Source: Paraburkholderia sp. ZP32-5
Lineage (GTDB): Bacteria; Pseudomonadota; Gammaproteobacteria; Burkholderiales; Burkholderiaceae
Assembly: GCF_021390495.1 (NCBI RefSeq)
Contig: NZ_JAJEJP010000001.1
Location: forward strand, 2,852,001 to 2,916,000
Direction of reading: 5' to 3'
Length of the DNA stretch: 64,000 nt
Positions 1-64,000 of the stretch are shown piece after piece (positions within the stretch are counted from its first letter, which is position 1; the number at the start of each line of letters is the position of its first letter). Position numbers and translations under genes: made by a program. The notes beneath the pieces were generated by a model. The model did no database searches, was not told where the DNA came from, and saw only the letters and a program-made list of their open reading frames with translations.

Positions 1-252
1 CGCATCGACACGATCCGGAAACACCAGCGGCGCGAAGTAGTTGCACTGCGTTTCGACGACGAGGCCGATCGTCGCGCCATGCTCGAAATCGAGCACGCGC
101 GCGCGGATCAGATACTCGTTCACGACCGTATCGAAATAGCTGTAATAGACGACGTTGTTCACGTGACCGTACACGTCGTTATCCATCCAGCGGGTCGGGA
201 TCGGCAGGAAATGCGGATAGGCGGCGCGCGAGGCCGGGGCGGGTCTGTTCAT
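1..252 (-). CDS. Acyl-CoA thioesterase, 4HBT hotdog family (3' end cut off by window)
   Basis: This is the N-terminal 84 residues of a hotdog-fold thioesterase, which hydrolyses acyl-CoA thioesters in the cytoplasm. The segment [20 protein letters not shown] carries the conserved Asp and the GHVNN motif of the 4-hydroxybenzoyl-CoA thioesterase family. The following stretch ending in [10 protein letters not shown] fits the next core strand. The ATG at 252 is followed by an open frame to the window edge, so about half of a typical 140-150 residue protein is visible. It is transcribed in the same direction as the downstream dehydrogenase-like gene group. The family is clear; the physiological substrate is not. 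Confidence 0.85.
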
Positions 253-295
253 TGGCAGTAGCGGTTTGTCGATACGTGGGTCAAGGCAAGGCGGC

Positions 296-1444
296 TCAAA
301 GCGATTCGGTCAGCATGCGGCGATAGTCGTCGGCGCTCGCTTCGCGCGGATTCGTGCGATGGCAATGGTCGAGCAGCGCGCCCTGCACGACCTTGTCGAA
401 CATGCTTTCGTCGACGCCCATCTGTTTGAGGCCGGTCGGCAGACCGAGCCGCGAGGTCATGTCGAACAGCGCCTGCGCGAGATCGGCATGCTCAGGCAAG
501 CCCATCACACGACGCATCCGCGCGAAACGGCGCTCGGCGACCACGCTCGGCGCGCGCTCGTTGAAACGCAGCACCGCGGGCAGCACGACCGCGTTCAGCG
601 TGCCGTGATGCAGCGACGTGCGGCCGTTCACCTTCAGCCCGCCCAACGGATGCGACAGCGAATGTACGCAGCCGAGACCCTTCTGGAACGCCATCGCGCC
701 CTGCATCGACGCGCTCATCATGTTCAGCCGCGCTTCGCGATCGCCGCCGTCCGCGCACGCGCGCTCGATGCTGGCCCACGCGCGTTCGAGGCCGTCGAGC
801 GCGATGCCGTCGGCGGGCGGATTGAAGGCCGGCGCGAGGAAGGTCTCGATGCAATGGGCGATCGCGTCCATACCGGTCGCGGCCGTCAGGCCCGGCGGCA
901 AACCGAGCGTCAGCCCCGGATCGCACAGCGCCGCTTTCGGCAGCAGATGCCACGAGTGAAAGCCGAGCTTGCGGCCGTCGTCGAGGATCACGATCGCGCC
1001 GCGCGCGACCTCGCTGCCGGTGCCGGCGGTGGTCGGAATCGCGATCAGCGGCGCGGCGGCGGCGGTGATCTTCGCGCTGCCGCCCTCGATCGTCGCGTAC
1101 TGCGTGAGCGGCCCCGGATGCGTGGCCGAAATCGCGACGCCCTTCGCGAGATCGATCGACGAACCGCCGCCGACCGCGATCAGCCCGTCGCAGCCCTCGT
1201 CGCGATAGACGTCGGCGGCGGCCAGTACCATGGCTTCGGTCGGGTTCGATGGGGTATCGTCAAAGAGCGGCACATTGCCGAGCTGCAACGCGTCGAGCGC
1301 GCGCCGCGCGATGCCGGCCGCGACGACGCCCTTGTCGCTGATCACGAGCGGACGCTTGATGCCGATGCGCGCGCATTCGGACGGCAGTTCCGCCAGAGCG
1401 TCGTAGCCCAGATGAATGTGGGTCAGGTAGTAGATGTAGGCCAT
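296..1444 (-). CDS. Iron-containing alcohol dehydrogenase
   Basis: A 382-residue group III (iron-type) alcohol dehydrogenase, which should interconvert an alcohol and an aldehyde or ketone with NAD(P). An N-terminal nucleotide-binding region contains [10 protein letters not shown]. The C-terminal all-helical part contains the metal-ligand motifs [10 protein letters not shown] and [10 protein letters not shown], plus a downstream LHHGTLNA. The ATG at 1444 is chosen because GGGAGAA lies just upstream and the family normally begins near [13 protein letters not shown]. The frame stays open for another 115 codons upstream through a threonine-rich repeat that I regard as noncoding. Substrate is unknown; maleylacetate reductase-type relatives are less likely because the metal histidines are kept. 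Confidence 0.9.
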
Positions 1445-1510
1445 GCCGCTTCTCCCTGAGCGTGAGCTCATTGACCGCTGATTGACGTGGATGAACTGTT
1501 CGTTGATTGG

Positions 1511-1630
1511 GTTGCTGTGGTGTTTGGGGTGGGTTGTGCTGAGTTTGGGGTGTGTGGTTGTCTCTGTCGTTGCTGTTGTTGTAGTCGTTGTCTCTGTAGC
1601 TGTCGTCTCGGTCGCCGTCGTTGTCGTCAT
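1511..1630 (-). repeat. Low-complexity ACN-repeat tract upstream of the alcohol dehydrogenase
   Basis: The 358-base gap 1445-1802 has no separate gene. Its main content is a degenerate trinucleotide repeat, read on the minus strand as ACN/GCN/GAN triplets. It is in frame with the dehydrogenase and would encode a Thr-rich run beginning MTTTTATETTATETT. No ribosome site precedes the ATG at 1630. See findings. Confidence 0.6.
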
Positions 1631-1802
1631 GTAACGCGTTGGTCGCCATGGCTGGCAATGCCCCCGGCTTGCGCATCGCACGGCACAACCGGCTGTCGCG
1701 CGTCGCGCTCTCCCGATTGCTCCAGCCCCGCCCAGAGTTGCAGTTCGACTGCGTCGACGTTCCCGCCGCCGACGCGCCTCTTCCCGCATCCGCTCGCGCG
1801 TC

Positions 1803-2333
1803 CTACTGCCCCGGCCGCTCGACGAACTCGAACGGCAAACCGCGCCGCCGCATCCACTCGCCGAGTGCCTGGCCGGTGCCCGCGCGCCACGGCCGCAGCT
1901 TCGCCGGCTCGACGAGCCGGTATTCGAGCAACTCCGGCGACAGCGAGATCGTCCCGTGCGCCCTCACGTGATACGCGATGATCAGTTCGTTCTTGCGGAT
2001 GAATTCGTAGACGCCGATCAATTCGACCGTCTCCGTATGCAGCGACGTCTCTTCGAGCACTTCGCGCGCGATGCCCTGCTCCGGCGTTTCGCCGTTTTCG
2101 AGGAAGCCGGTGATCAGCGCGAACATTCCCTCCGGCCATGCGGCATTGCGCGCGAGCAGGATCTTGCCTTCGTACTCGACGATCGCGGCAACGACCGGCA
2201 GCGGATTGTTCCAGTGGACGTAGCCGCACTCGGCATCAGGGCAGCTCTGGCGCACGCGCCCGCCCTCGTGTTCGGGGTCGGTGCGTTCGGTCAGAGGTTT
2301 GGCGCAGCGGGGACAGAATCGATACTCGGTCAT
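1803..2333 (-). CDS. Nudix hydrolase with N-terminal zinc ribbon (NudC-like short form)
   Basis: A 176-residue Nudix hydrolase that should cleave a nucleoside diphosphate linked to another moiety. Residues about 7-40 form a four-cysteine zinc ribbon (CPRC and CPDAEC). The Nudix box follows as GFLENGETPEQGIAREVLEE, matching Gx5Ex7REUxEE. The protein is shorter than NADH pyrophosphatase NudC and lacks its N-terminal domain, so it fits the ADP-ribose/NADH pyrophosphatase-like Nudix_N_2 group. The start at 2333 places the ribbon at the N terminus; the ribosome site is weak. The exact substrate cannot be read from the sequence. Confidence 0.88.
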   Translation of the reverse strand: MTEYRFCPRCAKPLTERTDPEHEGGRVRQSCPDAECGYVHWNNPLPVVAAIVEYEGKILLARNAAWPEGMFALITGFLENGETPEQGIAREVLEETSLHTETVELIGVYEFIRKNELIIAYHVRAHGTISLSPELLEYRLVEPAKLRPWRAGTGQALGEWMRRRGLPFEFVERPGQ

Positions 2334-2504
2334 GGCGGGAGGCGTCTCTTTCTTTTCGTGTGTGTGGCTGATTGGTGATTGCTGATTGTGGCTGACAACG
2401 GCCGGCAGCGGCTGGGTGCGGTTCGATGATTGCGTGGCAACCGCTGTCAACATTCCGCCGCGCGCGTCGCCTTACATTACGCGCTTCACATCAGGCGCTT
2501 CACA

Positions 2505-3536
2505 TTACGCGTTACACAGTTCGCGCACCTCGGCGGCAAAGCGCTCGACTGTGTCCGGCTGCGTGTCCCACGCGCACATCAACCGGCAGCCGCCGGCGCC
2601 GATGAACTCGTAGAACTTCCAGCCGCGCGCACGCATCGCCTTGGCAACGAGCGGCGGCAATTGCGCGAAAACCGCGTTCGATTCGCTCGGAAACATGATG
2701 CTCACGCCCGGAATTTCCTGCAACCGCATCTGCAGCAGACGCGCCATCGCGTTCGCATGACGCGCGTTGCGCAGCCACACGTCGTTGTCGAGCAGGCCGA
2801 GCCACGGCGCGGAAATGAAGCGCATCTTCGACGCGAGTTGCCCCGCCTGCTTCAGGCGATAGGCGAAATCATCGGCCAGCGCGCGATCGAAGAACACCAC
2901 CGCCTCGCCGACCGGCAAGCCGTTCTTCGTGCCGCCGAAGCACAGCACGTCGACACCGGCGCGCCAGGTAATCTCGGACGGATGCACGTCGAGCGCGGCG
3001 ACCGCGTTCGCGAAACGCGCGCCGTCCATATGCAGCTTCAGATGGCGGCGCTTCGCGATCGCGGCGATCGCGCGCACTTCCTCGACGCTGTAGACGGTGC
3101 CGACTTCAGTCGATTGCGTCAGCGTGACGACCTTCGGCTTCGGATAGTGGATATCGGCGCGGCGCGTGACGACCGCCTCGATCGCATCGGGCGTGAGCTT
3201 GCCGCCGATGCCCGGCGCCGTCAGCAACTTCGATCCGCCGGAGAAGAATTCGGGGCCGCCGCATTCGTCGGTTTCGATGTGCGCGAGTTCGTGGCAGATC
3301 ACCGAGTGGTACGACTGGCACAGCGACGCGAGCGCCAGCGAATTGGCCGCGGTGCCGTTGAACACGAAGAACACTTCGCAATCGGTCTGGAACAGGTCGC
3401 GCAGACGGTCGCAAACCTGGTTGGTCCAGGAGTCGTCGCCGTAAGCCGGCTCGTGGCCGCTGTTGTTGGCGGCGATCAGCGCGTCGAGCGCTTCGGGACA
3501 GATGCCGGCGTAGTTATCGGACGCGAAATGTTGCAT
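2505..3536 (-). CDS. ltaE: Low-specificity L-threonine aldolase
   Basis: A 343-residue PLP-dependent beta-eliminating lyase of the threonine aldolase family, cleaving L-threonine or L-allo-threonine to glycine and acetaldehyde. It starts MQHFASDNYAGICPEAL, as expected for the family. The PLP lysine is in CFGGTKNGLPVGEA, and the substrate-side HMDGARFANA motif is present. Length matches the family. A degenerate 14-bp tandem repeat (2472-2512) runs across the stop codon. It stands alone between the Nudix gene and an MFS exporter, all on the minus strand. Confidence 0.9.
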   Translation of the reverse strand: MQHFASDNYAGICPEALDALIAANNSGHEPAYGDDSWTNQVCDRLRDLFQTDCEVFFVFNGTAANSLALASLCQSYHSVICHELAHIETDECGGPEFFSGGSKLLTAPGIGGKLTPDAIEAVVTRRADIHYPKPKVVTLTQSTEVGTVYSVEEVRAIAAIAKRRHLKLHMDGARFANAVAALDVHPSEITWRAGVDVLCFGGTKNGLPVGEAVVFFDRALADDFAYRLKQAGQLASKMRFISAPWLGLLDNDVWLRNARHANAMARLLQMRLQEIPGVSIMFPSESNAVFAQLPPLVAKAMRARGWKFYEFIGAGGCRLMCAWDTQPDTVERFAAEVRELCNA

Positions 3537-3826
3537 GGTGGCGCGAAGCGCCCGGCGACAGGCGCATGGGATGACCGAAAGCGGTCATTTTAGTGCGAGC
3601 GTGCGATATTTGGTTTATGGGTGGCGGGCTTTTGGAAGTGGGTGGGTAGGAAGCTGGATTGGCTCGGCGCGCGGCAACTTGCGAATCTCCAGCTCCAGCG
3701 TATTGCGGACTTGCCCGTGAGGCGCTGCAGGTGCTGGAGCGGGGGTATTGAACTGAGGTATTGAACCGAACTCAGGTATTGCCCCCCGGGATTGAATGAG
3801 TCACCGGTATTCATCGAGCCGGCCGG

Positions 3827-5485
3827 TTAGTTGCAGCCGCAATCGGGCATGCGGCTATAGCCGCGCGGCACGCGCGCCACCACGACGAGCCCCACCGCCC
3901 CCGCGATCAGCGCGCCGGCCGCCAGCCACAACGCCAGCGAGAACGATCCCGTGTGCGCGGCAATCGGCGCGGCCACCAGCGGACCGGCGATCTGACCGAT
4001 GCCGTAGGCCGCCGTCGCGTATCCCATCAATCCGGCCGCGTCGTCGCCGCGCAGACGCCGCGCCTCGCGCATCGCAAACAGCGTGATCGCGGTGAACGGC
4101 AGGCCGATCAGGATGCTGCCGAGCGAAAACCCGCCCGCCGTCGGCCAGACGATGCCAAGCGCAATCCCGATCGCCTGCAGCACATAGCTGCCGGCAAGCA
4201 GCGCGCGGTTGTCCCAATGCACCGGCAAACGCGCGGCCAGCAACGCGCCGACGATCAGCGCAGCGCCGAACATCGGCCAGAACAGATCCGGCCACGACGA
4301 ACCCGGCAACGCATGACGCGCGATGACGGGCAGGAACGTCGCCGTGATGATGTAGCCGAAGCCGGGGATGCCGTAGAGCAGGATCAGCCAGAAGGCGTCG
4401 GCGCGATGTGCGGTGGGGGGCGTTTGGGTGTGGTGGGTGGGGGCGCGCAGGCTGGCGGCGCGCTGGGTAGTGGCGTGTTGGGTGGCAGCCTCCTCGGTGG
4501 CGGTGTGCTTGCCGGTGGCTTGCTGGATGACGGCCTGCTGGGTGGTAGCCTGCTGCTGGCTGGCGGCGTGTTGGGTAGTGGCGTACTGGGTGGCGGCCCC
4601 CTCTGTGGCGGTGTGCTGGCCGGTGGCTTGCTGGATGACGGCTTGCTGGGCGGTGGCCTGCTGCTGGCTGGTGGCGTGTTGGCTGGCGACATAGCTCGGT
4701 GCGCCGCGGGTTGCGGCACTAGCATCCACCGCGCTCTGGTTTGGCGCAGAGCTGTCCGCCGCACGCCGCGCTCCTCGCGCCACGGCGTCAGCGCCGCCAT
4801 CGCGCACCGCCCCTGCGTCCGTCCTAGCCCCGTCCCTCGCCCTCGTGCTGGCCCCTGCCCTTGCGCTCCCCTGCTCACCCGGCGCAGCGCCAAACACCGA
4901 CCAGACCAGCACCGACAGCACCGCGCCGATCACCGCAAAGCCGATCCAGCCGAGCGCCGCGCCATAGCCGCCCGCCGCGCTGACCAGCAAGCCCGTGCCG
5001 ACGATGCCCACGCCCGGCCCGGTATAGATCACGCCGCTCCACGCATTGGCGCCGAGTTCGGCGAGCCGCCGCAAGCCCCACTGCGACGCAAACACGAAAG
5101 TCCACGCGCTGACCGCCCCGGCGATGAAGCGCGCGAGCGCCCACACCCAGAACTGGTCGGCGACGCCCATCACCAGCGTCAGCAACACGGTCGCGACGAG
5201 CCCGACTCGTACCATGCGCGCCGGTTCGATCCGCAAAGCCGCGCACGTGATTGCGCCGATGAAATAGCCCGCGTAGTTAAAAGAGGCGAGCCAGCCGCCG
5301 TGCTGGATGTCGAGCTGCGGCTGGCCTCCCGCGATGCCGTGCAGCATCAGCGGCAGCAGCGGCGTGAACGCGAAGCGCCCGATGCCGATCGCCACCGCGA
5401 GCGTCACCATGCAGGCAAGCGCCGCGCGCCGCGCAGCGTGAGGTTCGTGGAAGCGCTCGTACGCGTGGGAAGCAAGGTCGGTCAT
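3827..5485 (-). CDS. YbfB/YjiJ-family MFS transporter with inserted low-complexity loop
   Basis: A 552-residue inner-membrane transporter of the YbfB/YjiJ major facilitator family. The N-terminal half has the family-like IGIGRFAFTPLLPLM first helix and a NYAGYFIGA helix; the C-terminal half resumes at AFWLILLYGIPGFGYIITA. Family members are usually about 390-400 residues. The excess is a hydrophilic central loop of roughly 160 residues rich in Ala, Gln and Thr, including two 36-residue repeats. Start at 5485 (MTDLASH) is preferred; an in-frame ATG 9 bases upstream is possible. A LysR regulator is divergent 99 bases away and probably controls it. Cargo is unknown. Confidence 0.85.
   Translation of the reverse strand: MTDLASHAYERFHEPHAARRAALACMVTLAVAIGIGRFAFTPLLPLMLHGIAGGQPQLDIQHGGWLASFNYAGYFIGAITCAALRIEPARMVRVGLVATVLLTLVMGVADQFWVWALARFIAGAVSAWTFVFASQWGLRRLAELGANAWSGVIYTGPGVGIVGTGLLVSAAGGYGAALGWIGFAVIGAVLSVLVWSVFGAAPGEQGSARAGASTRARDGARTDAGAVRDGGADAVARGARRAADSSAPNQSAVDASAATRGAPSYVASQHATSQQQATAQQAVIQQATGQHTATEGAATQYATTQHAASQQQATTQQAVIQQATGKHTATEEAATQHATTQRAASLRAPTHHTQTPPTAHRADAFWLILLYGIPGFGYIITATFLPVIARHALPGSSWPDLFWPMFGAALIVGALLAARLPVHWDNRALLAGSYVLQAIGIALGIVWPTAGGFSLGSILIGLPFTAITLFAMREARRLRGDDAAGLMGYATAAYGIGQIAGPLVAAPIAAHTGSFSLALWLAAGALIAGAVGLVVVARVPRGYSRMPDCGCN
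4465..4680. repeat. Two tandem 108-bp repeats inside the MFS gene
   Basis: Copies occupy 4465-4572 and 4573-4680 with a few substitutions. Read on the coding (minus) strand each encodes 36 residues, containing QQAVIQQATG and then HTATE. They fall at about residues 269-340 of the transporter, in the cytoplasmic loop that joins the two six-helix halves. The period is a multiple of three, so gain or loss of a copy would keep the frame. Confidence 0.85.
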
Positions 5486-5584
5486 GATCGGCATCCAGCA
5501 ACAGTGAGTTGAATCAATGCTAGCTTGACCAAGTGATCTCGAAAAATGAATAATTCGGATATCAACCATCGTCAGGAGAGAATG

Positions 5585-6529
5585 ATGGATCTGGCCGCTC
5601 TGAACATTTTTCGCGCCGTCGTACGGGAAAACGGCGTGACGCGCGCCGCCGCGAAGCTCAATCGCGTGCAATCGAACGTGACGACGCGCATCAAGCAGCT
5701 CGAGGAGCAGCTTGGCACCGACCTGTTCATCCGCGACGGCCGCCGGCTCGTGCTCACGCCGGCCGGCGAAACGCTGCTGCCCTACGCCGAGCGCCTGCTC
5801 GCGCTCGCCGACGAGGCGCGCCACGCGGTGCGCGAAGATCGCCCGAGCGGGCGGCTGCGGCTCGGCACGATGGAAAGCGTCGCGGCGACGCGTCTGCCGG
5901 GGCTGCTCGCGCAGTATCACCAGCAGTGGCCGGCGGTCGCGCTGGAGCTGGAGACCGGCACGACCGGCAAGCTGATCGAGCGGGTGCGCGAATTCGAAGT
6001 GGATGCTGCACTGGTCGCGACGCCGCTCGACCCGGCCTCGCTCGACGACCTGTTCGAGAGCGTGCCGGTGTTCCGCGAGGAACTGGTGATGCTGACGCCG
6101 CGCGGCCATCGCGCGATTCACGAAGTCAGCGACGTCGCGCTATCGACGCTGATCGCCTTCGAGCGCGGCTGCGCGTACCGGGCGTATATCGAAAAGTGGT
6201 ATCTGGAACACGGCGTGCGGCCCGCTCGGGTGCTGGAACTGGGTTCCTATCACGCGATCGTCGCGTGCGTGGCGGCGGGTGCCGGCGTCGCGGTCGCGCC
6301 GCGTTCGGTGCTCGATCTGCAGACCGATGCCAGCAATATCGCCGTGCATCCGCTGCCCGATATCGGCATGATCGACACTCTGCTGGTGTGGCGGCGCGGC
6401 CATTTTTCGTCGGCGCTCAATGCGTTGCGGCGCACGCTGGTGGAGGCGCAGCAGGAGGCCGTGGACGTAGCGCCGGAGGCTTTGGCGCGAGCGGAAACAG
6501 CGCCGGAAGTGGATGCGGGGGTTGTCTGA
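5585..6529 (+). CDS. LysR-family transcriptional regulator
   Basis: A 314-residue LysR-type regulator. The N-terminal winged helix-turn-helix reads MDLAALNIFRAVVRENGVTR and then AAAKLNRVQSNVTTRIKQLE, a canonical LTTR signature. The substrate-binding domain starts near GRLRLGTMESVAATRLPGLL. The second of two adjacent ATGs (5585) is chosen because AGGAG sits six bases upstream; the ORF extends 13 codons further without support. It is divergent from the MFS exporter, the usual arrangement for a LysR activator and its target. The C-terminal tail of about 25 residues is Ala/Glu-rich and probably disordered. Confidence 0.92.
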   Translation: MDLAALNIFRAVVRENGVTRAAAKLNRVQSNVTTRIKQLEEQLGTDLFIRDGRRLVLTPAGETLLPYAERLLALADEARHAVREDRPSGRLRLGTMESVAATRLPGLLAQYHQQWPAVALELETGTTGKLIERVREFEVDAALVATPLDPASLDDLFESVPVFREELVMLTPRGHRAIHEVSDVALSTLIAFERGCAYRAYIEKWYLEHGVRPARVLELGSYHAIVACVAAGAGVAVAPRSVLDLQTDASNIAVHPLPDIGMIDTLLVWRRGHFSSALNALRRTLVEAQQEAVDVAPEALARAETAPEVDAGVV

Positions 6530-6729
6530 GGGGTTGTGCGGTGTTGGATATGCGCGTGGGAATAGCCGGAAGGCCGGGCTGAAAGCGGGCTTGCGGTACG
6601 ACCTCAGGACGAGCGCAGAATCGGCGCTCAAACTCGAGCCTGAAGGCGCATCCGGAATAGCTGAATCTGACGCGGCGACGCAGGCGCGCTCTCTCTGGCC
6701 AAACGGAGCAGCGACAGCAAAAACGAAGG

Positions 6730-6779
6730 GGCCACGCGGCGCGCCAACAGAGTTGGCGTATCGCGTGGCCCTTTTTTTC
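6730..6779. terminator. Intrinsic terminator between lysR and alaS
   Basis: A stem of GGGCCACGCG (6730-6739) and CGCGTGGCCC (6763-6772) encloses a second small stem. It is followed by seven T on the plus strand. On the minus strand it lies just past the alaS stop and has a weaker T run, so it may serve both convergent genes. The rest of the gap 6530-6819 shows nothing else. Confidence 0.8.
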
Positions 6780-6819
6780 GCCCACGGATTCACTTCAAAC
6801 CCGCGGGCTGAACTTCAGA

Positions 6820-9444
6820 TCAAAGCTGCCCTTCGACCCATGCCTTCACGCCCGCGAGCGCCGCCGGCAGGTTGGCCGGTTCAGTACCGCCGGCCTGGGC
6901 CATGTCCGGACGGCCACCGCCCTTGCCGCCGACCTGTTGCGCGACGAAATTGACCAGCTCACCCGCCTTGACCTTCTTGCTCGCGTCAGCCGTTACACCG
7001 GCGATCAGGCTCACCTTGCCGCCCTCGACCGACGCCAGCACGATGGCCGCGCTCTTCAGCTTGTCCTTGAGCTTGTCGACCGTTTCGCGCAGCGTCTTGA
7101 CGTCGGCGCCATCAAGCGTTGCCGCCAGCACGTGCACGCCGCCGACTTCGATCGCCTGGCCCGCGAGTTCGTCGCCCTGGCTCGATGCCATCTTCGACTT
7201 CAGCGCGCCCAGTTCCTTTTCGAGCGCCTTCACCTGGTCCTGCACCTGGCTGATCCGCTGCGTCAGCTCCGACGGTTGCGCCTTCAGCACCGCCGCCGCC
7301 GCATTGACGCGCCCTTCAAGATCCTGTACGTAGCGCACCGCGTTGTCGCCGGTGATCGCTTCCACGCGACGGATGCCCGCCGCGACGCCGCCTTCCATCA
7401 CAATCTTGAAGAAGCCGATGTCGCCCGAGCGGTTCACGTGCGTACCGCCGCACAGCTCACGCGAGAAGCCGAGATCGAGCACGCGCACTTCGTCGCCGTA
7501 CTTCTCGCCGAACAGCGCCATCGCGCCGCCCTTCACTGCTTCGTCGTACGACATCACGCGCACAATGCCGGGCGCGTTCGCCAGCACTTCGGCGTTGACG
7601 ATTTCCTCGACGCGGCGAATCTGCTCGTCCGTCATCGGCGCGTTGTGCGCGAAGTCGAAACGGGTCTTGTCGGCGTCGACGAGCGAGCCTTTCTGCTGCA
7701 CGTGCGAGCCGAGCACTTCGCGCAACGCCTTGTGCATCAGGTGCGTGGCCGAGTGGTTGCGGGCCGTGCGAGCGCGGCGCACCGCGTCGATTTCCGCCTT
7801 CACGACATCGCCGACCTTCAATGTTCCCTGCTCGATGGTGCCGTGATGGCCGACCACGTCGGCCTGCACCTTCAGCGTATCGGCGACGGCAAACCGCGTG
7901 CTTGCATTCGCCAGCACGCCCTGGTCGCCGACCTGGCCACCCGACTCCGCGTAGAACGGCGTGTGATCGAGCACGACGACGGCCTGCTGGCCGGCATCCG
8001 CCTGCTGAACCGACGCGCCATCCACGTACAGCGCGACGACCTTCGCGTCGTCGAAGACGATTTCTTCGTAGCCGTGGAACGTGGTCTTCGCGCCCGAGTA
8101 CTCGAGGCCCTGCGCCATCTTGAACTTGCCCGCCGCGCGCGCCTGTTCGCGCTGGCGTGCCATTGCTTCGTCGAATGCGGGTTCGTCGACGGTCACGCCG
8201 CGCTCGCGGCAGACGTCAGCGGTCAGATCGAGCGGGAAACCGTAGGTGTCGTGCAACTTGAACGCGAGTTCGCCGTCGAGCGTCTTGCCACCCTTTGCTT
8301 CGAGGTCGGCCAGTGCCGCGTCCAGAATCGACATGCCGTGCTCGATGGTCTCGAAGAAGCGCTCTTCTTCCTGACGCAGCACGTCGGTCACGCGTTGCTG
8401 TGCATCCTTCAGTTCCGGATACGCATCGCCCATCTGCGCGACGAGATCCGCAACCATACGATGGAAGAACGAACCCTTCTTGCCGAGCTTGTAGCCGTGA
8501 CGGATTGCGCGGCGCACGATCCGGCGCAGCACGTAGCCGCGGCCTTCGTTACCCGGAATCACGCCGTCGACGATCAGAAACGAGCACGCGCGGATGTGAT
8601 CGGCGATCACCTTCAGCGAATTGTTGGTCAGATCGGCTACGCCGGTTTCGCGGCCAGCCGCCTGGATCAGCGCCTGGAACAGGTCGATCTCGTAGTTGCT
8701 GTGCACATGCTGCAGCACCGCAGCGATACGCTCCAGACCCATGCCGGTGTCCACGCATTGCTTGGGCAGCGGCGTCATGTTGCCCTGCGCGTCACGGCTG
8801 AACTGCATGAACACGAGATTCCAGATCTCGATGTAGCGGTCGCCGTCTTCCTCGGGCGATCCCGGCGGGCCACCCCACACGTCCGGACCGTGGTCGTAGA
8901 AGATTTCCGAGCACGGGCCGCACGGGCCGACGTCGGCCATCTGCCAGAAGTTATCCGACGCGTAGCGCGCGCCCTTGTTGTCGCCGATGCGGATGATGCG
9001 CTCGACCGGCACGCCTACTTCCTTCGCCCAGATGTCGTGCGCTTCGTCGTCTTCCTGATAGACGGTGACCCAGAGCTTGTCTTTCGGCAGCTTGTAGACC
9101 TCGGTCAGCAGCTCCCACGCGTAGTGAATCGCGTCGCGCTTGAAGTAGTCGCCGAACGAGAAATTGCCGAGCATTTCGAAGAACGTGTGGTGACGCGCGG
9201 TGTAGCCGACGTTCTCGAGGTCGTTGTGCTTGCCGCCCGCGCGCACGCTGCGCTGCGCGGTGGTGGCACGCGAATACGGACGCGACTCCGCGCCGAGGAA
9301 CACATCTTTGAACTGCACCATCCCCGAATTGGTGAAGAGCAGTGTCGGGTCGTTGCCGGGCACGAGGCTCGACGAACGGACGATCGTATGGCCCTTCGAT
9401 TCGAAGAACTTGAGGAATTTCTCGCGGATTTCAGCGGCTTTCAT
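6820..9444 (-). CDS. alaS: Alanyl-tRNA synthetase
   Basis: An 874-residue class II synthetase that charges tRNA-Ala in the cytoplasm, close to the usual 875 residues. The aminoacylation domain starts [20 protein letters not shown] with [20 protein letters not shown]. The editing domain carries the HxxxH zinc motif [12 protein letters not shown] and the distal [13 protein letters not shown]. The C-terminal coiled and DHHA1 region ends in [15 protein letters not shown]. The start at 9444 gives the canonical N terminus; the ORF reads further upstream only because the frame is open. It is a single-copy essential gene type with no obvious operon partner. Confidence 0.97.
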
Positions 9445-9778
9445 AGCGGGCGGGGGACGGTCCTGACGGTTCCTGACTGAGACTGGCGGTCTGTGGGAGG
9501 CGCCAACTGTTCGATTCTTTAAACGACTGATTATACGGGATCGGCACGCGCGCGCGGCACTGAGCCGGGCGGCGTCGCGCCCGTCTGGCCATCCGGCCAG
9601 GGCTCGCTGCGCCCGACGAGACAATGCCGCGCGATGTCCTCCCGACCGAACCGTCCTATGACGTTTGGCCGACTGCGCCCGCGCGCGGGAATCGCTTAAG
9701 ATGGCTTCCACGAAACGTTGCGCGAACCATTGCACGGCGCCTCGCGCGCCGTGCGCATACAAGGAGACATTCAGGAAT
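9445..9778. promoter_or_regulatory. Divergent intergenic region alaS / CoA-transferase
   Basis: This 334-base gap has no gene. On the minus strand a perfect TATAAT lies at 9535-9530, 86 bases upstream of alaS, a plausible -10 element, but no good -35 is visible 17 bases further. Toward the plus-strand CoA-transferase, AAGGAG at 9761-9766 is the likely ribosome site. Promoter assignment is tentative. Confidence 0.35.
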
Positions 9779-10999
9779 ATGGGCGCTCTCAGTCACATCC
9801 GCGTGCTGGATCTCACCCGCGTGCTCGCCGGCCCATGGTGCGCGCAGACGCTTGCCGATTTCGGCGCCGACGTCATCAAGATCGAACGCCCCGAAGCCGG
9901 CGACGACACCCGCCACTGGGGACCTCCGTATCTGAAAACACCGGAAGGCACCGATACGCGCGAAGCCGCGTACTACCTCGCGGCGAACCGCAACAAGCGT
10001 TCGGTCACGGTCGATATCGCGTCGCCCGAAGGACAGCGGATCATCCGCGAACTGGCCGCGCAAAGCGACGTGGTGCTCGAGAACTACAAGGTCGGCCAGT
10101 TGAAGAAATACGGCCTCGACTACGAATCACTAAAGCAGGTGAAGCCCGATCTGATCTACTGCTCGGTCACGGGCTTCGGGCAGACCGGACCGTATGCGCA
10201 GCGCGCCGGCTACGACTTTATCGTGCAGGGCATCGGCGGCTTCATGAGCATCACCGGCGAGCGCGACGGCCAGCCGGGCGGCGGCCCGCAAAAGGCCGGC
10301 GTCGCGATCGCCGACCTGATGACCGGCATGTATTCGACCGTCGCCGTGCTCACCGCGCTCACGCATCGCGACCGCACCGGCGAAGGCCAATACATCGATA
10401 TGGCGCTGCTCGACGTGCAGGTCGCGATGCTCGCCAACATGAACTCGAACTACCTCGCGAGCGGCAAGCCGCCGGCGCGCTGGGGCAATGCGCATCCGAA
10501 CATCGTGCCCTATCAGACCTTCCAGACGAGCGACGGCTGGATCATCGTCGCGGTCGGCAACGACGGCCAGTTCCGCAAGTTCGTCGAAGCGGGTGGCCGT
10601 CCGGAACTCGCCGACGACGACCGCTTCGCGACCAACCCGGCTCGCGTGCGCAACCGCGATATCCTCGTGCCGATTCTTGCCGACATGGTTCGCCTGCAGG
10701 GCAAGCAGCAATGGATCGCCGCGCTCGAAGCGGCGGGCGTGCCTTGCGGGCCGATCAACGATCTCAATGAAGTGTTCGAGAACGAACAGGTGGTCGCGCG
10801 CGGGCTGCAGGTGGATCTGCCGCATCCGTCGGGCGGCACGGTCAAGCTGGTGCGCAACCCGATCAACATGAGCGGCACGCCGCCGCGGGCGTCGAGCCAT
10901 CCACCGCTGCTCGGCGAGCATACCGAGCGCGTGCTCGCCGACGTGTTGGGATACGACGCGGGGAAAATTGCGGAGTTGAGAGCGAAGTCGGTGATTTGA
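9779..10999 (+). CDS. Family III CoA-transferase (CaiB/BaiF)
   Basis: A 406-residue family III acyl-CoA transferase, which moves CoA between carboxylic acids through an aspartyl-CoA thioester intermediate. It starts [20 protein letters not shown], the standard family N terminus. The catalytic Asp is expected in [12 protein letters not shown]. Later motifs [10 protein letters not shown] and [10 protein letters not shown] are also typical. The sequence looks closest to succinyl-CoA:glutarate-type transferases, but I cannot separate these from other dicarboxylate transferases. The ATG at 9779 follows AAGGAG and CAGGA. It is divergent from alaS and has no obvious pathway partner nearby. Confidence 0.9.
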
Positions 11000-11080
11000 C
11001 GTGGGATGCGGCGGCGGCTGCAAGGCGGCGCTTCAAGGCGCCAAGCGGGGCGACGAGCAGGCCGTCGCCTCACGGCGGGC

Positions 11081-11641
11081 TCAGCGCGAAGCCAGCAGCG
11101 AAGCGAGCCAGCTCCGCCCTTCGTCCCAGTCGCCAAGCCCGCTGTCCGCATTGATATGGCCACGCGAGCACAGGCCAACCCAACGGCTGCCCCACGAATT
11201 CGCGCAAGTCTGTGAAAACGCCACGCCGCCATACGGATCGTCGCTGCTCGACACGACGATGGTCGGAAACGGCAGCCGTGTGAGCGGCACCGGCGCAAAG
11301 CCGGTCGCGTCGGACGGGAAATGCGCCCCGGTGGGATCGGGCACCGCGACGAGCAGCGCGCCGGCTACTTTCGCGAGCTGCGCGTCGCTCGCGTATTGCG
11401 ACACCCAGAACGCCGTCGTCAGGCAGCCGAGACTATGCGCGGCGAACACGACCGGCGCCTCGGCGACGGCGACCGCGGCGTCGAGCGTGCGGCACCATGC
11501 GTCGCGTGAAGGATGGTCCCAGTCCGGCATCTGCACGCGAACGAAGCCCGGATCGAGCGCTTCCCAGCGCGTTTGCCAATGGCCTGCACCGGAGTTCTGG
11601 TATCCCGGCAGCACGAGCGCGTTCAGTTTCTGTTCGGTCAT
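11081..11641 (-). CDS. RBBP9/YdeN-family serine hydrolase
   Basis: A 186-residue alpha/beta hydrolase of the RBBP9/YdeN family. It opens NALVLPGYQNSGAGHWQTRW. The nucleophile serine lies in FAAHSLGCL, the acid in VVSSSDDPYGG and the histidine in SRGHINADSGLGDW, giving a complete catalytic triad. Members are cytoplasmic serine hydrolases with few known substrates. It is convergent with the CoA-transferase and lies just downstream of ggt on the same strand, with a 66-base gap. Confidence 0.88.
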   Translation of the reverse strand: MTEQKLNALVLPGYQNSGAGHWQTRWEALDPGFVRVQMPDWDHPSRDAWCRTLDAAVAVAEAPVVFAAHSLGCLTTAFWVSQYASDAQLAKVAGALLVAVPDPTGAHFPSDATGFAPVPLTRLPFPTIVVSSSDDPYGGVAFSQTCANSWGSRWVGLCSRGHINADSGLGDWDEGRSWLASLLASR

Positions 11642-11707
11642 CGCAATTCCCCGTCGTTATTGGTCTATCGTCAGCTGGTGAGGCGATCAGCCGCCCATTG
11701 TCGCCGA

Positions 11708-13498
11708 CTACCGTATCACCCGCGCCACTCCGCCGCCACGCGGATCGCTGGCCGGCTCGGGCGTCGTGCCGTCGACGCGAATCATCTGCACGTCGCCATT
11801 GAACGACTGCTGCTCGACCGTATAGCCGAGCGCCTTCAACTGCGCGGCCAAGTCGTCCGGAACGGGATGATACGGCTCGAAGTAGATCGTCTTACCCGGC
11901 AGCAGTTGGTGATGAAAACGCATCGCGGCGAGCGCGTCCGTCGGCGTCATGCCGAAGTCGTACAGGTTCGTCATCAGCTGGAAAATCGTCGTCAGGATGC
12001 GTGAGCCGCCCGGCGTACCGATTGCGAGCGCGACCTTGCCGTCCTTCAACAGCAGCGTCGGCGTCATCGATGAAATGGGTCGGCGCCCCGGCGCTATCGT
12101 GTTGGGCTCGGCACCATCCGCGGCAGTCGTCGTGCTCGCGCCAGCCGCGCCGCCGGCGGGCTTCACGACGAAATCGTCCATTGCATCGTTGAGCAGAAAG
12201 CCGCCGCCGTCGACCACCACGCCCGAACCAAAGTCGCCGTTCAGCGTGTAGGTGTTCGACACCGCATTGCCCCATTTGTCGACCACCGAGAAATGGGTGG
12301 TCTGCGCCTTCTCCACGGCCGCATCGCCGGAAGCCGGCTCGACCGGCGCCGCGCGCGGTGCTTCGGCGGTCTTGATTTCGCCCGCGCGTTGCGCGAGGTA
12401 CGCATCGTCGATCAGCTTCGCGACCGGCACCGGGCTTGCGTCCGGATCGCCGCTATAGCGCTGCCGGTCCGCGAACACGCGGTCCTCGATCTGCGCGATC
12501 AGGTGGATGTACTGCGCCGAATTCAGTGCGAGGCCATCGAATGCGGGCTGCAGATCGGCGCGCATCTTCAGCATCTGGATCAGCCCGATGCCGCCCGAAC
12601 TCGGCGGCGGCGCGGTAATCACGCGGTAGCCCTTCCAGTCTGCCGCGAGCGGTTCGCGCCAGACCGCCTTGTAGTCGCCCAGATCCTGCTTCGTGATCAG
12701 GCCGTGCCCGTACATCTGCGCGGTGATCAGCTCGGCGGTGCGGCCTTCGTAGAATTCTCGGCCGCCGTCGCTGGCGATCCGCGACAACGTCTGCGCGAGT
12801 TCCGGCTGGCGCATCGTCGCGCCCAACTTCAGATTCGAGAAATACGCATCGAAACTGGTGTGGCCGGCGAAATTCTTCGCGGCCGCGTCGATGCGCTGCT
12901 GCAGCCGCGCATCGACCTGAAAGCCATCGGTCGCGTAATGGATCGCCGGGGCGAGCACCTGTTTCCATTTGAGCTTGCCGAACCGCCGCTGCGCTTGCCA
13001 CATGCCGTCGACCGTCCCCGGCACCGCAACCGCGCGATACCCGACCGTGCTCATGCCCGGCACCGCGTTGCCCTTGTCGTCGATGTACATATCGCGACTC
13101 GCCTGCTGCGGCGCACGCTCACGGTAGTCGAGAAAATACGGCTTGCCGTCGACAAAGAGCGTCATGAAGCCGCCTCCGCCGAGGTTGCCCGCGTCCGGCC
13201 GCGTGACCGCGAGCGTGAAGGCAATCGCGACGGCGGCATCCACCGCGTTGCCGCCCGCGGCGAAGATCTGCTGCGCGGTTTCGGCACTGTAGCTATCGGG
13301 CACCGCGACCGCGGACGCTTCGAGCGCCGGCTTCGGCGGCGGTGTTTTGGCGATCGCGCGAACGGGCGCGGCGAGGCTGGCGGCCAGCGCGACGACACAC
13401 GCCGACGCGAGCGCAACGCGGGTACGGAAGGAAAAACGGGCGCTCGTGCGAGCACGGGCAAAAGGCGCGCGGAGCGCGCCGTGCGGGAGGACAGACAT
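11708..13498 (-). CDS. ggt: Gamma-glutamyltranspeptidase, periplasmic
   Basis: A 596-residue gamma-glutamyltransferase that hydrolyses glutathione or transfers its gamma-glutamyl group in the periplasm. A signal peptide of about 48 residues has a twin-Arg-free n-region and a hydrophobic VALASACVVALAASLAAPVRA. The large-chain motif NAVDAAVAIAFTLAVTRP and GGGGFMTLF are present. The autocatalytic cleavage site is at TTHFSVVDKWGNAVS, where the first or second Thr becomes the nucleophile. PISSMTPTLLLKDGK and GTPGGSRI complete the small subunit. A short Ala/Thr-rich insert (AGGAAGASTTTAADGAEP) sits in the small subunit. Start at 13498 has GGAG nine bases upstream. Confidence 0.93.
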   Translation of the reverse strand: MSVLPHGALRAPFARARTSARFSFRTRVALASACVVALAASLAAPVRAIAKTPPPKPALEASAVAVPDSYSAETAQQIFAAGGNAVDAAVAIAFTLAVTRPDAGNLGGGGFMTLFVDGKPYFLDYRERAPQQASRDMYIDDKGNAVPGMSTVGYRAVAVPGTVDGMWQAQRRFGKLKWKQVLAPAIHYATDGFQVDARLQQRIDAAAKNFAGHTSFDAYFSNLKLGATMRQPELAQTLSRIASDGGREFYEGRTAELITAQMYGHGLITKQDLGDYKAVWREPLAADWKGYRVITAPPPSSGGIGLIQMLKMRADLQPAFDGLALNSAQYIHLIAQIEDRVFADRQRYSGDPDASPVPVAKLIDDAYLAQRAGEIKTAEAPRAAPVEPASGDAAVEKAQTTHFSVVDKWGNAVSNTYTLNGDFGSGVVVDGGGFLLNDAMDDFVVKPAGGAAGASTTTAADGAEPNTIAPGRRPISSMTPTLLLKDGKVALAIGTPGGSRILTTIFQLMTNLYDFGMTPTDALAAMRFHHQLLPGKTIYFEPYHPVPDDLAAQLKALGYTVEQQSFNGDVQMIRVDGTTPEPASDPRGGGVARVIR

Positions 13499-14087
13499 CC
13501 GAGAAAACTCCGGCAGGCAACGAGAGGAGCATGGTGCATGAACGGCGGCGGTTCATGCAAGGCGGCGAGGGCCGGGATGGTATTGCGCTGGCGCTCGCAT
13601 GGCCGTGCGGCCAGGCTGGCTAGGCGCCGTCGGGCACAACGGATATCGACGAAACAAACGCAAGCGCCACGCCGGGCGAGCACCGCATTCCAGACAGACA
13701 GGCTGACAGGCTGGCCGCGATGAAAATGCCGATGCCAATGCCTTCGAGCCAATGTTCCACCACGCGCGAGCAGCGCACGCGGTCCAGAATACCCAACCGG
13801 CGCCGCAGGCATCCTAAGCCGCCGCCACAAGGCACGCCAACCCGTTTTACCTCCTGTTACAGCACCCGCCGGCGGCATCGGCGCGTCCCCGTCTGTCGCC
13901 CCGCCAGCAGTTTTCGTGTCGGCCTTACGGCGCTCACTTTGCAGGCGCCGCATCGCCGCCGCGCCGCCTGAACCCCGCGCGAGCGTCGGCAGCGCGCCGC
14001 ACCCCCCTGCCGCGAGCGGACTCGTCAGGTAGAATTGAACGCTTAGCGGGCGCGCTGCGCGCCCCCACGGACTTCTGACCTTCTCGC
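13499..14087. other. Intergenic region between ggt and glnS with no supported gene
   Basis: This 589-base gap is high in GC like the flanks. A possible small minus-strand frame (13620-13835, GTG start) has a predicted membrane segment, but its ribosome site is 13 bases away, so it is not called. Near glnS a perfect 7-bp stem at 14048-14064 (GGGCGCG-CTG-CGCGCCC) falls in the probable leader. No repeat or terminator with a T run was seen. Confidence 0.5.
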
Positions 14088-15797
14088 ATGAATACCGAAC
14101 GCAACGACGCGCCAGCGGCATCCAATTTCATCCGCAACATCATCGACGACGACAACCGCACCGGCAAATGGAGCCAGCGCGTCGAAACGCGCTTCCCGCC
14201 CGAGCCGAACGGCTATCTGCATATCGGTCACGCGAAGAGCATCTGCCTGAATTTCGGCGTTGCGCGCAACTACGGCGGCGTGTGCCATCTGCGCTTCGAC
14301 GACACCAATCCGGAAAAGGAAAGCGTCGAATACGTCGACTCGATCATCGACGCGGTGAGCTGGCTCGGCTTCGAGTGGAAGAAGGACAACCACGAGCATC
14401 TGTATTACGCGAGCGACTACTACGACAAGCTCTACGCATTCGCCGAGCTGCTGATCGAGCGCGGCAAGGCCTACGTGGATAGCCAGTCGGCCGAGGAAAT
14501 CCGCGCGAACCGCGGCTCGGCCACCGAGGTCGGCACGCCGTCGCGTTTCCGCGAGCGCTCGGTCGAGGAAAACCTCGACCTGTTCCGCCGCATGAAGGCG
14601 GGCGAGTTCAAGGAAGGCGAGCACGTGCTGCGCGCGAAGATCGACATGTCGTCGCCGAACTTCAACATGCGCGACCCGGTGATCTATCGCATCCGCTTCG
14701 CGCATCACTACCGCACCGGCGACGCGTGGTGCGTGTATCCGATGTACGACTACACACACTGCATCTCGGACGCACTCGAAAACATCACGCATTCGCTGTG
14801 CACGCTCGAGTTCGAAGATCATCGTCCGCTGTATGACTGGATCCTGAACGAGCTTGCCGAAGCCGGCGTGTTCACTCGCCCGCTGCCGCAGCAAATCGAA
14901 TTCTCGCGTCTGAACCTGACCTACGCGATCACCAGCAAGCGCAAGCTGCTGCAACTGGTCAACGAAGGCCACGTCGAGGGCTGGGACGATCCGCGCATGC
15001 CGACCATCGTCGGCGTACGGCGGCGCGGCTTCACGCCCGAGTCGATCCAGCTGTTCTGCGAGCGCATCGGCGTGACCAAGGTCGATTCGTGGATCGACAT
15101 GAGCGTGTTCGAAGGCGCGCTGCGCGACGATCTCGACGAGAAAGCGCCGCGTATTGCCGCCGTGCTCGATCCGGTCAAGCTGATCATCGACAACTTCCCC
15201 GCGGGCCTCACCGAATCGTGCCACGCACCGGTGCATCCGCATCATCCGGAACAGGGCATGCGCGAGTTCCCGATTTCGCGCGAACTGTGGATCGAGCGCG
15301 ACGACTTCACCGAAACGCCGCCGAAGGGCTACTTCCGCCTGTTCCCCGGCAACAAGGTGCGGCTGCGTTACGGCTACGTGATCGAATGCACGCACGCCGA
15401 TAAGGACGAAAACGGCAACATCGTCGCGGTGCATTGCAACTACTTCCCGGACAGCCGCTCGGGCACCGAAGGCGCGAACAACTACAAGGTCAAGGGCAAT
15501 ATCCACTGGGTCAGCGCCGAGGCCGCCTGCCCGGCCGAAGTGCGCATCTACGACCGGCTGTTCAAGGAGCCGCAACCGGACGCGGGCGGCCGCGACTTCC
15601 TCGAAGCACTGAATCCGGATTCGAAGCGCGTGGTCCAGGCCTACCTCGAAACCGGCGCGCACCATGCGCTGCCGGAGCAGCGCTACCAGTTCGAGCGCCA
15701 TGGCTACTTCGTCGCCGATCGCATTGATTCGAAGCCGGGTAAGCCCGTATTCAATCGGATCGTCAGTCTGCGCGACAGTTGGGGGAAGCCGGCGTAA
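14088..15797 (+). CDS. glnS: Glutaminyl-tRNA synthetase
   Basis: A 569-residue class I synthetase that charges tRNA-Gln. The HIGH-type signature is in [17 protein letters not shown] and the KMSKS-type loop is AITSKRKLL, with Thr where Met is common. FDDTNPEKE and [19 protein letters not shown] are typical of GlnRS rather than GluRS. The C-terminal anticodon-binding beta-barrels run to the end. Length matches the E. coli enzyme plus a few residues. It stands alone on the plus strand. Confidence 0.96.
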
Positions 15798-15988
15798 GCT
15801 GGTGGTAATAATGACGTCCATCGCGTTGCGGGCAGATTCACCGTAGACACGCGGCCTGAACGCGCCGGGGTTCAATACGGCGTGCGTCTCGTTCACGAGA
15901 TGCACGCCGTGTCGTTACATGATGGTTGCACGATGCTCGATCGACACTCACTGCGCGCTCGCCCGGGCGCGCCGGTCCGGGAGGTCCG

Positions 15989-16927
15989 ATGAAAGTTCCG
16001 GCCCGCAGCGGCGCACCTACCAGGGGCACAGTCCGAATCGCGCGCGGCCTGCTCGCGGCGCTCGCCACGTGCGCCGGGCTCGCCGGCCTCGCTCATGCGG
16101 ACGAATTGAGCGGCACGCTGAAAAAAATCCATGACGACGGCGTGGTCGTGCTCGGCGTGCGCGAAGCATCGATTCCGTTCTCGTATTTCGACGGCAAGCA
16201 CACGGTCGGCTACTCGCAAGCCATCGCGCTGCAAATCGTCGACGAAATCCGCAAGACGCTCGATATGCCGCAACTGCGCGTGCATGAAATCACGGTGACG
16301 TCGTCGAACCGCACACCGATGCTGATGAACAACCAGATCGATCTGGAATGCGGCTCGACCACGCATACGCTCGAGCGCGAAAACGTCGCGGCGTTCTCGA
16401 ACAGCTTCTTCCAGTACGCGGTGCGGATGATCACGCGCAAGAACAGCGGCATCACCGATTTCGCCGATCTGGCCGGCAAACCGGTCGTGACGACCGCGGC
16501 GACGTCCGACGAGCGGCTGCTGCGCCGGCTGAACACCGACAAGCAGTTGAACATGCGCATCACGAGCGTGCGCGATCATCAGGAGGCGTTCACCACGCTG
16601 AAGGAAGGCCGCGCGGTGGCCTTCGTGATGGACGAGCCGATTGTCTACGGCTTCAAGGCGACCGACCCGCATCCGGACGATTTCGTCGTGACAGGCACGC
16701 CGCTCGGCTACGAGGTTTATGCGTGCATGTTCCGCAAGGGCGACGAGCCGTTTCGCAACCTCGTGAATCGCGTGATCGCGCGCTTGCAGACCTCCGGCGA
16801 TGCCGAGCGTCTATACAGCCAATGGTTCACCAAGCCGATTCCGCCGCTCGGCATCAACCTCAATTTCCCGCTGTCGGATGCGAACCGTGCGTTGTTCGAG
16901 CATCCGAACGATCGCGCGCTGGATTAA
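15989..16927 (+). CDS. Periplasmic amino-acid-binding protein (GltI-like)
   Basis: A 312-residue periplasmic solute-binding protein of the glutamate/aspartate type. The signal peptide has the core GLLAALATCAGLAGLAHADE, followed by the mature start ELSGTLKKI. VVVLGVREASIPFSYFDG, DLECGSTTHTLERE and FVMDEPIVYGFKA match the family-3 binding fold and its ligand pocket. The ATG at 15989 follows GGGAGG. No permease or ATPase gene is adjacent, so it is either an orphan component or works with a remote transporter. Glutamate/aspartate specificity is likely from family resemblance only. Confidence 0.88.
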   Translation: MKVPARSGAPTRGTVRIARGLLAALATCAGLAGLAHADELSGTLKKIHDDGVVVLGVREASIPFSYFDGKHTVGYSQAIALQIVDEIRKTLDMPQLRVHEITVTSSNRTPMLMNNQIDLECGSTTHTLERENVAAFSNSFFQYAVRMITRKNSGITDFADLAGKPVVTTAATSDERLLRRLNTDKQLNMRITSVRDHQEAFTTLKEGRAVAFVMDEPIVYGFKATDPHPDDFVVTGTPLGYEVYACMFRKGDEPFRNLVNRVIARLQTSGDAERLYSQWFTKPIPPLGINLNFPLSDANRALFEHPNDRALD

Positions 16928-17015
16928 GCACAATCAAGCGCAACCGGATGGCGTGCCGTGCCGCGGAGGCGGAACGTCGATCAGGGACATGCAGAGCAGA
17001 GTCGCAAGCACCGCG

Positions 17016-17465
17016 TCATAGCAACCGGTGCAACTCCGCGAGCGACAGTGTCGTCTCGAACAGCCGCGTGAGACTGCGGCTCGCGTAGCGCGGGACTTCG
17101 TCGATCGACGCCCAGCGGTAGTCGTCCATTTCGGGGATCAGCGTGCCGTCCGAGCGGCGCGGAAACAGCGACGTGCAGGTGCAACCGGACAGATCGAGTT
17201 CGTCGGCACTCGCGCGCGCGGCGAACAGATGCAGGTCCTTGTCGCGCCGGTAGACGAACAGACCCAGATCCTTCAGGCGTGCGGGATCGAGCGCGATACC
17301 GGTCTCCTCGATCATCTCGCGCAGCGCGGTGACGTCCGGTGACTCGCCCTCTTCGCCCTGTCCTTTCGGGATGTCCCAATGCGTGGTTTCGGTGGCGTGC
17401 GCAAGCAGCACACGCCCATTCGGATCGAGCAGCACGATCCCGCATGACACGGTTCGCGGGCTCAT
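17016..17465 (-). CDS. Nudix hydrolase (MutT/diadenosine tetraphosphatase-like)
   Basis: A 149-residue Nudix protein. It starts TVSCGIVLLDPNGRVLLAHA. The Nudix box is GQGEEGESPDVTALREMIEE followed by TG, which matches the consensus spacing. The segment THWDIPKGQG just before it is typical of small MutT-like or Ap4A-type hydrolases. It is convergent with the binding-protein gene and 85 bases upstream (in the gene's reading direction) there is a separate secreted-protein gene. Substrate is unknown. Confidence 0.9.
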   Translation of the reverse strand: MSPRTVSCGIVLLDPNGRVLLAHATETTHWDIPKGQGEEGESPDVTALREMIEETGIALDPARLKDLGLFVYRRDKDLHLFAARASADELDLSGCTCTSLFPRRSDGTLIPEMDDYRWASIDEVPRYASRSLTRLFETTLSLAELHRLL

Positions 17466-17550
17466 CAGCGAACCCTGCCGCGATGGTGCGCGACACCGCG
17501 AAGACGTGCCGGCGCCGCGGCGGCGCAGGCCGCCTCCATCTTCCTCATCG

Positions 17551-17937
17551 TCATTTCTTCTGCATTTTCCAGGTGCCGGCGCCTGCCTTGCAGAAGGTCG
17601 GTTTCAGGTTCAGCGATTGCCCCTTCGCATTGAGCGCGACGGCGACGTCCCGGCAGGTGCGGTTGCCGTCGGTGGTAGTGTTGACCATCGTGATGTTCGC
17701 GTCGATCTTCACGCTATTGCCGGTGCCCTCGTTGACCCAGGTCACGCTCTCGCCGTCCTTTTTATCGTTGAGCGCAGCGAAGACCGCATGCTTGATCGAG
17801 TCCGTGTCGCGCGGCTTCATATAGGCGATCGGCGTATCGTGCAGAAAGTCGAGATTGGCGGCTTGTGCGCAGAGCGTAGCGCCCAGCAGCAGGCTCGCTG
17901 CACTCAGGCGGAATAGCACGGAAGTTCGCATCGACAT
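17551..17937 (-). CDS. Small exported protein, surface-antigen-like C terminus
   Basis: A 128-residue protein with a clear signal peptide, MSMRTSVLFRLSAASLLLGA ending near CAQAA. The mature part has two cysteines in NRTCRDVAVAL and PTFCKAGAGTWKM. This pattern of a conserved Cys pair and a final W-K resembles the RT0821/17-kDa surface-antigen-type domain. That is an inference from pattern only. GAGGAGAAC precedes the ATG at 17937. It could be periplasmic or outer-membrane associated; no lipobox is present. Confidence 0.75.
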   Translation of the reverse strand: MSMRTSVLFRLSAASLLLGATLCAQAANLDFLHDTPIAYMKPRDTDSIKHAVFAALNDKKDGESVTWVNEGTGNSVKIDANITMVNTTTDGNRTCRDVAVALNAKGQSLNLKPTFCKAGAGTWKMQKK

Positions 17938-18109
17938 AAAAGGTTCTCCTCGAAGGCGCGTGGCGCGCGTGATGGCTTTTGATCCAGACCTCAAAAGCAT
18001 AGCATGCACGATTCGGGAGTCAGCGCGAGAGTGGCGGCCAATACAGCCGCCCGAACAGCACGTCAAACAACACCTCAACCAGCGACCTAGCCGAAACCAA
18101 CCTAGCTCC

Positions 18110-19666
18110 TCAAGCCATCCCCTCCAGCCTGAACATACTGACGACGCCGCGCAGCATCTGCGCCTGTTCCTGCATCGATTGCGCGGCGGCAGCGGCCTGC
18201 TCGACCATCGCCGCATTCTGTTGAGTGGTCTCGTCCATCTGCGCGATCGCGACATTGACCTGCTCGATGCCGCGGCTCTGCTCCTCGGAGGCCGCCGAAA
18301 TCTCGCTGATGATATCGGTCACGCGCTTCACCGCGTCGACCAGCGAGTCCATCGTGCCACCCGCTTTTTCGACCAGCGCCTTGCCGCTGCCCACGCGCTG
18401 GACCGAGTCCTCGATCAGGCTCTTGATCTCCTTGGCTGCGTCGGCGCTGCGGCGCGCGAGATTGCGCACCTCGCCCGCGACCACCGCGAAACCGCGCCCT
18501 TCCTCGCCGGCGCGCGCAGCTTCGACCGCTGCGTTCAATGCAAGGATATTGGTCTGGAACGCGATGCTTTCGATCACGCCGATGATGTCGACAACGCGCG
18601 CGGAACTCGCCGCGATGCTCTGCATGTTCTCGACCACGTGCTGCACGGCCTCGCCGCCCTCGCCCGCGAGCTGCGAAGCCGACCGCGCCATCCGGTTTGC
18701 CTGCAACGCATTGTCGGCGTTCTGCTTGACCGTCGCGGTGAGCTCTTCCATGCTCGCGGCCGTCTGACCCAGCGACGACGCCTGCTGCTCGGTGCGCGCG
18801 GACAGATCGAGATTGCCCGCGGCGATTTGCTCGGCCGCGACCGTGATCGTTTCGGTGCCGCCGCGAATGCGCCGGATCGCGTCGGCAAGACGCCCCTGCA
18901 TGCGCTGCATCGCGAACAGCATGCTCTGCTGATCGTCGCGGGCCAGCGCGACCGCATGCGACAGATCGCCATCGGCGATCGTTTCGGCCACAGTCGCCGC
19001 GTACGCGGGCTCGCCGCCGAGACTGCGCTTCACGTTACGGATGATCAGCACGAGCGCGATCGTGCTGATGCTGCCGATCACGAGGATCGTCAGCAGATAG
19101 CTCAGCAAGTCCGCGCGGAACGCCGCGTTGATGTCGTTCACGTAGACGCCTGAAATCAGGTACCAGTCCCAGCCGGCGAAGCGCTTGACGAAGCTGATCT
19201 TCGGCACGCGGTCGTCGCGACCGGGCAGGCGTCCCATGTAATCGACGAAACCCTGGCCCTGCGCCTGCGCGACCTTGACCATCTCGACGAACAGCAGCTT
19301 GCCGTCGGTGTCCGCGTAGTGCGACACGTCCTTGTTGCGCAGATCCGGCTGCGTCGGATGCATGATGACCACCGGCGTCGCGGTCGTGACGATCATGTAG
19401 CCGCTGCCGGGGAAGCGCATTGCCGCGAGCCGGTCCTTCGCCTGCTGTTGCGCCTGCTCCGTCGTCAGTTCGTGGTCGTCGGCGCGCTTCGCGTAGTCGG
19501 CCACGATCCCATACGCGGTCTCGACGACGTTTTGCACCGCTGACTTGCGCTCGCTGAGCATCGTCTCGCGCGACTGCCTGGCGGCCCAGCCGCCGAGCCC
19601 GAGCAGGCCGAGCCACGTAATCAGTAAGGCGAGCCAGAGTTTGGTGTTGAGGCTGAATCGGTTCAC
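18110..19666 (-). CDS. Methyl-accepting chemotaxis protein with single Cache sensor
   Basis: A 518-residue chemoreceptor. The first transmembrane helix ([20 protein letters not shown]) is followed by a periplasmic sCache_2-type domain at about residues 30-180, including [20 protein letters not shown]. The second helix is [25 protein letters not shown] segment and a long cytoplasmic signalling domain follow, with the hairpin tip [32 protein letters not shown], where CheW and CheA bind. The GTG at 19666 is chosen because GGAG lies seven bases upstream. An in-frame ATG 17 codons earlier falls in the loop of a hairpin. No C-terminal CheR-tether pentapeptide is seen. Ligand is unknown; small carboxylates are common for this sensor type. 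Confidence 0.92.
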
Positions 19667-19704
19667 GCGGTTTCTCCGTCGCCGGTTCGTAGGTCCGGCT
19701 AAAT

Positions 19705-19726
19705 GGCGTGGCGTCATGGCCACGCC
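19705..19726. repeat. Perfect 8-bp hairpin upstream of the chemoreceptor
   Basis: GGCGTGGC (19705-19712) and GCCACGCC (19719-19726) flank a 6-base loop, 38 bases upstream of the chemoreceptor start. A near-identical element occurs at 23868-23888. The rest of the 384-base gap 19667-20050 holds only the tRNA terminator. Confidence 0.7.
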
Positions 19727-20000
19727 TCGTGGGCGGGCCTGGCAGCCTCGATTGTGGTGTTGGGTCCCTGGTCCCTGGATCTTGCCGCGAGTCACGAGCG
19801 GGACGCGTCCCGGTTCGATGACTCGCGTAGTGCCCGACGGCCAGGTCCGCTCATCGACCGCTGATACGGCACGCACGAATGCGCGACGCATCAGCGAGCT
19901 CTCGTGAAGTAACGGCGCGGCGCGCGCTTTCCTGAGTCGGGAAACACCCGAAGGAGATGCCGCGCTCCGGCAAATTCGCCGTGATGGATGCGGGTGTGGA

Positions 20001-20040
20001 AAAGAAAAAGGGCTACAGGCGCAATACCTGTAACCCTTTC
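20001..20040 (-). terminator. Terminator of tRNA-Arg
   Basis: On the minus strand a 12-bp stem with one G-T pair (arms 20027-20038 and 20008-20019, AAGGGTTACAGG with CCTGTAGCCCTT) is followed by TTTTTCTTTTC. It lies directly downstream of the tRNA. Confidence 0.85.
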
Positions 20041-20050
20041 TCGATGATGA

Positions 20051-20127
20051 TGGTACGGCAGGAGGGGCTCGAACCCCCGACCCTCGGCTTAGAAGGCCGA
20101 TGCTCTATCCAGCTGAGCTACTGCCGT
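20051..20127 (-). tRNA. tRNA-Arg (anticodon TCT)
   Basis: The 77-base cloverleaf has acceptor arms ACGGCAG and CTGCCGT, a TA at positions 8-9, a GCTCAGCTGGATAGAGC D-arm, an anticodon loop CTTCTAA with anticodon TCT, and a GGGGGTTCGAGCCCC T-arm. The discriminator A is followed by an encoded CCA (complement of 20051-20053). It reads AGA and AGG codons. Confidence 0.96.
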
Positions 20128-20277
20128 ATTGATCGATATATCCGCATGGAACCGCGCTCCAATCGAAGCGGCGAAATTCCCTACAGACTGAAATTCTAAC
20201 TGAGCGGGCAGAAGACCGCGAATCCGCCGGAGTTCGCCGCTTGTCGCGCGGTCCGCTCAAACCTCCTCAAACGACAA

Positions 20278-20295
20278 GCCCGGCAAACGCCGGGC
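20278..20295. terminator. Weak hairpin terminator downstream of uppP
   Basis: GCCCGGC and GCCGGGC flank a 4-base loop, about 50 bases past the uppP stop on the minus strand. The following sequence (TTGTCGTTTG) has only a partial T run, so termination may be Rho-assisted. Confidence 0.5.
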
Positions 20296-20346
20296 CCGGA
20301 TTATAACCGATCGATTTCAGCGCGCGACTGCGCGCGCCGCGCGCAA

Positions 20347-21177
20347 TCAGACCGGCTGCGGATGCAGCATGAACCAGCCGAGGAACAGAATCCCCGCGAC
20401 CGCGCAATACACGCCGAACGACGCGAGACGGCCGCGGCCTTCGAAATAGCGCATCAGGAAACGCACGCTCAAATACGCGGCGATCGCGGTCAGCACGCCG
20501 CCGAGCAGCGCATCGGCGAGCTGCCCAGGCGCATGCAGCAGCTTCGGCAATTCGAGCACGCCGGCCGCGAAGATGATCGGCGTACCGAGCAGGAACGAGA
20601 ACTCGGCGGCCTTTTCGGCGGTGAGGCCGGCGGCGTTGCCGGCGATCATCGTCAGACCGCTGCGCGAGAAGCCGGGAATCAACGCGCCAACCTGCGCGAG
20701 GCCGACGAAGAATGCCTGGCGGAACGTCATCTTCTCCGGCGCCTGATGCGCGCGCGCGCGTTGCAGACGATCGCCGAACCACAGCAACACACCGTTGACG
20801 ATCAGCGCGATCGCGACAATGCGCAGGTCATGAAAAATCCGCTCCAGCCGCTTTTCGAGCAGCAGACCGACGAGGCCCGCCGGAATCGTGCCGATAATGA
20901 GCGCCCACATCATGTGGCCATCGTCGTTGCCGCGGCCGCTCAGCGACGCGAAGAAACCGCGCACGAGCGAGCACCAGCGCTTGCGGAAGTACCACAGCAG
21001 CGCGAATGCCGTGCCCAGATGAAGCGCGACGAGAAATGGCAGCAGTTGCGGCGCGTGCTTGTCGATATGCATGCCGAACAGCGCCGGCACGAGCAGCGTG
21101 TGACCGAGACTGCTCACCGGGAACAGTTCGGTGACGCCCTGTAGCACGCTCAGGAAAATCAGAAACGACAGGTTCAC
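20347..21177 (-). CDS. uppP: Undecaprenyl-diphosphatase
   Basis: A 276-residue integral membrane phosphatase (BacA/UppP) that converts undecaprenyl diphosphate to the monophosphate for reuse as lipid carrier in peptidoglycan and O-antigen synthesis. The catalytic region [20 protein letters not shown] contains the Glu-rich motif, and the second motif is [12 protein letters not shown]. At least seven hydrophobic helices are visible. Overexpression of this family gives bacitracin resistance, as known for E. coli. It stands alone on the minus strand. The 342 bases upstream (21178-21519) show no further gene. Confidence 0.95.
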
Positions 21178-21519
21178 GCGGCGGTCCTTGTAAAGAAAGT
21201 GTCAGGAACTGCGCCGCACAAACGACAGGGCGGCACGTCAAAAAGGCGCACCGATTATGCCTGGCTGCGATGTCAGCGCCAAGCGCCACGGCTATATTTG
21301 CCTAAATAATGACGCGCCGCGTCACAACTCGAAACCGTTGTTACGCCGGGATAAGAAATGCATTGCGTTGCGACGGGCGACGACGCTCATCGATCAACGG
21401 CAAGAGCACGAGCAAGGGAGCGGTGAGACGCGAGACCCAGGCGGGCGGATCGAAACGGATCGCCCCGGCTGACGGGAACGGCGCGGATCGCGGCAAAAAA
21501 CAGCGAGAGCTTGCGAAGC

Positions 21520-21606
21520 TCAGCGTTTGAGCGAGTGAAAAAAGTAATACGTGCTGGCCGTAAACATTCCGAACAACGCCACGCCCATTGCCATTGCGAG
21601 ATCCAT
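21520..21606 (-). CDS. 28-residue single-helix membrane peptide
   Basis: The frame reads MDLAMAMGVALFGMFTASTY then YFFHSLKR and stops. AGGAGG lies five bases upstream of the ATG at 21606, an almost ideal ribosome site. Residues 3-24 form one hydrophobic helix with a short basic C terminus, so an inner-membrane location is expected with the tail in the cytoplasm. Peptides of this kind often act as small subunits of membrane enzymes or transporters, but I do not recognise a family. It is not close enough to uppP to be a clear operon partner. Confidence 0.6.
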   Translation of the reverse strand: MDLAMAMGVALFGMFTASTYYFFHSLKR

Positions 21607-21864
21607 AACACCCTCCTGAAACGGTCGCACCCGGAAGCTGGATTTACCGGACGGTCTGCAGATTATCGGTAAAGTTAGCGTTTTTCGGACACCCGCAATT
21701 TCCCCAGAAGGGTTTCCCCGTAGCATAAAGCGGCGCAAAATCGCTGCTTCACGACGCGCGGCGGCGCGCGATGCCAGCGTCGCGAGACCCGCCGCCAAGC
21801 CGGCAATGGCCGTTGCGCGGCATGCCGGCGTGCCCTTCAACTTTTACCCAGCTACCCAGCCACC

Positions 21865-22773
21865 ATGCCTCTCTCCCCGGAACAGGACATTCTCGAGATC
21901 GACCTGGACAACTCCGTGCTGCGCTTTTCGCCGCAAGCCGGTGGACGTCTGCTGTCGTGGACGATCGACGGCGAGGAAGTGATCCATTGGCCCGAACACG
22001 CCGACTGGAGCGTGCCCGCGCGCATTCGCGGCGGCAATCCGCTGCTCTTTCCGTTTCTCGGCCGCCATCGCGTCGACGGCAAGATCGGCTATTGGCGCGA
22101 TGCGCAGGGCACGGTGCGCGAGCTGCCGATGCACGGCTTCGCGCGCGATCTGCCGTTCGACGCGCACGCCGACGTGCACGGCGCAGGCCTCAGGATGGTG
22201 CTGACCGACACCGCGGCGACGCGCGCGGGCTATCCGTTCGGCTTCCGTTTCGAGGCCGCCTACAGCCTCGCAGATGCGCGCACGCTCGACGTCACGCTGA
22301 CCACCACGAATACCGGCGACGCGCCTCTGCCGTATTACGCCGGGCATCACTTCTACTTCACGCTGCCGCATACGCAGCGCGCCGAGACCACGCTCGAACT
22401 GCCGCGCACCGAGCGCTGCCATCAGCAGGACGACGGCTCGATCAGCGCGATGGAGCCAGGCGAACCGAGCTATACGCTCGACGAGGCGCGCATCCACGAT
22501 CGCTTCCACTGCCTGACCGGCACGCCCGAGCGGCCCGTAAGGCTCGTCGCGCCGGGCATCGGGCGCGTGATCACGATCGATCTGCTGCGCCCGGGTTCGG
22601 TGCCGTGGTACTCGGTAACGACGTGGACCGAGAAACCCGAATCGGACTTTTACTGCGTGGAGCCGTGGCTCGGCTTGCCGGACGCGATCCATAACGGTCG
22701 GGGTTTGCGCTGGCTCGAACCGGGCAAGACCGAGACGGCGGCCCTGCGGATTACGGTCGAAAAGACCCGCTGA
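21865..22773 (+). CDS. Aldose 1-epimerase family protein
   Basis: A 302-residue cytoplasmic protein of the galactose mutarotase-like fold, which interconverts alpha and beta anomers of an aldose or aldose phosphate. The expected histidines are in PMHGFARDLPF and YYAGHHFYFTLP, and a late acidic residue lies in DFYCVEPWLGLPDA. It resembles the YeaD/LacX-type subgroup more than GalM. No sugar genes surround it, so the substrate is open. The next gene, an NlpD-like lipoprotein, is 176 bases downstream on the same strand. Confidence 0.87.
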   Translation: MPLSPEQDILEIDLDNSVLRFSPQAGGRLLSWTIDGEEVIHWPEHADWSVPARIRGGNPLLFPFLGRHRVDGKIGYWRDAQGTVRELPMHGFARDLPFDAHADVHGAGLRMVLTDTAATRAGYPFGFRFEAAYSLADARTLDVTLTTTNTGDAPLPYYAGHHFYFTLPHTQRAETTLELPRTERCHQQDDGSISAMEPGEPSYTLDEARIHDRFHCLTGTPERPVRLVAPGIGRVITIDLLRPGSVPWYSVTTWTEKPESDFYCVEPWLGLPDAIHNGRGLRWLEPGKTETAALRITVEKTR

Positions 22774-22949
22774 AGCGGAGCACGACGCGCGCGGCGCCGG
22801 CAAGCGGCCCGCAGGCGCGCCGTCGATGCGCAGCCTCGACATGCGACTGCGCGTTTCGCGTAACGCAACGCAAAACCGTTAGAATCGCAAGCTTTGTCTC
22901 CTCTGTCGCGTGATCGGGATCGGCGCGCGGCAGCGCTTTGCGAGGTCCA

Positions 22950-23672
22950 ATGCTGGAAACAACAAGAATCAAGCGACTCGGCTGCGCCGCGTTGCTCGCG
23001 CTGCTCGCCGCGTGCGGGTCGGCGCCGGTGGCGCCGGGGTACTACCGGGTCGAACGGGGCGATACGCTATCGAAGATTGCGCGCGAGAACCGGCAATCGG
23101 TGCAGAGCATCGCGCGCTGGAACAGCCTCAGCAATCCCGACAGCATCGAGGTCGGCCAGGTGCTGCGCGTCGCGCCGCCCGCCGGCGCGGCGTCGACGAG
23201 CGGCGCACTGCGCAGCGGCGGGGGCGGCGGCAGCGGCGCGAGCGCGTCCGCGACGCCGCGGCCCGCGCCGGCGCCCGCGGACAACGCACCCGCCACCGCG
23301 CCCGCGTCGATCTCGCTCGTGTGGCCGGCCGACGGCACGGTGATCCGGCGCTTCGACGGCGGCAACTCGAAGGGTATCGACATTGCCGCGGCGGCCGGCA
23401 CGCCGATCATCGCGGCGGCGCCGGGTACCGTCGTGTATGCCGGTAACGGCTTGCGCGGTTACGGCAATCTGCTGATCCTCAAGCACAATGCCGACTATCT
23501 GACCGCGTATGCGCACAACCGCGTGCTGCTCGTCAAAGAAGGCGAGTCGGTCAAGCGCGGTCAGAAAATCGCCGAAATGGGCGACACCGATACCGATCGC
23601 GTGATGCTGCATTTCGAGTTGCGCTATCAGGGCCGCTCGATCGATCCGTCGAAGGCGTTGCCGCCGCGGTAG
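22950..23672 (+). CDS. NlpD-like LysM/degenerate LytM lipoprotein, amidase activator
   Basis: A 240-residue outer-membrane lipoprotein. The lipobox is LLAACGS in a short signal peptide. A LysM peptidoglycan-binding domain follows at about residues 34-76 (YYRVERGDTLSKIA). A Gly/Ala/Pro-rich linker leads to a LytM (M23) domain at about 120-236. The zinc motif is degenerate: GIDIAA lacks the HxxxD histidine, and MLHFELRYQ keeps only one of the HxH pair. This matches E. coli NlpD, which is inactive and activates amidase AmiC at the septum. The ATG at 22950 follows GAGGT; an in-frame TTG four codons earlier is possible. It is not next to pcm/rpoS, where classical nlpD often sits. Confidence 0.88.
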   Translation: MLETTRIKRLGCAALLALLAACGSAPVAPGYYRVERGDTLSKIARENRQSVQSIARWNSLSNPDSIEVGQVLRVAPPAGAASTSGALRSGGGGGSGASASATPRPAPAPADNAPATAPASISLVWPADGTVIRRFDGGNSKGIDIAAAAGTPIIAAAPGTVVYAGNGLRGYGNLLILKHNADYLTAYAHNRVLLVKEGESVKRGQKIAEMGDTDTDRVMLHFELRYQGRSIDPSKALPPR

Positions 23673-23867
23673 GCGCTGACGCTGGCGCTCGCCGACGAAG
23701 CGAGGCAAGGCGCGGCGCCCAGCACTAGCGCCGCGTGTCGGGCTTGCGCATTGCAGCGCGCGAGACCCACGCGCGCTGCTGCGGCGAGATGCGCAACCGG
23801 ACTTCACGAGCACCCGCCGCAAACCGGCCGCGGGAACCCCGCGTGCTATAAACGCTCAATTCGAGGC

Positions 23868-23888
23868 GGCGTGGCGTCAGGCCACGCC
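23868..23888. repeat. Perfect 8-bp hairpin upstream of the lipoprotein gene
   Basis: GGCGTGGC (23868-23875) and GCCACGCC (23881-23888) flank GTCAG, 27 bases upstream of the ATG at 23916. The same stem with loop GTCATG occurs before the chemoreceptor. Confidence 0.7.
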
Positions 23889-23915
23889 CCTTCCGTTATT
23901 TGCAAGGAATCTGAA

Positions 23916-24242
23916 ATGAAGAGCGCATTGGCGAGCGTCGCGACGGCTGCGGCGATCGGTGTGGGTGTGTTGACGCTCGGCGGCCTCGGCGGCTGTTCGA
24001 GCACGACCACGATGACCTATCTGCCGAGCGGCGAGACCGGCTTCGCGATCAACTGCAGCGGCAGCGACGCGAGCACGAGCTGGGGCGAATGCTACAAGCG
24101 CGCGGGCGAAGTCTGCGGCAATTACGGGTATGACGTGGTATCGAAAGACGTCGACAACGGCGCGACTTCGGGCGGCTCGATCGGCGGCATTTTCGGCGCG
24201 AACGTGAAGAACCGCTCGATGGTGATCCGCTGCAAGCAGTAG
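23916..24242 (+). CDS. Small cysteine-containing lipoprotein of unknown function
   Basis: A 108-residue lipoprotein. The signal peptide ends in GGLGGCSS, a usable lipobox. The mature part has a conserved-looking core with FAINCSGSDASTSWGECYKR and then AGEVCGNYGY, ending in MVIRCKQ, so four cysteines could pair in the envelope. AAGGA lies seven bases before the ATG at 23916. Similar short proteins are common in betaproteobacteria without assigned function; I know no experimental role. Confidence 0.78.
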   Translation: MKSALASVATAAAIGVGVLTLGGLGGCSSTTTMTYLPSGETGFAINCSGSDASTSWGECYKRAGEVCGNYGYDVVSKDVDNGATSGGSIGGIFGANVKNRSMVIRCKQ

Positions 24243-24493
24243 CGGCCGTAGCGCCGCCACGCGTCGCGCCAGGCCAGCGTGGCCGCCTGACGGCCAAGCC
24301 AGTGCCCGGAACTCGGGTCGATGCGCGCGGCGAAGCGCAGCAGCACCACGAGCGCAATCGGCCAGACACCCAGAAAGATGATCAACCAGTTCATGAGCCG
24401 CGCGACGGAACATAATCCGCCATGATCCGTCGCACGTATGAATCCGCGGTGAACCTTTCGTAAGCCGCTGAAAAAGTCCTCGTCAAATGCCCG

Positions 24494-24590
24494 AAAAAAA
24501 GCCCGGCACGGGGCCGGGCTAACGGGGGTTCGGCGCATATCGGCAAAGGACCGGTTCACCATGCGCCAGAACGAAATCTATCAACCCCCA
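24494..24590 (-). ncRNA. Candidate structured small RNA with intrinsic terminator
   Basis: On the minus strand an outer stem GGGGGTT (24589-24583) pairs with AACCCCC (24530-24524). Inside it GGCGCAT pairs with ATGCGCC (24567-24561 with 24538-24532). A terminator hairpin GCCCGGC...GCCGGGC follows (24519-24501), then seven T (24500-24494). No protein gene on this strand ends here, so the terminator needs another explanation. A possible -10 (TAACAT) lies about 40 bases upstream. The family is not recognised. Confidence 0.45.
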
Positions 24591-24599
24591 TTTACCAGC

Positions 24600-25060
24600 G
24601 CAATCCATTAATTTCGCAGTCAATGTTACACGGCGTACTGATTACGCAAACTGTGAATTGGAAATGTCGGAATGCGCCCGGCTAAATGCGCCGCACCGCC
24701 GACTGCCGATTTTGTCAAAAACGTGAACCGGATTGCGCGAATGGCGCGCCAGCCAATAGCATGGCCATGTCTGCGGAAAACTCGCCGCAAAACGCCTGAA
24801 GAAACCGATTTGGCCGATTTTTACTAAAGCATTAAGCCTTAAGGCGGATTCTTCTCATCGATTTAAGCTTGGTGCGGCAGCGCACGTAACAGATAAATTA
24901 ACTTCCAGCAACTCAAAATAAGTACTTTTATTTTACCTCGGGAAAATTCGCGAATAGCGAAAATAATAATTTTCGAATCAACCGACAAATAATCAATCAC
25001 TAATTCAAATCGCAAAACAAACCGACTAATCCGACGAAAATTCAAGCGCCTGCCTCGGGG
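24600..25060. other. AT-rich stretch without a supported gene
   Basis: Between the candidate small RNA and the DUF2288 gene the composition drops sharply, most strongly at 24830-25050, which is mostly A and T in a high-GC chromosome. The one minus-strand frame here (24863-25045) has an AT-driven composition and no ribosome site. The stretch could hold promoters or be a site bound by H-NS-like proteins. Confidence 0.5.
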
Positions 25061-25240
25061 GCCACTCGGGTGCCACGTTCAGCCGTCTGCCGCGTTGAAT
25101 CCACCGATCCGAAGGTTCAAAATCGGACTCAGCCCGGCGGCGGCCGGCAGTTCGCGCAAAGCGTTCCGATACCCGCATGCGCCGCCCGATCGCCCGTACC
25201 GATGGTTTATAGTGACGGCCCCGCCCGTCCCCCGCTTACG

Positions 25241-25549
25241 ATGACTGCCAACGACACCCCACACAGCCCGCTGTACGCAAAACTGCTCGGCGAAACCGCC
25301 AAGATCGGCTGGAGCGAGCTCGAACGGTTCTTTGCCCGCGGCATGCTGCTGCGTGTCGCGCGTGATCTCGATCTCGTCAGTGTCGCCGAAGCGATTGCCA
25401 GCGACGACACCACCCAGGTCACGCAATGGCTGTCCGCCGGCCTCGTCGAACGCGTGCAGTCGGAGACCGCCGCCGATTTCGCCGCGCGCGACCCCGACCT
25501 GTGGGCGGTGGTCGTGTCGCCGTGGGTCTGCGTGCAGGAGCGCTCTTGA
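25241..25549 (+). CDS. DUF2288 family protein
   Basis: A 102-residue soluble protein of the DUF2288 family, function unknown. LYAKLLGETAKIGWSELERF and the ending LWAVVVSPWVCVQERS match the family pattern throughout. The stop codon overlaps the start of the MATE transporter gene as TTGA, so the two are probably translationally coupled. Family members are conserved across proteobacteria and cyanobacteria as small acidic proteins. No motif suggests catalysis. Confidence 0.88.
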   Translation: MTANDTPHSPLYAKLLGETAKIGWSELERFFARGMLLRVARDLDLVSVAEAIASDDTTQVTQWLSAGLVERVQSETAADFAARDPDLWAVVVSPWVCVQERS

Positions 25550-26982
25550 GCGACGCCGCGCCGGAGGCCCGGACGCCGGAGACCGGGACACCTGAAGCCG
25601 GGACGCTAGAAGCTCGGACGTCTGCATCCGACCACAGTCTCTCGGCCAGCCCCACCGACGCGCCCGCTCTGCCGGTGCGCTGGCACCGCCGGGTGCTGAC
25701 GCTCGCGTTTCCGATCGTTCTCGCCAATCTGACGCAGCCGATCCTCGGCGCGGTCGATACCGCCGTCGCCGGCCATCTGACCGATGCGTCGTATCTCGGT
25801 GGCGTCGCGCTCGGCGGGCTCTTCTTCAATTTCGTGTTCTGGGGCTTCGGCTTCCTGCGCATGGGCACGACCGGCCTCGTCGCGCAGGCACATGGCGCGG
25901 GCAACCACGACGAGTTGCGCTACACGGTCGTACGCGCGCTGTTGATGGCGGCCGCGATCGGCGCGTTCGTGCTGCTCGTGCAACAGCCGTTGATCGGCTA
26001 CGCGCTGCGTCTGATCGGCGGCAGCGACGCGGTGCAGCACCACGCGCGGATCTATTGCCACGCGCGCATCTGGGCCGCGCCGCTCGCGCTCGCCAACTAT
26101 GTCGTACTCGGCTGGCTGCTCGGCACGCAGCGGGTGCGGCTCGCGCTGCTGTCGCAAGTGTTCATCAACAGCGTGAACATCGTCGCGGTGCTGCTGTACG
26201 TGTATGCGTTCAATTGGGGCGTAGCCGGCATCGGCGCGGCCACCGCCACCGCCGACGCGCTCGGCTTCGTGCTCGGCCTCGCGCTGCTATGGCATGGCCG
26301 CCCACGCGATCTGCCCGCGCTGAACCGCGCCGCGTTGTTCGATGGCGCCGCGCTGAAACGGCTGGTCGCGCTCAATCGCGACATCTTCGTGCGCACGCTG
26401 TGCCTGCTGGGGTCGTTCGGCTGGTTCGCGCACCTCGGCGCGCGGCAAGGCGACGCGACCCTGGCCGCCAACGCGCTGCTGCTGAACTTCCAGACCTTCA
26501 TGGCGTACGGACTCGACGGCTTCGCGCACGCGGCCGAAGCGCTGGTCGGCGCGGCAATCGGCGCGCGCGACCGCCATGCGTTCGCGCAGGCGGTCAAGGT
26601 GACCGCGCTGTGGTCGGCGCTTGGCGCGCTCGGCTTCGCGTTCGTGTACTGGGGCGCGGGCGCGTGGATCATCGAGAAGCTGACCGATCAGGCCGCCGTG
26701 CGCACCGCCGCCGAAACCTATCTGCCGTGGGCGGCGTTGTCGCCGGTGATCTCGGTGTGGGGCTTTCTGCTCGATGGCGTGTTTATCGGCGCGACGCGTA
26801 CGCGCGAGCTGATGATGTCGATGGTGATGTCGCTCGTGGTATTCGTCGCGGCGTCGTCGCCGCTGCTCGCGCAGCATGGCAACCATGGGCTGTGGGTCGC
26901 GCTGCTGATCTTCATGGCCGCGCGCGGCGTTACGTTGGCGCGGTATCTGCCAAGGGTTGCGCGGGGGATCGTGGCGGCTTAG
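25546..26982 (+). CDS. MATE-family efflux transporter (DinF-like)
   Basis: A 478-residue multidrug and toxic compound extrusion transporter with about 12 helices. The transport core begins HRRVLTLAFPIVLANLTQPI and includes VDTAVAGHLTD, a standard MATE signature in helix 1-2. The start is a TTG at 25546 with AGGAG five bases upstream, overlapping the preceding stop; no ATG precedes the first helix in this frame. The first 45 residues are an unusual hydrophilic leader with repeated PEAGT/PEART units. DinF-type members export organic cations with Na+ or H+ antiport; the cargo here is unknown. Confidence 0.88.
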   Translation: MSDAAPEARTPETGTPEAGTLEARTSASDHSLSASPTDAPALPVRWHRRVLTLAFPIVLANLTQPILGAVDTAVAGHLTDASYLGGVALGGLFFNFVFWGFGFLRMGTTGLVAQAHGAGNHDELRYTVVRALLMAAAIGAFVLLVQQPLIGYALRLIGGSDAVQHHARIYCHARIWAAPLALANYVVLGWLLGTQRVRLALLSQVFINSVNIVAVLLYVYAFNWGVAGIGAATATADALGFVLGLALLWHGRPRDLPALNRAALFDGAALKRLVALNRDIFVRTLCLLGSFGWFAHLGARQGDATLAANALLLNFQTFMAYGLDGFAHAAEALVGAAIGARDRHAFAQAVKVTALWSALGALGFAFVYWGAGAWIIEKLTDQAAVRTAAETYLPWAALSPVISVWGFLLDGVFIGATRTRELMMSMVMSLVVFVAASSPLLAQHGNHGLWVALLIFMAARGVTLARYLPRVARGIVAA

Positions 26983-27522
26983 CGGGCGCGGCTGTCGTCT
27001 GCGTTTTCGCGGTTTTCGCAGTTGACTATCGTCGCGTATCCGTTTGTGTCGAATATCTCTTTATCACGGCGTCGCGCGCTCGCGCCGCTGACGCGGCGAG
27101 CAGCTTGCCGTGTTTTGCCGGCCCGACGCATCACGACAGCCGGTTACGGCTTGAAACAAGCGCATACATATCGCCTGTCGCGCGCACCCTAGAATGCTTT
27201 CAGCCCGCGCTCTCCGCGCGAACAGTCGGCGCGGGTCAGAAGTGCCGGCGTGCCCGCGCCGGTGCTTCGCCTTCGGTTCGGCTTTGCTTCGGCTTTGTGT
27301 CGGCTTCTATTCCCTTCGCCTCGCTCCCCTTCGCTTCTTCGTGCGCTTCTCCGAGCGCTTTTACTTGCGCTTCTATCTGAGCTTTTGCTCGCAGCTCAGC
27401 GACTTTTCGCACGCATCGCGCCTTTGCACCGCCTCCCGCTGCGTTTGAGTCACATCACCGTTCTCGCGGCACGGCCATCTTCGCGCGCTACTTACCAATA
27501 CGAGACCGTGCGCGGTGGCAGC
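26983..27522. other. Intergenic region with purine-skewed low-complexity stretch
   Basis: This 540-base gap holds no confidently called gene. From about 27250 to 27400 the minus strand is rich in GAAGCG-like words. It has a short open frame that would encode an Ala/Glu/Lys helix (VAELRAKAQIEAQVKAL), with only a GTG start and no ribosome site. Nothing else is seen. Confidence 0.5.
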
Positions 27523-27690
27523 TTATTCCGCGGCCGGCGCTGGCAGCATCGAGGGCGGCCGATCGTCGGTGGGCACGCCGTGGTAATCGGCGGGGTCTTG
27601 CGGCGGGGGGCCGCGGTGGCCTGACGGATGGTCGGCGCAACCGGCGACGCCGGCGGACAGCAGCAAGGCAATGGTCAGAACGCGGATCAT
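27523..27690 (-). CDS. 55-residue proline-rich lipoprotein
   Basis: The frame reads MIRVLTIALLLSAGVAGC, a complete short signal peptide with lipobox VAGC, then a mature peptide of 38 residues rich in Pro and Asp (GPPPQDPADYHGVP). GGAG lies ten bases upstream of the ATG at 27690. Such tiny entericidin-sized lipoproteins are frequent in Burkholderiales, with no function assigned. Codon choice is strongly GC-ending, like real genes nearby. Confidence 0.65.
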   Translation of the reverse strand: MIRVLTIALLLSAGVAGCADHPSGHRGPPPQDPADYHGVPTDDRPPSMLPAPAAE

Positions 27691-27881
27691 CAGCAGTTAT
27701 CTCCAGCACAAAAAAGCGGGGCGAAAAAGATGGGCGGACGGACGTCCGCCGGAGCGCCGAGAGTCTACCCGCAAAGTGCGCGCCCCGATGCCGCGGCGTG
27801 CAGCACCGTGTTCCCGCCAGGTGAGATTTCGCGACGGCTGATCTACTATTAGGTCATCGTCGCATGTTTCAGGAGACTGCC

Positions 27882-28061
27882 ATGGACGCTGAATCGATCG
27901 CGGGACTGATCGGGCTCGCAATAGGTCTGCTCGTGCTGATTGCGTTGTCGGTTTTCGAATCACGAACCTACAAGCGCGAACACAATGGCGAGGGCATGGT
28001 GCATCACTGGCTGACGCATCAGCATCTGCATATGCCGCACTGGAGACGTCCGCGGCATTGA
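27882..28061 (+). CDS. 59-residue membrane protein of unknown function
   Basis: The protein starts MDAESIAGLIGLAIGLLVLI and ends in a His/Arg-rich cytoplasmic tail (WLTHQHLHMPHWRRPRH). One helix of about 22 residues is predicted near the N terminus. AGGAGA lies five bases upstream of the ATG at 27882; an upstream in-frame ATG at 27864 lacks such a site. The histidine-rich tail could bind metal, which is a guess. No family is recognised. Confidence 0.6.
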   Translation: MDAESIAGLIGLAIGLLVLIALSVFESRTYKREHNGEGMVHHWLTHQHLHMPHWRRPRH

Positions 28062-28564
28062 AAGCGGTGCAGATCGAGCGGCGCGTTTGTGCCGGAAACA
28101 TGGCGGCGATTTGATTTTCGGCGCTGTTGCGGCGCGGCCGCGTTATAGCGCGCGAGTTTCGTTTCCGACGAACGCGATGCGGTGACCGGCATGTCGATAA
28201 GCGCAAGTTGGCTGGTGGCGCGCCGTGCGCGAATCGCCTCGGCGCGGCTGGCTACATCGTGCTACCCCACGCTCCTGGAAGCGCTCAGCACGCATTCGCA
28301 CCACTTATCGGCAATCCACGTACGCCACGCCTCGCCGTTCATTCATCGACGATGCCGCACTACCCTGGCCTCGCCGGCTCCCTTGGCCCTGCCCGCTCCT
28401 GACAATCCCCAGCATCATCTGCCATTTCCGATGGGCACACACCTTGCTGCCGCATAACTAGCGACGCGCGCGCAGTGCGCATCGCCCCTCGTGGCGCACC
28501 TGCGCCGAACCGGCAACACGATACGGCCCAGTGACACCCACGGGCCCAAACAAGGAGAACGGCG
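28062..28564. other. Gene-free 503-base interval
   Basis: Several overlapping frames exist, but none has a ribosome site with a plausible protein. The last 20 bases contain the ribosome site of the DUF3309 gene. No hairpin or repeat stands out. Confidence 0.4.
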
Positions 28565-28723
28565 ATGACCCTCGGAACCATCCTGCTTATCGTGCTCATC
28601 CTGCTACTGATCGGCGCATTGCCAAGCTGGCCGTATAGCAGCGGCTGGGGCTACCGGCCAACTGGCCTCGTCGGTGTCGTGCTGATCATCGTGATCGTTC
28701 TGCTGTTGATGGGACGGATATAG
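28565..28723 (+). CDS. DUF3309 family small membrane protein
   Basis: A 52-residue hydrophobic protein, MTLGTILLIVLILLLIGALP then a short SGWGYRPTG loop and a second helix VGVVLIIVIVLLLMGRI. This two-helix layout with the ALPSWPYSSGWGY linker is the DUF3309 pattern found widely in alpha- and betaproteobacteria. AAGGAG lies seven bases before the ATG at 28565. Function is unknown; related genes are often induced by stress, which I cannot show here. Confidence 0.85.
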   Translation: MTLGTILLIVLILLLIGALPSWPYSSGWGYRPTGLVGVVLIIVIVLLLMGRI

Positions 28724-28773
28724 ACAGAGGGATTGACGCCTCGGCCCGTGACCCCGTAGAATCTTGGATTCGT

Positions 28774-28850
28774 CGGAGCGTAGCGCAGCCTGGTAGCGCA
28801 TCTGATTTGGGATCAGAGGGTCGTAGGTTCGAATCCTATCGCTCCGACCA
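28774..28850 (+). tRNA. tRNA-Pro (anticodon TGG)
   Basis: Acceptor arms CGGAGCG (28774-28780) and CGCTCCG (28840-28846) pair fully. The D-arm is GCGCAGCCTGGTAGCGC, the anticodon loop is TTTGGGA with anticodon TGG, and the T-arm is GTAGGTTCGAATCCTAT. A discriminator A and encoded CCA end at 28850. It reads CCA-type proline codons. The region beyond it carries an integrase relic, so the gene has served as an insertion site. Confidence 0.96.
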
Positions 28851-28866
28851 CAGTTGACGATCGATA

Positions 28867-28904
28867 AAACCCGCATGGCGTAAGGCTATGCGGGGTTTTT
28901 CCTT
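28867..28904 (+). terminator. Terminator of tRNA-Pro
   Basis: CCCGCAT (28870-28876) pairs with ATGCGGG (28888-28894) around an 11-base loop, followed by GTTTTTCC. It begins 17 bases past the CCA end. Confidence 0.8.
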
Positions 28905-28944
28905 TAAGGGCTTGAAAACGGTGAATCCATCGCTTCCGGATTCT

Positions 28945-29472
28945 CTCCACCTCGTCTCTTCCACCGCGACCCCACTCGAACCTTCAGTCTTCGACGAGCG
29001 GAAGCGGATCACACCGGCAGCACGATCCACCGATGATCACTCGTCGTTCTTTGGGTCGGCCGCCCAGCGCGAATTACGGATTTCCCGAGAGCTGTGCAGT
29101 CGGGTAGCACCGATCGACAAAGCACTGCCTCATCGGCCCGGTCGAAACCTCAGCAGTTACCTCTTTTCCCTCTCGCACGCAGCTCGTCGTGAGCGTGGTC
29201 TCGCAGCCAAGATAATCGCCAGCGAAGCGCTGGTCGGATATCCGCGAACGCCGCAGCCTCGGCTGCTTCAGCCTGACATCGCTACACGGGTTCGGCGCCA
29301 CATGGCGCCGGTTGATACACCAGTCGAAGAAGCCGGACAGGAACGCACGCATCACGCGTTGCATATGCGGCTTGTCTTTCCCGTTGTCGCCGAGGAACTG
29401 TCGCACATACGGCACATCCGTATGCTCTCCGTTGATATCGGCGAATCGCCGGATGTCATTCAGAAAAAACCA
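28945..29472 (-). pseudogene. Decayed tyrosine recombinase (phage/island integrase)
   Basis: Pieces of one integrase appear in order on the minus strand. At 29472-29187 the core-binding domain reads FFDWCINRRHVAPNPCSDVR and then KQPRLRRS. Further along, GPMRQCFVDRCYPTAQ matches the start of the catalytic domain. After a frameshift, EIRNSRW matches the region around the first catalytic arginine. After another shift, GVIRFRSSKTEGSSGVAV (28950-29030) matches the next strands. The HxxR and Tyr boxes are absent, lost at the tRNA-Pro side. N-terminal residues upstream of a TGA are also missing. The gene pointed toward the tRNA, as integrases at tRNA sites usually do. Confidence 0.8.
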
Positions 29473-29663
29473 TCACGGTAGATCGGACTTCTCACGAGAC
29501 GCTAAAGAAATGCACTCCTGATGCCGATAGCCCGGCAACACGGTCGTGTGTGGATTTGGCACGAGCGTACGCTTTGCGAATACGCCGCGACGATGACAAA
29601 TTCCGCTTCATCGCGAATAAAAATTTGTCTGAACTGCCAACAAATTAGATAAAGGAATATCTC

Positions 29664-31028
29664 GTGTCAAAGGAATCATTCACGACTGCCGGACGCTCCG
29701 GGAAATTCTCGGTGACCAACTGGTCTCCTCTCACCGGCATCGGTCTTTTTAATGCGGACTACAACGTTGCCGCCGGCGAGATGAACATTACGATCAAGGT
29801 CTGCATCACGTTCTCGGATTTCAATCAAAAGTGGAACGATATAGAAAAGGTCGAGTGGCAGAAGGATCTTTTTGAAATCGTTTCGAAATTCTGGACTGAC
29901 CGATATCTGCTGCAGTGTACTCGCGAGGGCTGGAGTGAGTTTGCTGTGCAGGTTAAGGTCAATCTGGAGCTGGTACCAAAAACGGATGCCCACGTTGACA
30001 TTCAGGTCAGAAAGAACATGCCGGACGAGCCTACCAGCGGTGGCGGCGTCGGTTGGAGCGCTACTCCCCCGTTGTTGTCGATCGACAATAAGGCTATCTA
30101 TCCCAAAGACCAGCTGAAACAGCGTGAGGCCATTTTCAATCTGCGAATGGTGCAGATGGGGGAGGCCATTCGCGATCACCAGCTCGGATTTATCCCGTTC
30201 GCTAAAGACAGCGCGGATCTGAATTCCGATATGAAAATGAAGTTGCTGAGATTTGCGAGATACATTAATCAAATTTCAACCAACGATATTCGCGGCATAC
30301 AGCTTGTGGTTTACGGGCATACCGCGGGAAACGACAGTTTCATGAAGATCGGCCTTGGCAAACGGCGCGCACAAGCCGTCGCATCGGCGCTGGACACGGC
30401 CTTGGGTAATAACGTAAGCGTTTTCGTCACCGATTCCGATAGTTCCAAGGCCGGGCTCAAAAGCAGCATTCTAAAGACGCTCACCGACTTCCATAAGCGC
30501 GCCGTTACGTCGACATCCATTCAGGGCGTGTGCATTTCCGTGCGTGTTCCGAAGGCCGTAAGCCACGCAGCCGAAATGAATTACATCGTTGTTTGCCATG
30601 AATTTGGCCATATGCTGGGCCTGCCGGATGAATACATGGGCGCTCTTCATCCGTTGCTGACCGAGCGTGCCAATGCGGACAACATGATTTCCAAAACATT
30701 CCAGCGCGCCATCATGCAGGGCGATCCGGAGAAATGGCAGGATAGCCATAAGCGGATTCGCAATCAGCAAGCGGGTATGGCGGAAATGCTGCGCTATAAC
30801 ACCGACGTCAGGTCACCGACCTTTCTTACGCAGACGGAAGTGATCGATTCAACCATGGTGGCGACATCGAGCATCATGCATAGCGGTATGGAAGTCATGC
30901 CGGCGCATTATCTGACGGTCTGGTCTTGCCTCGCCGAAATGACCTGGGATTATCTCCCTCCTACCGCATGGAAGATCGTTCCGAGCCCTCGTAATCGGGA
31001 CGCCATCCGCTACTTCCGGCCCGCGTAG
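29664..31028 (+). CDS. OmpA-like domain fused to metzincin-like zinc protease
   Basis: A 454-residue protein not matching a family I can name. Residues about 1-120 form a beta-rich region with WNDIEKVEWQKDLFEIVSKF. Residues about 175-295 look OmpA-like: GFIPFAKDSADLNSDMKMKL, then VVYGHTAGNDS and GLGKRRAQAVASAL, the usual peptidoglycan-binding pattern. Residues 312-324 read HEFGHMLGLPDEY, a zinc site HExxHxxGxxD. TSSIMHSGMEVMP near 405 resembles a metzincin Met-turn. No signal peptide or membrane helix is seen, so export would need another route. The GTG at 29664 has AAAGGA seven bases upstream. Base composition is less GC-rich than neighbours, and it lies between an integrase relic and core genes, suggesting transfer. 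A cell-wall-targeted toxin or effector is one possibility. Confidence 0.8.
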   Translation: MSKESFTTAGRSGKFSVTNWSPLTGIGLFNADYNVAAGEMNITIKVCITFSDFNQKWNDIEKVEWQKDLFEIVSKFWTDRYLLQCTREGWSEFAVQVKVNLELVPKTDAHVDIQVRKNMPDEPTSGGGVGWSATPPLLSIDNKAIYPKDQLKQREAIFNLRMVQMGEAIRDHQLGFIPFAKDSADLNSDMKMKLLRFARYINQISTNDIRGIQLVVYGHTAGNDSFMKIGLGKRRAQAVASALDTALGNNVSVFVTDSDSSKAGLKSSILKTLTDFHKRAVTSTSIQGVCISVRVPKAVSHAAEMNYIVVCHEFGHMLGLPDEYMGALHPLLTERANADNMISKTFQRAIMQGDPEKWQDSHKRIRNQQAGMAEMLRYNTDVRSPTFLTQTEVIDSTMVATSSIMHSGMEVMPAHYLTVWSCLAEMTWDYLPPTAWKIVPSPRNRDAIRYFRPA

Positions 31029-31094
31029 GTAGTCGATCCACAGAAATTCGAAGAGCCTTGTGCAAAGGCCCTGAAGCGGAAAGTTGTTGATGCG

Positions 31095-31136
31095 TCTGCA
31101 GGAAGCTGGCCGATTATCGGTAGTTACCTGCAGACT
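31095..31136. repeat. Nested inverted repeat at the right edge of the insertion
   Basis: GTCTGCAGG (31095-31103) and CCTGCAGAC (31128-31136) form a perfect 9-bp stem. An inner CCGAT-T-ATCGG stem lies in the loop. It sits in the gap 31029-31232 between the protease-like gene and the phosphoglycerate-mutase-like gene. No T run follows on either side. Confidence 0.55.
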
Positions 31137-31232
31137 CTGCCTTTCCACGGCCCTTGCCGATGGACAAACCCGGCGGCTACGCCGCACGCAAGAGCCCGGT
31201 TGCCCATCGGGGAGCGCAGTACAGCGCATCTT

Positions 31233-31955
31233 TCAGCGCACCGCCAACAACGCGCCGAGCGGCATGCGCGAACAGACCTCGAGCGTCGCATCGAAGCGCA
31301 TCACGAGCGGCTCGGCATGCGCGACCTCGACCGATGCGATCGCGTCGTCGGCGATGCGATCGAGCTGCTTGAACAGCGCGCGCAGCGAATTGCCGTGGCC
31401 GACCATCAGCACCGATTGCCCGCGCGCGAGCGCCGGCGCGACGCAGTCGTCCCACAGCGGCAACACGCGATGCAGCGTATCGCGCAGGCTCTCGGTGCGC
31501 GGCAGCGCGTCGGGGCACGGCATCGAGTCGTCATGCAGCGCGCTCACCAGTTGCGCGTGCGTTTGGGCATCGAGCGGCGGCGGCGCCAATTCGAATCCGC
31601 GCCGCCATTCGCGCACGCGTTCGACGCCATAGGCAAGCGCCGCCGCGTTCTTTTCCATGCCGGTCAGCGCGCCGTAGTGCCGATCGTTCAGCCGCCACGA
31701 CCGCACGGTTTGCGGCACTGGTCGATCGAATGTCTGCATCGCGTGCGCGAGCGTATCGGTGGCGCGCAACAGCGCCGACGTGACCGCGAGATCGAATCGC
31801 AGGCCGGCTTCGCGCAACTGTTCGCCGACCCGACGTGCGTCCGCGACACCTTGCGCGGACAGTCCGACATCACTCCAGCCGGTGAAGCGGTTCGCGCGAT
31901 TCCAGATCGACTGACCATGGCGCAGCACGACCAGAGTGGCAGGTTGAGTGCTCAT
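31233..31955 (-). CDS. 2,3-bisphosphoglycerate-dependent phosphoglycerate mutase-like protein
   Basis: A 240-residue histidine phosphatase superfamily member. The phosphohistidine motif is LVVLRHGQSIWNRANRFTGW, and WRLNDRHYGALTGMEK and MVGHGNSLRALFKQ follow, all typical of dPGM (GpmA). It should interconvert 3- and 2-phosphoglycerate. It is somewhat shorter than E. coli GpmA (250). Its place at the end of a long catabolic gene run makes a second, cluster-specific copy possible, with the main gpmA elsewhere. That is inference. Confidence 0.88.
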   Translation of the reverse strand: MSTQPATLVVLRHGQSIWNRANRFTGWSDVGLSAQGVADARRVGEQLREAGLRFDLAVTSALLRATDTLAHAMQTFDRPVPQTVRSWRLNDRHYGALTGMEKNAAALAYGVERVREWRRGFELAPPPLDAQTHAQLVSALHDDSMPCPDALPRTESLRDTLHRVLPLWDDCVAPALARGQSVLMVGHGNSLRALFKQLDRIADDAIASVEVAHAEPLVMRFDATLEVCSRMPLGALLAVR

Positions 31956-32021
31956 GCCGGTCGCTCCGCATCGGTCGTAGCCGAGGATCGCAACGGCGGC
32001 ATCACTTCGTATCTCGCCATA

Positions 32022-32810
32022 TCACGCATGCGGACTTCCCTTCGCGGCAGCCGCGCTCGCGAGCGCGGCTTCGAGCATCGGCGCACCGAGTTCCGCGCCA
32101 TGAATGCCCGTCACGCTGACAACTTCCAGCAACTCCATCAGTTCTTCGGCCGTCGCGCCGTAACGCAGCGCGTTGCGGATATGCAGCTTCAAACCTGGCA
32201 CGTACAGATGCGTGGCGGACGCATCGAACGCGCAGTAGATGAACTCCTTGACCTTCGGGCTCAGCACGCCGGTACGCCACGGCACCGACGAAAATTCGAC
32301 ATACGCCTCGAACAGATCCGGATCGAGTTCGAGCAACCCTTCCCAGCTCGGATGCCAGTAACCGCGGTTCTTTTCGAACGCAGCCTTCAGCGCCTCACGC
32401 CGTGCGTCGAGCGGCGGCGCGCCGTGGCGCAGACCTTCTTCTTCGAGCACTTCGAGCAGCACCGGCACGCCGACATTGCTCGTGTGGATGCCGATCGTGC
32501 TGATCAGTTCGAGCACTTCGACGAGTTCGTCGCGCGTCGCACCGAACGACAGCGCACGCTCGATATGACGCGCGACACCCGGCGCATACAGTTGCGTCGC
32601 GCAGGCGTCGGCGGCCAGCGCGATGAATGCGCGGGTCTTGTCGTCGAGGTGATGGCGGCGGCGCGGCACGCCGGCAAACTTCAGGTACGCATCGACGAAC
32701 ACCGGGTCGAGCCGCACGAGGCTGTCCCATTCGGGGCTCGCTTTACCGTGCAGGCTGACGAGTTCGTCGCGCAGACGCGACGGATCGGGATGCGGTGGAG
32801 TCTGGTTCAT
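32022..32810 (-). CDS. Tandem carboxymuconolactone decarboxylase-like (AhpD-fold) protein
   Basis: A 262-residue protein made of two carboxymuconolactone-decarboxylase domains. The first includes TRAFIALAADACATQLYAPG and RALSFGATRDELVEVLELIS; the second repeats this as VKEFIYCAFDASATHLYVPG and NALRYGATAEELMELLEVVS. Neither copy shows the CxxC redox pair of AhpD, so a lyase-like or scaffold role is more likely than peroxidase support. It lies in the minus-strand catabolic run. The reaction is not known. Confidence 0.85.
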   Translation of the reverse strand: MNQTPPHPDPSRLRDELVSLHGKASPEWDSLVRLDPVFVDAYLKFAGVPRRRHHLDDKTRAFIALAADACATQLYAPGVARHIERALSFGATRDELVEVLELISTIGIHTSNVGVPVLLEVLEEEGLRHGAPPLDARREALKAAFEKNRGYWHPSWEGLLELDPDLFEAYVEFSSVPWRTGVLSPKVKEFIYCAFDASATHLYVPGLKLHIRNALRYGATAEELMELLEVVSVTGIHGAELGAPMLEAALASAAAAKGSPHA

Positions 32811-33084
32811 GACGTCGGTTCCATCGTAGGCTGAACAACATCAACATCGGTGAGGCGGTGGGGGCTGCGCCGCCGGATGCGATATCTGCGCAAGTGCGAA
32901 TACAAACACGCAAACGCGAGATGCACGCGGCCCGGCCGTACGAGCTGTCATCGCAAGCTCTGGCGCACGTACGCGCGAACGATACAGCGCGGCGCGGTGC
33001 AAAAAGTACCTGCCACTCGCGCCATCGCAACAAGCAACACGCACAGTAACACGCTGCCAATACGCACCGCAGCCGCGCCACCCC

Positions 33085-33477
33085 TCAACCCACCGCCGCC
33101 CCCGGATAATCGCCTTGCGCGACCTCCTCCTGCCACGTCCCCTTACCGATCGACGTCGCGATATGAACCATGTAGCTACCCTCGCTCGCGCCGTGCCAGT
33201 GCCGCTCGTTCGGGCCGATGAACACGATGTCGCCCTGGCGGATCGGCTGCGGCTCTTCGCCGTCGAGACAGACCCATCCCTGACCAGCCGTCACCTGCAG
33301 CACCTGGCCATGCTCGTGCGTGTGCCAGTACGTGCGCCCGCCCGGCGCGAAGAACACCGTGTTGATCGTCACACCGTTGGTCGCCGGCATCACCGGATCG
33401 GCCCACACGGTGCCGGTAAACGTATCGCTGCGACGCTCGGACATCGCGCCCTCTGCCCTGCCTTGAAAGACCTTCAT
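33085..33477 (-). CDS. Cupin-domain protein
   Basis: A 130-residue single cupin barrel. Motif 1 is GRTYWHTHEHGQVLQVTAG and motif 2 is GDIVFIGPNERHWHGA, providing His/Glu metal ligands. Small cupins of this type accompany carboxymuconolactone-decarboxylase-like proteins in many catabolic clusters, as here. The start ATG overlaps the stop of the upstream dehydrogenase gene as ATGA, so translation is probably coupled. The reaction may be a dioxygenase, isomerase or decarboxylase step; it cannot be chosen from sequence. Confidence 0.87.
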   Translation of the reverse strand: MKVFQGRAEGAMSERRSDTFTGTVWADPVMPATNGVTINTVFFAPGGRTYWHTHEHGQVLQVTAGQGWVCLDGEEPQPIRQGDIVFIGPNERHWHGASEGSYMVHIATSIGKGTWQEEVAQGDYPGAAVG

Positions 33478-34388
33478 GCGTTGTTCTCCCTGTCTGCGTG
33501 ATCGAAGAGGCGCACGCCGCCCGACACATCGCCGATCGCATCGACGACCCGGTTGCTGATCACATCGCCATAGCCGAGCGCGGTGCCCAGACCGAAGCTC
33601 GCGAGCGGGCCCGCGGCGTTCAGCGACATCACACCGAGTTCGCGCGCGCGATCGACGTACAGCACGACATCCTTCGTCATCAGCTTGCCGGTCAGGCCTC
33701 CTTCCAGATAATCGCCGCCGACGATCTTCGGAAAGCGGTTGAGCGTCGCGAAGTTGACACCGCTGCTGCTGTTCAGCACATCGAGCAGCAGATGCAGATC
33801 GAGCCCGGCCTTCTTGCCCGCGACCATCACCTCGGCGCTGGCCGCGAGACTCACCGCGTTCAGGAAGTTGTTCAGCAGCTTGGTCGTGTGACCGGAGCCG
33901 CTGTCGCCCATGTACGCGACCTTCGCGCTGATCGGCGCGAACGCCCATTGCAACGCCGCGACCGCGTCGGCCGCGCCGCCCACCATCAGAGTCAGCGTGC
34001 CTTTTTCGGCCGCGGCCGCGCCGCCCGAAATGCCCGCATCGACGTATTGCACGCCGCGCTCCGCGAAACGCTTCGCAACGCGAATCGTCGAACTCGCGGC
34101 GGCCGTGCTCAGATCGACGACGATCTGTCCGGCGCGGCAGTGCGCGAGCACGCCGCCTTCACCTTCGACTACCGTCTCGACCACCTTGCTGTCCGGCAGC
34201 GACATCATCACGACATCCGCGTAGTCGACCACTTCGCGCAACGACCCCGCCGCCTTCGCTCCAGCCGCCTCGGCGCGCTCGCGTGCGCTGTCGTAACCGA
34301 GCACCGCGATGCCCGCATCGACGAGCCGCCGCGTCATGCGTCCGCCCATATTGCCGAGACCGATAAAACCAATCCTTTCCTTGTTCAT
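33474..34388 (-). CDS. NAD(P)-dependent beta-hydroxyacid dehydrogenase (HIBADH/GarR family)
   Basis: A 304-residue enzyme that oxidises a 3-hydroxyacid to a semialdehyde or reduces the reverse. The Rossmann start is RIGFIGLGNMGGRMTRRLVD. The substrate-binding loop is VDAGISGGAAAAEKGTL, and the catalytic lysine lies in SGHTTKLLNNFLNA. GGAG-rich sequence precedes the ATG. It is 24 bases downstream of the MFS gene and overlaps the cupin gene. A second enzyme of the same family lies at 38505-39428, so the cluster handles hydroxyacids at two points or has a duplicated step. Confidence 0.92.
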   Translation of the reverse strand: MNKERIGFIGLGNMGGRMTRRLVDAGIAVLGYDSARERAEAAGAKAAGSLREVVDYADVVMMSLPDSKVVETVVEGEGGVLAHCRAGQIVVDLSTAAASSTIRVAKRFAERGVQYVDAGISGGAAAAEKGTLTLMVGGAADAVAALQWAFAPISAKVAYMGDSGSGHTTKLLNNFLNAVSLAASAEVMVAGKKAGLDLHLLLDVLNSSSGVNFATLNRFPKIVGGDYLEGGLTGKLMTKDVVLYVDRARELGVMSLNAAGPLASFGLGTALGYGDVISNRVVDAIGDVSGGVRLFDHADRENNA

Positions 34389-34412
34389 GACTCCGCTTCC
34401 TCTGCGACGAAA

Positions 34413-35762
34413 TTAGAAATCGACATCCTTCGTTTCCGGGCCCATCAACGCGCCGACCATGCCGAGCAGCCCGCCCATGCACAGCAGCACGACCGACGTC
34501 AGACGCAGCGGCATGAGCGCGCCGAGCCAGTTCATATAGAACGCGTAGAACGACGGGATGATCACCGACAGACTGAAGCCGACGCCGAAGCCGGTCGCGC
34601 GCACGTCGGTCACGAAGCGTTCATTGATATACGTGACGATCACGCCCCACGGCGACGTGACCAGCACCGCGAGCACGCAGGTCAGCGCCATGATGGCGCC
34701 GAGCGACAGTCCGTCCACGTTCGCGAGCACGTACAGCAGCACCGCGCCGACGGTCGCGATCAGCGGCCCGATGATCACGAAAAAGCGGCGCCGGCCGATG
34801 CGCTGCGCGATCAGCCCCGCGCCGATATAGCTGAAAAACAGCACGAAGTACGTGAGCATCAGTGTCGCGGTCATCTGGAAGCCGCTCAGATGCAGCGTCT
34901 TCACGAGCAGGCCCGTCGGCAGAAAAATCGTGATGATGTTCTGCGTGAGCCAGAAGCCCGTCATCATTACCAGCACCTGCAGCAGGCTGCGGCCGCTCTT
35001 GCCGCGCAGCAGATCGGACAGCGGCAGCTTTTCGGCGACCGCGCCCTTGTCTTCGGCTTCGCTTTTCCAGATCTCCGATTCGGCGACCTTGCGCACGTAG
35101 TACATCGCCAGCAGCCCGGCGAGCGCCGCGCCGATCACGAATGGAATGCGCCAGCCCCACTGCGCGTACGGCGAATTCATGCCGTTCAGCGGAAACAACA
35201 CGAACATCAGCATCGCGACGAGATTGATCGTCACGTAAGCGGCCGGAAAGCCCGCGATGATGAAGCCGCCGACGAAGCCGCGCTGCTCCTTCTTCGCGTA
35301 TTCGATCGCGAGCGGCATTGCGCCGGTATAGCCGCCGCCGAGAAAGATCCCGTCGACGAAACGCAGCAGCACCAACGCCCAGTACGACGCAATGCCGATA
35401 CTCTGATAACCCGGCAGCAACGCGATCAGCAGCGTCACCACGCCGAAGCCCGAGACCGACCAGATCGATGCCTTGCGGCGCCCGACCCGGTCCGCGATCA
35501 TGCCGAACACCAGCGCGCCGACCGGCCGGCCCAGCAGCGTCGTGATGAACACCAGCGACGCGAGAATCGTCTCCATGCCCGCCGACAGATGCGGCGGCTG
35601 AAAAAAAGCGAGCACCGGCGACAGCACCACGACCGGCAGATAGATATCGAACATGTCGATGAACTCGGAGAAGAACGCGCCCTTGATCGCGTTGCGTCTC
35701 TTCGTCTCGATCGATTGTTCGCCCTCCGACTGTACGACCTCATTCGCAGTCAATGCTTTCAT
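34413..35762 (-). CDS. MFS transporter, metabolite:H+ symporter type
   Basis: A 449-residue inner-membrane permease with 12 predicted helices. SEFIDMFDIYLPVVVLSPVL opens helix 1, and the loop 2-3 motif is FGMIADRVGRRKAS, typical of sugar- and acid-type MFS symporters. DGIFLGGGYTGAMPLAIEYA fits helix 4. The start at 35762 is preferred because GGAG lies six bases upstream; the ATG at 35774 has no good site. It likely imports the hydroxyacid or related substrate of the surrounding enzymes. Confidence 0.9.
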   Translation of the reverse strand: MKALTANEVVQSEGEQSIETKRRNAIKGAFFSEFIDMFDIYLPVVVLSPVLAFFQPPHLSAGMETILASLVFITTLLGRPVGALVFGMIADRVGRRKASIWSVSGFGVVTLLIALLPGYQSIGIASYWALVLLRFVDGIFLGGGYTGAMPLAIEYAKKEQRGFVGGFIIAGFPAAYVTINLVAMLMFVLFPLNGMNSPYAQWGWRIPFVIGAALAGLLAMYYVRKVAESEIWKSEAEDKGAVAEKLPLSDLLRGKSGRSLLQVLVMMTGFWLTQNIITIFLPTGLLVKTLHLSGFQMTATLMLTYFVLFFSYIGAGLIAQRIGRRRFFVIIGPLIATVGAVLLYVLANVDGLSLGAIMALTCVLAVLVTSPWGVIVTYINERFVTDVRATGFGVGFSLSVIIPSFYAFYMNWLGALMPLRLTSVVLLCMGGLLGMVGALMGPETKDVDF

Positions 35763-35907
35763 GCGTGTCTCCATTCGTTATCCGCACAGCGGACGGTGCG
35801 GGTTCTTCTTGCGTGGCCCCGTGCTCTGATCGTTGCCCGGTCTCGCGCCGGGTCTCTGTCTGGCTCGTGTTTTATGTGTGCGTGGCCGTTACCGCGACGT
35901 TGCCTCG

Positions 35908-36303
35908 TCAGGCCACCGCCATTTCGGTTTCGTAGGCCTTGATCGCTTCGCTGGCGACGCGAAACGCGGCCAGCGCGAGCGGCGCGCCGCAGTACACGCC
36001 CGCCTGCATCAGCACCGCGCGGATCTCGTCCTTCGTCACGCCGTTGCGCAGCGCGCCCTTCACATGCACCGACAACTCGTGGTGCTGGCTCATCGCGGTG
36101 AGCATCCCGAGGTTCAGCATGCTGCGTGTCCGGAACGACAGCGTCGGGTCGCCCCAGATATCGCCCCAGCAGCTTTCGGTGACGAACTTCTGCATCGGCC
36201 GGTTGAAATCGTCGGCATTCGCCCACGATTTTTCGACGTGCGCGGCACCGAGCACGTCCTTGCGATTCTCGAAGCCCTTGTTGAAGCGGTCGTTGGTGTC
36301 CAT
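35908..36303 (-). CDS. Carboxymuconolactone decarboxylase family protein
   Basis: A 131-residue single-domain AhpD-fold protein resembling 4-carboxymuconolactone decarboxylase (PcaC). It includes CWGDIWGDPTLSFRTRSMLN, HHELSVHVKGALRNGVTKDE and AGVYCGAPLALAAFR, which are close to PcaC motifs. No other protocatechuate-pathway genes are nearby, so a related lactone decarboxylation is as likely. GAGGA precedes the ATG at 36303. Confidence 0.87.
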   Translation of the reverse strand: MDTNDRFNKGFENRKDVLGAAHVEKSWANADDFNRPMQKFVTESCWGDIWGDPTLSFRTRSMLNLGMLTAMSQHHELSVHVKGALRNGVTKDEIRAVLMQAGVYCGAPLALAAFRVASEAIKAYETEMAVA

Positions 36304-36448
36304 CGTGATTCCTCTGTGGTTCTGCCTTTCACTGAGCGTGTTTGTCGTGCGGCGCTCCAGCAACGGTCTTCACACACGGCCGGTTAAGCTCGCCGTCGAT
36401 TGCATGAGCGGATGATTGTCAGACAGCCCGTTGGGGCAAAATTTTTTT

Positions 36449-36514
36449 GGCGTGGCACGGCGCGCGCGGCTGGCGGTATCGCATTGCATCGCAGTACGCC
36501 GCGCGTGCCACGCC
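36449..36514. terminator. Long hairpin downstream of the aldehyde dehydrogenase gene
   Basis: GGCGTGGCACG (36449-36459) pairs with CGTGCCACGCC (36504-36514). On the minus strand it follows the stop codon by five bases and is followed by A7T4 rather than a T run. It may end or protect the upstream transcript without being a classical intrinsic terminator. Confidence 0.45.
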
Positions 36515-36519
36515 GTCTT

Positions 36520-37950
36520 TCACTCGACGCCGTAACCGACCATCGCCTTGGTTTCCAGGTACTCGCGCAAGCCGGCTTCGCCCCATTCGCGGCCGTTGCC
36601 CGAGCGCTTGTAACCACCGAACGGCGCGTGGAAATCCGTGGGCGGGTAATTCAGATGCACGCCGCCCGCGCGCAATGCGCGGCCCACTTTGCGCGCGCGC
36701 GCGACATCGGCCGATTGCACGTAAGCGGCGAGACCGTAGTCGGTACCGTTGGCGATCGCGATCGCTTCGTCTTCCGAGTCGTACGGGATCATCGACAGCA
36801 CCGGCCCGAAGATTTCCTCGCGCGCGATCGTCATCCGCGGCGTGACGTCGGCGAACACCGTCGGGCGCGCGTAGTAGCCCACTTCGATACCGTCCGGCCG
36901 GCCGATACCGCCGACCACGAGCCGCGCACCTTCGTCGATACCGGTCTGGATCAGCGCCTGCACGCGCCTGAACTGGTTTGCGTTGACGAGCGGTCCGATC
37001 TGCGTGGCCGGATCGTCGGTCGGACCGACGCGGTACGCTTGCGCCGCGCGTTTGGCGATCTGCGCGGCGTCGTTCATCAGATGACGCGGCACCAGCATGC
37101 GGGTCGGAATCGAGCACGACTGGCCGGAGTTCGTAAAACAGGCCGCCACGCCACGCGTGACTGCCTGATCGAGATCGACATCGTCGAGCAGGATGTTGGC
37201 CGACTTGCCGCCGAGTTCCTGCGCGACGCGCTTGACGGTTTCGGCCGCCGACTGCGCAACCAGTACACCCGCGCGCGTCGAACCGGTGAACGACACCATG
37301 TCGATATCCGGATGGCTCGCGATCGCAGCGCCGACGCCGGGCCCATCGCCATTGACGAGATTGAACACACCGGCGGGCACGCCCGCTTCGTGCAGCACTT
37401 GCGCGAACGCGAGCGCGCTGAGCGGCGAATACTCGCTCGGCTTCAGCACCATCGTGCAGCCTGCCGCGAGCGCGGGCGCGATCTTCACGACGATCTGGTT
37501 GATCGGCCAGTTCCACGGCGTAATCAAACCGCACACGCCGATCGGTTCGAGCACGATGCGCGTGCTGCCACGCTGCTCCTCGAAGTCGAAGCGTTCGAGC
37601 ACTTCGATCAGCGCGTTCAGGTGCGCCGGCCCGCGCACGGCCTGAGCATTGCGCGCGAACGTGATCGGCGCGCCCATTTCGCGGCGCATCAGTTCGGCGA
37701 AATCGTCGTAGCGCCGCTCGTAGATAGCGACCACGCGCCTGAGCAGCGCGACCCGCTCGGCCGCGCTGGTTGCGGACCACGCCGGCAACGCGCAGCGCGC
37801 GGCGGCGACCGCGCGATCGACATCCGTTGCATTGCCGAGCGCGAGCTTGTCGAATACTTTTTCCGTCGCTGGATCGATCATGTCGAACCAGGCAGCGGAC
37901 GCGGGATCGACCCACTGTCCATCGATATAAAACTGCGCTGCATAGGTCAT
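36520..37950 (-). CDS. Aldehyde dehydrogenase, NAD(P)-dependent
   Basis: A 476-residue aldehyde dehydrogenase oxidising an aldehyde or semialdehyde to the acid. The NAD fold includes PWNWPINQIVVKIAPALAAG and SFTGSTRAG; the catalytic Glu is in AQELGGKSANILL and the catalytic Cys in NSGQSCSIPTRML. GREWGEAGLREYLETKAM ends the oligomerisation region. GGAG is six bases before the ATG at 37950. With the neighbouring hydroxyacid dehydrogenases it forms an alcohol-aldehyde-acid sequence. Confidence 0.93.
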   Translation of the reverse strand: MTYAAQFYIDGQWVDPASAAWFDMIDPATEKVFDKLALGNATDVDRAVAAARCALPAWSATSAAERVALLRRVVAIYERRYDDFAELMRREMGAPITFARNAQAVRGPAHLNALIEVLERFDFEEQRGSTRIVLEPIGVCGLITPWNWPINQIVVKIAPALAAGCTMVLKPSEYSPLSALAFAQVLHEAGVPAGVFNLVNGDGPGVGAAIASHPDIDMVSFTGSTRAGVLVAQSAAETVKRVAQELGGKSANILLDDVDLDQAVTRGVAACFTNSGQSCSIPTRMLVPRHLMNDAAQIAKRAAQAYRVGPTDDPATQIGPLVNANQFRRVQALIQTGIDEGARLVVGGIGRPDGIEVGYYARPTVFADVTPRMTIAREEIFGPVLSMIPYDSEDEAIAIANGTDYGLAAYVQSADVARARKVGRALRAGGVHLNYPPTDFHAPFGGYKRSGNGREWGEAGLREYLETKAMVGYGVE

Positions 37951-38061
37951 CGGAGGCTCCAGAATCAATCCCGGTCACGCGGACACGGTCCCATCGGCGC
38001 GCCCATCACGTTGAGGCCGATAAAGCCAACTCGTTTTGGGCGCGCCATCAAAAGACCCTGC

Positions 38062-38388
38062 TTAGCGCAGCGCCGAGAACGCGGTCGGCGTCAGGAAGTG
38101 GTTTTCGATGCGCTCGACGATCGGCGTCACCGCTTCGCTCGCCGCGCGTTTGGCGATCCAGTCGGCGTCGGCCTGGAACGCATTCCACTTCTGCTCGCGC
38201 TCGGCGAGGCTTTCCCACTTGAGCATGTAGGTCAGCGCGTGATTGCTCGGGCCGATCAGCGTGGTCCAGAAACCGATCTGCTGGATGCCGTGCTTTTCGA
38301 AGAAGCCGAGCGTGGTCGACGTGAAGCGGTCGAGCAGTGCCGGCAAACGTGTCGGCGCGCAGTGATAGATGCGCATTTCAACGATCAT
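38062..38388 (-). CDS. NIPSNAP family protein
   Basis: A 108-residue ferredoxin-like alpha/beta-barrel protein of the NIPSNAP family. MIVEMRIYHCAPTRLPALLD and LTYMLKWESLAEREQKWNAF are the family landmarks. Such proteins often sit in catabolic operons and may act as small isomerase-like or monooxygenase-like enzymes, but function is mostly unknown. It lies between the aldehyde dehydrogenase and the second hydroxyacid dehydrogenase gene, all minus strand. Confidence 0.88.
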   Translation of the reverse strand: MIVEMRIYHCAPTRLPALLDRFTSTTLGFFEKHGIQQIGFWTTLIGPSNHALTYMLKWESLAEREQKWNAFQADADWIAKRAASEAVTPIVERIENHFLTPTAFSALR

Positions 38389-38504
38389 GTGTTACTCCTT
38401 GTGTGGTCAGGTGTAGGCCGGCGCGACGCGCCGGCCACCGTTTGTTCGTCTGTGTGATGGTTCGTTCAATTCCGCCGCTCGGTGCGTGCGCTTAGTGCAT
38501 CCGC

Positions 38505-39428
38505 TCACTCGGCAAGCCCTTGCGGCGACGACCAGCGCTCGACGTACTTGACGAGTTCGGTCATGTCGCGCTTCGCGCCGTCCTGCATCGCCGAGTAGTT
38601 CCACACCTGGCGCGCGACGCTGCCGACCCACATCGGTACGCCGAGCGCCTGGCATTCGTCGACCGCAAGGCCGATGTCCTTGCAAACGCTGCCGACTGGA
38701 AAGCCGAAATCGAAGCTGTGCGTCAGCACGTGTTTCGGAAACTTGTCGAGCGTCGCGCCGTTTTTGCCGCTGCCCGAATTGATCACCGACATCATCACCT
38801 CGGGGTCGAGCCCGCCGCGCACGCCGGCCACGAATGCTTCCGACGTGATCGCGAACGCGGTCGACGACAGCATGTTGTTCAGCAGCTTCAGCAACTGCCC
38901 CTGGCCCGGCTGAGTGCCGACGACGAACACCTTGCCGAGCACGTCGAAGAGCGCGCGGACTTCGTTGAGCGCGGCCGGCTTGCCCGCGGCCATGATCGCG
39001 AGCGTGCCCTTCCTTGCGCCCGCGGCGCCGCCGCTCACCGGCGCGTCGACCGTGTCGATGTCTTTCGCGAGCAGCCCGTCGGCCACTTCCTTTTCCATAC
39101 GCGAACCGACCGTCGACAGATCGACGAGTATCCTCAGCGCGCTGCCTTCGATCAGACCGTCTTCACCGAGCGCCACCTGTTTGAAAATCGCCGGCGTCGG
39201 CAGGCTGGTGAAAACGATCCGCGCGCTGTCGGCGACTTCGCGCACCGAGTCCGCGGCGTGCGCTCCGATCGCCTCGAGTTCCGCGAGCGCCTGTTCATCG
39301 CGATCGAACACGACGAGCGTATGGCCCGCCTCGATCAGCCGGCGCGCCATCGGCCGTCCCATCACGCCTACACCGACAAAACCGATCCGCTTGCTGCGTT
39401 GTTCGCTGCTTTGTTCGTTGCCCGACAT
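38505..39428 (-). CDS. NAD(P)-dependent beta-hydroxyacid dehydrogenase (second copy)
   Basis: A 307-residue member of the 3-hydroxyisobutyrate dehydrogenase family. It shows RIGFVGVGVMGRPMARRLIE for NAD binding, VDAPVSGGAAGARKGTLAIM for substrate and GQLLKLLNNMLSS with the catalytic Lys. It is clearly divergent from the copy at 33474-34388, so it is not a recent duplicate. The ATG at 39428 has GGGGA upstream; the ATG at 39440 has none. Its substrate probably belongs to the same pathway. Confidence 0.9.
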   Translation of the reverse strand: MSGNEQSSEQRSKRIGFVGVGVMGRPMARRLIEAGHTLVVFDRDEQALAELEAIGAHAADSVREVADSARIVFTSLPTPAIFKQVALGEDGLIEGSALRILVDLSTVGSRMEKEVADGLLAKDIDTVDAPVSGGAAGARKGTLAIMAAGKPAALNEVRALFDVLGKVFVVGTQPGQGQLLKLLNNMLSSTAFAITSEAFVAGVRGGLDPEVMMSVINSGSGKNGATLDKFPKHVLTHSFDFGFPVGSVCKDIGLAVDECQALGVPMWVGSVARQVWNYSAMQDGAKRDMTELVKYVERWSSPQGLAE

Positions 39429-39467
39429 GGCTGTCCCCATCGATTGGAAATTCGTTGATCGCGCGGC

Positions 39468-40874
39468 TCAGTTCACACACGCGAGTTGCATCAGTGTTGC
39501 CGCATCGGTCTCGCTATCGAAGCGCCAAAGCGTATCGATCAGCGGTTGCGGCGCGACGCCCCAGCCGCCATAGGCGGCAAGCTCACGCAGCTTCGCCGCG
39601 AGTTCGACGTCGGCGAGCGGCGCGGCAAGGCTGCCGCGCGCCGCATCGATACGTCGCGAGACCCTATCGCCCGAGCGCAGCACCAGCGCGACCTCGGCCG
39701 CTTCGAGCGGAAACGCCGCGGCGTCGATAAAGCGCAGACGCGCGCCGAATGCGCGCAACGACGGCTCGGCGACCGCGTCGTCGCTGAATTGCGCGAGGCC
39801 CGCGAGACCTGTTGCGAGCGTGACGGCCACCGCATGCTGGGCGCTGACCTGCGCTTCGCGGCCGGTGCGCGCGTTGGGCCGGTCGGTGCGTTCGCGTAGC
39901 AACGGATGCCCGGTCAGTTCGACCCGCTCGATATCGTCGAGACGCCAGCGCGCATCGCGGCGCAAATCCAGGCACGCGTCGATCACCGGGTTCAGCACCA
40001 CGCCGCACGGATACGGCTTGTAGGTATTCGACAGCAGCGCCCATTCGTGGCCGAGTCCATCGGTCAGCGCATCGAGCTTCGGCGCCGTGGCGGCGACGCG
40101 CACAAAACCGCGCGTGCCTTCGAGCGGCGCATCGGGACCGGAGAAATCGTCGGCGGCGAGCAGCGCCGACAGCAGACCGTTACGCGCCGCGTTGCCCACG
40201 CTGAGGCTTTTCGACATCGTGCCCAGCGTCTCGACCAGACCACCCGCCTGTGCGGACGCATTGCCGAGCGCCCACACGAGCTGCTGCGCGCTCAAACCCA
40301 GTGCCTTGGCCACCGCCGCAGCCGCGCCGAACACGCCGCAGGTCGACGTGATGTGCCAGCCACGCTGATAGTGCTCGGGGGATACCGCCTTGCCGATCCG
40401 GCATTCCACTTCGACGCCGAGCACGAAGGCGAGCAGCAACGCTTCACCACTGATCGGCTGGGTCTGCGCGAGCGCGAACAGCGCGGCGGCCACCGGCGCG
40501 CTCGGATGAATGATGGTCGGGATATGGGTGTCGTCGAAGTCGAACACGTTCGCGCTGATCGCGTTGAGCGCCGCCGCGTTCAGCATGTCGACGCGCTCGC
40601 GCCGGCCGATCACGCCTGCGCTTAGGCCGGCGCTGAAGCGCTGATAAGTGCGCACTGCCTTGTCGACTGTCGGGTCCGTGCAGCCGGCCAGCGCGACGGC
40701 CACGTAGTTGATGAGCGCTCGCTTCGCTTCGTGCCGCACCACCATGGGCACGTCGCGCCACGTCGTCGCCGCGACCCATTGCGCGATGCGCCGGGTCGCG
40801 TGGCCGGCGTCGCGGTTGGTGCTGCCCTGGTAACTGCCGGCTTCGCTGGAACTGCTGTCTGACTGCGCTGCCAT
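39468..40874 (-). CDS. MmgE/PrpD family protein
   Basis: A 468-residue protein of the 2-methylcitrate dehydratase/MmgE family, which includes cis-aconitate decarboxylase and 2-methylcitrate dehydratase. VFDFDDTHIPTIIHPSAPVA is the family signature, and TYKPYPCGVVLNPVIDACLD follows as usual. The reaction is a dehydration or decarboxylation of a polycarboxylate. No prpB or prpC genes are present, so methylcitrate is not implied. It lies 67 bases downstream of the first MFS gene. Confidence 0.88.
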   Translation of the reverse strand: MAAQSDSSSSEAGSYQGSTNRDAGHATRRIAQWVAATTWRDVPMVVRHEAKRALINYVAVALAGCTDPTVDKAVRTYQRFSAGLSAGVIGRRERVDMLNAAALNAISANVFDFDDTHIPTIIHPSAPVAAALFALAQTQPISGEALLLAFVLGVEVECRIGKAVSPEHYQRGWHITSTCGVFGAAAAVAKALGLSAQQLVWALGNASAQAGGLVETLGTMSKSLSVGNAARNGLLSALLAADDFSGPDAPLEGTRGFVRVAATAPKLDALTDGLGHEWALLSNTYKPYPCGVVLNPVIDACLDLRRDARWRLDDIERVELTGHPLLRERTDRPNARTGREAQVSAQHAVAVTLATGLAGLAQFSDDAVAEPSLRAFGARLRFIDAAAFPLEAAEVALVLRSGDRVSRRIDAARGSLAAPLADVELAAKLRELAAYGGWGVAPQPLIDTLWRFDSETDAATLMQLACVN

Positions 40875-40941
40875 GTGCGGACTCGTCCTCTACCGTTTTG
40901 CGCCTGACGACAATGCTTTGCTGTTTCGCGTACTACGCGGC

Positions 40942-42357
40942 TTACGATCTCGTCACCGGCGCCGCGCGACCGTCGACCACCTGAGTGCTCGCGTCGGCCG
41001 TTCTGCTCACTTGCGCCGCGATCGATTCGAGCGAGCGCCGGCGCGTCTCGGTGCCGAGCACGCCGACGATCACCGCCTGCACCAGCAACGTACCGACGAT
41101 CAGCGTCAGCACGCCGGCAATGCCGAAGCCGGTGAAAGCCGACGCGACCACGTACGGCACCGCGATGCTGACTGCGCGGCCCACTGTGTTCGCGACGCCC
41201 GAGCCGCGCAAACGCAGTTCGGTCGGAAACAGTTCCGGCACATAGGTGGCGACGCTGAACGACGACAGCACGTAGATGCAGCAGGTAATCGCGAAGCCGA
41301 GCGCGGCGATCGCCACCTCGGACTGCGCAAACGGATAGGCAGCGCCGAACGCCGCGCAGATCAACGAAAACAGCACGATGCCCCACTTGCGGCCGACGCG
41401 TTCGGCCAGCGCAAACGCGATCAGCGAGCCCACCGGGCCGCCCGCGAACATCACCGCGGTCAGGCCCAGCGAGTTCGACACGCTATGGCCCTGCTTGACG
41501 AGGAAAGTCGGAATCCAGCTGACGAATGCGTAGTTCACGACGAACAGCGCGACCAGCACCGTGATGGCCGTGATCGTGCGCGTGAGCAACCGGCGCGTGA
41601 ACAGATCGCCGAGACGGCCGTTGTCTGGCGTGTCGACGCGGCGCGGCTGCTGTGCGGCCGCCGTGATCGCGGCAGCGGAATCGACGCCGCACGCCGCCTC
41701 GATGTCCGACACGATCCGGTTCGCCTCGTCCGCGCGATTGCGCGACGCGAGCCAGCGCGGCGACTCCGGCATCGATTTGCGCAGGAACCACACGATCAGC
41801 GCGCCGCAGCCCGCGATCGCGAACATCCAGCGCCAGCCGTATTGCGGCACGATCAGCCAGCCGAGGAAGGTCGACAGGAACAGCGACGTATTGATGATCA
41901 GATTGAGGATCGTGCCGAAGCGGCCGCGCCACGCGGCCGGAATGAATTCACTGAGCGTGCCGTAACCGACGACGATCTCCGCGCCCATTCCGATGCCCAT
42001 CACGAGGCGAAAGAAGATCAGCCAGGCCATCGACGGCGCGAGTGCCGCGGCGATCGATGCAAAGCCGTAGATGCCGAGATTGAACTGATAGCAGAAGCGC
42101 CGCCCGAAACGGTCGCCGAGCAGACCGGACAGCCACGCGCCCGACATCATGCCGAGGAACGTGACGGACACGAACATCGCGTTGAGCTTCAGCGTGGATT
42201 CGCCGCTGTGGATCATCGCGGCCAGCACGCTGCCGGCGATGTAGATATCGAACGAGTCGAAGTACATGCCGGCGGCGATCAGGCCGAGCAGCCGCCAGTG
42301 ATAGCCGGACAGCGGCACGCTGTCCAACCGGTATCCGATAGTCGCTTCGTTCTGCAT
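40942..42357 (-). CDS. MFS transporter, first gene of the catabolic run
   Basis: A 471-residue permease of the sugar/aromatic-acid symporter type. The first helix region is LIAAGMYFDSFDIYIAGSVL, and the loop 2-3 motif is GLLGDRFGRRFCYQFN. PESPRWLASRNR after helix 6 is the classical PESPRxL motif. The ATG at 42357 follows GGAG by nine bases; a GTG eight codons upstream is less supported. A 14-bp operator-like palindrome lies 70 bases upstream, so it is likely under the nearby LacI regulator. It may lead a transcript of up to eleven genes. Confidence 0.9.
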   Translation of the reverse strand: MQNEATIGYRLDSVPLSGYHWRLLGLIAAGMYFDSFDIYIAGSVLAAMIHSGESTLKLNAMFVSVTFLGMMSGAWLSGLLGDRFGRRFCYQFNLGIYGFASIAAALAPSMAWLIFFRLVMGIGMGAEIVVGYGTLSEFIPAAWRGRFGTILNLIINTSLFLSTFLGWLIVPQYGWRWMFAIAGCGALIVWFLRKSMPESPRWLASRNRADEANRIVSDIEAACGVDSAAAITAAAQQPRRVDTPDNGRLGDLFTRRLLTRTITAITVLVALFVVNYAFVSWIPTFLVKQGHSVSNSLGLTAVMFAGGPVGSLIAFALAERVGRKWGIVLFSLICAAFGAAYPFAQSEVAIAALGFAITCCIYVLSSFSVATYVPELFPTELRLRGSGVANTVGRAVSIAVPYVVASAFTGFGIAGVLTLIVGTLLVQAVIVGVLGTETRRRSLESIAAQVSRTADASTQVVDGRAAPVTRS

Positions 42358-42426
42358 GGGCACTGTCTCCGTCAATGTCACTTTCTTGTCGTGGCATTCC
42401 TGGTCCGCACCAACTCGCCCATCTTA

Positions 42427-42440
42427 TGTGAGCGCTATCA
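42427..42440. promoter_or_regulatory. LacI-type operator before the first MFS gene
   Basis: TGTGAGCGCTATCA, a near-palindrome centred on GCGC, matching 12 of 14 bases of the inferred TGATAGCGCTATCA. It lies 70 bases upstream of the MFS start. Confidence 0.65.
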
Positions 42441-42559
42441 CTGAAGCAGATTATATTGCCGTCATACGATCAGTCAAGCCGACATTTCTGCTGTCAGGGT
42501 CTTTTTATCGATCGGGGAGGGCCGGCGTTCTACTGCACGCCATAACACCGCGTAGCCGC

Positions 42560-43339
42560 TCAGGTCGCGAGCCAGCCGCCTTCCACGGGCAGCATCGCGC
42601 CCGTGATCTGCGCGGCGGCATCGCCGCACAGAAACACCACCAGATCGGACACCTGCGACGCCTCGACGAAGCGGCCAGTCGGCTGCTTGCCCGTCAGGAA
42701 GCGCTCCACCGCCGTTTCGCGATCGAGTCCGGCGTCGTCCATCAACGCCTGAATGCGGTTCTCGCTGGTCGGCGTATGCACGGCGCCCGGACAGATCGCG
42801 TTGCACGTGATGCCCTGCCCCATCGTCTCGGCGGCGACCGCGCGCGTCAGTCCGAGCAGCGCGGACTTGGTCGTCACGTAATCGACGCGGTTCACCGTGC
42901 CGCGCATCCCGTACACCGACGTCATGTTGAAAATGCGGCCCCAACCACGTTCGCGCATGCCCGGCAGCGCCAGACGAACGGTGTGAAACGCGGCGCTCAG
43001 ATTGACCGCCAGTGCTTCGTCCCATTTGTCGACGGGGAACGCGTCGAGCGGCGCGAAATGGCGCACCACCGCGTTGTTGACCAGCACGTCGATCGAGCCT
43101 AGCCGCTCGCGTGCTTCGAACATCATCCGTTCCACCGCGCGCGCATCGCCGAGATCCATCTGCAGATAAGCGGTGTGGCGGCCGTGTCGGTCTTCGAACG
43201 CGGCGCGCGCCGCCTCGACCTGCGCGGGCGGCTCGACGCCATGCAGCACGACCCGACAGCCGGCCGCGGCGAGCGCGTCGGCCATTGCCAGACCCAGACC
43301 ATGCGACGACCCCGTGACGAGTGCGGTTCTCCCCTTCAT
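42560..43339 (-). CDS. Short-chain dehydrogenase/reductase (3-hydroxybutyrate dehydrogenase-like)
   Basis: A 259-residue classical SDR. The cofactor site is TALVTGSSHGLGLAMADALA, the NNA motif is VLVNNAVVRHFAP, and the catalytic Ser, Tyr and Lys are in FNMTSVYGM and RVDYVTTKSALLG. ICPGAVHTPTSENRIQAL resembles D-3-hydroxybutyrate dehydrogenase, which is a guess at the subfamily. The ATG at 43339 follows AAGGGAAAG. An operator-like site lies 71 bases upstream. It likely acts in the same pathway as the downstream genes. Confidence 0.9.
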   Translation of the reverse strand: MKGRTALVTGSSHGLGLAMADALAAAGCRVVLHGVEPPAQVEAARAAFEDRHGRHTAYLQMDLGDARAVERMMFEARERLGSIDVLVNNAVVRHFAPLDAFPVDKWDEALAVNLSAAFHTVRLALPGMRERGWGRIFNMTSVYGMRGTVNRVDYVTTKSALLGLTRAVAAETMGQGITCNAICPGAVHTPTSENRIQALMDDAGLDRETAVERFLTGKQPTGRFVEASQVSDLVVFLCGDAAAQITGAMLPVEGGWLAT

Positions 43340-43409
43340 TCTGCTTTCCCTTGTCTGAGCTGCGCGTTGCGGGGCGGCCACGAACAGGCGTCGCTTGCCG
43401 TGCGAAATA

Positions 43410-43423
43410 TGATAGCGCTAACC
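43410..43423. promoter_or_regulatory. LacI-type operator before the SDR gene
   Basis: TGATAGCGCTAACC, 11 of 14 bases of the inferred palindrome with one perfect half-site. It lies 71 bases upstream of the SDR start. The rest of the 365-base gap 43340-43704 shows no gene. Confidence 0.65.
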
Positions 43424-43704
43424 AAACGGAAAAGGCAAAGCATGGCAATGTAGGGAATTGCCCGGATGACTCGCCACGATGGATGAAACGGAGAGGAACG
43501 CAGGGATAGCCGCAATAGCCGCGCGGGCGGCTGATACAGGACATGCCAGCCACGCAATCACGCTATGTGTGGGGAAGATGCGGAAGCGACGGGCGCATTG
43601 CGCGCCTCGACATTCAATGATCTATAGGGAAGAGACGAACGCCACCCAACGACATCAGCACGCGTGCACCGACGCGCGGATTACCGCGCGAACCCATCGC
43701 CAGC

Positions 43705-44811
43705 TCAGGTGCTTTCGCGCTGGATGATTTCGAAGCCGAGGTCGAGCCGCATCGGCACGGCCGGTTCGTTGCTGCGCAGCCGTTGCAGTAATGCGTCGGC
43801 GCTGCGGCGGCCGATTTCGAGGCGCGGCAGGTTCAGGCAGGTCAGACGCGGCACCGTGTGGCGCAGGATGTCGAGATCGTCGAAGCCGGCAATCGCGATA
43901 CGCTCCGGCACCTTCCAGTTGCGGCGTTGCGCTTCGAACAACGCGCCGATCGCCAGCACGTCGCCGGCAAAAAAGATCGCATCGACTTCCGGCACGCGCT
44001 GCATCATCTCGACGAGCGCGTGCGCGCCCGACGCGAAGCCGCCCTCTACTTCACGCACCAGCGCGGGATGACGTTCGCGGCCGAGCGCATCGAGCGCCGC
44101 GTGATAGCCCTTCAGACGCTCGCGCGCACGCATGTTGTTGCGGGTGGTCAGGCACACGAAGCCGATCGACTTGTAGCCGCGGCCCGCCAGATACAGCGTC
44201 ATTTCTTTCGCGGCGTGGTAGTTCGAATAACTGATCGCCATGTCGATCGGCGTGCGCGCGAGGTCGCCCGTTTCGACGACCGGAATGCCGGCCGCGCGAA
44301 TCACCTGCGCGGCGCGCGGCGTATGAGCCGTGTTGTGCAGCACGAGCCCGCTCACGCGTTGCGCGATGAACGCATCGATCAGCGCCTCTTCTTCTTCGAG
44401 CGAATGGCCGCTGTCGGCCAGCAGCAATTGCATGCCGGCAGGACGCAGCACGTCCGCGCAGCCCTTGATACTGAGCGAATACAGCGAGTTCTGGATGCTC
44501 GGCACGATCTGGCCGATGACGTTCGAGCGCGCCGACGCGAGATTCGACGCGATGTGATTCGGCACGTAGCCGATCTGGCGCACCGTATCGAGCACCAGCT
44601 TGCGGGTTTCCTCGGACAGACGTTCGGGTTCGTTGAGCGCGCGCGATACCGTCATCAGCGACACGTTCGCCGCTTTCGCGACATCGATCATGCGCACCGC
44701 CTGTCCGCCGGCGCGGGTCTTGCCCGTACCGCCGGCTGTTTTCCGCGCGGGTTTCAGTCCGACTTTCAGCTCGATGTTTCCGTCGTCGACGGCCGCCACA
44801 CGCTTTTTCAC
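43705..44811 (-). CDS. LacI/GalR-family transcriptional regulator
   Basis: A 368-residue regulator if started at the GTG at 44811, with the helix-turn-helix at about residues 41-65 (MIDVAKAANVSLMTVSRALN) preceded by a basic 40-residue leader. Starting at the internal ATG (44691) would cut off the residues just before helix 1, so the longer form is preferred. The periplasmic-binding-like domain runs through NVIGQIVPSIQNSLYSLSIK to DAIFFAGDVLAIGALFEA and AIAGFDDLDILR. It resembles the gluconate-type GntR subgroup. It sits between two target operons with copies of one palindrome before each, so it is very probably their regulator. Confidence 0.9.
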   Translation of the reverse strand: MKKRVAAVDDGNIELKVGLKPARKTAGGTGKTRAGGQAVRMIDVAKAANVSLMTVSRALNEPERLSEETRKLVLDTVRQIGYVPNHIASNLASARSNVIGQIVPSIQNSLYSLSIKGCADVLRPAGMQLLLADSGHSLEEEEALIDAFIAQRVSGLVLHNTAHTPRAAQVIRAAGIPVVETGDLARTPIDMAISYSNYHAAKEMTLYLAGRGYKSIGFVCLTTRNNMRARERLKGYHAALDALGRERHPALVREVEGGFASGAHALVEMMQRVPEVDAIFFAGDVLAIGALFEAQRRNWKVPERIAIAGFDDLDILRHTVPRLTCLNLPRLEIGRRSADALLQRLRSNEPAVPMRLDLGFEIIQREST

Positions 44812-45055
44812 TCGTCCATCCGGCTCTTCAGTTCGATGGCGGATTGTAGCGCATGCCGCCACGCGCTCCGCCTTGTCGCGCGCGGCTTTCGGAGCGCTTG
44901 TGAACCTCTTCGGCAGCGTTTTGTGCATGCGTGTGAGCGGCTTCAGACGGCCTTGCGCGGGCGCGGTATGTAACGACAGCGGCTGGCGGCACTGCACGAC
45001 TTCCCATCATCGCATCCGCTGGCACGAGCCAACACAACGCGCGGCGACAGAGTTA

Positions 45056-45069
45056 TGATAGCGCTCTCA
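45056..45069. promoter_or_regulatory. LacI-type operator before the lactonase-like gene
   Basis: TGATAGCGCTCTCA, 12 of 14 bases of the inferred palindrome, 26 bases upstream of the ATG at 45096, where a bound repressor would block initiation or the promoter. Confidence 0.7.
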
Positions 45070-45095
45070 TTCGCAGGGAACAGGAGACAGTCGCC

Positions 45096-45896
45096 ATGAC
45101 AGCCGTACCCGAGAACTACAAGATCTACGCGATCAAATACGCGCATCACGACCGCCCCGCGCGGGACAACTTCCTCGGCGGCGATCCGCACGACGTGAAC
45201 ATGCCGCTCGACTATTTCGTGTGGGCCGTCGTCGGCGAAAGCCGCAGCTTTCTCGTTGATACGGGTTTCGATGCCGATGAAGCCGCCAAGCGCCGCCGCA
45301 TCATCACGCAGCCGATTGAAGCAGGCCTTGCCACGATCGGTATTCGCCCCGACGCGGTGGAAGACGTGATCGTCACGCACATGCACTACGACCATGCCGG
45401 CAACCGCGCGCTGTTTCCGCACGCGCGCTATCACGTGCAGGACCGAGAGATGGCTTACTGCACGGGCCGCTGCATGTGTCACGGCGCGCTCAATCATCCG
45501 TTCAACCCGGAGGACGTGAAGTCGATGGTGGGCCGCGTGTTCGATGGCCGCGTCGTATTTCACGACGGCGCGTCGCACATTACGCCGGGGCTCAGCGTGC
45601 ACCGCGTCGGCGGCCACACCGACGGGCTGCAGGTGGTGCGCGTGCATACGGAGCGCGGCTGGGTCGTGCTTGCGTCCGATGCGTCGCATCTGTACGCGAA
45701 CATGGAGCAAAACCGTCCGTTTCCGGCGGTCTACAACGTCGGCGACATGATCGAAGGCTATCGCCGCGTGCATGAACTGGCGGACTCCGCGCAACACGTG
45801 GTGCCCGGGCACGACCCCGCCGTGCTGACGCGCTATCCGGCCGCGAGCAGCGAGACCGAAGGCTGGATCGTGCGGCTCGATGCCGCGCCGCGTTGA
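45096..45896 (+). CDS. Metallo-beta-lactamase-fold hydrolase, N-acyl homoserine lactonase-like
   Basis: A 266-residue metallohydrolase. The metal motif is VIVTHMHYDHAGN (HxHxDH), with later ligands in GGHTDGLQV, ASDASHLY and VVPGHDP. This arrangement is that of the AHL-lactonase (AiiA/AttM) family, which opens lactone rings. In this context, next to dehydrogenases and under a LacI regulator, a catabolic lactone seems more likely than a quorum signal. CAGGAG lies upstream of the ATG at 45096. It is followed by the Ldh gene on the same strand. Confidence 0.88.
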   Translation: MTAVPENYKIYAIKYAHHDRPARDNFLGGDPHDVNMPLDYFVWAVVGESRSFLVDTGFDADEAAKRRRIITQPIEAGLATIGIRPDAVEDVIVTHMHYDHAGNRALFPHARYHVQDREMAYCTGRCMCHGALNHPFNPEDVKSMVGRVFDGRVVFHDGASHITPGLSVHRVGGHTDGLQVVRVHTERGWVVLASDASHLYANMEQNRPFPAVYNVGDMIEGYRRVHELADSAQHVVPGHDPAVLTRYPAASSETEGWIVRLDAAPR

Positions 45897-46059
45897 GCCG
45901 CTGCGTTGCCTGACGGCGGATGAAGCACCGCCTCGATTGACGCACTGAGTTGAAGCACTGAAGAAGCACTGAACGTCCGCCGCCGCATCGCGCGGCTGCC
46001 CGCGACGCACCGGACGCCGATGACGCACGCGCGATAAACGCGCGGCATGGAGATCGCCC

Positions 46060-47046
46060 ATGAACCTGACGGTTGCTGCCGCGCGCGAACTCGCGCGGGC
46101 ATCGCTCGCGCAACTCGGCTATAGCGACGCCGACACGCAAATCATCGTCGCGCATCTGATGGACTGCGAGTTGCGCGGACTCGGCTATAGCGGGCTCGCG
46201 CGCATCCTGAGCATCGCGGAACGGCTTGCGGCCACACCTCGCCCGGCGCGCCCGATCACCGTCGTCAAGGAATCGGCGGTGTCCGCGCGGCTCGACGGCG
46301 GCGATCAGCTCGGCTATCTGGTCGCCCAGCGCTCGACGCTGCTCGCGATCGACAAGGCATCCAGCGCGGGCATCGCGATCGTCGGCGCGAGCGACACCTG
46401 GTACACCGGCATGCTGTCCTACTACGCGGAAATGGCCGTCGCGCGGGATCTCGTCGTGATGCTCGCGTCGAACGCGTCGCCGTGGGTCGCGCCGCATGGC
46501 GGCACCGAGGGCCGCTTCGGCACCAATCCGATCTGCTTCGGCTTTCCGTCGAACGGTCAGCCGGTGATCTGGGATATCGGCACGTCGTCGATCATCCATG
46601 CACAGGTCAAGCTCGCCGAGCGCATCGGCGACGCGTTGCCGGCTGGCGTCGCGTTCGACGCGGCGGGCCACGAAACGCGCGATCCCAGCGCCGCGCTGGC
46701 CGGCGCGCTGGCGTCGTGGGGCGGTCACAAGGGCAGCGGCCTCGCGGTCGTCGTGCATCTGCTGGGCATGCTGGCCGGCTCGCCGATGATGCCCGGCGAA
46801 CTGCGCGACTTCGGCTTTCTGGCGATCGCGGTGCGACCCGACCTGCTGACGTCGCTGGACGACTACAAAGCCGCCGTCGACGGCTATGCGGATGTGATCC
46901 ACGCGACCCGTCCGGTGGAAAACGGCGCGCCGGTACGCATGCCGTTCGAGCGCTCGATCGCGGAGCGGGCCGCACGCATCGCGGCCGACCGGCTCGAGAT
47001 AGCGGACGAAGTGGTGAGTGCGCTGCGCGCGCTGGGTGGGCGTTAG
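46060..47046 (+). CDS. Ldh-family (malate/L-sulfolactate-type) oxidoreductase
   Basis: A 328-residue NAD(P)-dependent dehydrogenase of the Ldh/MDH type 2 family (not the Rossmann L-LDH). DCELRGLGYSGLARI and NASPWVAPHGGTEGRFGTNP and ICFGFP are family landmarks; SWGGHKGSGLAVVVHLLGML forms the late substrate region. Members act on malate, lactate, ureidoglycolate or sulfolactate. GGAG precedes the ATG at 46060 by seven bases. It lies 163 bases after the lactonase-like gene and probably shares its transcript, giving a lactone opening followed by hydroxyacid oxidation. Confidence 0.9.
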   Translation: MNLTVAAARELARASLAQLGYSDADTQIIVAHLMDCELRGLGYSGLARILSIAERLAATPRPARPITVVKESAVSARLDGGDQLGYLVAQRSTLLAIDKASSAGIAIVGASDTWYTGMLSYYAEMAVARDLVVMLASNASPWVAPHGGTEGRFGTNPICFGFPSNGQPVIWDIGTSSIIHAQVKLAERIGDALPAGVAFDAAGHETRDPSAALAGALASWGGHKGSGLAVVVHLLGMLAGSPMMPGELRDFGFLAIAVRPDLLTSLDDYKAAVDGYADVIHATRPVENGAPVRMPFERSIAERAARIAADRLEIADEVVSALRALGGR

Positions 47047-47222
47047 ATCGGCTGGGCGGGGAGCGAGTCCCCAATCCAGGCACCCCGCTTGCGCACCCCC
47101 GCATACACATGCCACAGTATTCGCGCACAGTACCCGCTTCCTGGCCCGCGCCGAACCCGCGCCGGCCAGCCAACAGCGCCCACCCGCGCCGCCCTCATCC
47201 GCCGCCTGACAAGGAGACCCGC

Positions 47223-47681
47223 ATGGACCTGATCCTCTGGCGTCACGCCGAAGCCGAAGATGTCGCCTCCAGCGATCTCTCCCGCGCGCTCACCACGCGC
47301 GGACGCAAGCAGGCGCAATGCACCGCCAAATGGCTGCGCGCCCGTCTGCCCGAAGACGCGATCGTGCTCGCAAGCCCGGCGGTGCGCACGATCCAGACCG
47401 CGGAAACGCTGACCGACCAGTATCGCGTGGTGCGCGAAATCGCCCCGAACGCAAGCGCCAACGACGTGCTCGAAGCAGCCGGCTGGCCCGGCGGCATCGC
47501 GCAGACCGTGGTGATCGTCGGGCACCAGCCGACGCTCGGTCACGTGGCCGCCCGTCTGCTCGGCGACAGCGACGCGAGCTGGCCGGTGAAAAAAGCCGGT
47601 ATCTGGTGGATCGCGAGCCGCGAGCGCGACAACGGAAGCCACGCGGTGTTGCGTGCAGCCATCACTCCCGATCTGATCTGA
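47223..47681 (+). CDS. sixA: Phosphohistidine phosphatase SixA
   Basis: A 152-residue small histidine phosphatase. MDLILWRHAEAEDVASSDLS holds the RHA motif, with the second His in VVIVGHQPTLGHVAARLLG. SixA removes phosphate from phosphohistidine of signalling or PTS-type proteins in E. coli. CAAGGAG lies seven bases before the ATG at 47223. In Burkholderiales it is often found close to ppx/ppk, as here. Confidence 0.92.
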   Translation: MDLILWRHAEAEDVASSDLSRALTTRGRKQAQCTAKWLRARLPEDAIVLASPAVRTIQTAETLTDQYRVVREIAPNASANDVLEAAGWPGGIAQTVVIVGHQPTLGHVAARLLGDSDASWPVKKAGIWWIASRERDNGSHAVLRAAITPDLI

Positions 47682-47738
47682 ACACCGGCCTCGGGCGCCG
47701 CGCCCGACATTACAAGACTCACGCGTATGGCTTACGGG

Positions 47739-47778
47739 CAGTCATCCAATCGTCACGGGTTTGCCATGCAAGCGTCAC
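47739..47778 (+). promoter_or_regulatory. Pho-box array upstream of olsB
   Basis: GTCAT (47741), GTCAC (47752), GCCAT (47763) and GTCAC (47774) recur every 11 bases. The first pair forms CAGTCATCCAATCGTCAC, close to the PhoB consensus. A -10-like TACATT at 47789-47794 starts 11 bases after the last repeat. Confidence 0.7.
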
Positions 47779-47835
47779 CACGCGTTACTACATTGGCGAA
47801 AAAAGAAATTCCTCTTTTTTTGTTCAGGACCGCCA

Positions 47836-48648
47836 ATGCGAGAATTGCCGACGCCCACCCTGCCCTTCGCCTCGCTCCTCGAGTCGCGCCGTCTGCCGCG
47901 CGCCGAGGAAACGGTTACCGCGCAGCATCGACTGCAAGTGTCGTGGGCGCGTACCGACGAGGAACTCCGTGAAGCGCAGCGTCTGCGTTACCGCGTGTTC
48001 GCCGATGAAATGGGCGCGCGCCTGACCGGCCCCCAAGGTCTCGACGTCGATGCATTCGATTCGTACTGCGATCACCTGCTGGTTCGCGATCTCGACACGC
48101 TGCAAGTGGTCGGCACCTATCGCGTGCTGCCGCCGCATCAGGCCGCGCGCATCGGCCGCCTGTACGCGGAAAGCGAATTCGACGTATCGCGTCTGACGCA
48201 CCTGCGCGCGGAGATGGTCGAGGTCGGCCGCTCGTGCGTGCATGCCGACTATCGCAGCGGCGCGGTCATCATGTCGCTGTGGGCGGGGCTCGCCGCGTAC
48301 ATGAAGCACAACGGTTACGAAACGATGCTCGGTTGCGCGAGCGTCGCGATGGTCGACGGCGGTCACTATGCGGCGAACCTGTATTGCTCGCTGCGCGACA
48401 GCGCGCTGACGGCACCGGAATATCGCGCATTTCCGCACACGCCGCTGCCGGTCGACGATCTGCAGACGGGCGCCGAGGTCGCGCCGCCGCCGCTGGTGAA
48501 GGGCTATCTGCGTCTTGGCGCGAAGATTTGCGGCGCGCCGGCATGGGATCCCGATTTCAACACCGCCGATTTTCTGACGCTGTTCCGTCTGTCCGATATC
48601 AATGCGCGCTATGCGCGTCACTTCCTCGGTGATGCGCTGCCGCGTTGA
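47836..48648 (+). CDS. olsB: Ornithine-acyl-ACP N-acyltransferase-like protein (OlsB family)
   Basis: A 270-residue GNAT-fold acyltransferase. The region LRYRVFADEMGARLTGPQGL and then DVDAFDSYCDHLLVRD is the hallmark of the OlsB/hemolysin-like acyltransferase group. EMVEVGRSCVHADYRSGAVI continues the fold. OlsB attaches a 3-hydroxy fatty acid to ornithine, the first step to ornithine lipids, which replace phospholipids when phosphate is short. The ATG at 47836 follows AGGA. A four-repeat Pho-box array upstream supports phosphate control. No olsA gene is adjacent, which is common. The olsB identity is an assignment by family and context. Confidence 0.82.
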   Translation: MRELPTPTLPFASLLESRRLPRAEETVTAQHRLQVSWARTDEELREAQRLRYRVFADEMGARLTGPQGLDVDAFDSYCDHLLVRDLDTLQVVGTYRVLPPHQAARIGRLYAESEFDVSRLTHLRAEMVEVGRSCVHADYRSGAVIMSLWAGLAAYMKHNGYETMLGCASVAMVDGGHYAANLYCSLRDSALTAPEYRAFPHTPLPVDDLQTGAEVAPPPLVKGYLRLGAKICGAPAWDPDFNTADFLTLFRLSDINARYARHFLGDALPR

Positions 48649-48728
48649 GCGTACCGAATGAAGTGGCCGGCCGTTATTACCGCCGCGCCGGCTAGCAAGA
48701 CACCAACGAGACGCGAGTGAGACACAAC

Positions 48729-48759
48729 GAAAAAGCCCGGCATTTGCCGGGCTTTTTTA
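48729..48759. terminator. Bidirectional terminator between olsB and ppx
   Basis: GCCCGGC (48735-48741) pairs with GCCGGGC (48746-48752). It has A5 before and T6 after on the plus strand, so it works for both converging genes. Confidence 0.9.
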
Positions 48760-48803
48760 TTCAGCACGCCGATACGCGCCGAAACGCGTACCCAAGCCGC
48801 TGA

Positions 48804-50366
48804 TCAATCATCGGTGTACACGACGCGATACGGAATCCCGACCTTCTCCCATTCCGCCGCTTCCTGGATCAGGCTGTAGTCGGTCAGCGGATTGTTGACG
48901 ACCCAGCCGTTCGGCAACCGCACCTCGTAGCCGCCATTGACCTGCGCGACCGAAATCCACGGCAAACCGACATCCGAGCGTCGGCGGCACAACAGCGATG
49001 CGAGCCGCAGACAGAACAGCAGCGGCCATTCGACGTCGCGCGTTTGCGCGAGCTTGCCGAGCTTACCCGCATGGCCCAGCACCAGCGCCGCGAGACGCGC
49101 CTGATCGGTGCGCGAAAAGCCCGGCATGTCGGCGTTGCTCGCGATATACGCGGAATGCTTGTGATACGCGCTGTGCGAGATCGACAGGCCGATCTCATGC
49201 AGCGCCGCCGCCCAGCCGATGAACATGCGGTTTTCCGCGCGACGGTCCTGCTCGGCTTCGTTATCCGCCTGGTGCGCCTGGTTCGCTTGATTCGCCTTGT
49301 TGCTCGCGTCGGTGAACTGGTCGTAAAAACCCGTCGACAGATCACTGATGCGTCCCGCCTGCGCGCGATCGACGCCATAGCGGCGCATGAAGCCCTCGAC
49401 CGTCACCGTGCGCATGTCCTCATGCTGCGAACGGCCGAGCAGGTCGTACATCACGCCGAGGCGCAGCGCGCCATCGGTGGTGTCGACGTAATCGACGCCG
49501 AGTTCGTCGAACACCGCGATCATGATCGACAGGCCGCCCGCGAGCACCGGTATGCGGTCGCTCTTGAGCGCCACCAGCTTCAGCCGGTTCACGTTCTCGG
49601 CCTTGATCAGCGCGCGCTTCAGACGTTCGAGCCCGCCGCGCGAGATGCCGTGCGTGACGCCCGCGTCGTTGAAGCCGTTCGCCTCGACCAGTTCGGCGAG
49701 CGCGCGCGCGGTGCCCGACGAGCCGATCGCCTGCTCCCAGCCGGTCTTCTTGTATTCAGCGGAAATGATCTGGATTTCGCGGCGCGCCGCCAGTTCGGCC
49801 TGGCGCATCGTGTATTCGTCGACGTTACCGGCCGGGAAGAACGAGCGGCTATGGCTGACGCAGCCGATATACAGGCTTTCCATCTGGATCGGCGTGTAAT
49901 GCGAGCCGATGATGAATTCCGTCGAACCGCCGCCGATATCGACGACGAGCCGCTTGCCCGCGCTCGCCGGTACCGAGTGCGCGGCGCCCGCATAAATCAG
50001 ACGGGCTTCCTCGCGCCCGGCGATCACCTCGATCGGAAAACCGAGCGCGGCCTGGGCCTCGCCGAGAAATTCGCTCGCGTTCTTCGCGATGCGCAATGTA
50101 TTGGTCGCGACCGCGCGCACGTGGTCGGGATGAAAATCGCGCAGACGCTCACCGAAACGCTTCAATGCATCCCAGCCGCGCACCTGCGACGCCCGATCGA
50201 GCATCTTGTCGCGCGACAGCCCGGCGGCGAGCCGCACCGGCTCGCGCAACGCATCGACCTGATAGATCTGGCTGCCCGCATCGGTTTCCTCGACCCGGCC
50301 CACGATCAGCCGGAAGCTGTTCGAGCCCATATCGACGGCGGCGAGGAGTTGGGGGGTATTGACCAT
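48804..50366 (-). CDS. ppx: Exopolyphosphatase
   Basis: A 520-residue Ppx/GppA-family enzyme that removes phosphate from the ends of polyphosphate. The sugar-kinase-like fold shows LLAAVDMGSNSFRLIVGRVE, VVDIGGGSTEFIIGSH and VLAGGLSIMIAVF. The C-terminal HD-like domain has AAALHEIGLSISHSAYHKHS. A short Asn/Gln/Ala repeat (NKANQANQAHQADNEAEQ) interrupts this part at about residues 352-370. The ATG at 50366 is the likely start; the ORF extends 50 codons upstream as low-complexity Ala/Arg. It is divergent from ppk, the enzyme that makes its substrate. Confidence 0.93.
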   Translation of the reverse strand: MVNTPQLLAAVDMGSNSFRLIVGRVEETDAGSQIYQVDALREPVRLAAGLSRDKMLDRASQVRGWDALKRFGERLRDFHPDHVRAVATNTLRIAKNASEFLGEAQAALGFPIEVIAGREEARLIYAGAAHSVPASAGKRLVVDIGGGSTEFIIGSHYTPIQMESLYIGCVSHSRSFFPAGNVDEYTMRQAELAARREIQIISAEYKKTGWEQAIGSSGTARALAELVEANGFNDAGVTHGISRGGLERLKRALIKAENVNRLKLVALKSDRIPVLAGGLSIMIAVFDELGVDYVDTTDGALRLGVMYDLLGRSQHEDMRTVTVEGFMRRYGVDRAQAGRISDLSTGFYDQFTDASNKANQANQAHQADNEAEQDRRAENRMFIGWAAALHEIGLSISHSAYHKHSAYIASNADMPGFSRTDQARLAALVLGHAGKLGKLAQTRDVEWPLLFCLRLASLLCRRRSDVGLPWISVAQVNGGYEVRLPNGWVVNNPLTDYSLIQEAAEWEKVGIPYRVVYTDD

Positions 50367-50619
50367 CGGGTAAGCAGACTCCATGCGCGCTAGCGCGGCG
50401 GCAGCGGCGGCGGACGCGGGGAGCGATGCTCGCCGGCCCGGCGCCTTCGGCGCGCGCTGCGCGTCACGGCCGGTCGCACTGTTCAAAGACGCCATTCTAA
50501 GCGTAGCGGGCCTCACAGTGTCACCTCGCGGCGGTGGGAGCCTCGCTATGGTCGCATAGGCCGCGCGTCATATTGACGACAGGCGGCGGTTGCGGCATAA
50601 AATCTTAAAAATACTCCGA

Positions 50620-50637
50620 ATGTCATCACGACGTCAT
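50620..50637 (+). promoter_or_regulatory. Pho box upstream of ppk
   Basis: ATGTCATCACGACGTCAT has two GTCAT words exactly 11 bases apart, matching the PhoB half-site spacing. It ends 63 bases before the ppk start. It lies in the 334-base ppx/ppk divergent gap, which holds no gene. Confidence 0.6.
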
Positions 50638-50700
50638 CAAACTGTGCGAATTTCCGAAGGTCTTTCCGTCTCCATTCCAGACACTCCAATTTCGCTGCCG

Positions 50701-52764
50701 ATGTCCGTCCGCTATCCCCTCCTGAATCGCGAGCTGGGCATTCTGGGTTTCAACGAGCGTGTATTGGCGCAAGCCGCCGATCCAGCCGTCCCCCTGCTCG
50801 AACGCCTCCGCTTCATCTGCATCACCAGCAGCAACCTCGACGAATTCTTCGAAGTCCGCATGGCGGGCCTTCAGGAGCAGATGCGCGATAACCCCGGCGC
50901 ACTGTCGCCCGACGGCATGTCGCTGCAACACGTCTATGACCTCGTGGTCGAGCGCGCGCAGAAGCTCGTGCACCGGCAGTACACGATGCTGCACGACACG
51001 GTGCTGACCGCGCTCGAACAGGAAGGCATCTATTTTCACGGCACCGAAGCGTGGAGCGAAGCGCAGACCGAATGGGCGCGCGGCTACTTCTTCGACGAAC
51101 TGCTGCCGGTGCTCACGCCGATCGGCCTCGACCCCGCGCATCCGTTTCCGCGCGTGCTTAACAAGAGCCTGAACTTCGTCGTCGAACTCGAAGGCAAGGA
51201 CGCGTTCGGGCGCCAGGCGATGATGGGCATCGTGCAGGCGCCGCGCGCGCTGCCGCGGCTCGTGCGCATGCCGCAGGAGCTGTCGGGCTATCCGCATGGC
51301 TTCGTGCTGCTGAGTTCGCTGATGCAGCACTTTGTCGGCGAACTGTTTCCGAATCTGGTCGTACGCAGCTGCAACCAGTTTCGCATCACGCGTAATAGCG
51401 AACTGTTCGTCGACGAAGACGAAATCACCAATCTGCGCGTCGCGCTGCAGGGCGAACTGCCGGCACGGCATCTGGGCAACGCGGTGCGGCTCGAAGTGTC
51501 GGCCGAAACGCCCGCGCACGTGGTGCGGCGTCTGCTCGACGAAAGCGGCCTGTCCGACAAGGACTGCTATTACGTGAACGGCCCCGTCAATCTGGTCCGG
51601 CTGATGCAGTTGCCGGAGATGGTCGACCGGCCCGATCTGAAATTCGTCCCGCATATTCCGTCGACGCCGCCGCAGATCACCAATGCGGCAAGCATGTTCG
51701 ACGTGATCGATCAGGGCGACGTGCTGCTGCATCATCCGTACGAGAGCTTCCAGCCGGTGCTGGAACTGCTGCTGCAGGCCGCCAAGGACCCGAACGTGGT
51801 CGCGATCAAGCAGACCATCTACCGCACCGGCACCGACTCGCCGCTGATGGACGCGCTGATGCAGGCCGCGCGCAACGGCAAGGAAGTCACGGTGGTGGTC
51901 GAGCTGCTCGCGCGCTTCGACGAGGAAACCAACATCAACTGGGCGTCGCAGCTCGAAGCGGTCGGCGCGCACGTGGTGTACGGCGTGGTCGGCCACAAGT
52001 GCCACGCGAAGATGATGCTGATCGTGCGGCGCGTGTCGCAGGGCGGCAAGACGACGCTCAAGCGCTACGTGCACCTGGGCACCGGCAACTATCATCCGCG
52101 TACCGCGCGCCTCTATACGGACTTCGGTCTGATGACCGCCGATCAGAAAATCTGCGAGGACGTGCATCACGTGTTCCAGCAACTGACCGGCATCGGCGGC
52201 GAGTTGAAGCTGCACGAGCTGTGGCAGTCGCCGTTCACGCTGCATCCGAAGCTGATCGATGCGATCCGCAAGGAAGCCGACAATGCGCGCGCCGGCAAGA
52301 AGGCGCGCATTGTCGCGAAGATGAACGCGCTGCTCGAACCGAGCGTGATCACCGAGCTGTACGAGGCGTCGCAGGCCGGCGTGAAGATCGATCTGATCGT
52401 GCGTGGCGTGTGCTCGCTGCAGCCGGGCGTGCAGGGGCTCTCCGAGAACATCACGGTGCGCTCGATCGTCGGGCGCTTTCTCGAACACCACCGCATTTAC
52501 TACTTCTATGACGGCGGCAAGGAGCAGGTCTATCTGTCGAGTGCCGACTGGATGGATCGCAACCTGTTCCGCCGCGTCGAAGTCGCGTTCCCGGTCAACA
52601 ACCGGCGTCTGAAGCGGCGCGTGATCGCGGAAGGTCTGTCGGCGTTTCTCGGCGACAACCAGTCCGCGTGGCTGATGCAAAGCGATGGGCATTACCGTCG
52701 CCGCCGGCCCGGTAAATCGTCGCGCAACGGACAGATGAGCCTGCTCGCGAAGTTCTGTTCATAG
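50701..52764 (+). CDS. ppk: Polyphosphate kinase
   Basis: A 687-residue PPK1 that polymerises the gamma-phosphate of ATP into polyphosphate. LLNRELGILGFNERVLAQAA opens the N domain. The catalytic part has AIKQTIYRTGTDSPLMDALM with the conserved Arg, and GVVGHKCHAKMMLIVRR with the phosphorylated His. A second PLD-like motif includes RYVHLGTGNYHPRTARLYTD. The ATG at 50701 gives the family N terminus although its ribosome site is weak. Upstream in-frame starts would lengthen it by 37 codons. It is divergent from ppx and preceded by a Pho box. Confidence 0.95.
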   Translation: MSVRYPLLNRELGILGFNERVLAQAADPAVPLLERLRFICITSSNLDEFFEVRMAGLQEQMRDNPGALSPDGMSLQHVYDLVVERAQKLVHRQYTMLHDTVLTALEQEGIYFHGTEAWSEAQTEWARGYFFDELLPVLTPIGLDPAHPFPRVLNKSLNFVVELEGKDAFGRQAMMGIVQAPRALPRLVRMPQELSGYPHGFVLLSSLMQHFVGELFPNLVVRSCNQFRITRNSELFVDEDEITNLRVALQGELPARHLGNAVRLEVSAETPAHVVRRLLDESGLSDKDCYYVNGPVNLVRLMQLPEMVDRPDLKFVPHIPSTPPQITNAASMFDVIDQGDVLLHHPYESFQPVLELLLQAAKDPNVVAIKQTIYRTGTDSPLMDALMQAARNGKEVTVVVELLARFDEETNINWASQLEAVGAHVVYGVVGHKCHAKMMLIVRRVSQGGKTTLKRYVHLGTGNYHPRTARLYTDFGLMTADQKICEDVHHVFQQLTGIGGELKLHELWQSPFTLHPKLIDAIRKEADNARAGKKARIVAKMNALLEPSVITELYEASQAGVKIDLIVRGVCSLQPGVQGLSENITVRSIVGRFLEHHRIYYFYDGGKEQVYLSSADWMDRNLFRRVEVAFPVNNRRLKRRVIAEGLSAFLGDNQSAWLMQSDGHYRRRRPGKSSRNGQMSLLAKFCS

Positions 52765-52821
52765 CGAGCGGCGGCGATGCTTGCCACGATGGCACGCAGC
52801 GCGTGCGCAAGCCGAGCATCC

Positions 52822-52856
52822 ATAAAAAAAGCCGCCTGTTTCAGGCGGCTTTTTTA
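52822..52856. terminator. Bidirectional terminator between ppk and phoR
   Basis: AGCCGCCTG (52830-52838) pairs with CAGGCGGCT (52842-52850) around a 3-base loop. A7 precedes it and T6 follows on the plus strand, so it serves both converging genes. Confidence 0.9.
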
Positions 52857-52936
52857 CTACGCGCACGGATCACGTGATCGGATTGCCGCGCTTGACCCGC
52901 TGGAAATCGACAATCAACGCCCGCGGACACTCGCGT

Positions 52937-54250
52937 TCAAACCTGGGTCGTCTGGACGCGCGCGCTGCGGTACACCGGAAAGCGCACGGTGAACGTGCTG
53001 CCGCGCCCCTCCTCGCTCTTGACGTCGAGCTGCGCATCGTGCCGTTGCAGCACATGCTTGACGATCGCGAGACCGAGACCGGTACCGCCGGTATCACGCG
53101 AACGGCTGCGATCGACACGATAGAAGCGCTCGGTGAGCCGCGGAATATCGGCGGCCGGAATACCAAGGCCGCTGTCCGTGACCGTGAACACCGCATGGTT
53201 ACCCTGACCATGCCAGCCCACCTTGATCGAACCGCCATCCGGCGTATAGCGGATCGCATTCGTCACGAGATTGCCGAAGGCGCTCAGAATTTCCGTTTCG
53301 ACGCCGGTGACGGTGAGTTCCTCGTCGGCATCGAAGACGATCCGGTGATGATCGCTCGACAGACTCTCCGCGTCGTCGCGCAGATGCCGCAGCACCGCGC
53401 GCATGTCGATCATCTGATCGCTCGGCGGCTTGTTGTCGCCTTCGAGCTTCGCGAGCACCAGCAGATCGCTGACGATATGGCGCATGCGCGACGCCTGCTG
53501 CTCCATCAGCTCCAGATAGCGCGCGCGCTCGGTCTCGCCGAGCGGCAACTCACGCATCGTCTCGAGAAAACCGGACAGCACGGTCAGCGGGGTTTTCAGC
53601 TCATGCGACACGTTGGCGACGAAGTCGCGCCGCATCGCGTCGGTGCGTTCGAGCTCGGTGATGTCCTGCGACAGCACCAGCTTGCGATTATCGCCATAAG
53701 GAAACACCTGCACCGACAGCACGTTCTGGCGCTTCTCGCCCATCCCGCGCATGATCAGCATTTCCTCGTAACGATGCGAATTCAGATAACGCACGAAGTC
53801 GGGATGGCGCACCAGATGCGTGATGTGCTGACGCAGGTCGCGCTTCGCGTCGAGCCCGAAATGGCTTTCGGAAATCGCGTTGCACCACTCGATCTGATCG
53901 TGGTCGTCGAGCATCGCGACGCCGTTCGGCGAGGCCTGGATCGCCTGGATGAAACGCGAATGCTGCTGCTCGACCTGGCGCACCTGGGCGTGCCAGCGCT
54001 TCGCGAGCTTGTGCAGACGGTAATAGATTTCGCCCCAGATGCCGGGGGCACTCGGCACTTCGCCGTATACCGGCGCATCGAGCAGACGCCACAGCCGCTG
54101 CTTGTGGAACGTGCCGAAGAAGCTCTGCGCGAGCAGCATGATGATCGCGAGGATCAGTCCTGCCTTGACGTTCACCAGTGCGCCGACCACCACGCACAGA
54201 ACAGCAAGCAGCACGATCGACACGATGGAGCGCGCCCAGATGACGTTCAT
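52937..54250 (-). CDS. phoR: Phosphate regulon sensor histidine kinase PhoR
   Basis: A 437-residue membrane histidine kinase that phosphorylates PhoB when phosphate is scarce. The N terminus has two helices with almost no periplasmic loop (SIVLLAVLCVVVGALV and AGLILAIIMLLAQSFFG), as in E. coli PhoR, which senses the Pst state rather than phosphate itself. A PAS domain follows (AIQASPNGVAMLDDHDQIEW). The H-box is FVANVSHELKTPLTVLSGFL, with N, G1 and G2 boxes NLVTNAIRYT, DSGLGIP and GGTGLGLAIV. It is the last gene of the pst-pho run, 69 bases after phoB. Confidence 0.95.
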   Translation of the reverse strand: MNVIWARSIVSIVLLAVLCVVVGALVNVKAGLILAIIMLLAQSFFGTFHKQRLWRLLDAPVYGEVPSAPGIWGEIYYRLHKLAKRWHAQVRQVEQQHSRFIQAIQASPNGVAMLDDHDQIEWCNAISESHFGLDAKRDLRQHITHLVRHPDFVRYLNSHRYEEMLIMRGMGEKRQNVLSVQVFPYGDNRKLVLSQDITELERTDAMRRDFVANVSHELKTPLTVLSGFLETMRELPLGETERARYLELMEQQASRMRHIVSDLLVLAKLEGDNKPPSDQMIDMRAVLRHLRDDAESLSSDHHRIVFDADEELTVTGVETEILSAFGNLVTNAIRYTPDGGSIKVGWHGQGNHAVFTVTDSGLGIPAADIPRLTERFYRVDRSRSRDTGGTGLGLAIVKHVLQRHDAQLDVKSEEGRGSTFTVRFPVYRSARVQTTQV

Positions 54251-54319
54251 GGTCTAGCGATCGAAGAGAAATGCAACGCAGGAGGGAGGCGGCGGCGCGC
54301 GCTGCGCCGCCCGCGGCTA

Positions 54320-55021
54320 TCAGGCGCTCTTCGCCAACCGGTAGCCGCTACCGCGAACCGTTTCAATCATAGCATCGCACCCTGCCGGCTTGAGTGCCGC
54401 GCGCAGGCGCTTGATATGCACGTCGACGGTACGCTCCTCGACGAACACGTGATCGCCCCACACCTGATCGAGCAGTTGCGTACGGCTATGCACACGCTCC
54501 GGATGGGTCATGAAGAAGTGCAGCAGGCGGAATTCGGTCGGACCGAGATCGAGCTTGATCTCGCTGCCTTCCGCGTGCGCGGCGACGCGATGCGTGGCCG
54601 GATCGAGCTTCAGGCCGTTGATCGCGACGACGTCCTCGGTCAATTGCGGCGCGCGGCGGCGTAGCACCGCCTTGATACGCGCCATCAATTCCTTCGGCGA
54701 GAACGGCTTGGTCACGTAATCGTCCGCGCCGATCTCAAGGCCGAGCACCTTGTCCTGCTCATCGCCACGCGCGGTCAGCATGATGATCGGAATGTGCTTC
54801 GTGCGCTCGTTGTTGCGCAGATCGCGCGCGAACGAAATACCCGATTTACCCGGCAACATCCAGTCGAGCAGCACGAGATCGGGCAGCACGTCGCTGATCA
54901 GGTTGTGCGCCTGCTCCGCGTTGTACGCTCGAATCGGGCAATGTCCGGCGTGTTGAAGATTGACCGAGATCAGTTCGGAAATAGCGGGCTCATCTTCAAT
55001 GACGAGAATGCTGCTGGGCAT
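54320..55021 (-). CDS. phoB: Phosphate regulon response regulator PhoB
   Basis: A 233-residue OmpR/PhoB-type regulator. The receiver domain has ILVIEDEPAISELISVNLQH, the phosphorylated Asp in LVLLDWMLPGKSG and the conserved Lys in DYVTKPFSPKEL. The C-terminal winged helix ends ERTVDVHIKRLRAALKPAGC with a recognition helix that binds Pho boxes. AGAGG lies before the ATG at 55021; a GTG two codons upstream is possible. It lies between phoU and phoR in one transcript and would control the Pho boxes found before pstS, ppk and olsB. Confidence 0.96.
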   Translation of the reverse strand: MPSSILVIEDEPAISELISVNLQHAGHCPIRAYNAEQAHNLISDVLPDLVLLDWMLPGKSGISFARDLRNNERTKHIPIIMLTARGDEQDKVLGLEIGADDYVTKPFSPKELMARIKAVLRRRAPQLTEDVVAINGLKLDPATHRVAAHAEGSEIKLDLGPTEFRLLHFFMTHPERVHSRTQLLDQVWGDHVFVEERTVDVHIKRLRAALKPAGCDAMIETVRGSGYRLAKSA

Positions 55022-55047
55022 CGGCACCTCTGTTCCTTATCTCTGGA

Positions 55048-55752
55048 TTAGCTGAGTGCTTCGCGTTCGAGCGCGTCGCGCGACTGGTGCCGCACGTCGG
55101 TGCCCTTGACGATGTAGATGATGAATTCGGCGATGTTCTTCGCGTGGTCGCCGATCCGCTCGATCGCCTTGGCGATGAACAGGAAGTCGAGGCCCACCGA
55201 GATCGAACGCGGATCTTCGGTCATATACGAAATCAGCTTGCGCACGAACGCGCGGAATTCCTCGTCGATCGCCTTGTCGTCGCGCACGATCTGCGCGGCG
55301 GCGACCGTGTCGAGACGCGCGAACGCGTCGAGCGCGCGGCGCAGAATCGACACCGCCATTTCGCCCGACAGCTTGATCTCGGCGATGTTGATCGTGCGCG
55401 ATGCGCCGTCTTCCATCAGACGCTTGGTGCGCTTGGCGATCTTTTCGGCTTCGTCGCCGGCGCGCTCGAGGTTCGTGATGGTCTTCGAGATCGCGATCAG
55501 CAGGCGCAGGTCACGCGCGGCCGGCTGACGGCGCGCGATGATGTTGCTGCACTCTTCGTCGATCTCGACTTCCATCTTGTTCAGACGGTCTTCGGCCGCG
55601 ATCACCTGCTCGGCAATGCTGAGGTCGAACTCGTTGAGCGCCTGCATCGCGTTGACGATCTGCGATTCGACGAGGCCACCCATTTCCAGTACTTTCGACG
55701 AAACGAGGTTCAGGTCGGCGTCGAACTGGCTGGACAGATGTTTATCGGACAT
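55048..55752 (-). CDS. phoU: Phosphate transport regulator PhoU
   Basis: A 234-residue all-helical cytoplasmic protein with two PhoU repeats. Metal-binding acidic motifs are EVEIDEECSNIIARRQPAAR with ERAGDEAEKIAKR in repeat 1 and ERIGDHAKNIAEFIIYI in repeat 2. It links the PstSCAB transporter to PhoR and keeps the regulon off when phosphate is plentiful. It sits 26 bases before phoB in the transcript and 29 bases after pstB. Confidence 0.95.
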   Translation of the reverse strand: MSDKHLSSQFDADLNLVSSKVLEMGGLVESQIVNAMQALNEFDLSIAEQVIAAEDRLNKMEVEIDEECSNIIARRQPAARDLRLLIAISKTITNLERAGDEAEKIAKRTKRLMEDGASRTINIAEIKLSGEMAVSILRRALDAFARLDTVAAAQIVRDDKAIDEEFRAFVRKLISYMTEDPRSISVGLDFLFIAKAIERIGDHAKNIAEFIIYIVKGTDVRHQSRDALEREALS

Positions 55753-55781
55753 GTCGTACTCCGTTTATATTGCCCGGCCGA

Positions 55782-56630
55782 TCAGCCGAAGCGTCCAGTA
55801 ATGTAGTCCTCGGTTTCCTTGCGGACCGGCTTGATGAAGATCTTTTCGGTGTCGCCGAATTCGATCAGTTCGCCGAGGTACATATAGGCAGTGTAGTCCG
55901 AACAGCGGGCCGCCTGTTGCATGTTGTGCGTGACGATCACGACCGTGTAGTCGCTCTTCAGCTCGGCGATCAGCTCTTCGATGCGGCCCGTCGAAATCGG
56001 GTCGAGCGCCGAGCACGGTTCGTCGAGCAGCAGCACTTCGGGACGGATCGCAATGCCGCGCGCGATACACAGACGCTGCTGCTGACCGCCGGACAGGCCG
56101 TAGCCGCTCTGGCCGAGCTTGTCCTTCACTTCGTTCCACAGCGCCGCCTTCGTCAGCGCCCATTCGACGCGGTCGTCCATTTCCGAGCGCGACAGCGTTT
56201 CGAACATCTTCACGCCGAATGCGATGTTGTCGTAAATCGACATCGGAAACGGCGTCGGCTTCTGGAACACCATGCCGATACGCGCGCGCAACAGCGAGAT
56301 ATCGCGTCGCGTCGTCAGCAGGTTTTCGCCGTCCATCAGGATTTCGCCTTCGGCGCGCTGCTCCGGATAAAGCGCGTACATCTTGTTGAAGGTACGCAGC
56401 AGCGTGGACTTGCCGCAGCCCGACGGGCCGATGAACGCGGTCACCTTGCCTTCCGGAATCTGCAGATTGATGTTCTTCAGCGCGTGATACTTGCCGTAGA
56501 AGAAGTTCAGGTCGTTGACCTCGATCTTCGGACGAGCCGGCGCATGCGCCTGGCCGCTTTGCTCGGGGTCGGAGCCCGCGGGCGCGCTCATGTGCCCGAT
56601 CGGATTGAGTTGGGTTTCTGCCATATTCAT
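55782..56630 (-). CDS. pstB: Phosphate ABC transporter ATP-binding protein PstB
   Basis: A 282-residue ABC ATPase energising phosphate import. Walker A is [14 protein letters not shown], the signature is [16 protein letters not shown], Walker B is [13 protein letters not shown] and the switch His is in [13 protein letters not shown]. The N-terminal 35 residues before [13 protein letters not shown] are an Ala/Pro/Gln-rich extension over the usual 257-residue protein. The start at 56630 (MNMAET) has GGAG nine bases upstream; 56624 is an alternative. It is cotranscribed with pstA and phoU. Confidence 0.96.
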
Positions 56631-56647
56631 CGGATTACACTCCGCCC

Positions 56648-57544
56648 TTACTTGTTCGAGAAGACCGTGCGCGCGAGGACGTTCAGTCCCAGTACCGCGA
56701 GCGTGATCAGGAAGACACCGGCCCACGCGAGCGATTGCCACTGCGCGAACGGGCTCATCGCAAACTTGTAGATCGTGACCGGCAGGTTCGCGACCGGCTG
56801 GCTCATATCGACCGAGAAGAACTGGTTCGACAGCGCGGTGAACAGCAGCGGCGCGGTTTCGCCGGCAATCCGCGCGACGCCGAGCAGCACGCCGGTCACG
56901 ATGCCCGCGATCGACGCCTTCAGCGTGATCGACAGCACCATCTTCCACTTCGGCGTGCCGAGCGCGAAGGCCGCTTCACGCATCGCGTTCGGCACCAGCT
57001 TCAGCATGTTTTCGGTGGTGCGGATCACGATCGGGATCTGCAGCAGCGCCAGCGCGAGCACACCGGCCCAGCCGCTGAAGTGGCCCATCGTCGCGACGAC
57101 GAGCGCGTAGACGAACAGACCGATCACGATCGACGGCGCCGACAACAGGATGTCGTTGATGAAGCGCGTAAGGCTCGCGAGCCAGCCCTTCTGGCCGTAT
57201 TCGGCGAGATAGACACCGGCCATGATGCCGATCGGCGTGCCGACGAAAGTCGCGAGCGCGACCAGCATCAGGCTGCCGACGATCGCGTTGGCGAGACCGC
57301 CACCATCGGTGTTCGGCGGCGGCGTCGACTGCGTGAACAGCTCGACGGACAGACCGCCGATACCCAGCCGCAGCGTCGTATAGAGAATCCACACGAGCCA
57401 CAGCAGACCGAAGGCCATCGCGGCGAGCGACATCGTCAGCGCGATCGCGTTGGTGAAGCGGCGGCGTCCTTGCAGGCGCGTGCGCGTCGCTTCGAGCGCC
57501 GCGCCGTCCTTCAGACCCGGCATATTCAGGGACGGCCCGCTCAT
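56648..57544 (-). CDS. pstA: Phosphate ABC transporter permease PstA
   Basis: A 298-residue inner-membrane permease with six predicted helices. The EAA-type cytoplasmic loop is [20 protein letters not shown], where PstB docks. [17 protein letters not shown] is the PstA-specific segment. An N-terminal hydrophilic leader of about 30 residues precedes helix 1. Its ATG overlaps the stop of pstC as ATGA, so translation is coupled. Confidence 0.95.
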
Positions 57545-58542
57545 TTCGCGCCCTCCCCTTTCTCGAGACGAAGCAGCATGAATTTCGAAATCGATAGCAC
57601 GATGAAAGTAATCACGAACAGGATCAGGCCGAGTTCCATCAGCGCCGACGTATGCAGGCCCGGGTCCGCTTCCGCGAACTCGTTGGCGAGCGCCGACGTG
57701 ATGCTGTTGCCCGGTGAGAACAGCGAAATGTTGTCGAGCAGGTTGGTGTTGCCGATCACGAACGTGACCGCCATCGTCTCACCCAGCGCGCGGCCGAGGC
57801 CGAGCATCACGCCGCCGATCACGCCGGTCTTGGTGAACGGCAGCACGATCTTCCACATCACTTCCCACGTCGTGCAGCCGATGCCGTACGCCGATTCCTT
57901 CAGCAGCACCGGCGTGACTTCGAACACGTCGCGCATCACCGACGCGATGTACGGAATGATCATGATCGCGAGAATAACGCCCGCGCACAGAATGCCGATG
58001 CCGATCGGCGGGCCCGAGAACAGCGCGCCGACGAACGGAATGCCGCCGAGCACCGCGCCGAGCGGCTTCTGGAACCACGTCGCGAAGATCGGCGCGAACA
58101 CGAGCAGACCCCACATGCCGTACACGATCGACGGAATCGCGGCGAGCAGCTCAATCGCGATACCGAGCGGCCGGCGCAGCCACGCGGGCGAAAGTTCGGT
58201 CAGGAAAAGCGCGATGCCGAAGCTGACAGGCACCGCGATGACAAGAGCAATGATCGATGTGGCAATCGTGCCGTAGATCGGCACCAGCGCGCCGAACTGC
58301 TTGCTGGGTGGATCCCAGACGGCGGTCCACAGGAATGACAGGCCGAACTCGCGAATCGACGGCATCGAGGAGATGATCAGCGAGACGATGATGCCGCCGA
58401 GCAGCAGCAGCGTAATGATGGCGGAAAGGCGTGCGAGGCCGCCGAAGATCACATCGCCGGAGCGGCCAGGCGCTTTCTGCTGAGAGGCGCTGCCAGGCGG
58501 AGTGGCCCGGCTCGAGCCGGACGCTAGCTGAATATCGGACAT
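57541..58542 (-). CDS. pstC: Phosphate ABC transporter permease PstC
   Basis: A 333-residue permease partner of PstA. A 32-residue cytoplasmic leader rich in Ser, Ala and Gly precedes helix 1 ([20 protein letters not shown]). The EAA-type loop is [20 protein letters not shown], and [18 protein letters not shown] is conserved in PstC. The ATG at 58542 is chosen because the family begins near here. A perfect stem-loop separates it from pstS. Confidence 0.95.
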
Positions 58543-58627
58543 GAGAGCCTGAGAGACCTGTTTCCAGTTGCCGGACGACCTGGGTCGGGCGGCAGGTGAC
58601 GCTGCGGCGAATGCCGGGCTAATGTCA

Positions 58628-58655
58628 TTGGCCGTCCTCACCGGAGGACGGCCAA
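58628..58655. terminator. 12-bp stem-loop between pstS and pstC
   Basis: TTGGCCGTCCTC (58628-58639) pairs perfectly with GAGGACGGCCAA (58644-58655) around a four-base loop. On the minus strand no T run follows, so it is more likely an mRNA-stabilising or partial-termination element than a full terminator. Confidence 0.7.
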
Positions 58656-58710
58656 TCTGCTACGAAACGCGGCGCGCGATCAGCTCGAAGCGTGCCGCGT
58701 TACACGCGCC

Positions 58711-59742
58711 TTACTCGGCGATCGACTTGCCAGCCGAGTCCTTCACCTTCTGCTTCCACTGCGTCTTGATTTCCGACACGACCGATGCCGGCAGCGAGAT
58801 GTAGTCCAGATCGTTGGCAGCCTGGCCACCGTTCTTGAACGACCAGTCGAAGAACTTCAGCGTCTCGGTACCTTCAGCAGCCTTGTCCTGCGTCGTGTGC
58901 AGCAGCACGAACGTCGCGCCGACGACCGGCCATGCGTCCTTGCCCGGCTCGTTCGTCAGGATCTGATAGAACGACTTCGACCAGTCCGCGCCAGCAGCCG
59001 CTGCCTTGAACGTCTCCGTCTTCGGCTCGACCACTACGCCCGACTCGTTCTTCATCGCAGCATAGGTCATGTGGTTCTGCTTTGCGTACGCCCATTCGAC
59101 GTAGCCGATCGAACCCGGCAGACGCTGCACGAATGCCGCGACGCCGTCGTTACCCTTACCGCCCGTACCCGTCGGCCAGTTGACCGTGGTGCCTTCGCCG
59201 ACCTTGGTCTTCCACTCGGGGTTGACCTTCGACAGGTAGTTCGTCCAGATGAAGCTGGTGCCCGAACCGTCAGCGCGGCGAACCACGGCGATGTCCAGAT
59301 CCGGCAGCTTCAGCTTCGGGTTCAGTGCAACGATCGCCGGATCGTTCCACTTCTTGATCTTGCCCAGGTAGATATCGCCGAGCACCGGGCCCGACAGGAC
59401 CAGTTCCGACGGCTTCACGCCAGGAATGTTGACTGCCGGCACCACGCCGCCGACTACCGTCGGGAACTGGAACAGGCCGTTCTTCGCGAGGTCGTCGTCA
59501 GTCAGCGGAGCGTCCGAGCCAGCGAAATCGACGGTCTTTGCCTCGATCTGCTTGATGCCGCCTGCCGAGCCGATGCCCTGATAGTTCACTTTACCGCCGC
59601 CCGACTTCTGGTAGGCGTCGGCCCACTTCGTGTAGATCGGTGCTGCGAACGTGCTGCCCGCGCCGGTGATGTCTGCTGCTTGCGCTGCGATTGCGAAAAG
59701 CGCGCCAGCGACGCCAGCGAACACGGTGTGCATCAATTTCAT
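58711..59742 (-). CDS. pstS: Phosphate-binding periplasmic protein PstS
   Basis: A 343-residue periplasmic protein that delivers phosphate to PstCAB. The signal peptide is [20 protein letters not shown] ending QA before [38 protein letters not shown] and [16 protein letters not shown] form the phosphate site. [14 protein letters not shown] and the C-terminal half match E. coli PstS closely in layout. It heads the operon and is preceded by two Pho boxes and a -10-like TAAGCT. Confidence 0.96.
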
Positions 59743-59797
59743 GAGACCTCCAAGGGGTGTAAGCGTGTGGTGTGAGCGTGTAACACGAACACCGCGA

Positions 59798-59852
59798 AGC
59801 TTAGGGTCTCTTTATGACAAAACCGTGACTTAACGTGAAACGGATGTGACAG
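59798..59852 (-). promoter_or_regulatory. Pho boxes and -10 of the pst operon
   Basis: On the minus strand CTGTCACATCCGTTTCAC (59852-59835) and AAGTCACGGTTTTGTCAT (59831-59814) fit the PhoB box. A TAAGCT (59803-59798) begins 11 bases past the second box, the spacing seen at PhoB-activated promoters. The rest of the gap 59853-60183 has a 9-bp hairpin (60101-60124, GCCGCCCGG stem) past glmM without a T run, and no gene. Confidence 0.75.
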
Positions 59853-60183
59853 TGATATTACTGTGCGAAAGGTACTGGAAAGACGGAATTGGCGTTCCGT
59901 GTGATGCGCTGTGTGATGCATTGGGCATCGGTTTGCGCGTCAGGTGGGTAAAATAGAAAGGTAAAACGTTTGCGTGGTGAATGAAACCGCGATCAGCATT
60001 TGGGAATGCTGCGATACGGATCCGTTGCCAAGAAATTGAATCTGGAGCAATCGGGCGCTCGCTCGTTCGTCGGCTAGTTCCGGACGGGCGCTGTTACGCG
60101 CGCCGCCCGGTATCCGCCGGGCGGCTCGACCCACGATCCGCCGCTTTCTGGCTTTGGGTATCCGCGAACGAGCCGATGATCAA

Positions 60184-61542
60184 TCAGGCCGTCGCTACCC
60201 GCACCGCCTCGGCAATCGCTTCCGAATGCCGTACCGCGTCGGCAACGTTCTGCGCCTCGACCATGACGCGCAGCACCGGCTCGGTGCCCGACGCGCGGAT
60301 CAGTACGCGCCCATGGCCGTCCAGCGCGCTTTCGGCGGCGTCGATCGCACGCTGGATCGCTTCGCTTTCCTTCCAGTCCGCGTCGGGCTTCATGCGCACA
60401 TTGATCAGCTTCTGCGGGAACAGCGTGACGCCGTCGAGCAGGTCCGCGAGCGACTTGCCGCTGCGCTGCATCGCCGCGAGCACGAGCAGCGCGGACACGA
60501 TGCCATCGCCGGTCGAATGACGATCCAGCGACAGAATATGGCCGGAGCCTTCCGCGCCGAGTTGCCAGCCATGCTCGCGCAACTGCTCGAGCACGTAGCG
60601 GTCGCCGACCGCGGCACGCACGAACTTCACGCCGGCGTTGTGCAGCGCGACTTCCACGGCCATGTTGGTCATCAGCGTGCCGACCGCGCCTTCGACATGT
60701 CCCGCGGTCGCGATGCGATCCTTGACCAGCACGTACAGCAGTTCATCACCGTTATAGAGACGGCCATCCGCATCGACGATCTGCAGACGGTCGGCGTCGC
60801 CATCCAGCGCGATGCCGAGGTCCGCGTGATTCGCACGTACCGCGCGAACCAGCGCGTCCGGCGCGGTTGCGCCGACGCCATCGTTGATATTGAAGCCGTT
60901 CGGCGCGACGCCGATCGGAATCACCTCGGCGCCGAGTTCGTGGAACACGTGCGGCGCGACGTCGTACGCGGCGCCATGCGCGCAATCGACGACCAGCTTC
61001 ATGCCGCGCAGATCGTACGCGGCCGGGAATGTGCTCTTGCAGAACTCGATATAGCGGCCGGCCGCGTCGTCCAGTCGCCGCGCCTTACCCAGCCGCTCGG
61101 AGGACGCGCACGCGAGCGGCTGTTCGAGCTGCTCCTCGATCTGGGCCTCGACGTCGTCCGGCAGCTTATTGCCGTCGGCCGAGAAGAATTTGATGCCGTT
61201 GTCGTAGTACGGGTTATGCGATGCGCTGATCACGACGCCCGCGGCGAGCCGCAGCGCGCGCGTCAGGTACGCGATTCCGGGCGTCGGCATCGGGCCGGCC
61301 AGCATCACGTCGACACCAGCCGCCGAGAAGCCTGATTCGAGCGCGGCTTCGAGCATATAGCCGGACACCCGGGTGTCCTTGCCGATCAGCACGGTCGGCC
61401 GGGTGCCGGTTTTGGCCCAGTGGTCCGCGCCTGCCAGCACCTTGCCGGCCGCATAGCCGAGGCGCAACACGAACTCCGGCGTAATGGGCCCTTCACCGAC
61501 CTTGCCCCGAATCCCGTCCGTTCCGAAGTAACGACGTGCCAT
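60184..61542 (-). CDS. glmM: Phosphoglucosamine mutase
   Basis: A 452-residue alpha-D-phosphohexomutase converting glucosamine-6-phosphate to glucosamine-1-phosphate for UDP-GlcNAc, and so for peptidoglycan and LPS. It begins [20 protein letters not shown]. The phosphoserine loop is [17 protein letters not shown], the metal loop is [13 protein letters not shown], the sugar loop is EGSGHI and the phosphate loop is [15 protein letters not shown]. It follows folP by 29 bases in the usual ftsH-folP-glmM order. Confidence 0.97.
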
Positions 61543-61571
61543 GTTTTAACTCCTTCTATATGGCTGCGGGT

Positions 61572-62486
61572 TCAACCGTGCGCGCGGCTGCTGTTCGCCG
61601 CGTCGCGCAGGGTTGCCCAAACTTTCAATGCATCGACTGTTTGCGCGACATCGTGTACGCGCAGAATCGCGGCACCTCGCTCAGCCGCGCACACCGCCGC
61701 GGCGACGCTGCCGGCCACGCGCTCCGGCGCCGGGCGCCCGATCACCGCGCCGATCATCGATTTGCGCGAAACGCCCGCGAGAATCGGATACGGCGACGCC
61801 GCGCGCGGAGCCGTGTCCCGCAGATGCGCGAGCAGCACGTAGTTGTGCTCGACCACGGCCTTGCCGAAACCGAACCCCGGATCGACGCTGATGCGCGCGC
61901 GCGCAATTCCGGCCTGCTGCAACGCGGTAACGCGTTCTTCGAGAAAGCGGCGCACGTCACTGACGACGTCGTCGTACTGAGGTTCGCCGAGCTGCATGGT
62001 CTGCGGCTCGCCGAGCATATGCATCACACAAAGGCCACAGTCGCTGTCGCGTACCGCGTCGATCGCGCCGACCATCCGGAAGCCCCAGATGTCGTTGATC
62101 ATATCGGCGCCCGCGCTCAATGCGTGCCGCATCACCTCCGGCTTATACGTATCGACCGACAACGGCACATTGGCGCCGTGCAGCCGTTCGACGAGCGGAA
62201 TCACGCGCTCGAGCTCTTCGTCCAGCGGGACCGGCGGCGCGCCGGGGCGCGTCGATTCACCGCCGATATCGATGATGTCCGCACCGTCGAGCAACATGCG
62301 CTCGGCCTGGCGCAATGCATCGTCGCGCATCGCGTATTGACCGCCATCGGAAAAAGAATCGGGCGTGACATTCAGGATGCCCATGATCAACGGGCGTTCG
62401 AAGGTCAGCTTGAAGCGACCGCATTGAAGCGGCTCTGGAAGGGGAGCGGAAGAAAAATCGACTTTCGACACGTAGCAGTGCTTCAC
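61572..62486 (-). CDS. folP: Dihydropteroate synthase
   Basis: A 304-residue TIM-barrel enzyme joining p-aminobenzoate and dihydropterin diphosphate in folate synthesis; it is the sulfonamide target. Signatures are IMGILNVTPDSFSDGGQY, IIDIGGESTRPGAPPV and DPGFGFGKAVVEHN, with SRKSMIGAVIG for the pterin side. The start is a GTG at 62486 without a strong ribosome site; a GTG five codons later is an alternative. A short leader of about 34 residues precedes the first strand. It lies 68 bases after ftsH, with a terminator between. Confidence 0.95.
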   Translation of the reverse strand: MKHCYVSKVDFSSAPLPEPLQCGRFKLTFERPLIMGILNVTPDSFSDGGQYAMRDDALRQAERMLLDGADIIDIGGESTRPGAPPVPLDEELERVIPLVERLHGANVPLSVDTYKPEVMRHALSAGADMINDIWGFRMVGAIDAVRDSDCGLCVMHMLGEPQTMQLGEPQYDDVVSDVRRFLEERVTALQQAGIARARISVDPGFGFGKAVVEHNYVLLAHLRDTAPRAASPYPILAGVSRKSMIGAVIGRPAPERVAGSVAAAVCAAERGAAILRVHDVAQTVDALKVWATLRDAANSSRAHG

Positions 62487-62502
62487 TCAGAACGGATAAA
62501 TG

Positions 62503-62540
62503 CAAAACGGGCCGGTGTGCTACACACCGGCCCGCACTTT
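62503..62540 (-). terminator. Terminator after ftsH
   Basis: CGGGCCGGTGTG (62508-62519) pairs perfectly with CACACCGGCCCG (62523-62534) around a three-base loop. On the minus strand TTTTGCATTT follows, so it can end the ftsH transcript, perhaps partially, before folP. Confidence 0.75.
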
Positions 62541-62554
62541 CTACTGATTGCCGA

Positions 62555-64000
62555 TCAGGCCGGCGCAGTCGCGCTGCCCGGCTTGACCTCGGTACCCGGG
62601 CTGCCACCCGACGAGGCGTCGCTTGCCGACGGCGGCGAGCTCTTCGGCGAACGCGGCGGACGGCCTGCCATGATGTCGTTGATCTGATCGGCGTCGATCG
62701 TTTCCCATTCCATCAGTGCGGCAGTCATCGCTTCGACCTTGTCACGGTTCTCTTCCAGCAGACGCCGCGCAAGCGTGTACTGCTCGTCGAGCACCCGGCG
62801 GATTTCCGCATCGACCTTCTGTTGCGTCGCTTCCGAAATGGTCCGCGTGAAACCGCGGCCAAACGGCGAAGCGTCGTTTTCGTCGTCGACGTAGACCATC
62901 GGTCCGAGCGCATCGGTCATGCCGAAGCGCGCGACCATTGCGCGAGCCGTCTGCGTCGCCTTGTTGAAGTCGTCCGACGCACCGGTACTGATCAGGTTCA
63001 GGAACAGCTCTTCGGCGACACGGCCGCCGAACAGGATCGCGAGACGGTCAAGCAGGTAGTCCTTCGAATACGTTTCGTTGTCGTGCTCCGGCAGTTGCCA
63101 CGTGACACCCAGCGCGCGACCGCGCGGAATGATCGTGACCTTGTGCACCGGATCGGCCTTCGGCAACAGCTTCGCGATCACCGCGTGGCCCGACTCGTGA
63201 TACGCGGTAGCACGCTTCGATTCTTCACGGATCACGGCCGACTTGCGCTCCGGGCCCATGAAGATCTTGTCTTTCGCGTCCTCGAAGTCCGTCATTTCGA
63301 CGATACGCTTGCCGCGGCGCGCCGCGAACAGCGCCGCTTCGTTGACGAGGTTCGCAAGATCGGCGCCCGAGAAACCAGGCGTACCGCGCGCGATCACTGC
63401 CGCGTCGACGTCGTTCGAAATCGGCACCTTGCGCAGGTGGACCTTCATGATGTGTTCGCGACCGCGGATATCCGGCAATCCAACGTAGACCTGGCGGTCG
63501 AAGCGGCCCGGACGCAACAGCGCCTTGTCGAGCACATCGGAACGGTTCGTCGCGGCAATCACGATAACGCCCGAATTTGCCTCGAAGCCGTCCATTTCAA
63601 CCAGCATCTGATTCAGCGTCTGCTCGCGCTCGTCGTTACCACCACCCATGCCGGCGCCACGATGGCGGCCGACCGCGTCGATTTCGTCGATGAACACGAT
63701 GCAAGGTGCGTGCTTCTTGGCCTGTTCGAACATGTCGCGCACACGAGCCGCGCCAACGCCGACGAACATTTCAACGAAGTCCGAACCCGAAATGCTGAAA
63801 AACGGCACCTTCGCCTCGCCGGCGATTGCGCGCGCGAGCAGCGTCTTACCAGTTCCCGGCGGGCCGACCAGCAGCACGCCGCGCGGAATCCGACCGCCGA
63901 GCTTCTGGAATTTCTGCGGATCGCGCAGAAAATCGACGAGTTCCGAGACTTCTTCCTTGGCTTCGTCGCAACCGGCGACGTCGGTGAAATTGATTGCGTT
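62555..64000 (-). CDS. ftsH: ATP-dependent zinc metalloprotease FtsH (5' end beyond window)
   Basis: The C-terminal 481 residues of FtsH, the inner-membrane AAA+ protease that degrades misfolded membrane proteins and LpxC. The frame enters at the right edge as [20 protein letters not shown]. Walker A is [18 protein letters not shown], Walker B is [16 protein letters not shown], the second region of homology includes [20 protein letters not shown], and the zinc site is [15 protein letters not shown]. The two N-terminal membrane helices, about 150 residues, lie outside. The C-terminal tail is Ser/Pro/Gly-rich, as in Burkholderia FtsH. Confidence 0.97.

Follow-up and report, generated by a model that had tools for sequence, protein, structure and literature searches.

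A predicted metzincin-type protease with a nested OmpA-like domain in Paraburkholderia sp. ZP32-5, a candidate orphan cargo of contractile injection systems

What kind of protein is encoded by a solitary, low-GC gene near a tRNA gene of Paraburkholderia sp. ZP32-5, and what might it do for its bearer? The gene occupies positions 29664..31028 (forward strand, GTG start, 454 aa) of the 64,000-nucleotide stretch analysed here, which we call the window. The original prediction read its product as an OmpA-like region followed by a metzincin-like protease. Both parts are recognisable, but the OmpA-like domain is, as modelled, nested inside the metzincin and does not precede it. The open reading frame is real, and its product is a member of a family that has no name and is only sparsely distributed. 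Computation establishes the family, its catalytic motif and its nested architecture, and it places some of the relatives in type VI secretion (T6SS) or eCIS surroundings.

Catalytic core and nested OmpA-like domain

The zinc site HEFGHMLGLPDEY (residues 312-324; 30597..30635, forward strand) was located by alignment and by a TIGR03296 match, with H312, H316 and D322 as presumed zinc ligands and E313 as the presumed base. The HExxHxxGxx(H/D) motif of metzincins is retained in 33/33 rows of an alignment of the window protein with 32 relatives (A1, from which the partial or distant P0014 and P0034-P0039 were omitted), and in 21/21 rows of a broader set (A2). The original prediction, which was to fall if homologues lacked HExxH, thus holds in every A1 row, and its residue numbering (HEFGHMLGLPDEY beginning at 312, SIM at 403-405) is correct. 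Positions H312, E313, H316, G319, D322, E323, Y324, M405 and H415 are kept throughout A1; of 14 positions inspected in the catalytic part, 13 do not vary there and the fourteenth, P413, is found in 32/33 rows; H312, E313, H316, G319, D322, Y324, M405, G408 and H415 are kept throughout A2. Downstream of the zinc motif lies the Met-turn S403-I404-M405 (30870..30878, forward strand; 33/33 in A1, with M405 in 21/21 rows of A2), followed by the C-terminal metzincin helix with the invariant H415 (residues 413-426; 30900..30941, forward strand; model and alignment).

The AlphaFold model of the 454-aa protein (pLDDT 87.1, pTM 0.83) places the HExxH helix, D322 and the Met-turn in metzincin order. The predicted convergence of H312, H316 and D322 is compatible with this order of elements, in a model built without zinc. 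The protein is most likely a metzincin-type zinc protease, which would bind zinc and cleave proteins. Residues 1-148 are, in the model, mostly the metzincin N-terminal subdomain, delimited at residues 39-141 (29778..30086, forward strand) by modelled secondary structure and a profile match described below; its strands span residues 39-51, 81-85, 94-103, 111-116, 127-130 and 137-141, and its helix residues 59-77. The metzincin-like order is then broken at about residues 149-301 by an OmpA/Pal fold (30108..30566, forward strand). The unusual point of this architecture, as modelled, is that a domain of the cell-wall-binding type sits inside the protease domain, not beside it. A second, mostly helical insert (residues 326-400; 30639..30863, forward strand) has helices at 330-339, 345-349 and 360-378 and contains the lowest-confidence blocks of the model.

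The nesting is mirrored by a compact metzincin family of about 220 aa, made up of Aquimarina L027 and 297 proteins from a search, for which we found no published name. Compact proteins align colinearly with the window family on either side of the OmpA-like insert and share its three conserved blocks in identical order; they differ in having neither the OmpA-like nor the second insert, the latter being 75 residues long in the window protein versus 8 residues separating the aligned blocks in the compact family. A profile built from 100 compact sequences, drawn from 120 listed with lengths of 195-240 aa, matches residues 39-120 of the window protein with a score above all 100 column-shuffled controls; the match to an earlier profile, made from just two compact sequences, was limited to the zinc motif. 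Among ten longer compact proteins scanned, an N-terminal LysM domain scores above the cut-off in P0141 and P0163 and below it in P0144, and an N-terminal PG_binding_1 domain is above the cut-off in P0158 and P0159, which hints that wall-type modules may have been recruited repeatedly.

The OmpA/Pal fold of the insert is convincing in the predicted structure, and a genuine, though weak, sequence similarity goes with it (Pfam OmpA, residues 179-243, E 3.8e-4, 21.2 bits with a cut-off of 27.2). The equivalent segment of an eCIS-branch relative (L011) exceeds this cut-off (E 1.6e-9, 38.4 bits). At E 0.05, Pfam OmpA was found in 3 of the 8 family proteins scanned and was absent from L006, L076, P0023, L019 and L010. 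We take the canonical diaminopimelate contacts of OmpA to be one Asp and one Arg and assigned alignment columns accordingly. The Arg (R235) is present in 33/33 rows of A1 and 17/21 of A2, and the Asp is missing: its column holds 29 G, 3 A, one gap and no D in A1, and D in 0/21 rows of A2. Wall binding is therefore only plausible, and contact with the wall through this domain is a tentative proposal to which we give somewhat less than even chances. The term wall-directed in the original prediction thus agrees with the OmpA/Pal-like fold and with the LysM and PG_binding_1 modules of some compact relatives, and disagrees with the loss of one of the two diaminopimelate contacts.

As the original prediction had anticipated, no named family scores above its own cut-off for the window protein among Pfam and TIGR03296-type profiles. 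The best weak matches are to Peptidase_M6 (PF05547; residues 309-324, E 1.4e-3, 18.4 bits, below the cut-off of 22), the TIGR03296 M6 domain (E 2.1e-7, far below cut-off, spanning the zinc motif), snapalysin M7 (E 0.041) and M64 (E 0.13), all of which have an HExxHxxGxxD-type zinc motif in common with it; the Pfam matches barely extend beyond this motif, and all remain below the curated cut-offs. Unlike the window protein, its relatives L076 (25.4 bits) and P0003 (22.8 bits) exceed the Peptidase M6 cut-off. Most proteases of the M6, M7 and M64 families carry a signal peptide for export. The N-terminus of the window protein contains nothing signal-like by inspection, as predicted. A role in anti-phage defence was considered and rejected, PADLOC giving no match to the protein.

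Genomic setting in Paraburkholderia sp. ZP32-5

A tRNA-Pro(TGG) gene (28774..28850, forward strand; ARAGORN), a possible integration site, lies 813 bp upstream of the protease gene. Between them is a possible integrase remnant (29077..29415, reverse strand), identified by eye; it matches no Pfam family, and its single match, a weak one on a plasmid (39% over 61 aa, E 4e-7), is unannotated there. The GC content of the 1-kb segments between 29.0 and 31.0 kb is 0.506-0.540, versus about 0.61-0.70 in most neighbours, as the original prediction had noted from the letters. A second dip (0.555-0.561) was observed to the left of the gene, at 24000-25499 of the window.

The block to the right of the gene, up to about 42.4 kb, matches the second replicons of other Paraburkholderia at about 84%. 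For the flanking segments, matches cover at most 8% of the query, both at 14.0-28.8 kb (among the matches listed, 5 of 16 records) and at 42.3-63.9 kb (among the matches listed, 8 of 132 records). Since the adjacent block matches second replicons, a large tRNA-Pro-linked insertion, bigger than the gene itself, is possible from these sequence comparisons, and the gene may mark the end of it that lies by the tRNA. The prediction of a gene standing alone at a tRNA-linked insertion is upheld as regards the nearby tRNA and the isolated gene, but the insertion may extend beyond it to about 42.4 kb. No repeat of the tRNA 3' end, of the attachment type, was found elsewhere in the window. The neighbouring histidine phosphatase gene has a long match beyond its own genome only in G023, among 30 genomes; the 18 kb covered there contain no tRNA, and the match provides no empty-site comparison. 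By eye and from annotations, positions 31233-47000 of the window carry catabolic-type genes (MFS transporters, dehydrogenases, MmgE/PrpD, lactonase-like).

The genome (9.09 Mb in 4 contigs) holds four TssC loci, and the window copy is an orphan encoded neither in nor beside a T6SS locus. Orphan T6SS effectors exist, so the unlinked position lowers only the direct T6SS claim. Within its genus the gene occurs in 1 of 144 genomes, namely its own.

Family distribution and links to T6SS and eCIS

A protein search returned 39 homologues, which, where named, are hypothetical proteins except for one annotated as OmpA-like. The closest is 92% identical, and like the window protein it is full length and has the catalytic residues. 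Searches of the order (399 genomes) and phylum (398 genomes) of the window's genome, each set including that genome, gave 12 and 20 other matches, all of them partial and falling either around the OmpA region or around the zinc motif. In the order of genome G162 (398 genomes) there were 5 matches, two of them already known, and a scan of genome contigs gave 79 distinct loci, many matching only around the zinc motif. We counted 15 loci encoding an unfused long protein (the window, L002-L009, L019, L076 and L153-L156), leaving out the partial L024, the G938 fragment, the differently built L026 and short zinc-motif matches. Broken copies also occur: L009 (9562-11044, Vibrio sinus) has a split frame, and L153 and L155 each contain one stop. 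These broken protease genes suggest repeated loss.

In a 63-row tree the window protein groups with P0001 and P0002 within a clade of 18 rows (support 97/95) that includes the clpV-linked L002 and L003. Twelve rows with eCIS_core group together (99/99), L010 and L023 are placed elsewhere on long branches, and the deep forks are unsure. The tree omits P0014, P0034, P0036, P0037 and weaker scan matches, the near-duplicates P0006, P0031 and P0040, and five loci whose gene is broken or partial (L009, L024, L025, L153 and L155).

Five of the 15 unfused loci, with the window counted among the 15, lie in or beside T6SS clusters. A Silanimonas MAG contig (L002) begins with a clpV tail to about 340 directly followed by the protease gene at 361-1722. 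In a Burkholderiales MAG (L003), the clpV tail (to 508) is followed by the protease gene (560-1924), a TPR-methyltransferase gene and then VgrG, the second gene after the protease. The Luteimonas locus (L076) has the order TssC, TssF, ClpV, protease gene, and in L006 and L156 the gene is divergent from TssA, Hcp, TssC and TssF. For the other 10 unfused loci, tblastn with the T6SS proteins of L003, L006 and L076 found no linked T6SS genes within the locus DNA covered, a search that distant ones may escape. After its protease gene, the Silanimonas fragment (L002) has at 2029-3186 a gene for a 385-aa protein that has no Pfam match and is possibly a partner or second effector. TssC-type sheath genes are present in 8 of 11 genomes tested, a set that does not extend to those of L153-L155, and were not found in the MAGs of L002 and L003 or in Amycolatopsis (L019). 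Among the compact proteins, Aquimarina L027 is encoded between the genes for Hcp (TssD, E 3.3e-38) and for VgrG, and an RHS protein follows; no T6SS gene was seen by eye around another compact gene (L079).

In the genus to which P. aurantia (G146) belongs, 108 genomes were covered: 53 have TssC, four have the full-length gene and one, lacking TssC, has a fragment. All four full-length carriers fall among 6 genomes of one T6SS subtype (p 2.8e-6; 2.4e-5 for a looser set of nine genomes, and 1.4e-5 when the genome holding the fragment is scored as a miss), defined by tandem sheath genes of which the second is short (433-452 aa) and low-scoring. Co-occurrence with any T6SS in these 108 genomes gives p 0.055. 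As the subtype was defined post hoc, among genomes that are not independent, the co-occurrence supports the link without proving it. Two of the four carriers have the gene unlinked to T6SS, as in the window. Tandem sheath (VipB) genes with a divergent, mostly short second copy were observed in G144-G148, G946, G971 and G1026.

A separate branch ties the family to eCIS. In 11 loci (L011-L018, L020-L022) an eCIS_core domain lies within the same protein as the metzincin, and further fusions were found in L010, P0038 and, by eye, L023. In 7 of the 11 loci the contig also carries a gp25 gene, at a distance of 21-24 kb (in G151 as two weak pieces, one below cut-off); on the contigs of L013, L016, L020 and L021, where the gene is near the contig end or the contig is short, gp25 was not found. 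The Accumulibacter cluster of G150 encodes Baseplate_J, Phage_base_V and Tail_P2_I proteins and three eCIS_core proteins counting the metzincin, one of which has OmpA (E 2e-13) and no protease. The Accumulibacter gene at L131 (3895-5757), encoding eCIS_core and OmpA without a protease, adjoins an eCIS_core-OmpA-metzincin gene, and the two products have the eCIS_core region in common (40% over 170 aa). Neither the window protein, in Pfam searches, nor the rest of its own genome gave an eCIS_core match, so that the feature expected of eCIS cargo is missing here. Across the neighbourhoods surveyed the recognisable themes are T6SS or eCIS and no unrelated function, and the contractile or type VI-like system named in the original prediction is the best-supported context.

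Proposed role, alternatives and relation to known systems

We propose that the window gene probably encodes an orphan T6SS metalloprotease effector, that is, contractile-injection cargo which here most likely uses the host's own T6SS. Encoded away from the apparatus and having no signal-like N-terminus, the protein would remain in the cytosol of the producer until injection. In the target, possibly at its envelope, zinc would be bound by H312, H316 and D322 and a substrate protein would be cut with E313 as base, with presumably toxic effect; the nested OmpA-like domain may position the protease, most simply at the cell wall or in the periplasm.

The rival that survives best, unlikely as we consider it, is an equally injected anti-eukaryotic effector that would cut a protein in protists, fungi or plant cells, with the OmpA-like domain as a protein-binding module rather than a wall anchor. 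T6SS cargo is more often antibacterial, and wall-type modules recur among the compact relatives. No immunity gene was recognised beside the window gene, however, and no shared next gene was seen in the T6SS-linked loci examined; an anti-eukaryotic role would explain this lack and so stays in play. The loss of the diaminopimelate Asp points the same way, as does the notable share of PVC/eCIS toxins without adjacent immunity genes reported in the accessible part of PMC3482391.

It is improbable that the gene is a horizontally acquired relic with no current function: low GC, orphan position near a tRNA gene, restriction to 1/144 genomes of the genus and broken copies elsewhere (L009 split, L153 and L155 with a stop each) would fit, but the window frame is intact with its catalytic residues and the 92%-identical relative is likewise full length. 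Still less probable is a housekeeping protease that would stay uninjected inside the producer, where it would trim or mature a component of its T6SS or eCIS. The location directly after clpV in L002 and L003, the invariant catalytic site and the lack of a recognised immunity gene are compatible with it; few T6SS carriers possess the gene, however (full-length in 4/53 TssC genomes of one genus), and it is fused elsewhere to eCIS_core, a domain of eCIS cargo according to the accessible part of PMC8213781. The phage-derived lytic factor of the original prediction, suggested by the tRNA and the integrase-like fragment, is very improbable, as no relative was found in viral contigs, plasmids or phages and PHROGs gave a single weak match, in the OmpA region; a viral, phage or plasmid origin was rejected on the same searches.

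The proposed injected metalloprotease has partial parallels, compared here by description only. The VgrG2b C-terminal domain (Tpe1) is likewise an HExxH metallopeptidase carried by T6SS, toxic in the target periplasm, and direct substrate cleavage was not found for it; its homologues are often annotated DUF4157 (PMC6899460, available part). It differs from the window protein in being fused to VgrG and having a cognate immunity protein, and the available part of its description mentions neither a Met-turn nor a nested OmpA domain, both present in the window family (PMC6899460). Candidate Peptidase M64 effectors of the Salmonella SPI-6 T6SS are also metallopeptidases predicted as T6SS cargo, but of the M64 family (PMC11669294, available part). 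The PVC (eCIS) Tox-OmpA toxins are injected proteins that combine eCIS_core-type and OmpA-type domains, a combination also seen in the sister protein beside the metzincin gene of L131; in the PVC toxins, however, OmpA is reported to be always extreme C-terminal and the putative toxin, whereas in the window family it is internal to the protease, and eCIS toxins include metallopeptidase toxins (PMC3482391, available part). Cargo with eCIS_core has been described (PMC8213781, PMC11297309, available parts), and Cgo1 is further prior art (PMC8894135, available part). The nested architecture is not described in the available parts of these six papers (PMC3482391, PMC8213781, PMC11297309, PMC8894135, PMC6899460, PMC11669294), and in the literature within reach, which mostly excludes subscription papers, we recognised no report of T6SS or eCIS cargo in which an OmpA domain interrupts a metzincin.

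On a broader and rather speculative reading, one metzincin module would be cargo common to proteobacterial T6SS, Bacteroidota-type T6SS with TssD, and eCIS; in two of these its catalytic domain is split by the nested OmpA-like domain, which would tie recognition of the wall to proteolysis, and contact with the wall could then place or activate the protease. Metallopeptidases are known among the cargo of T6SS and eCIS and are poorly understood. The presence of the family in both system types, together with its fixed catalytic site and nested domain, provides a defined active-site mutant (E313A) and a testable domain. Such a family would directly link the cargo repertoires of eCIS and T6SS.
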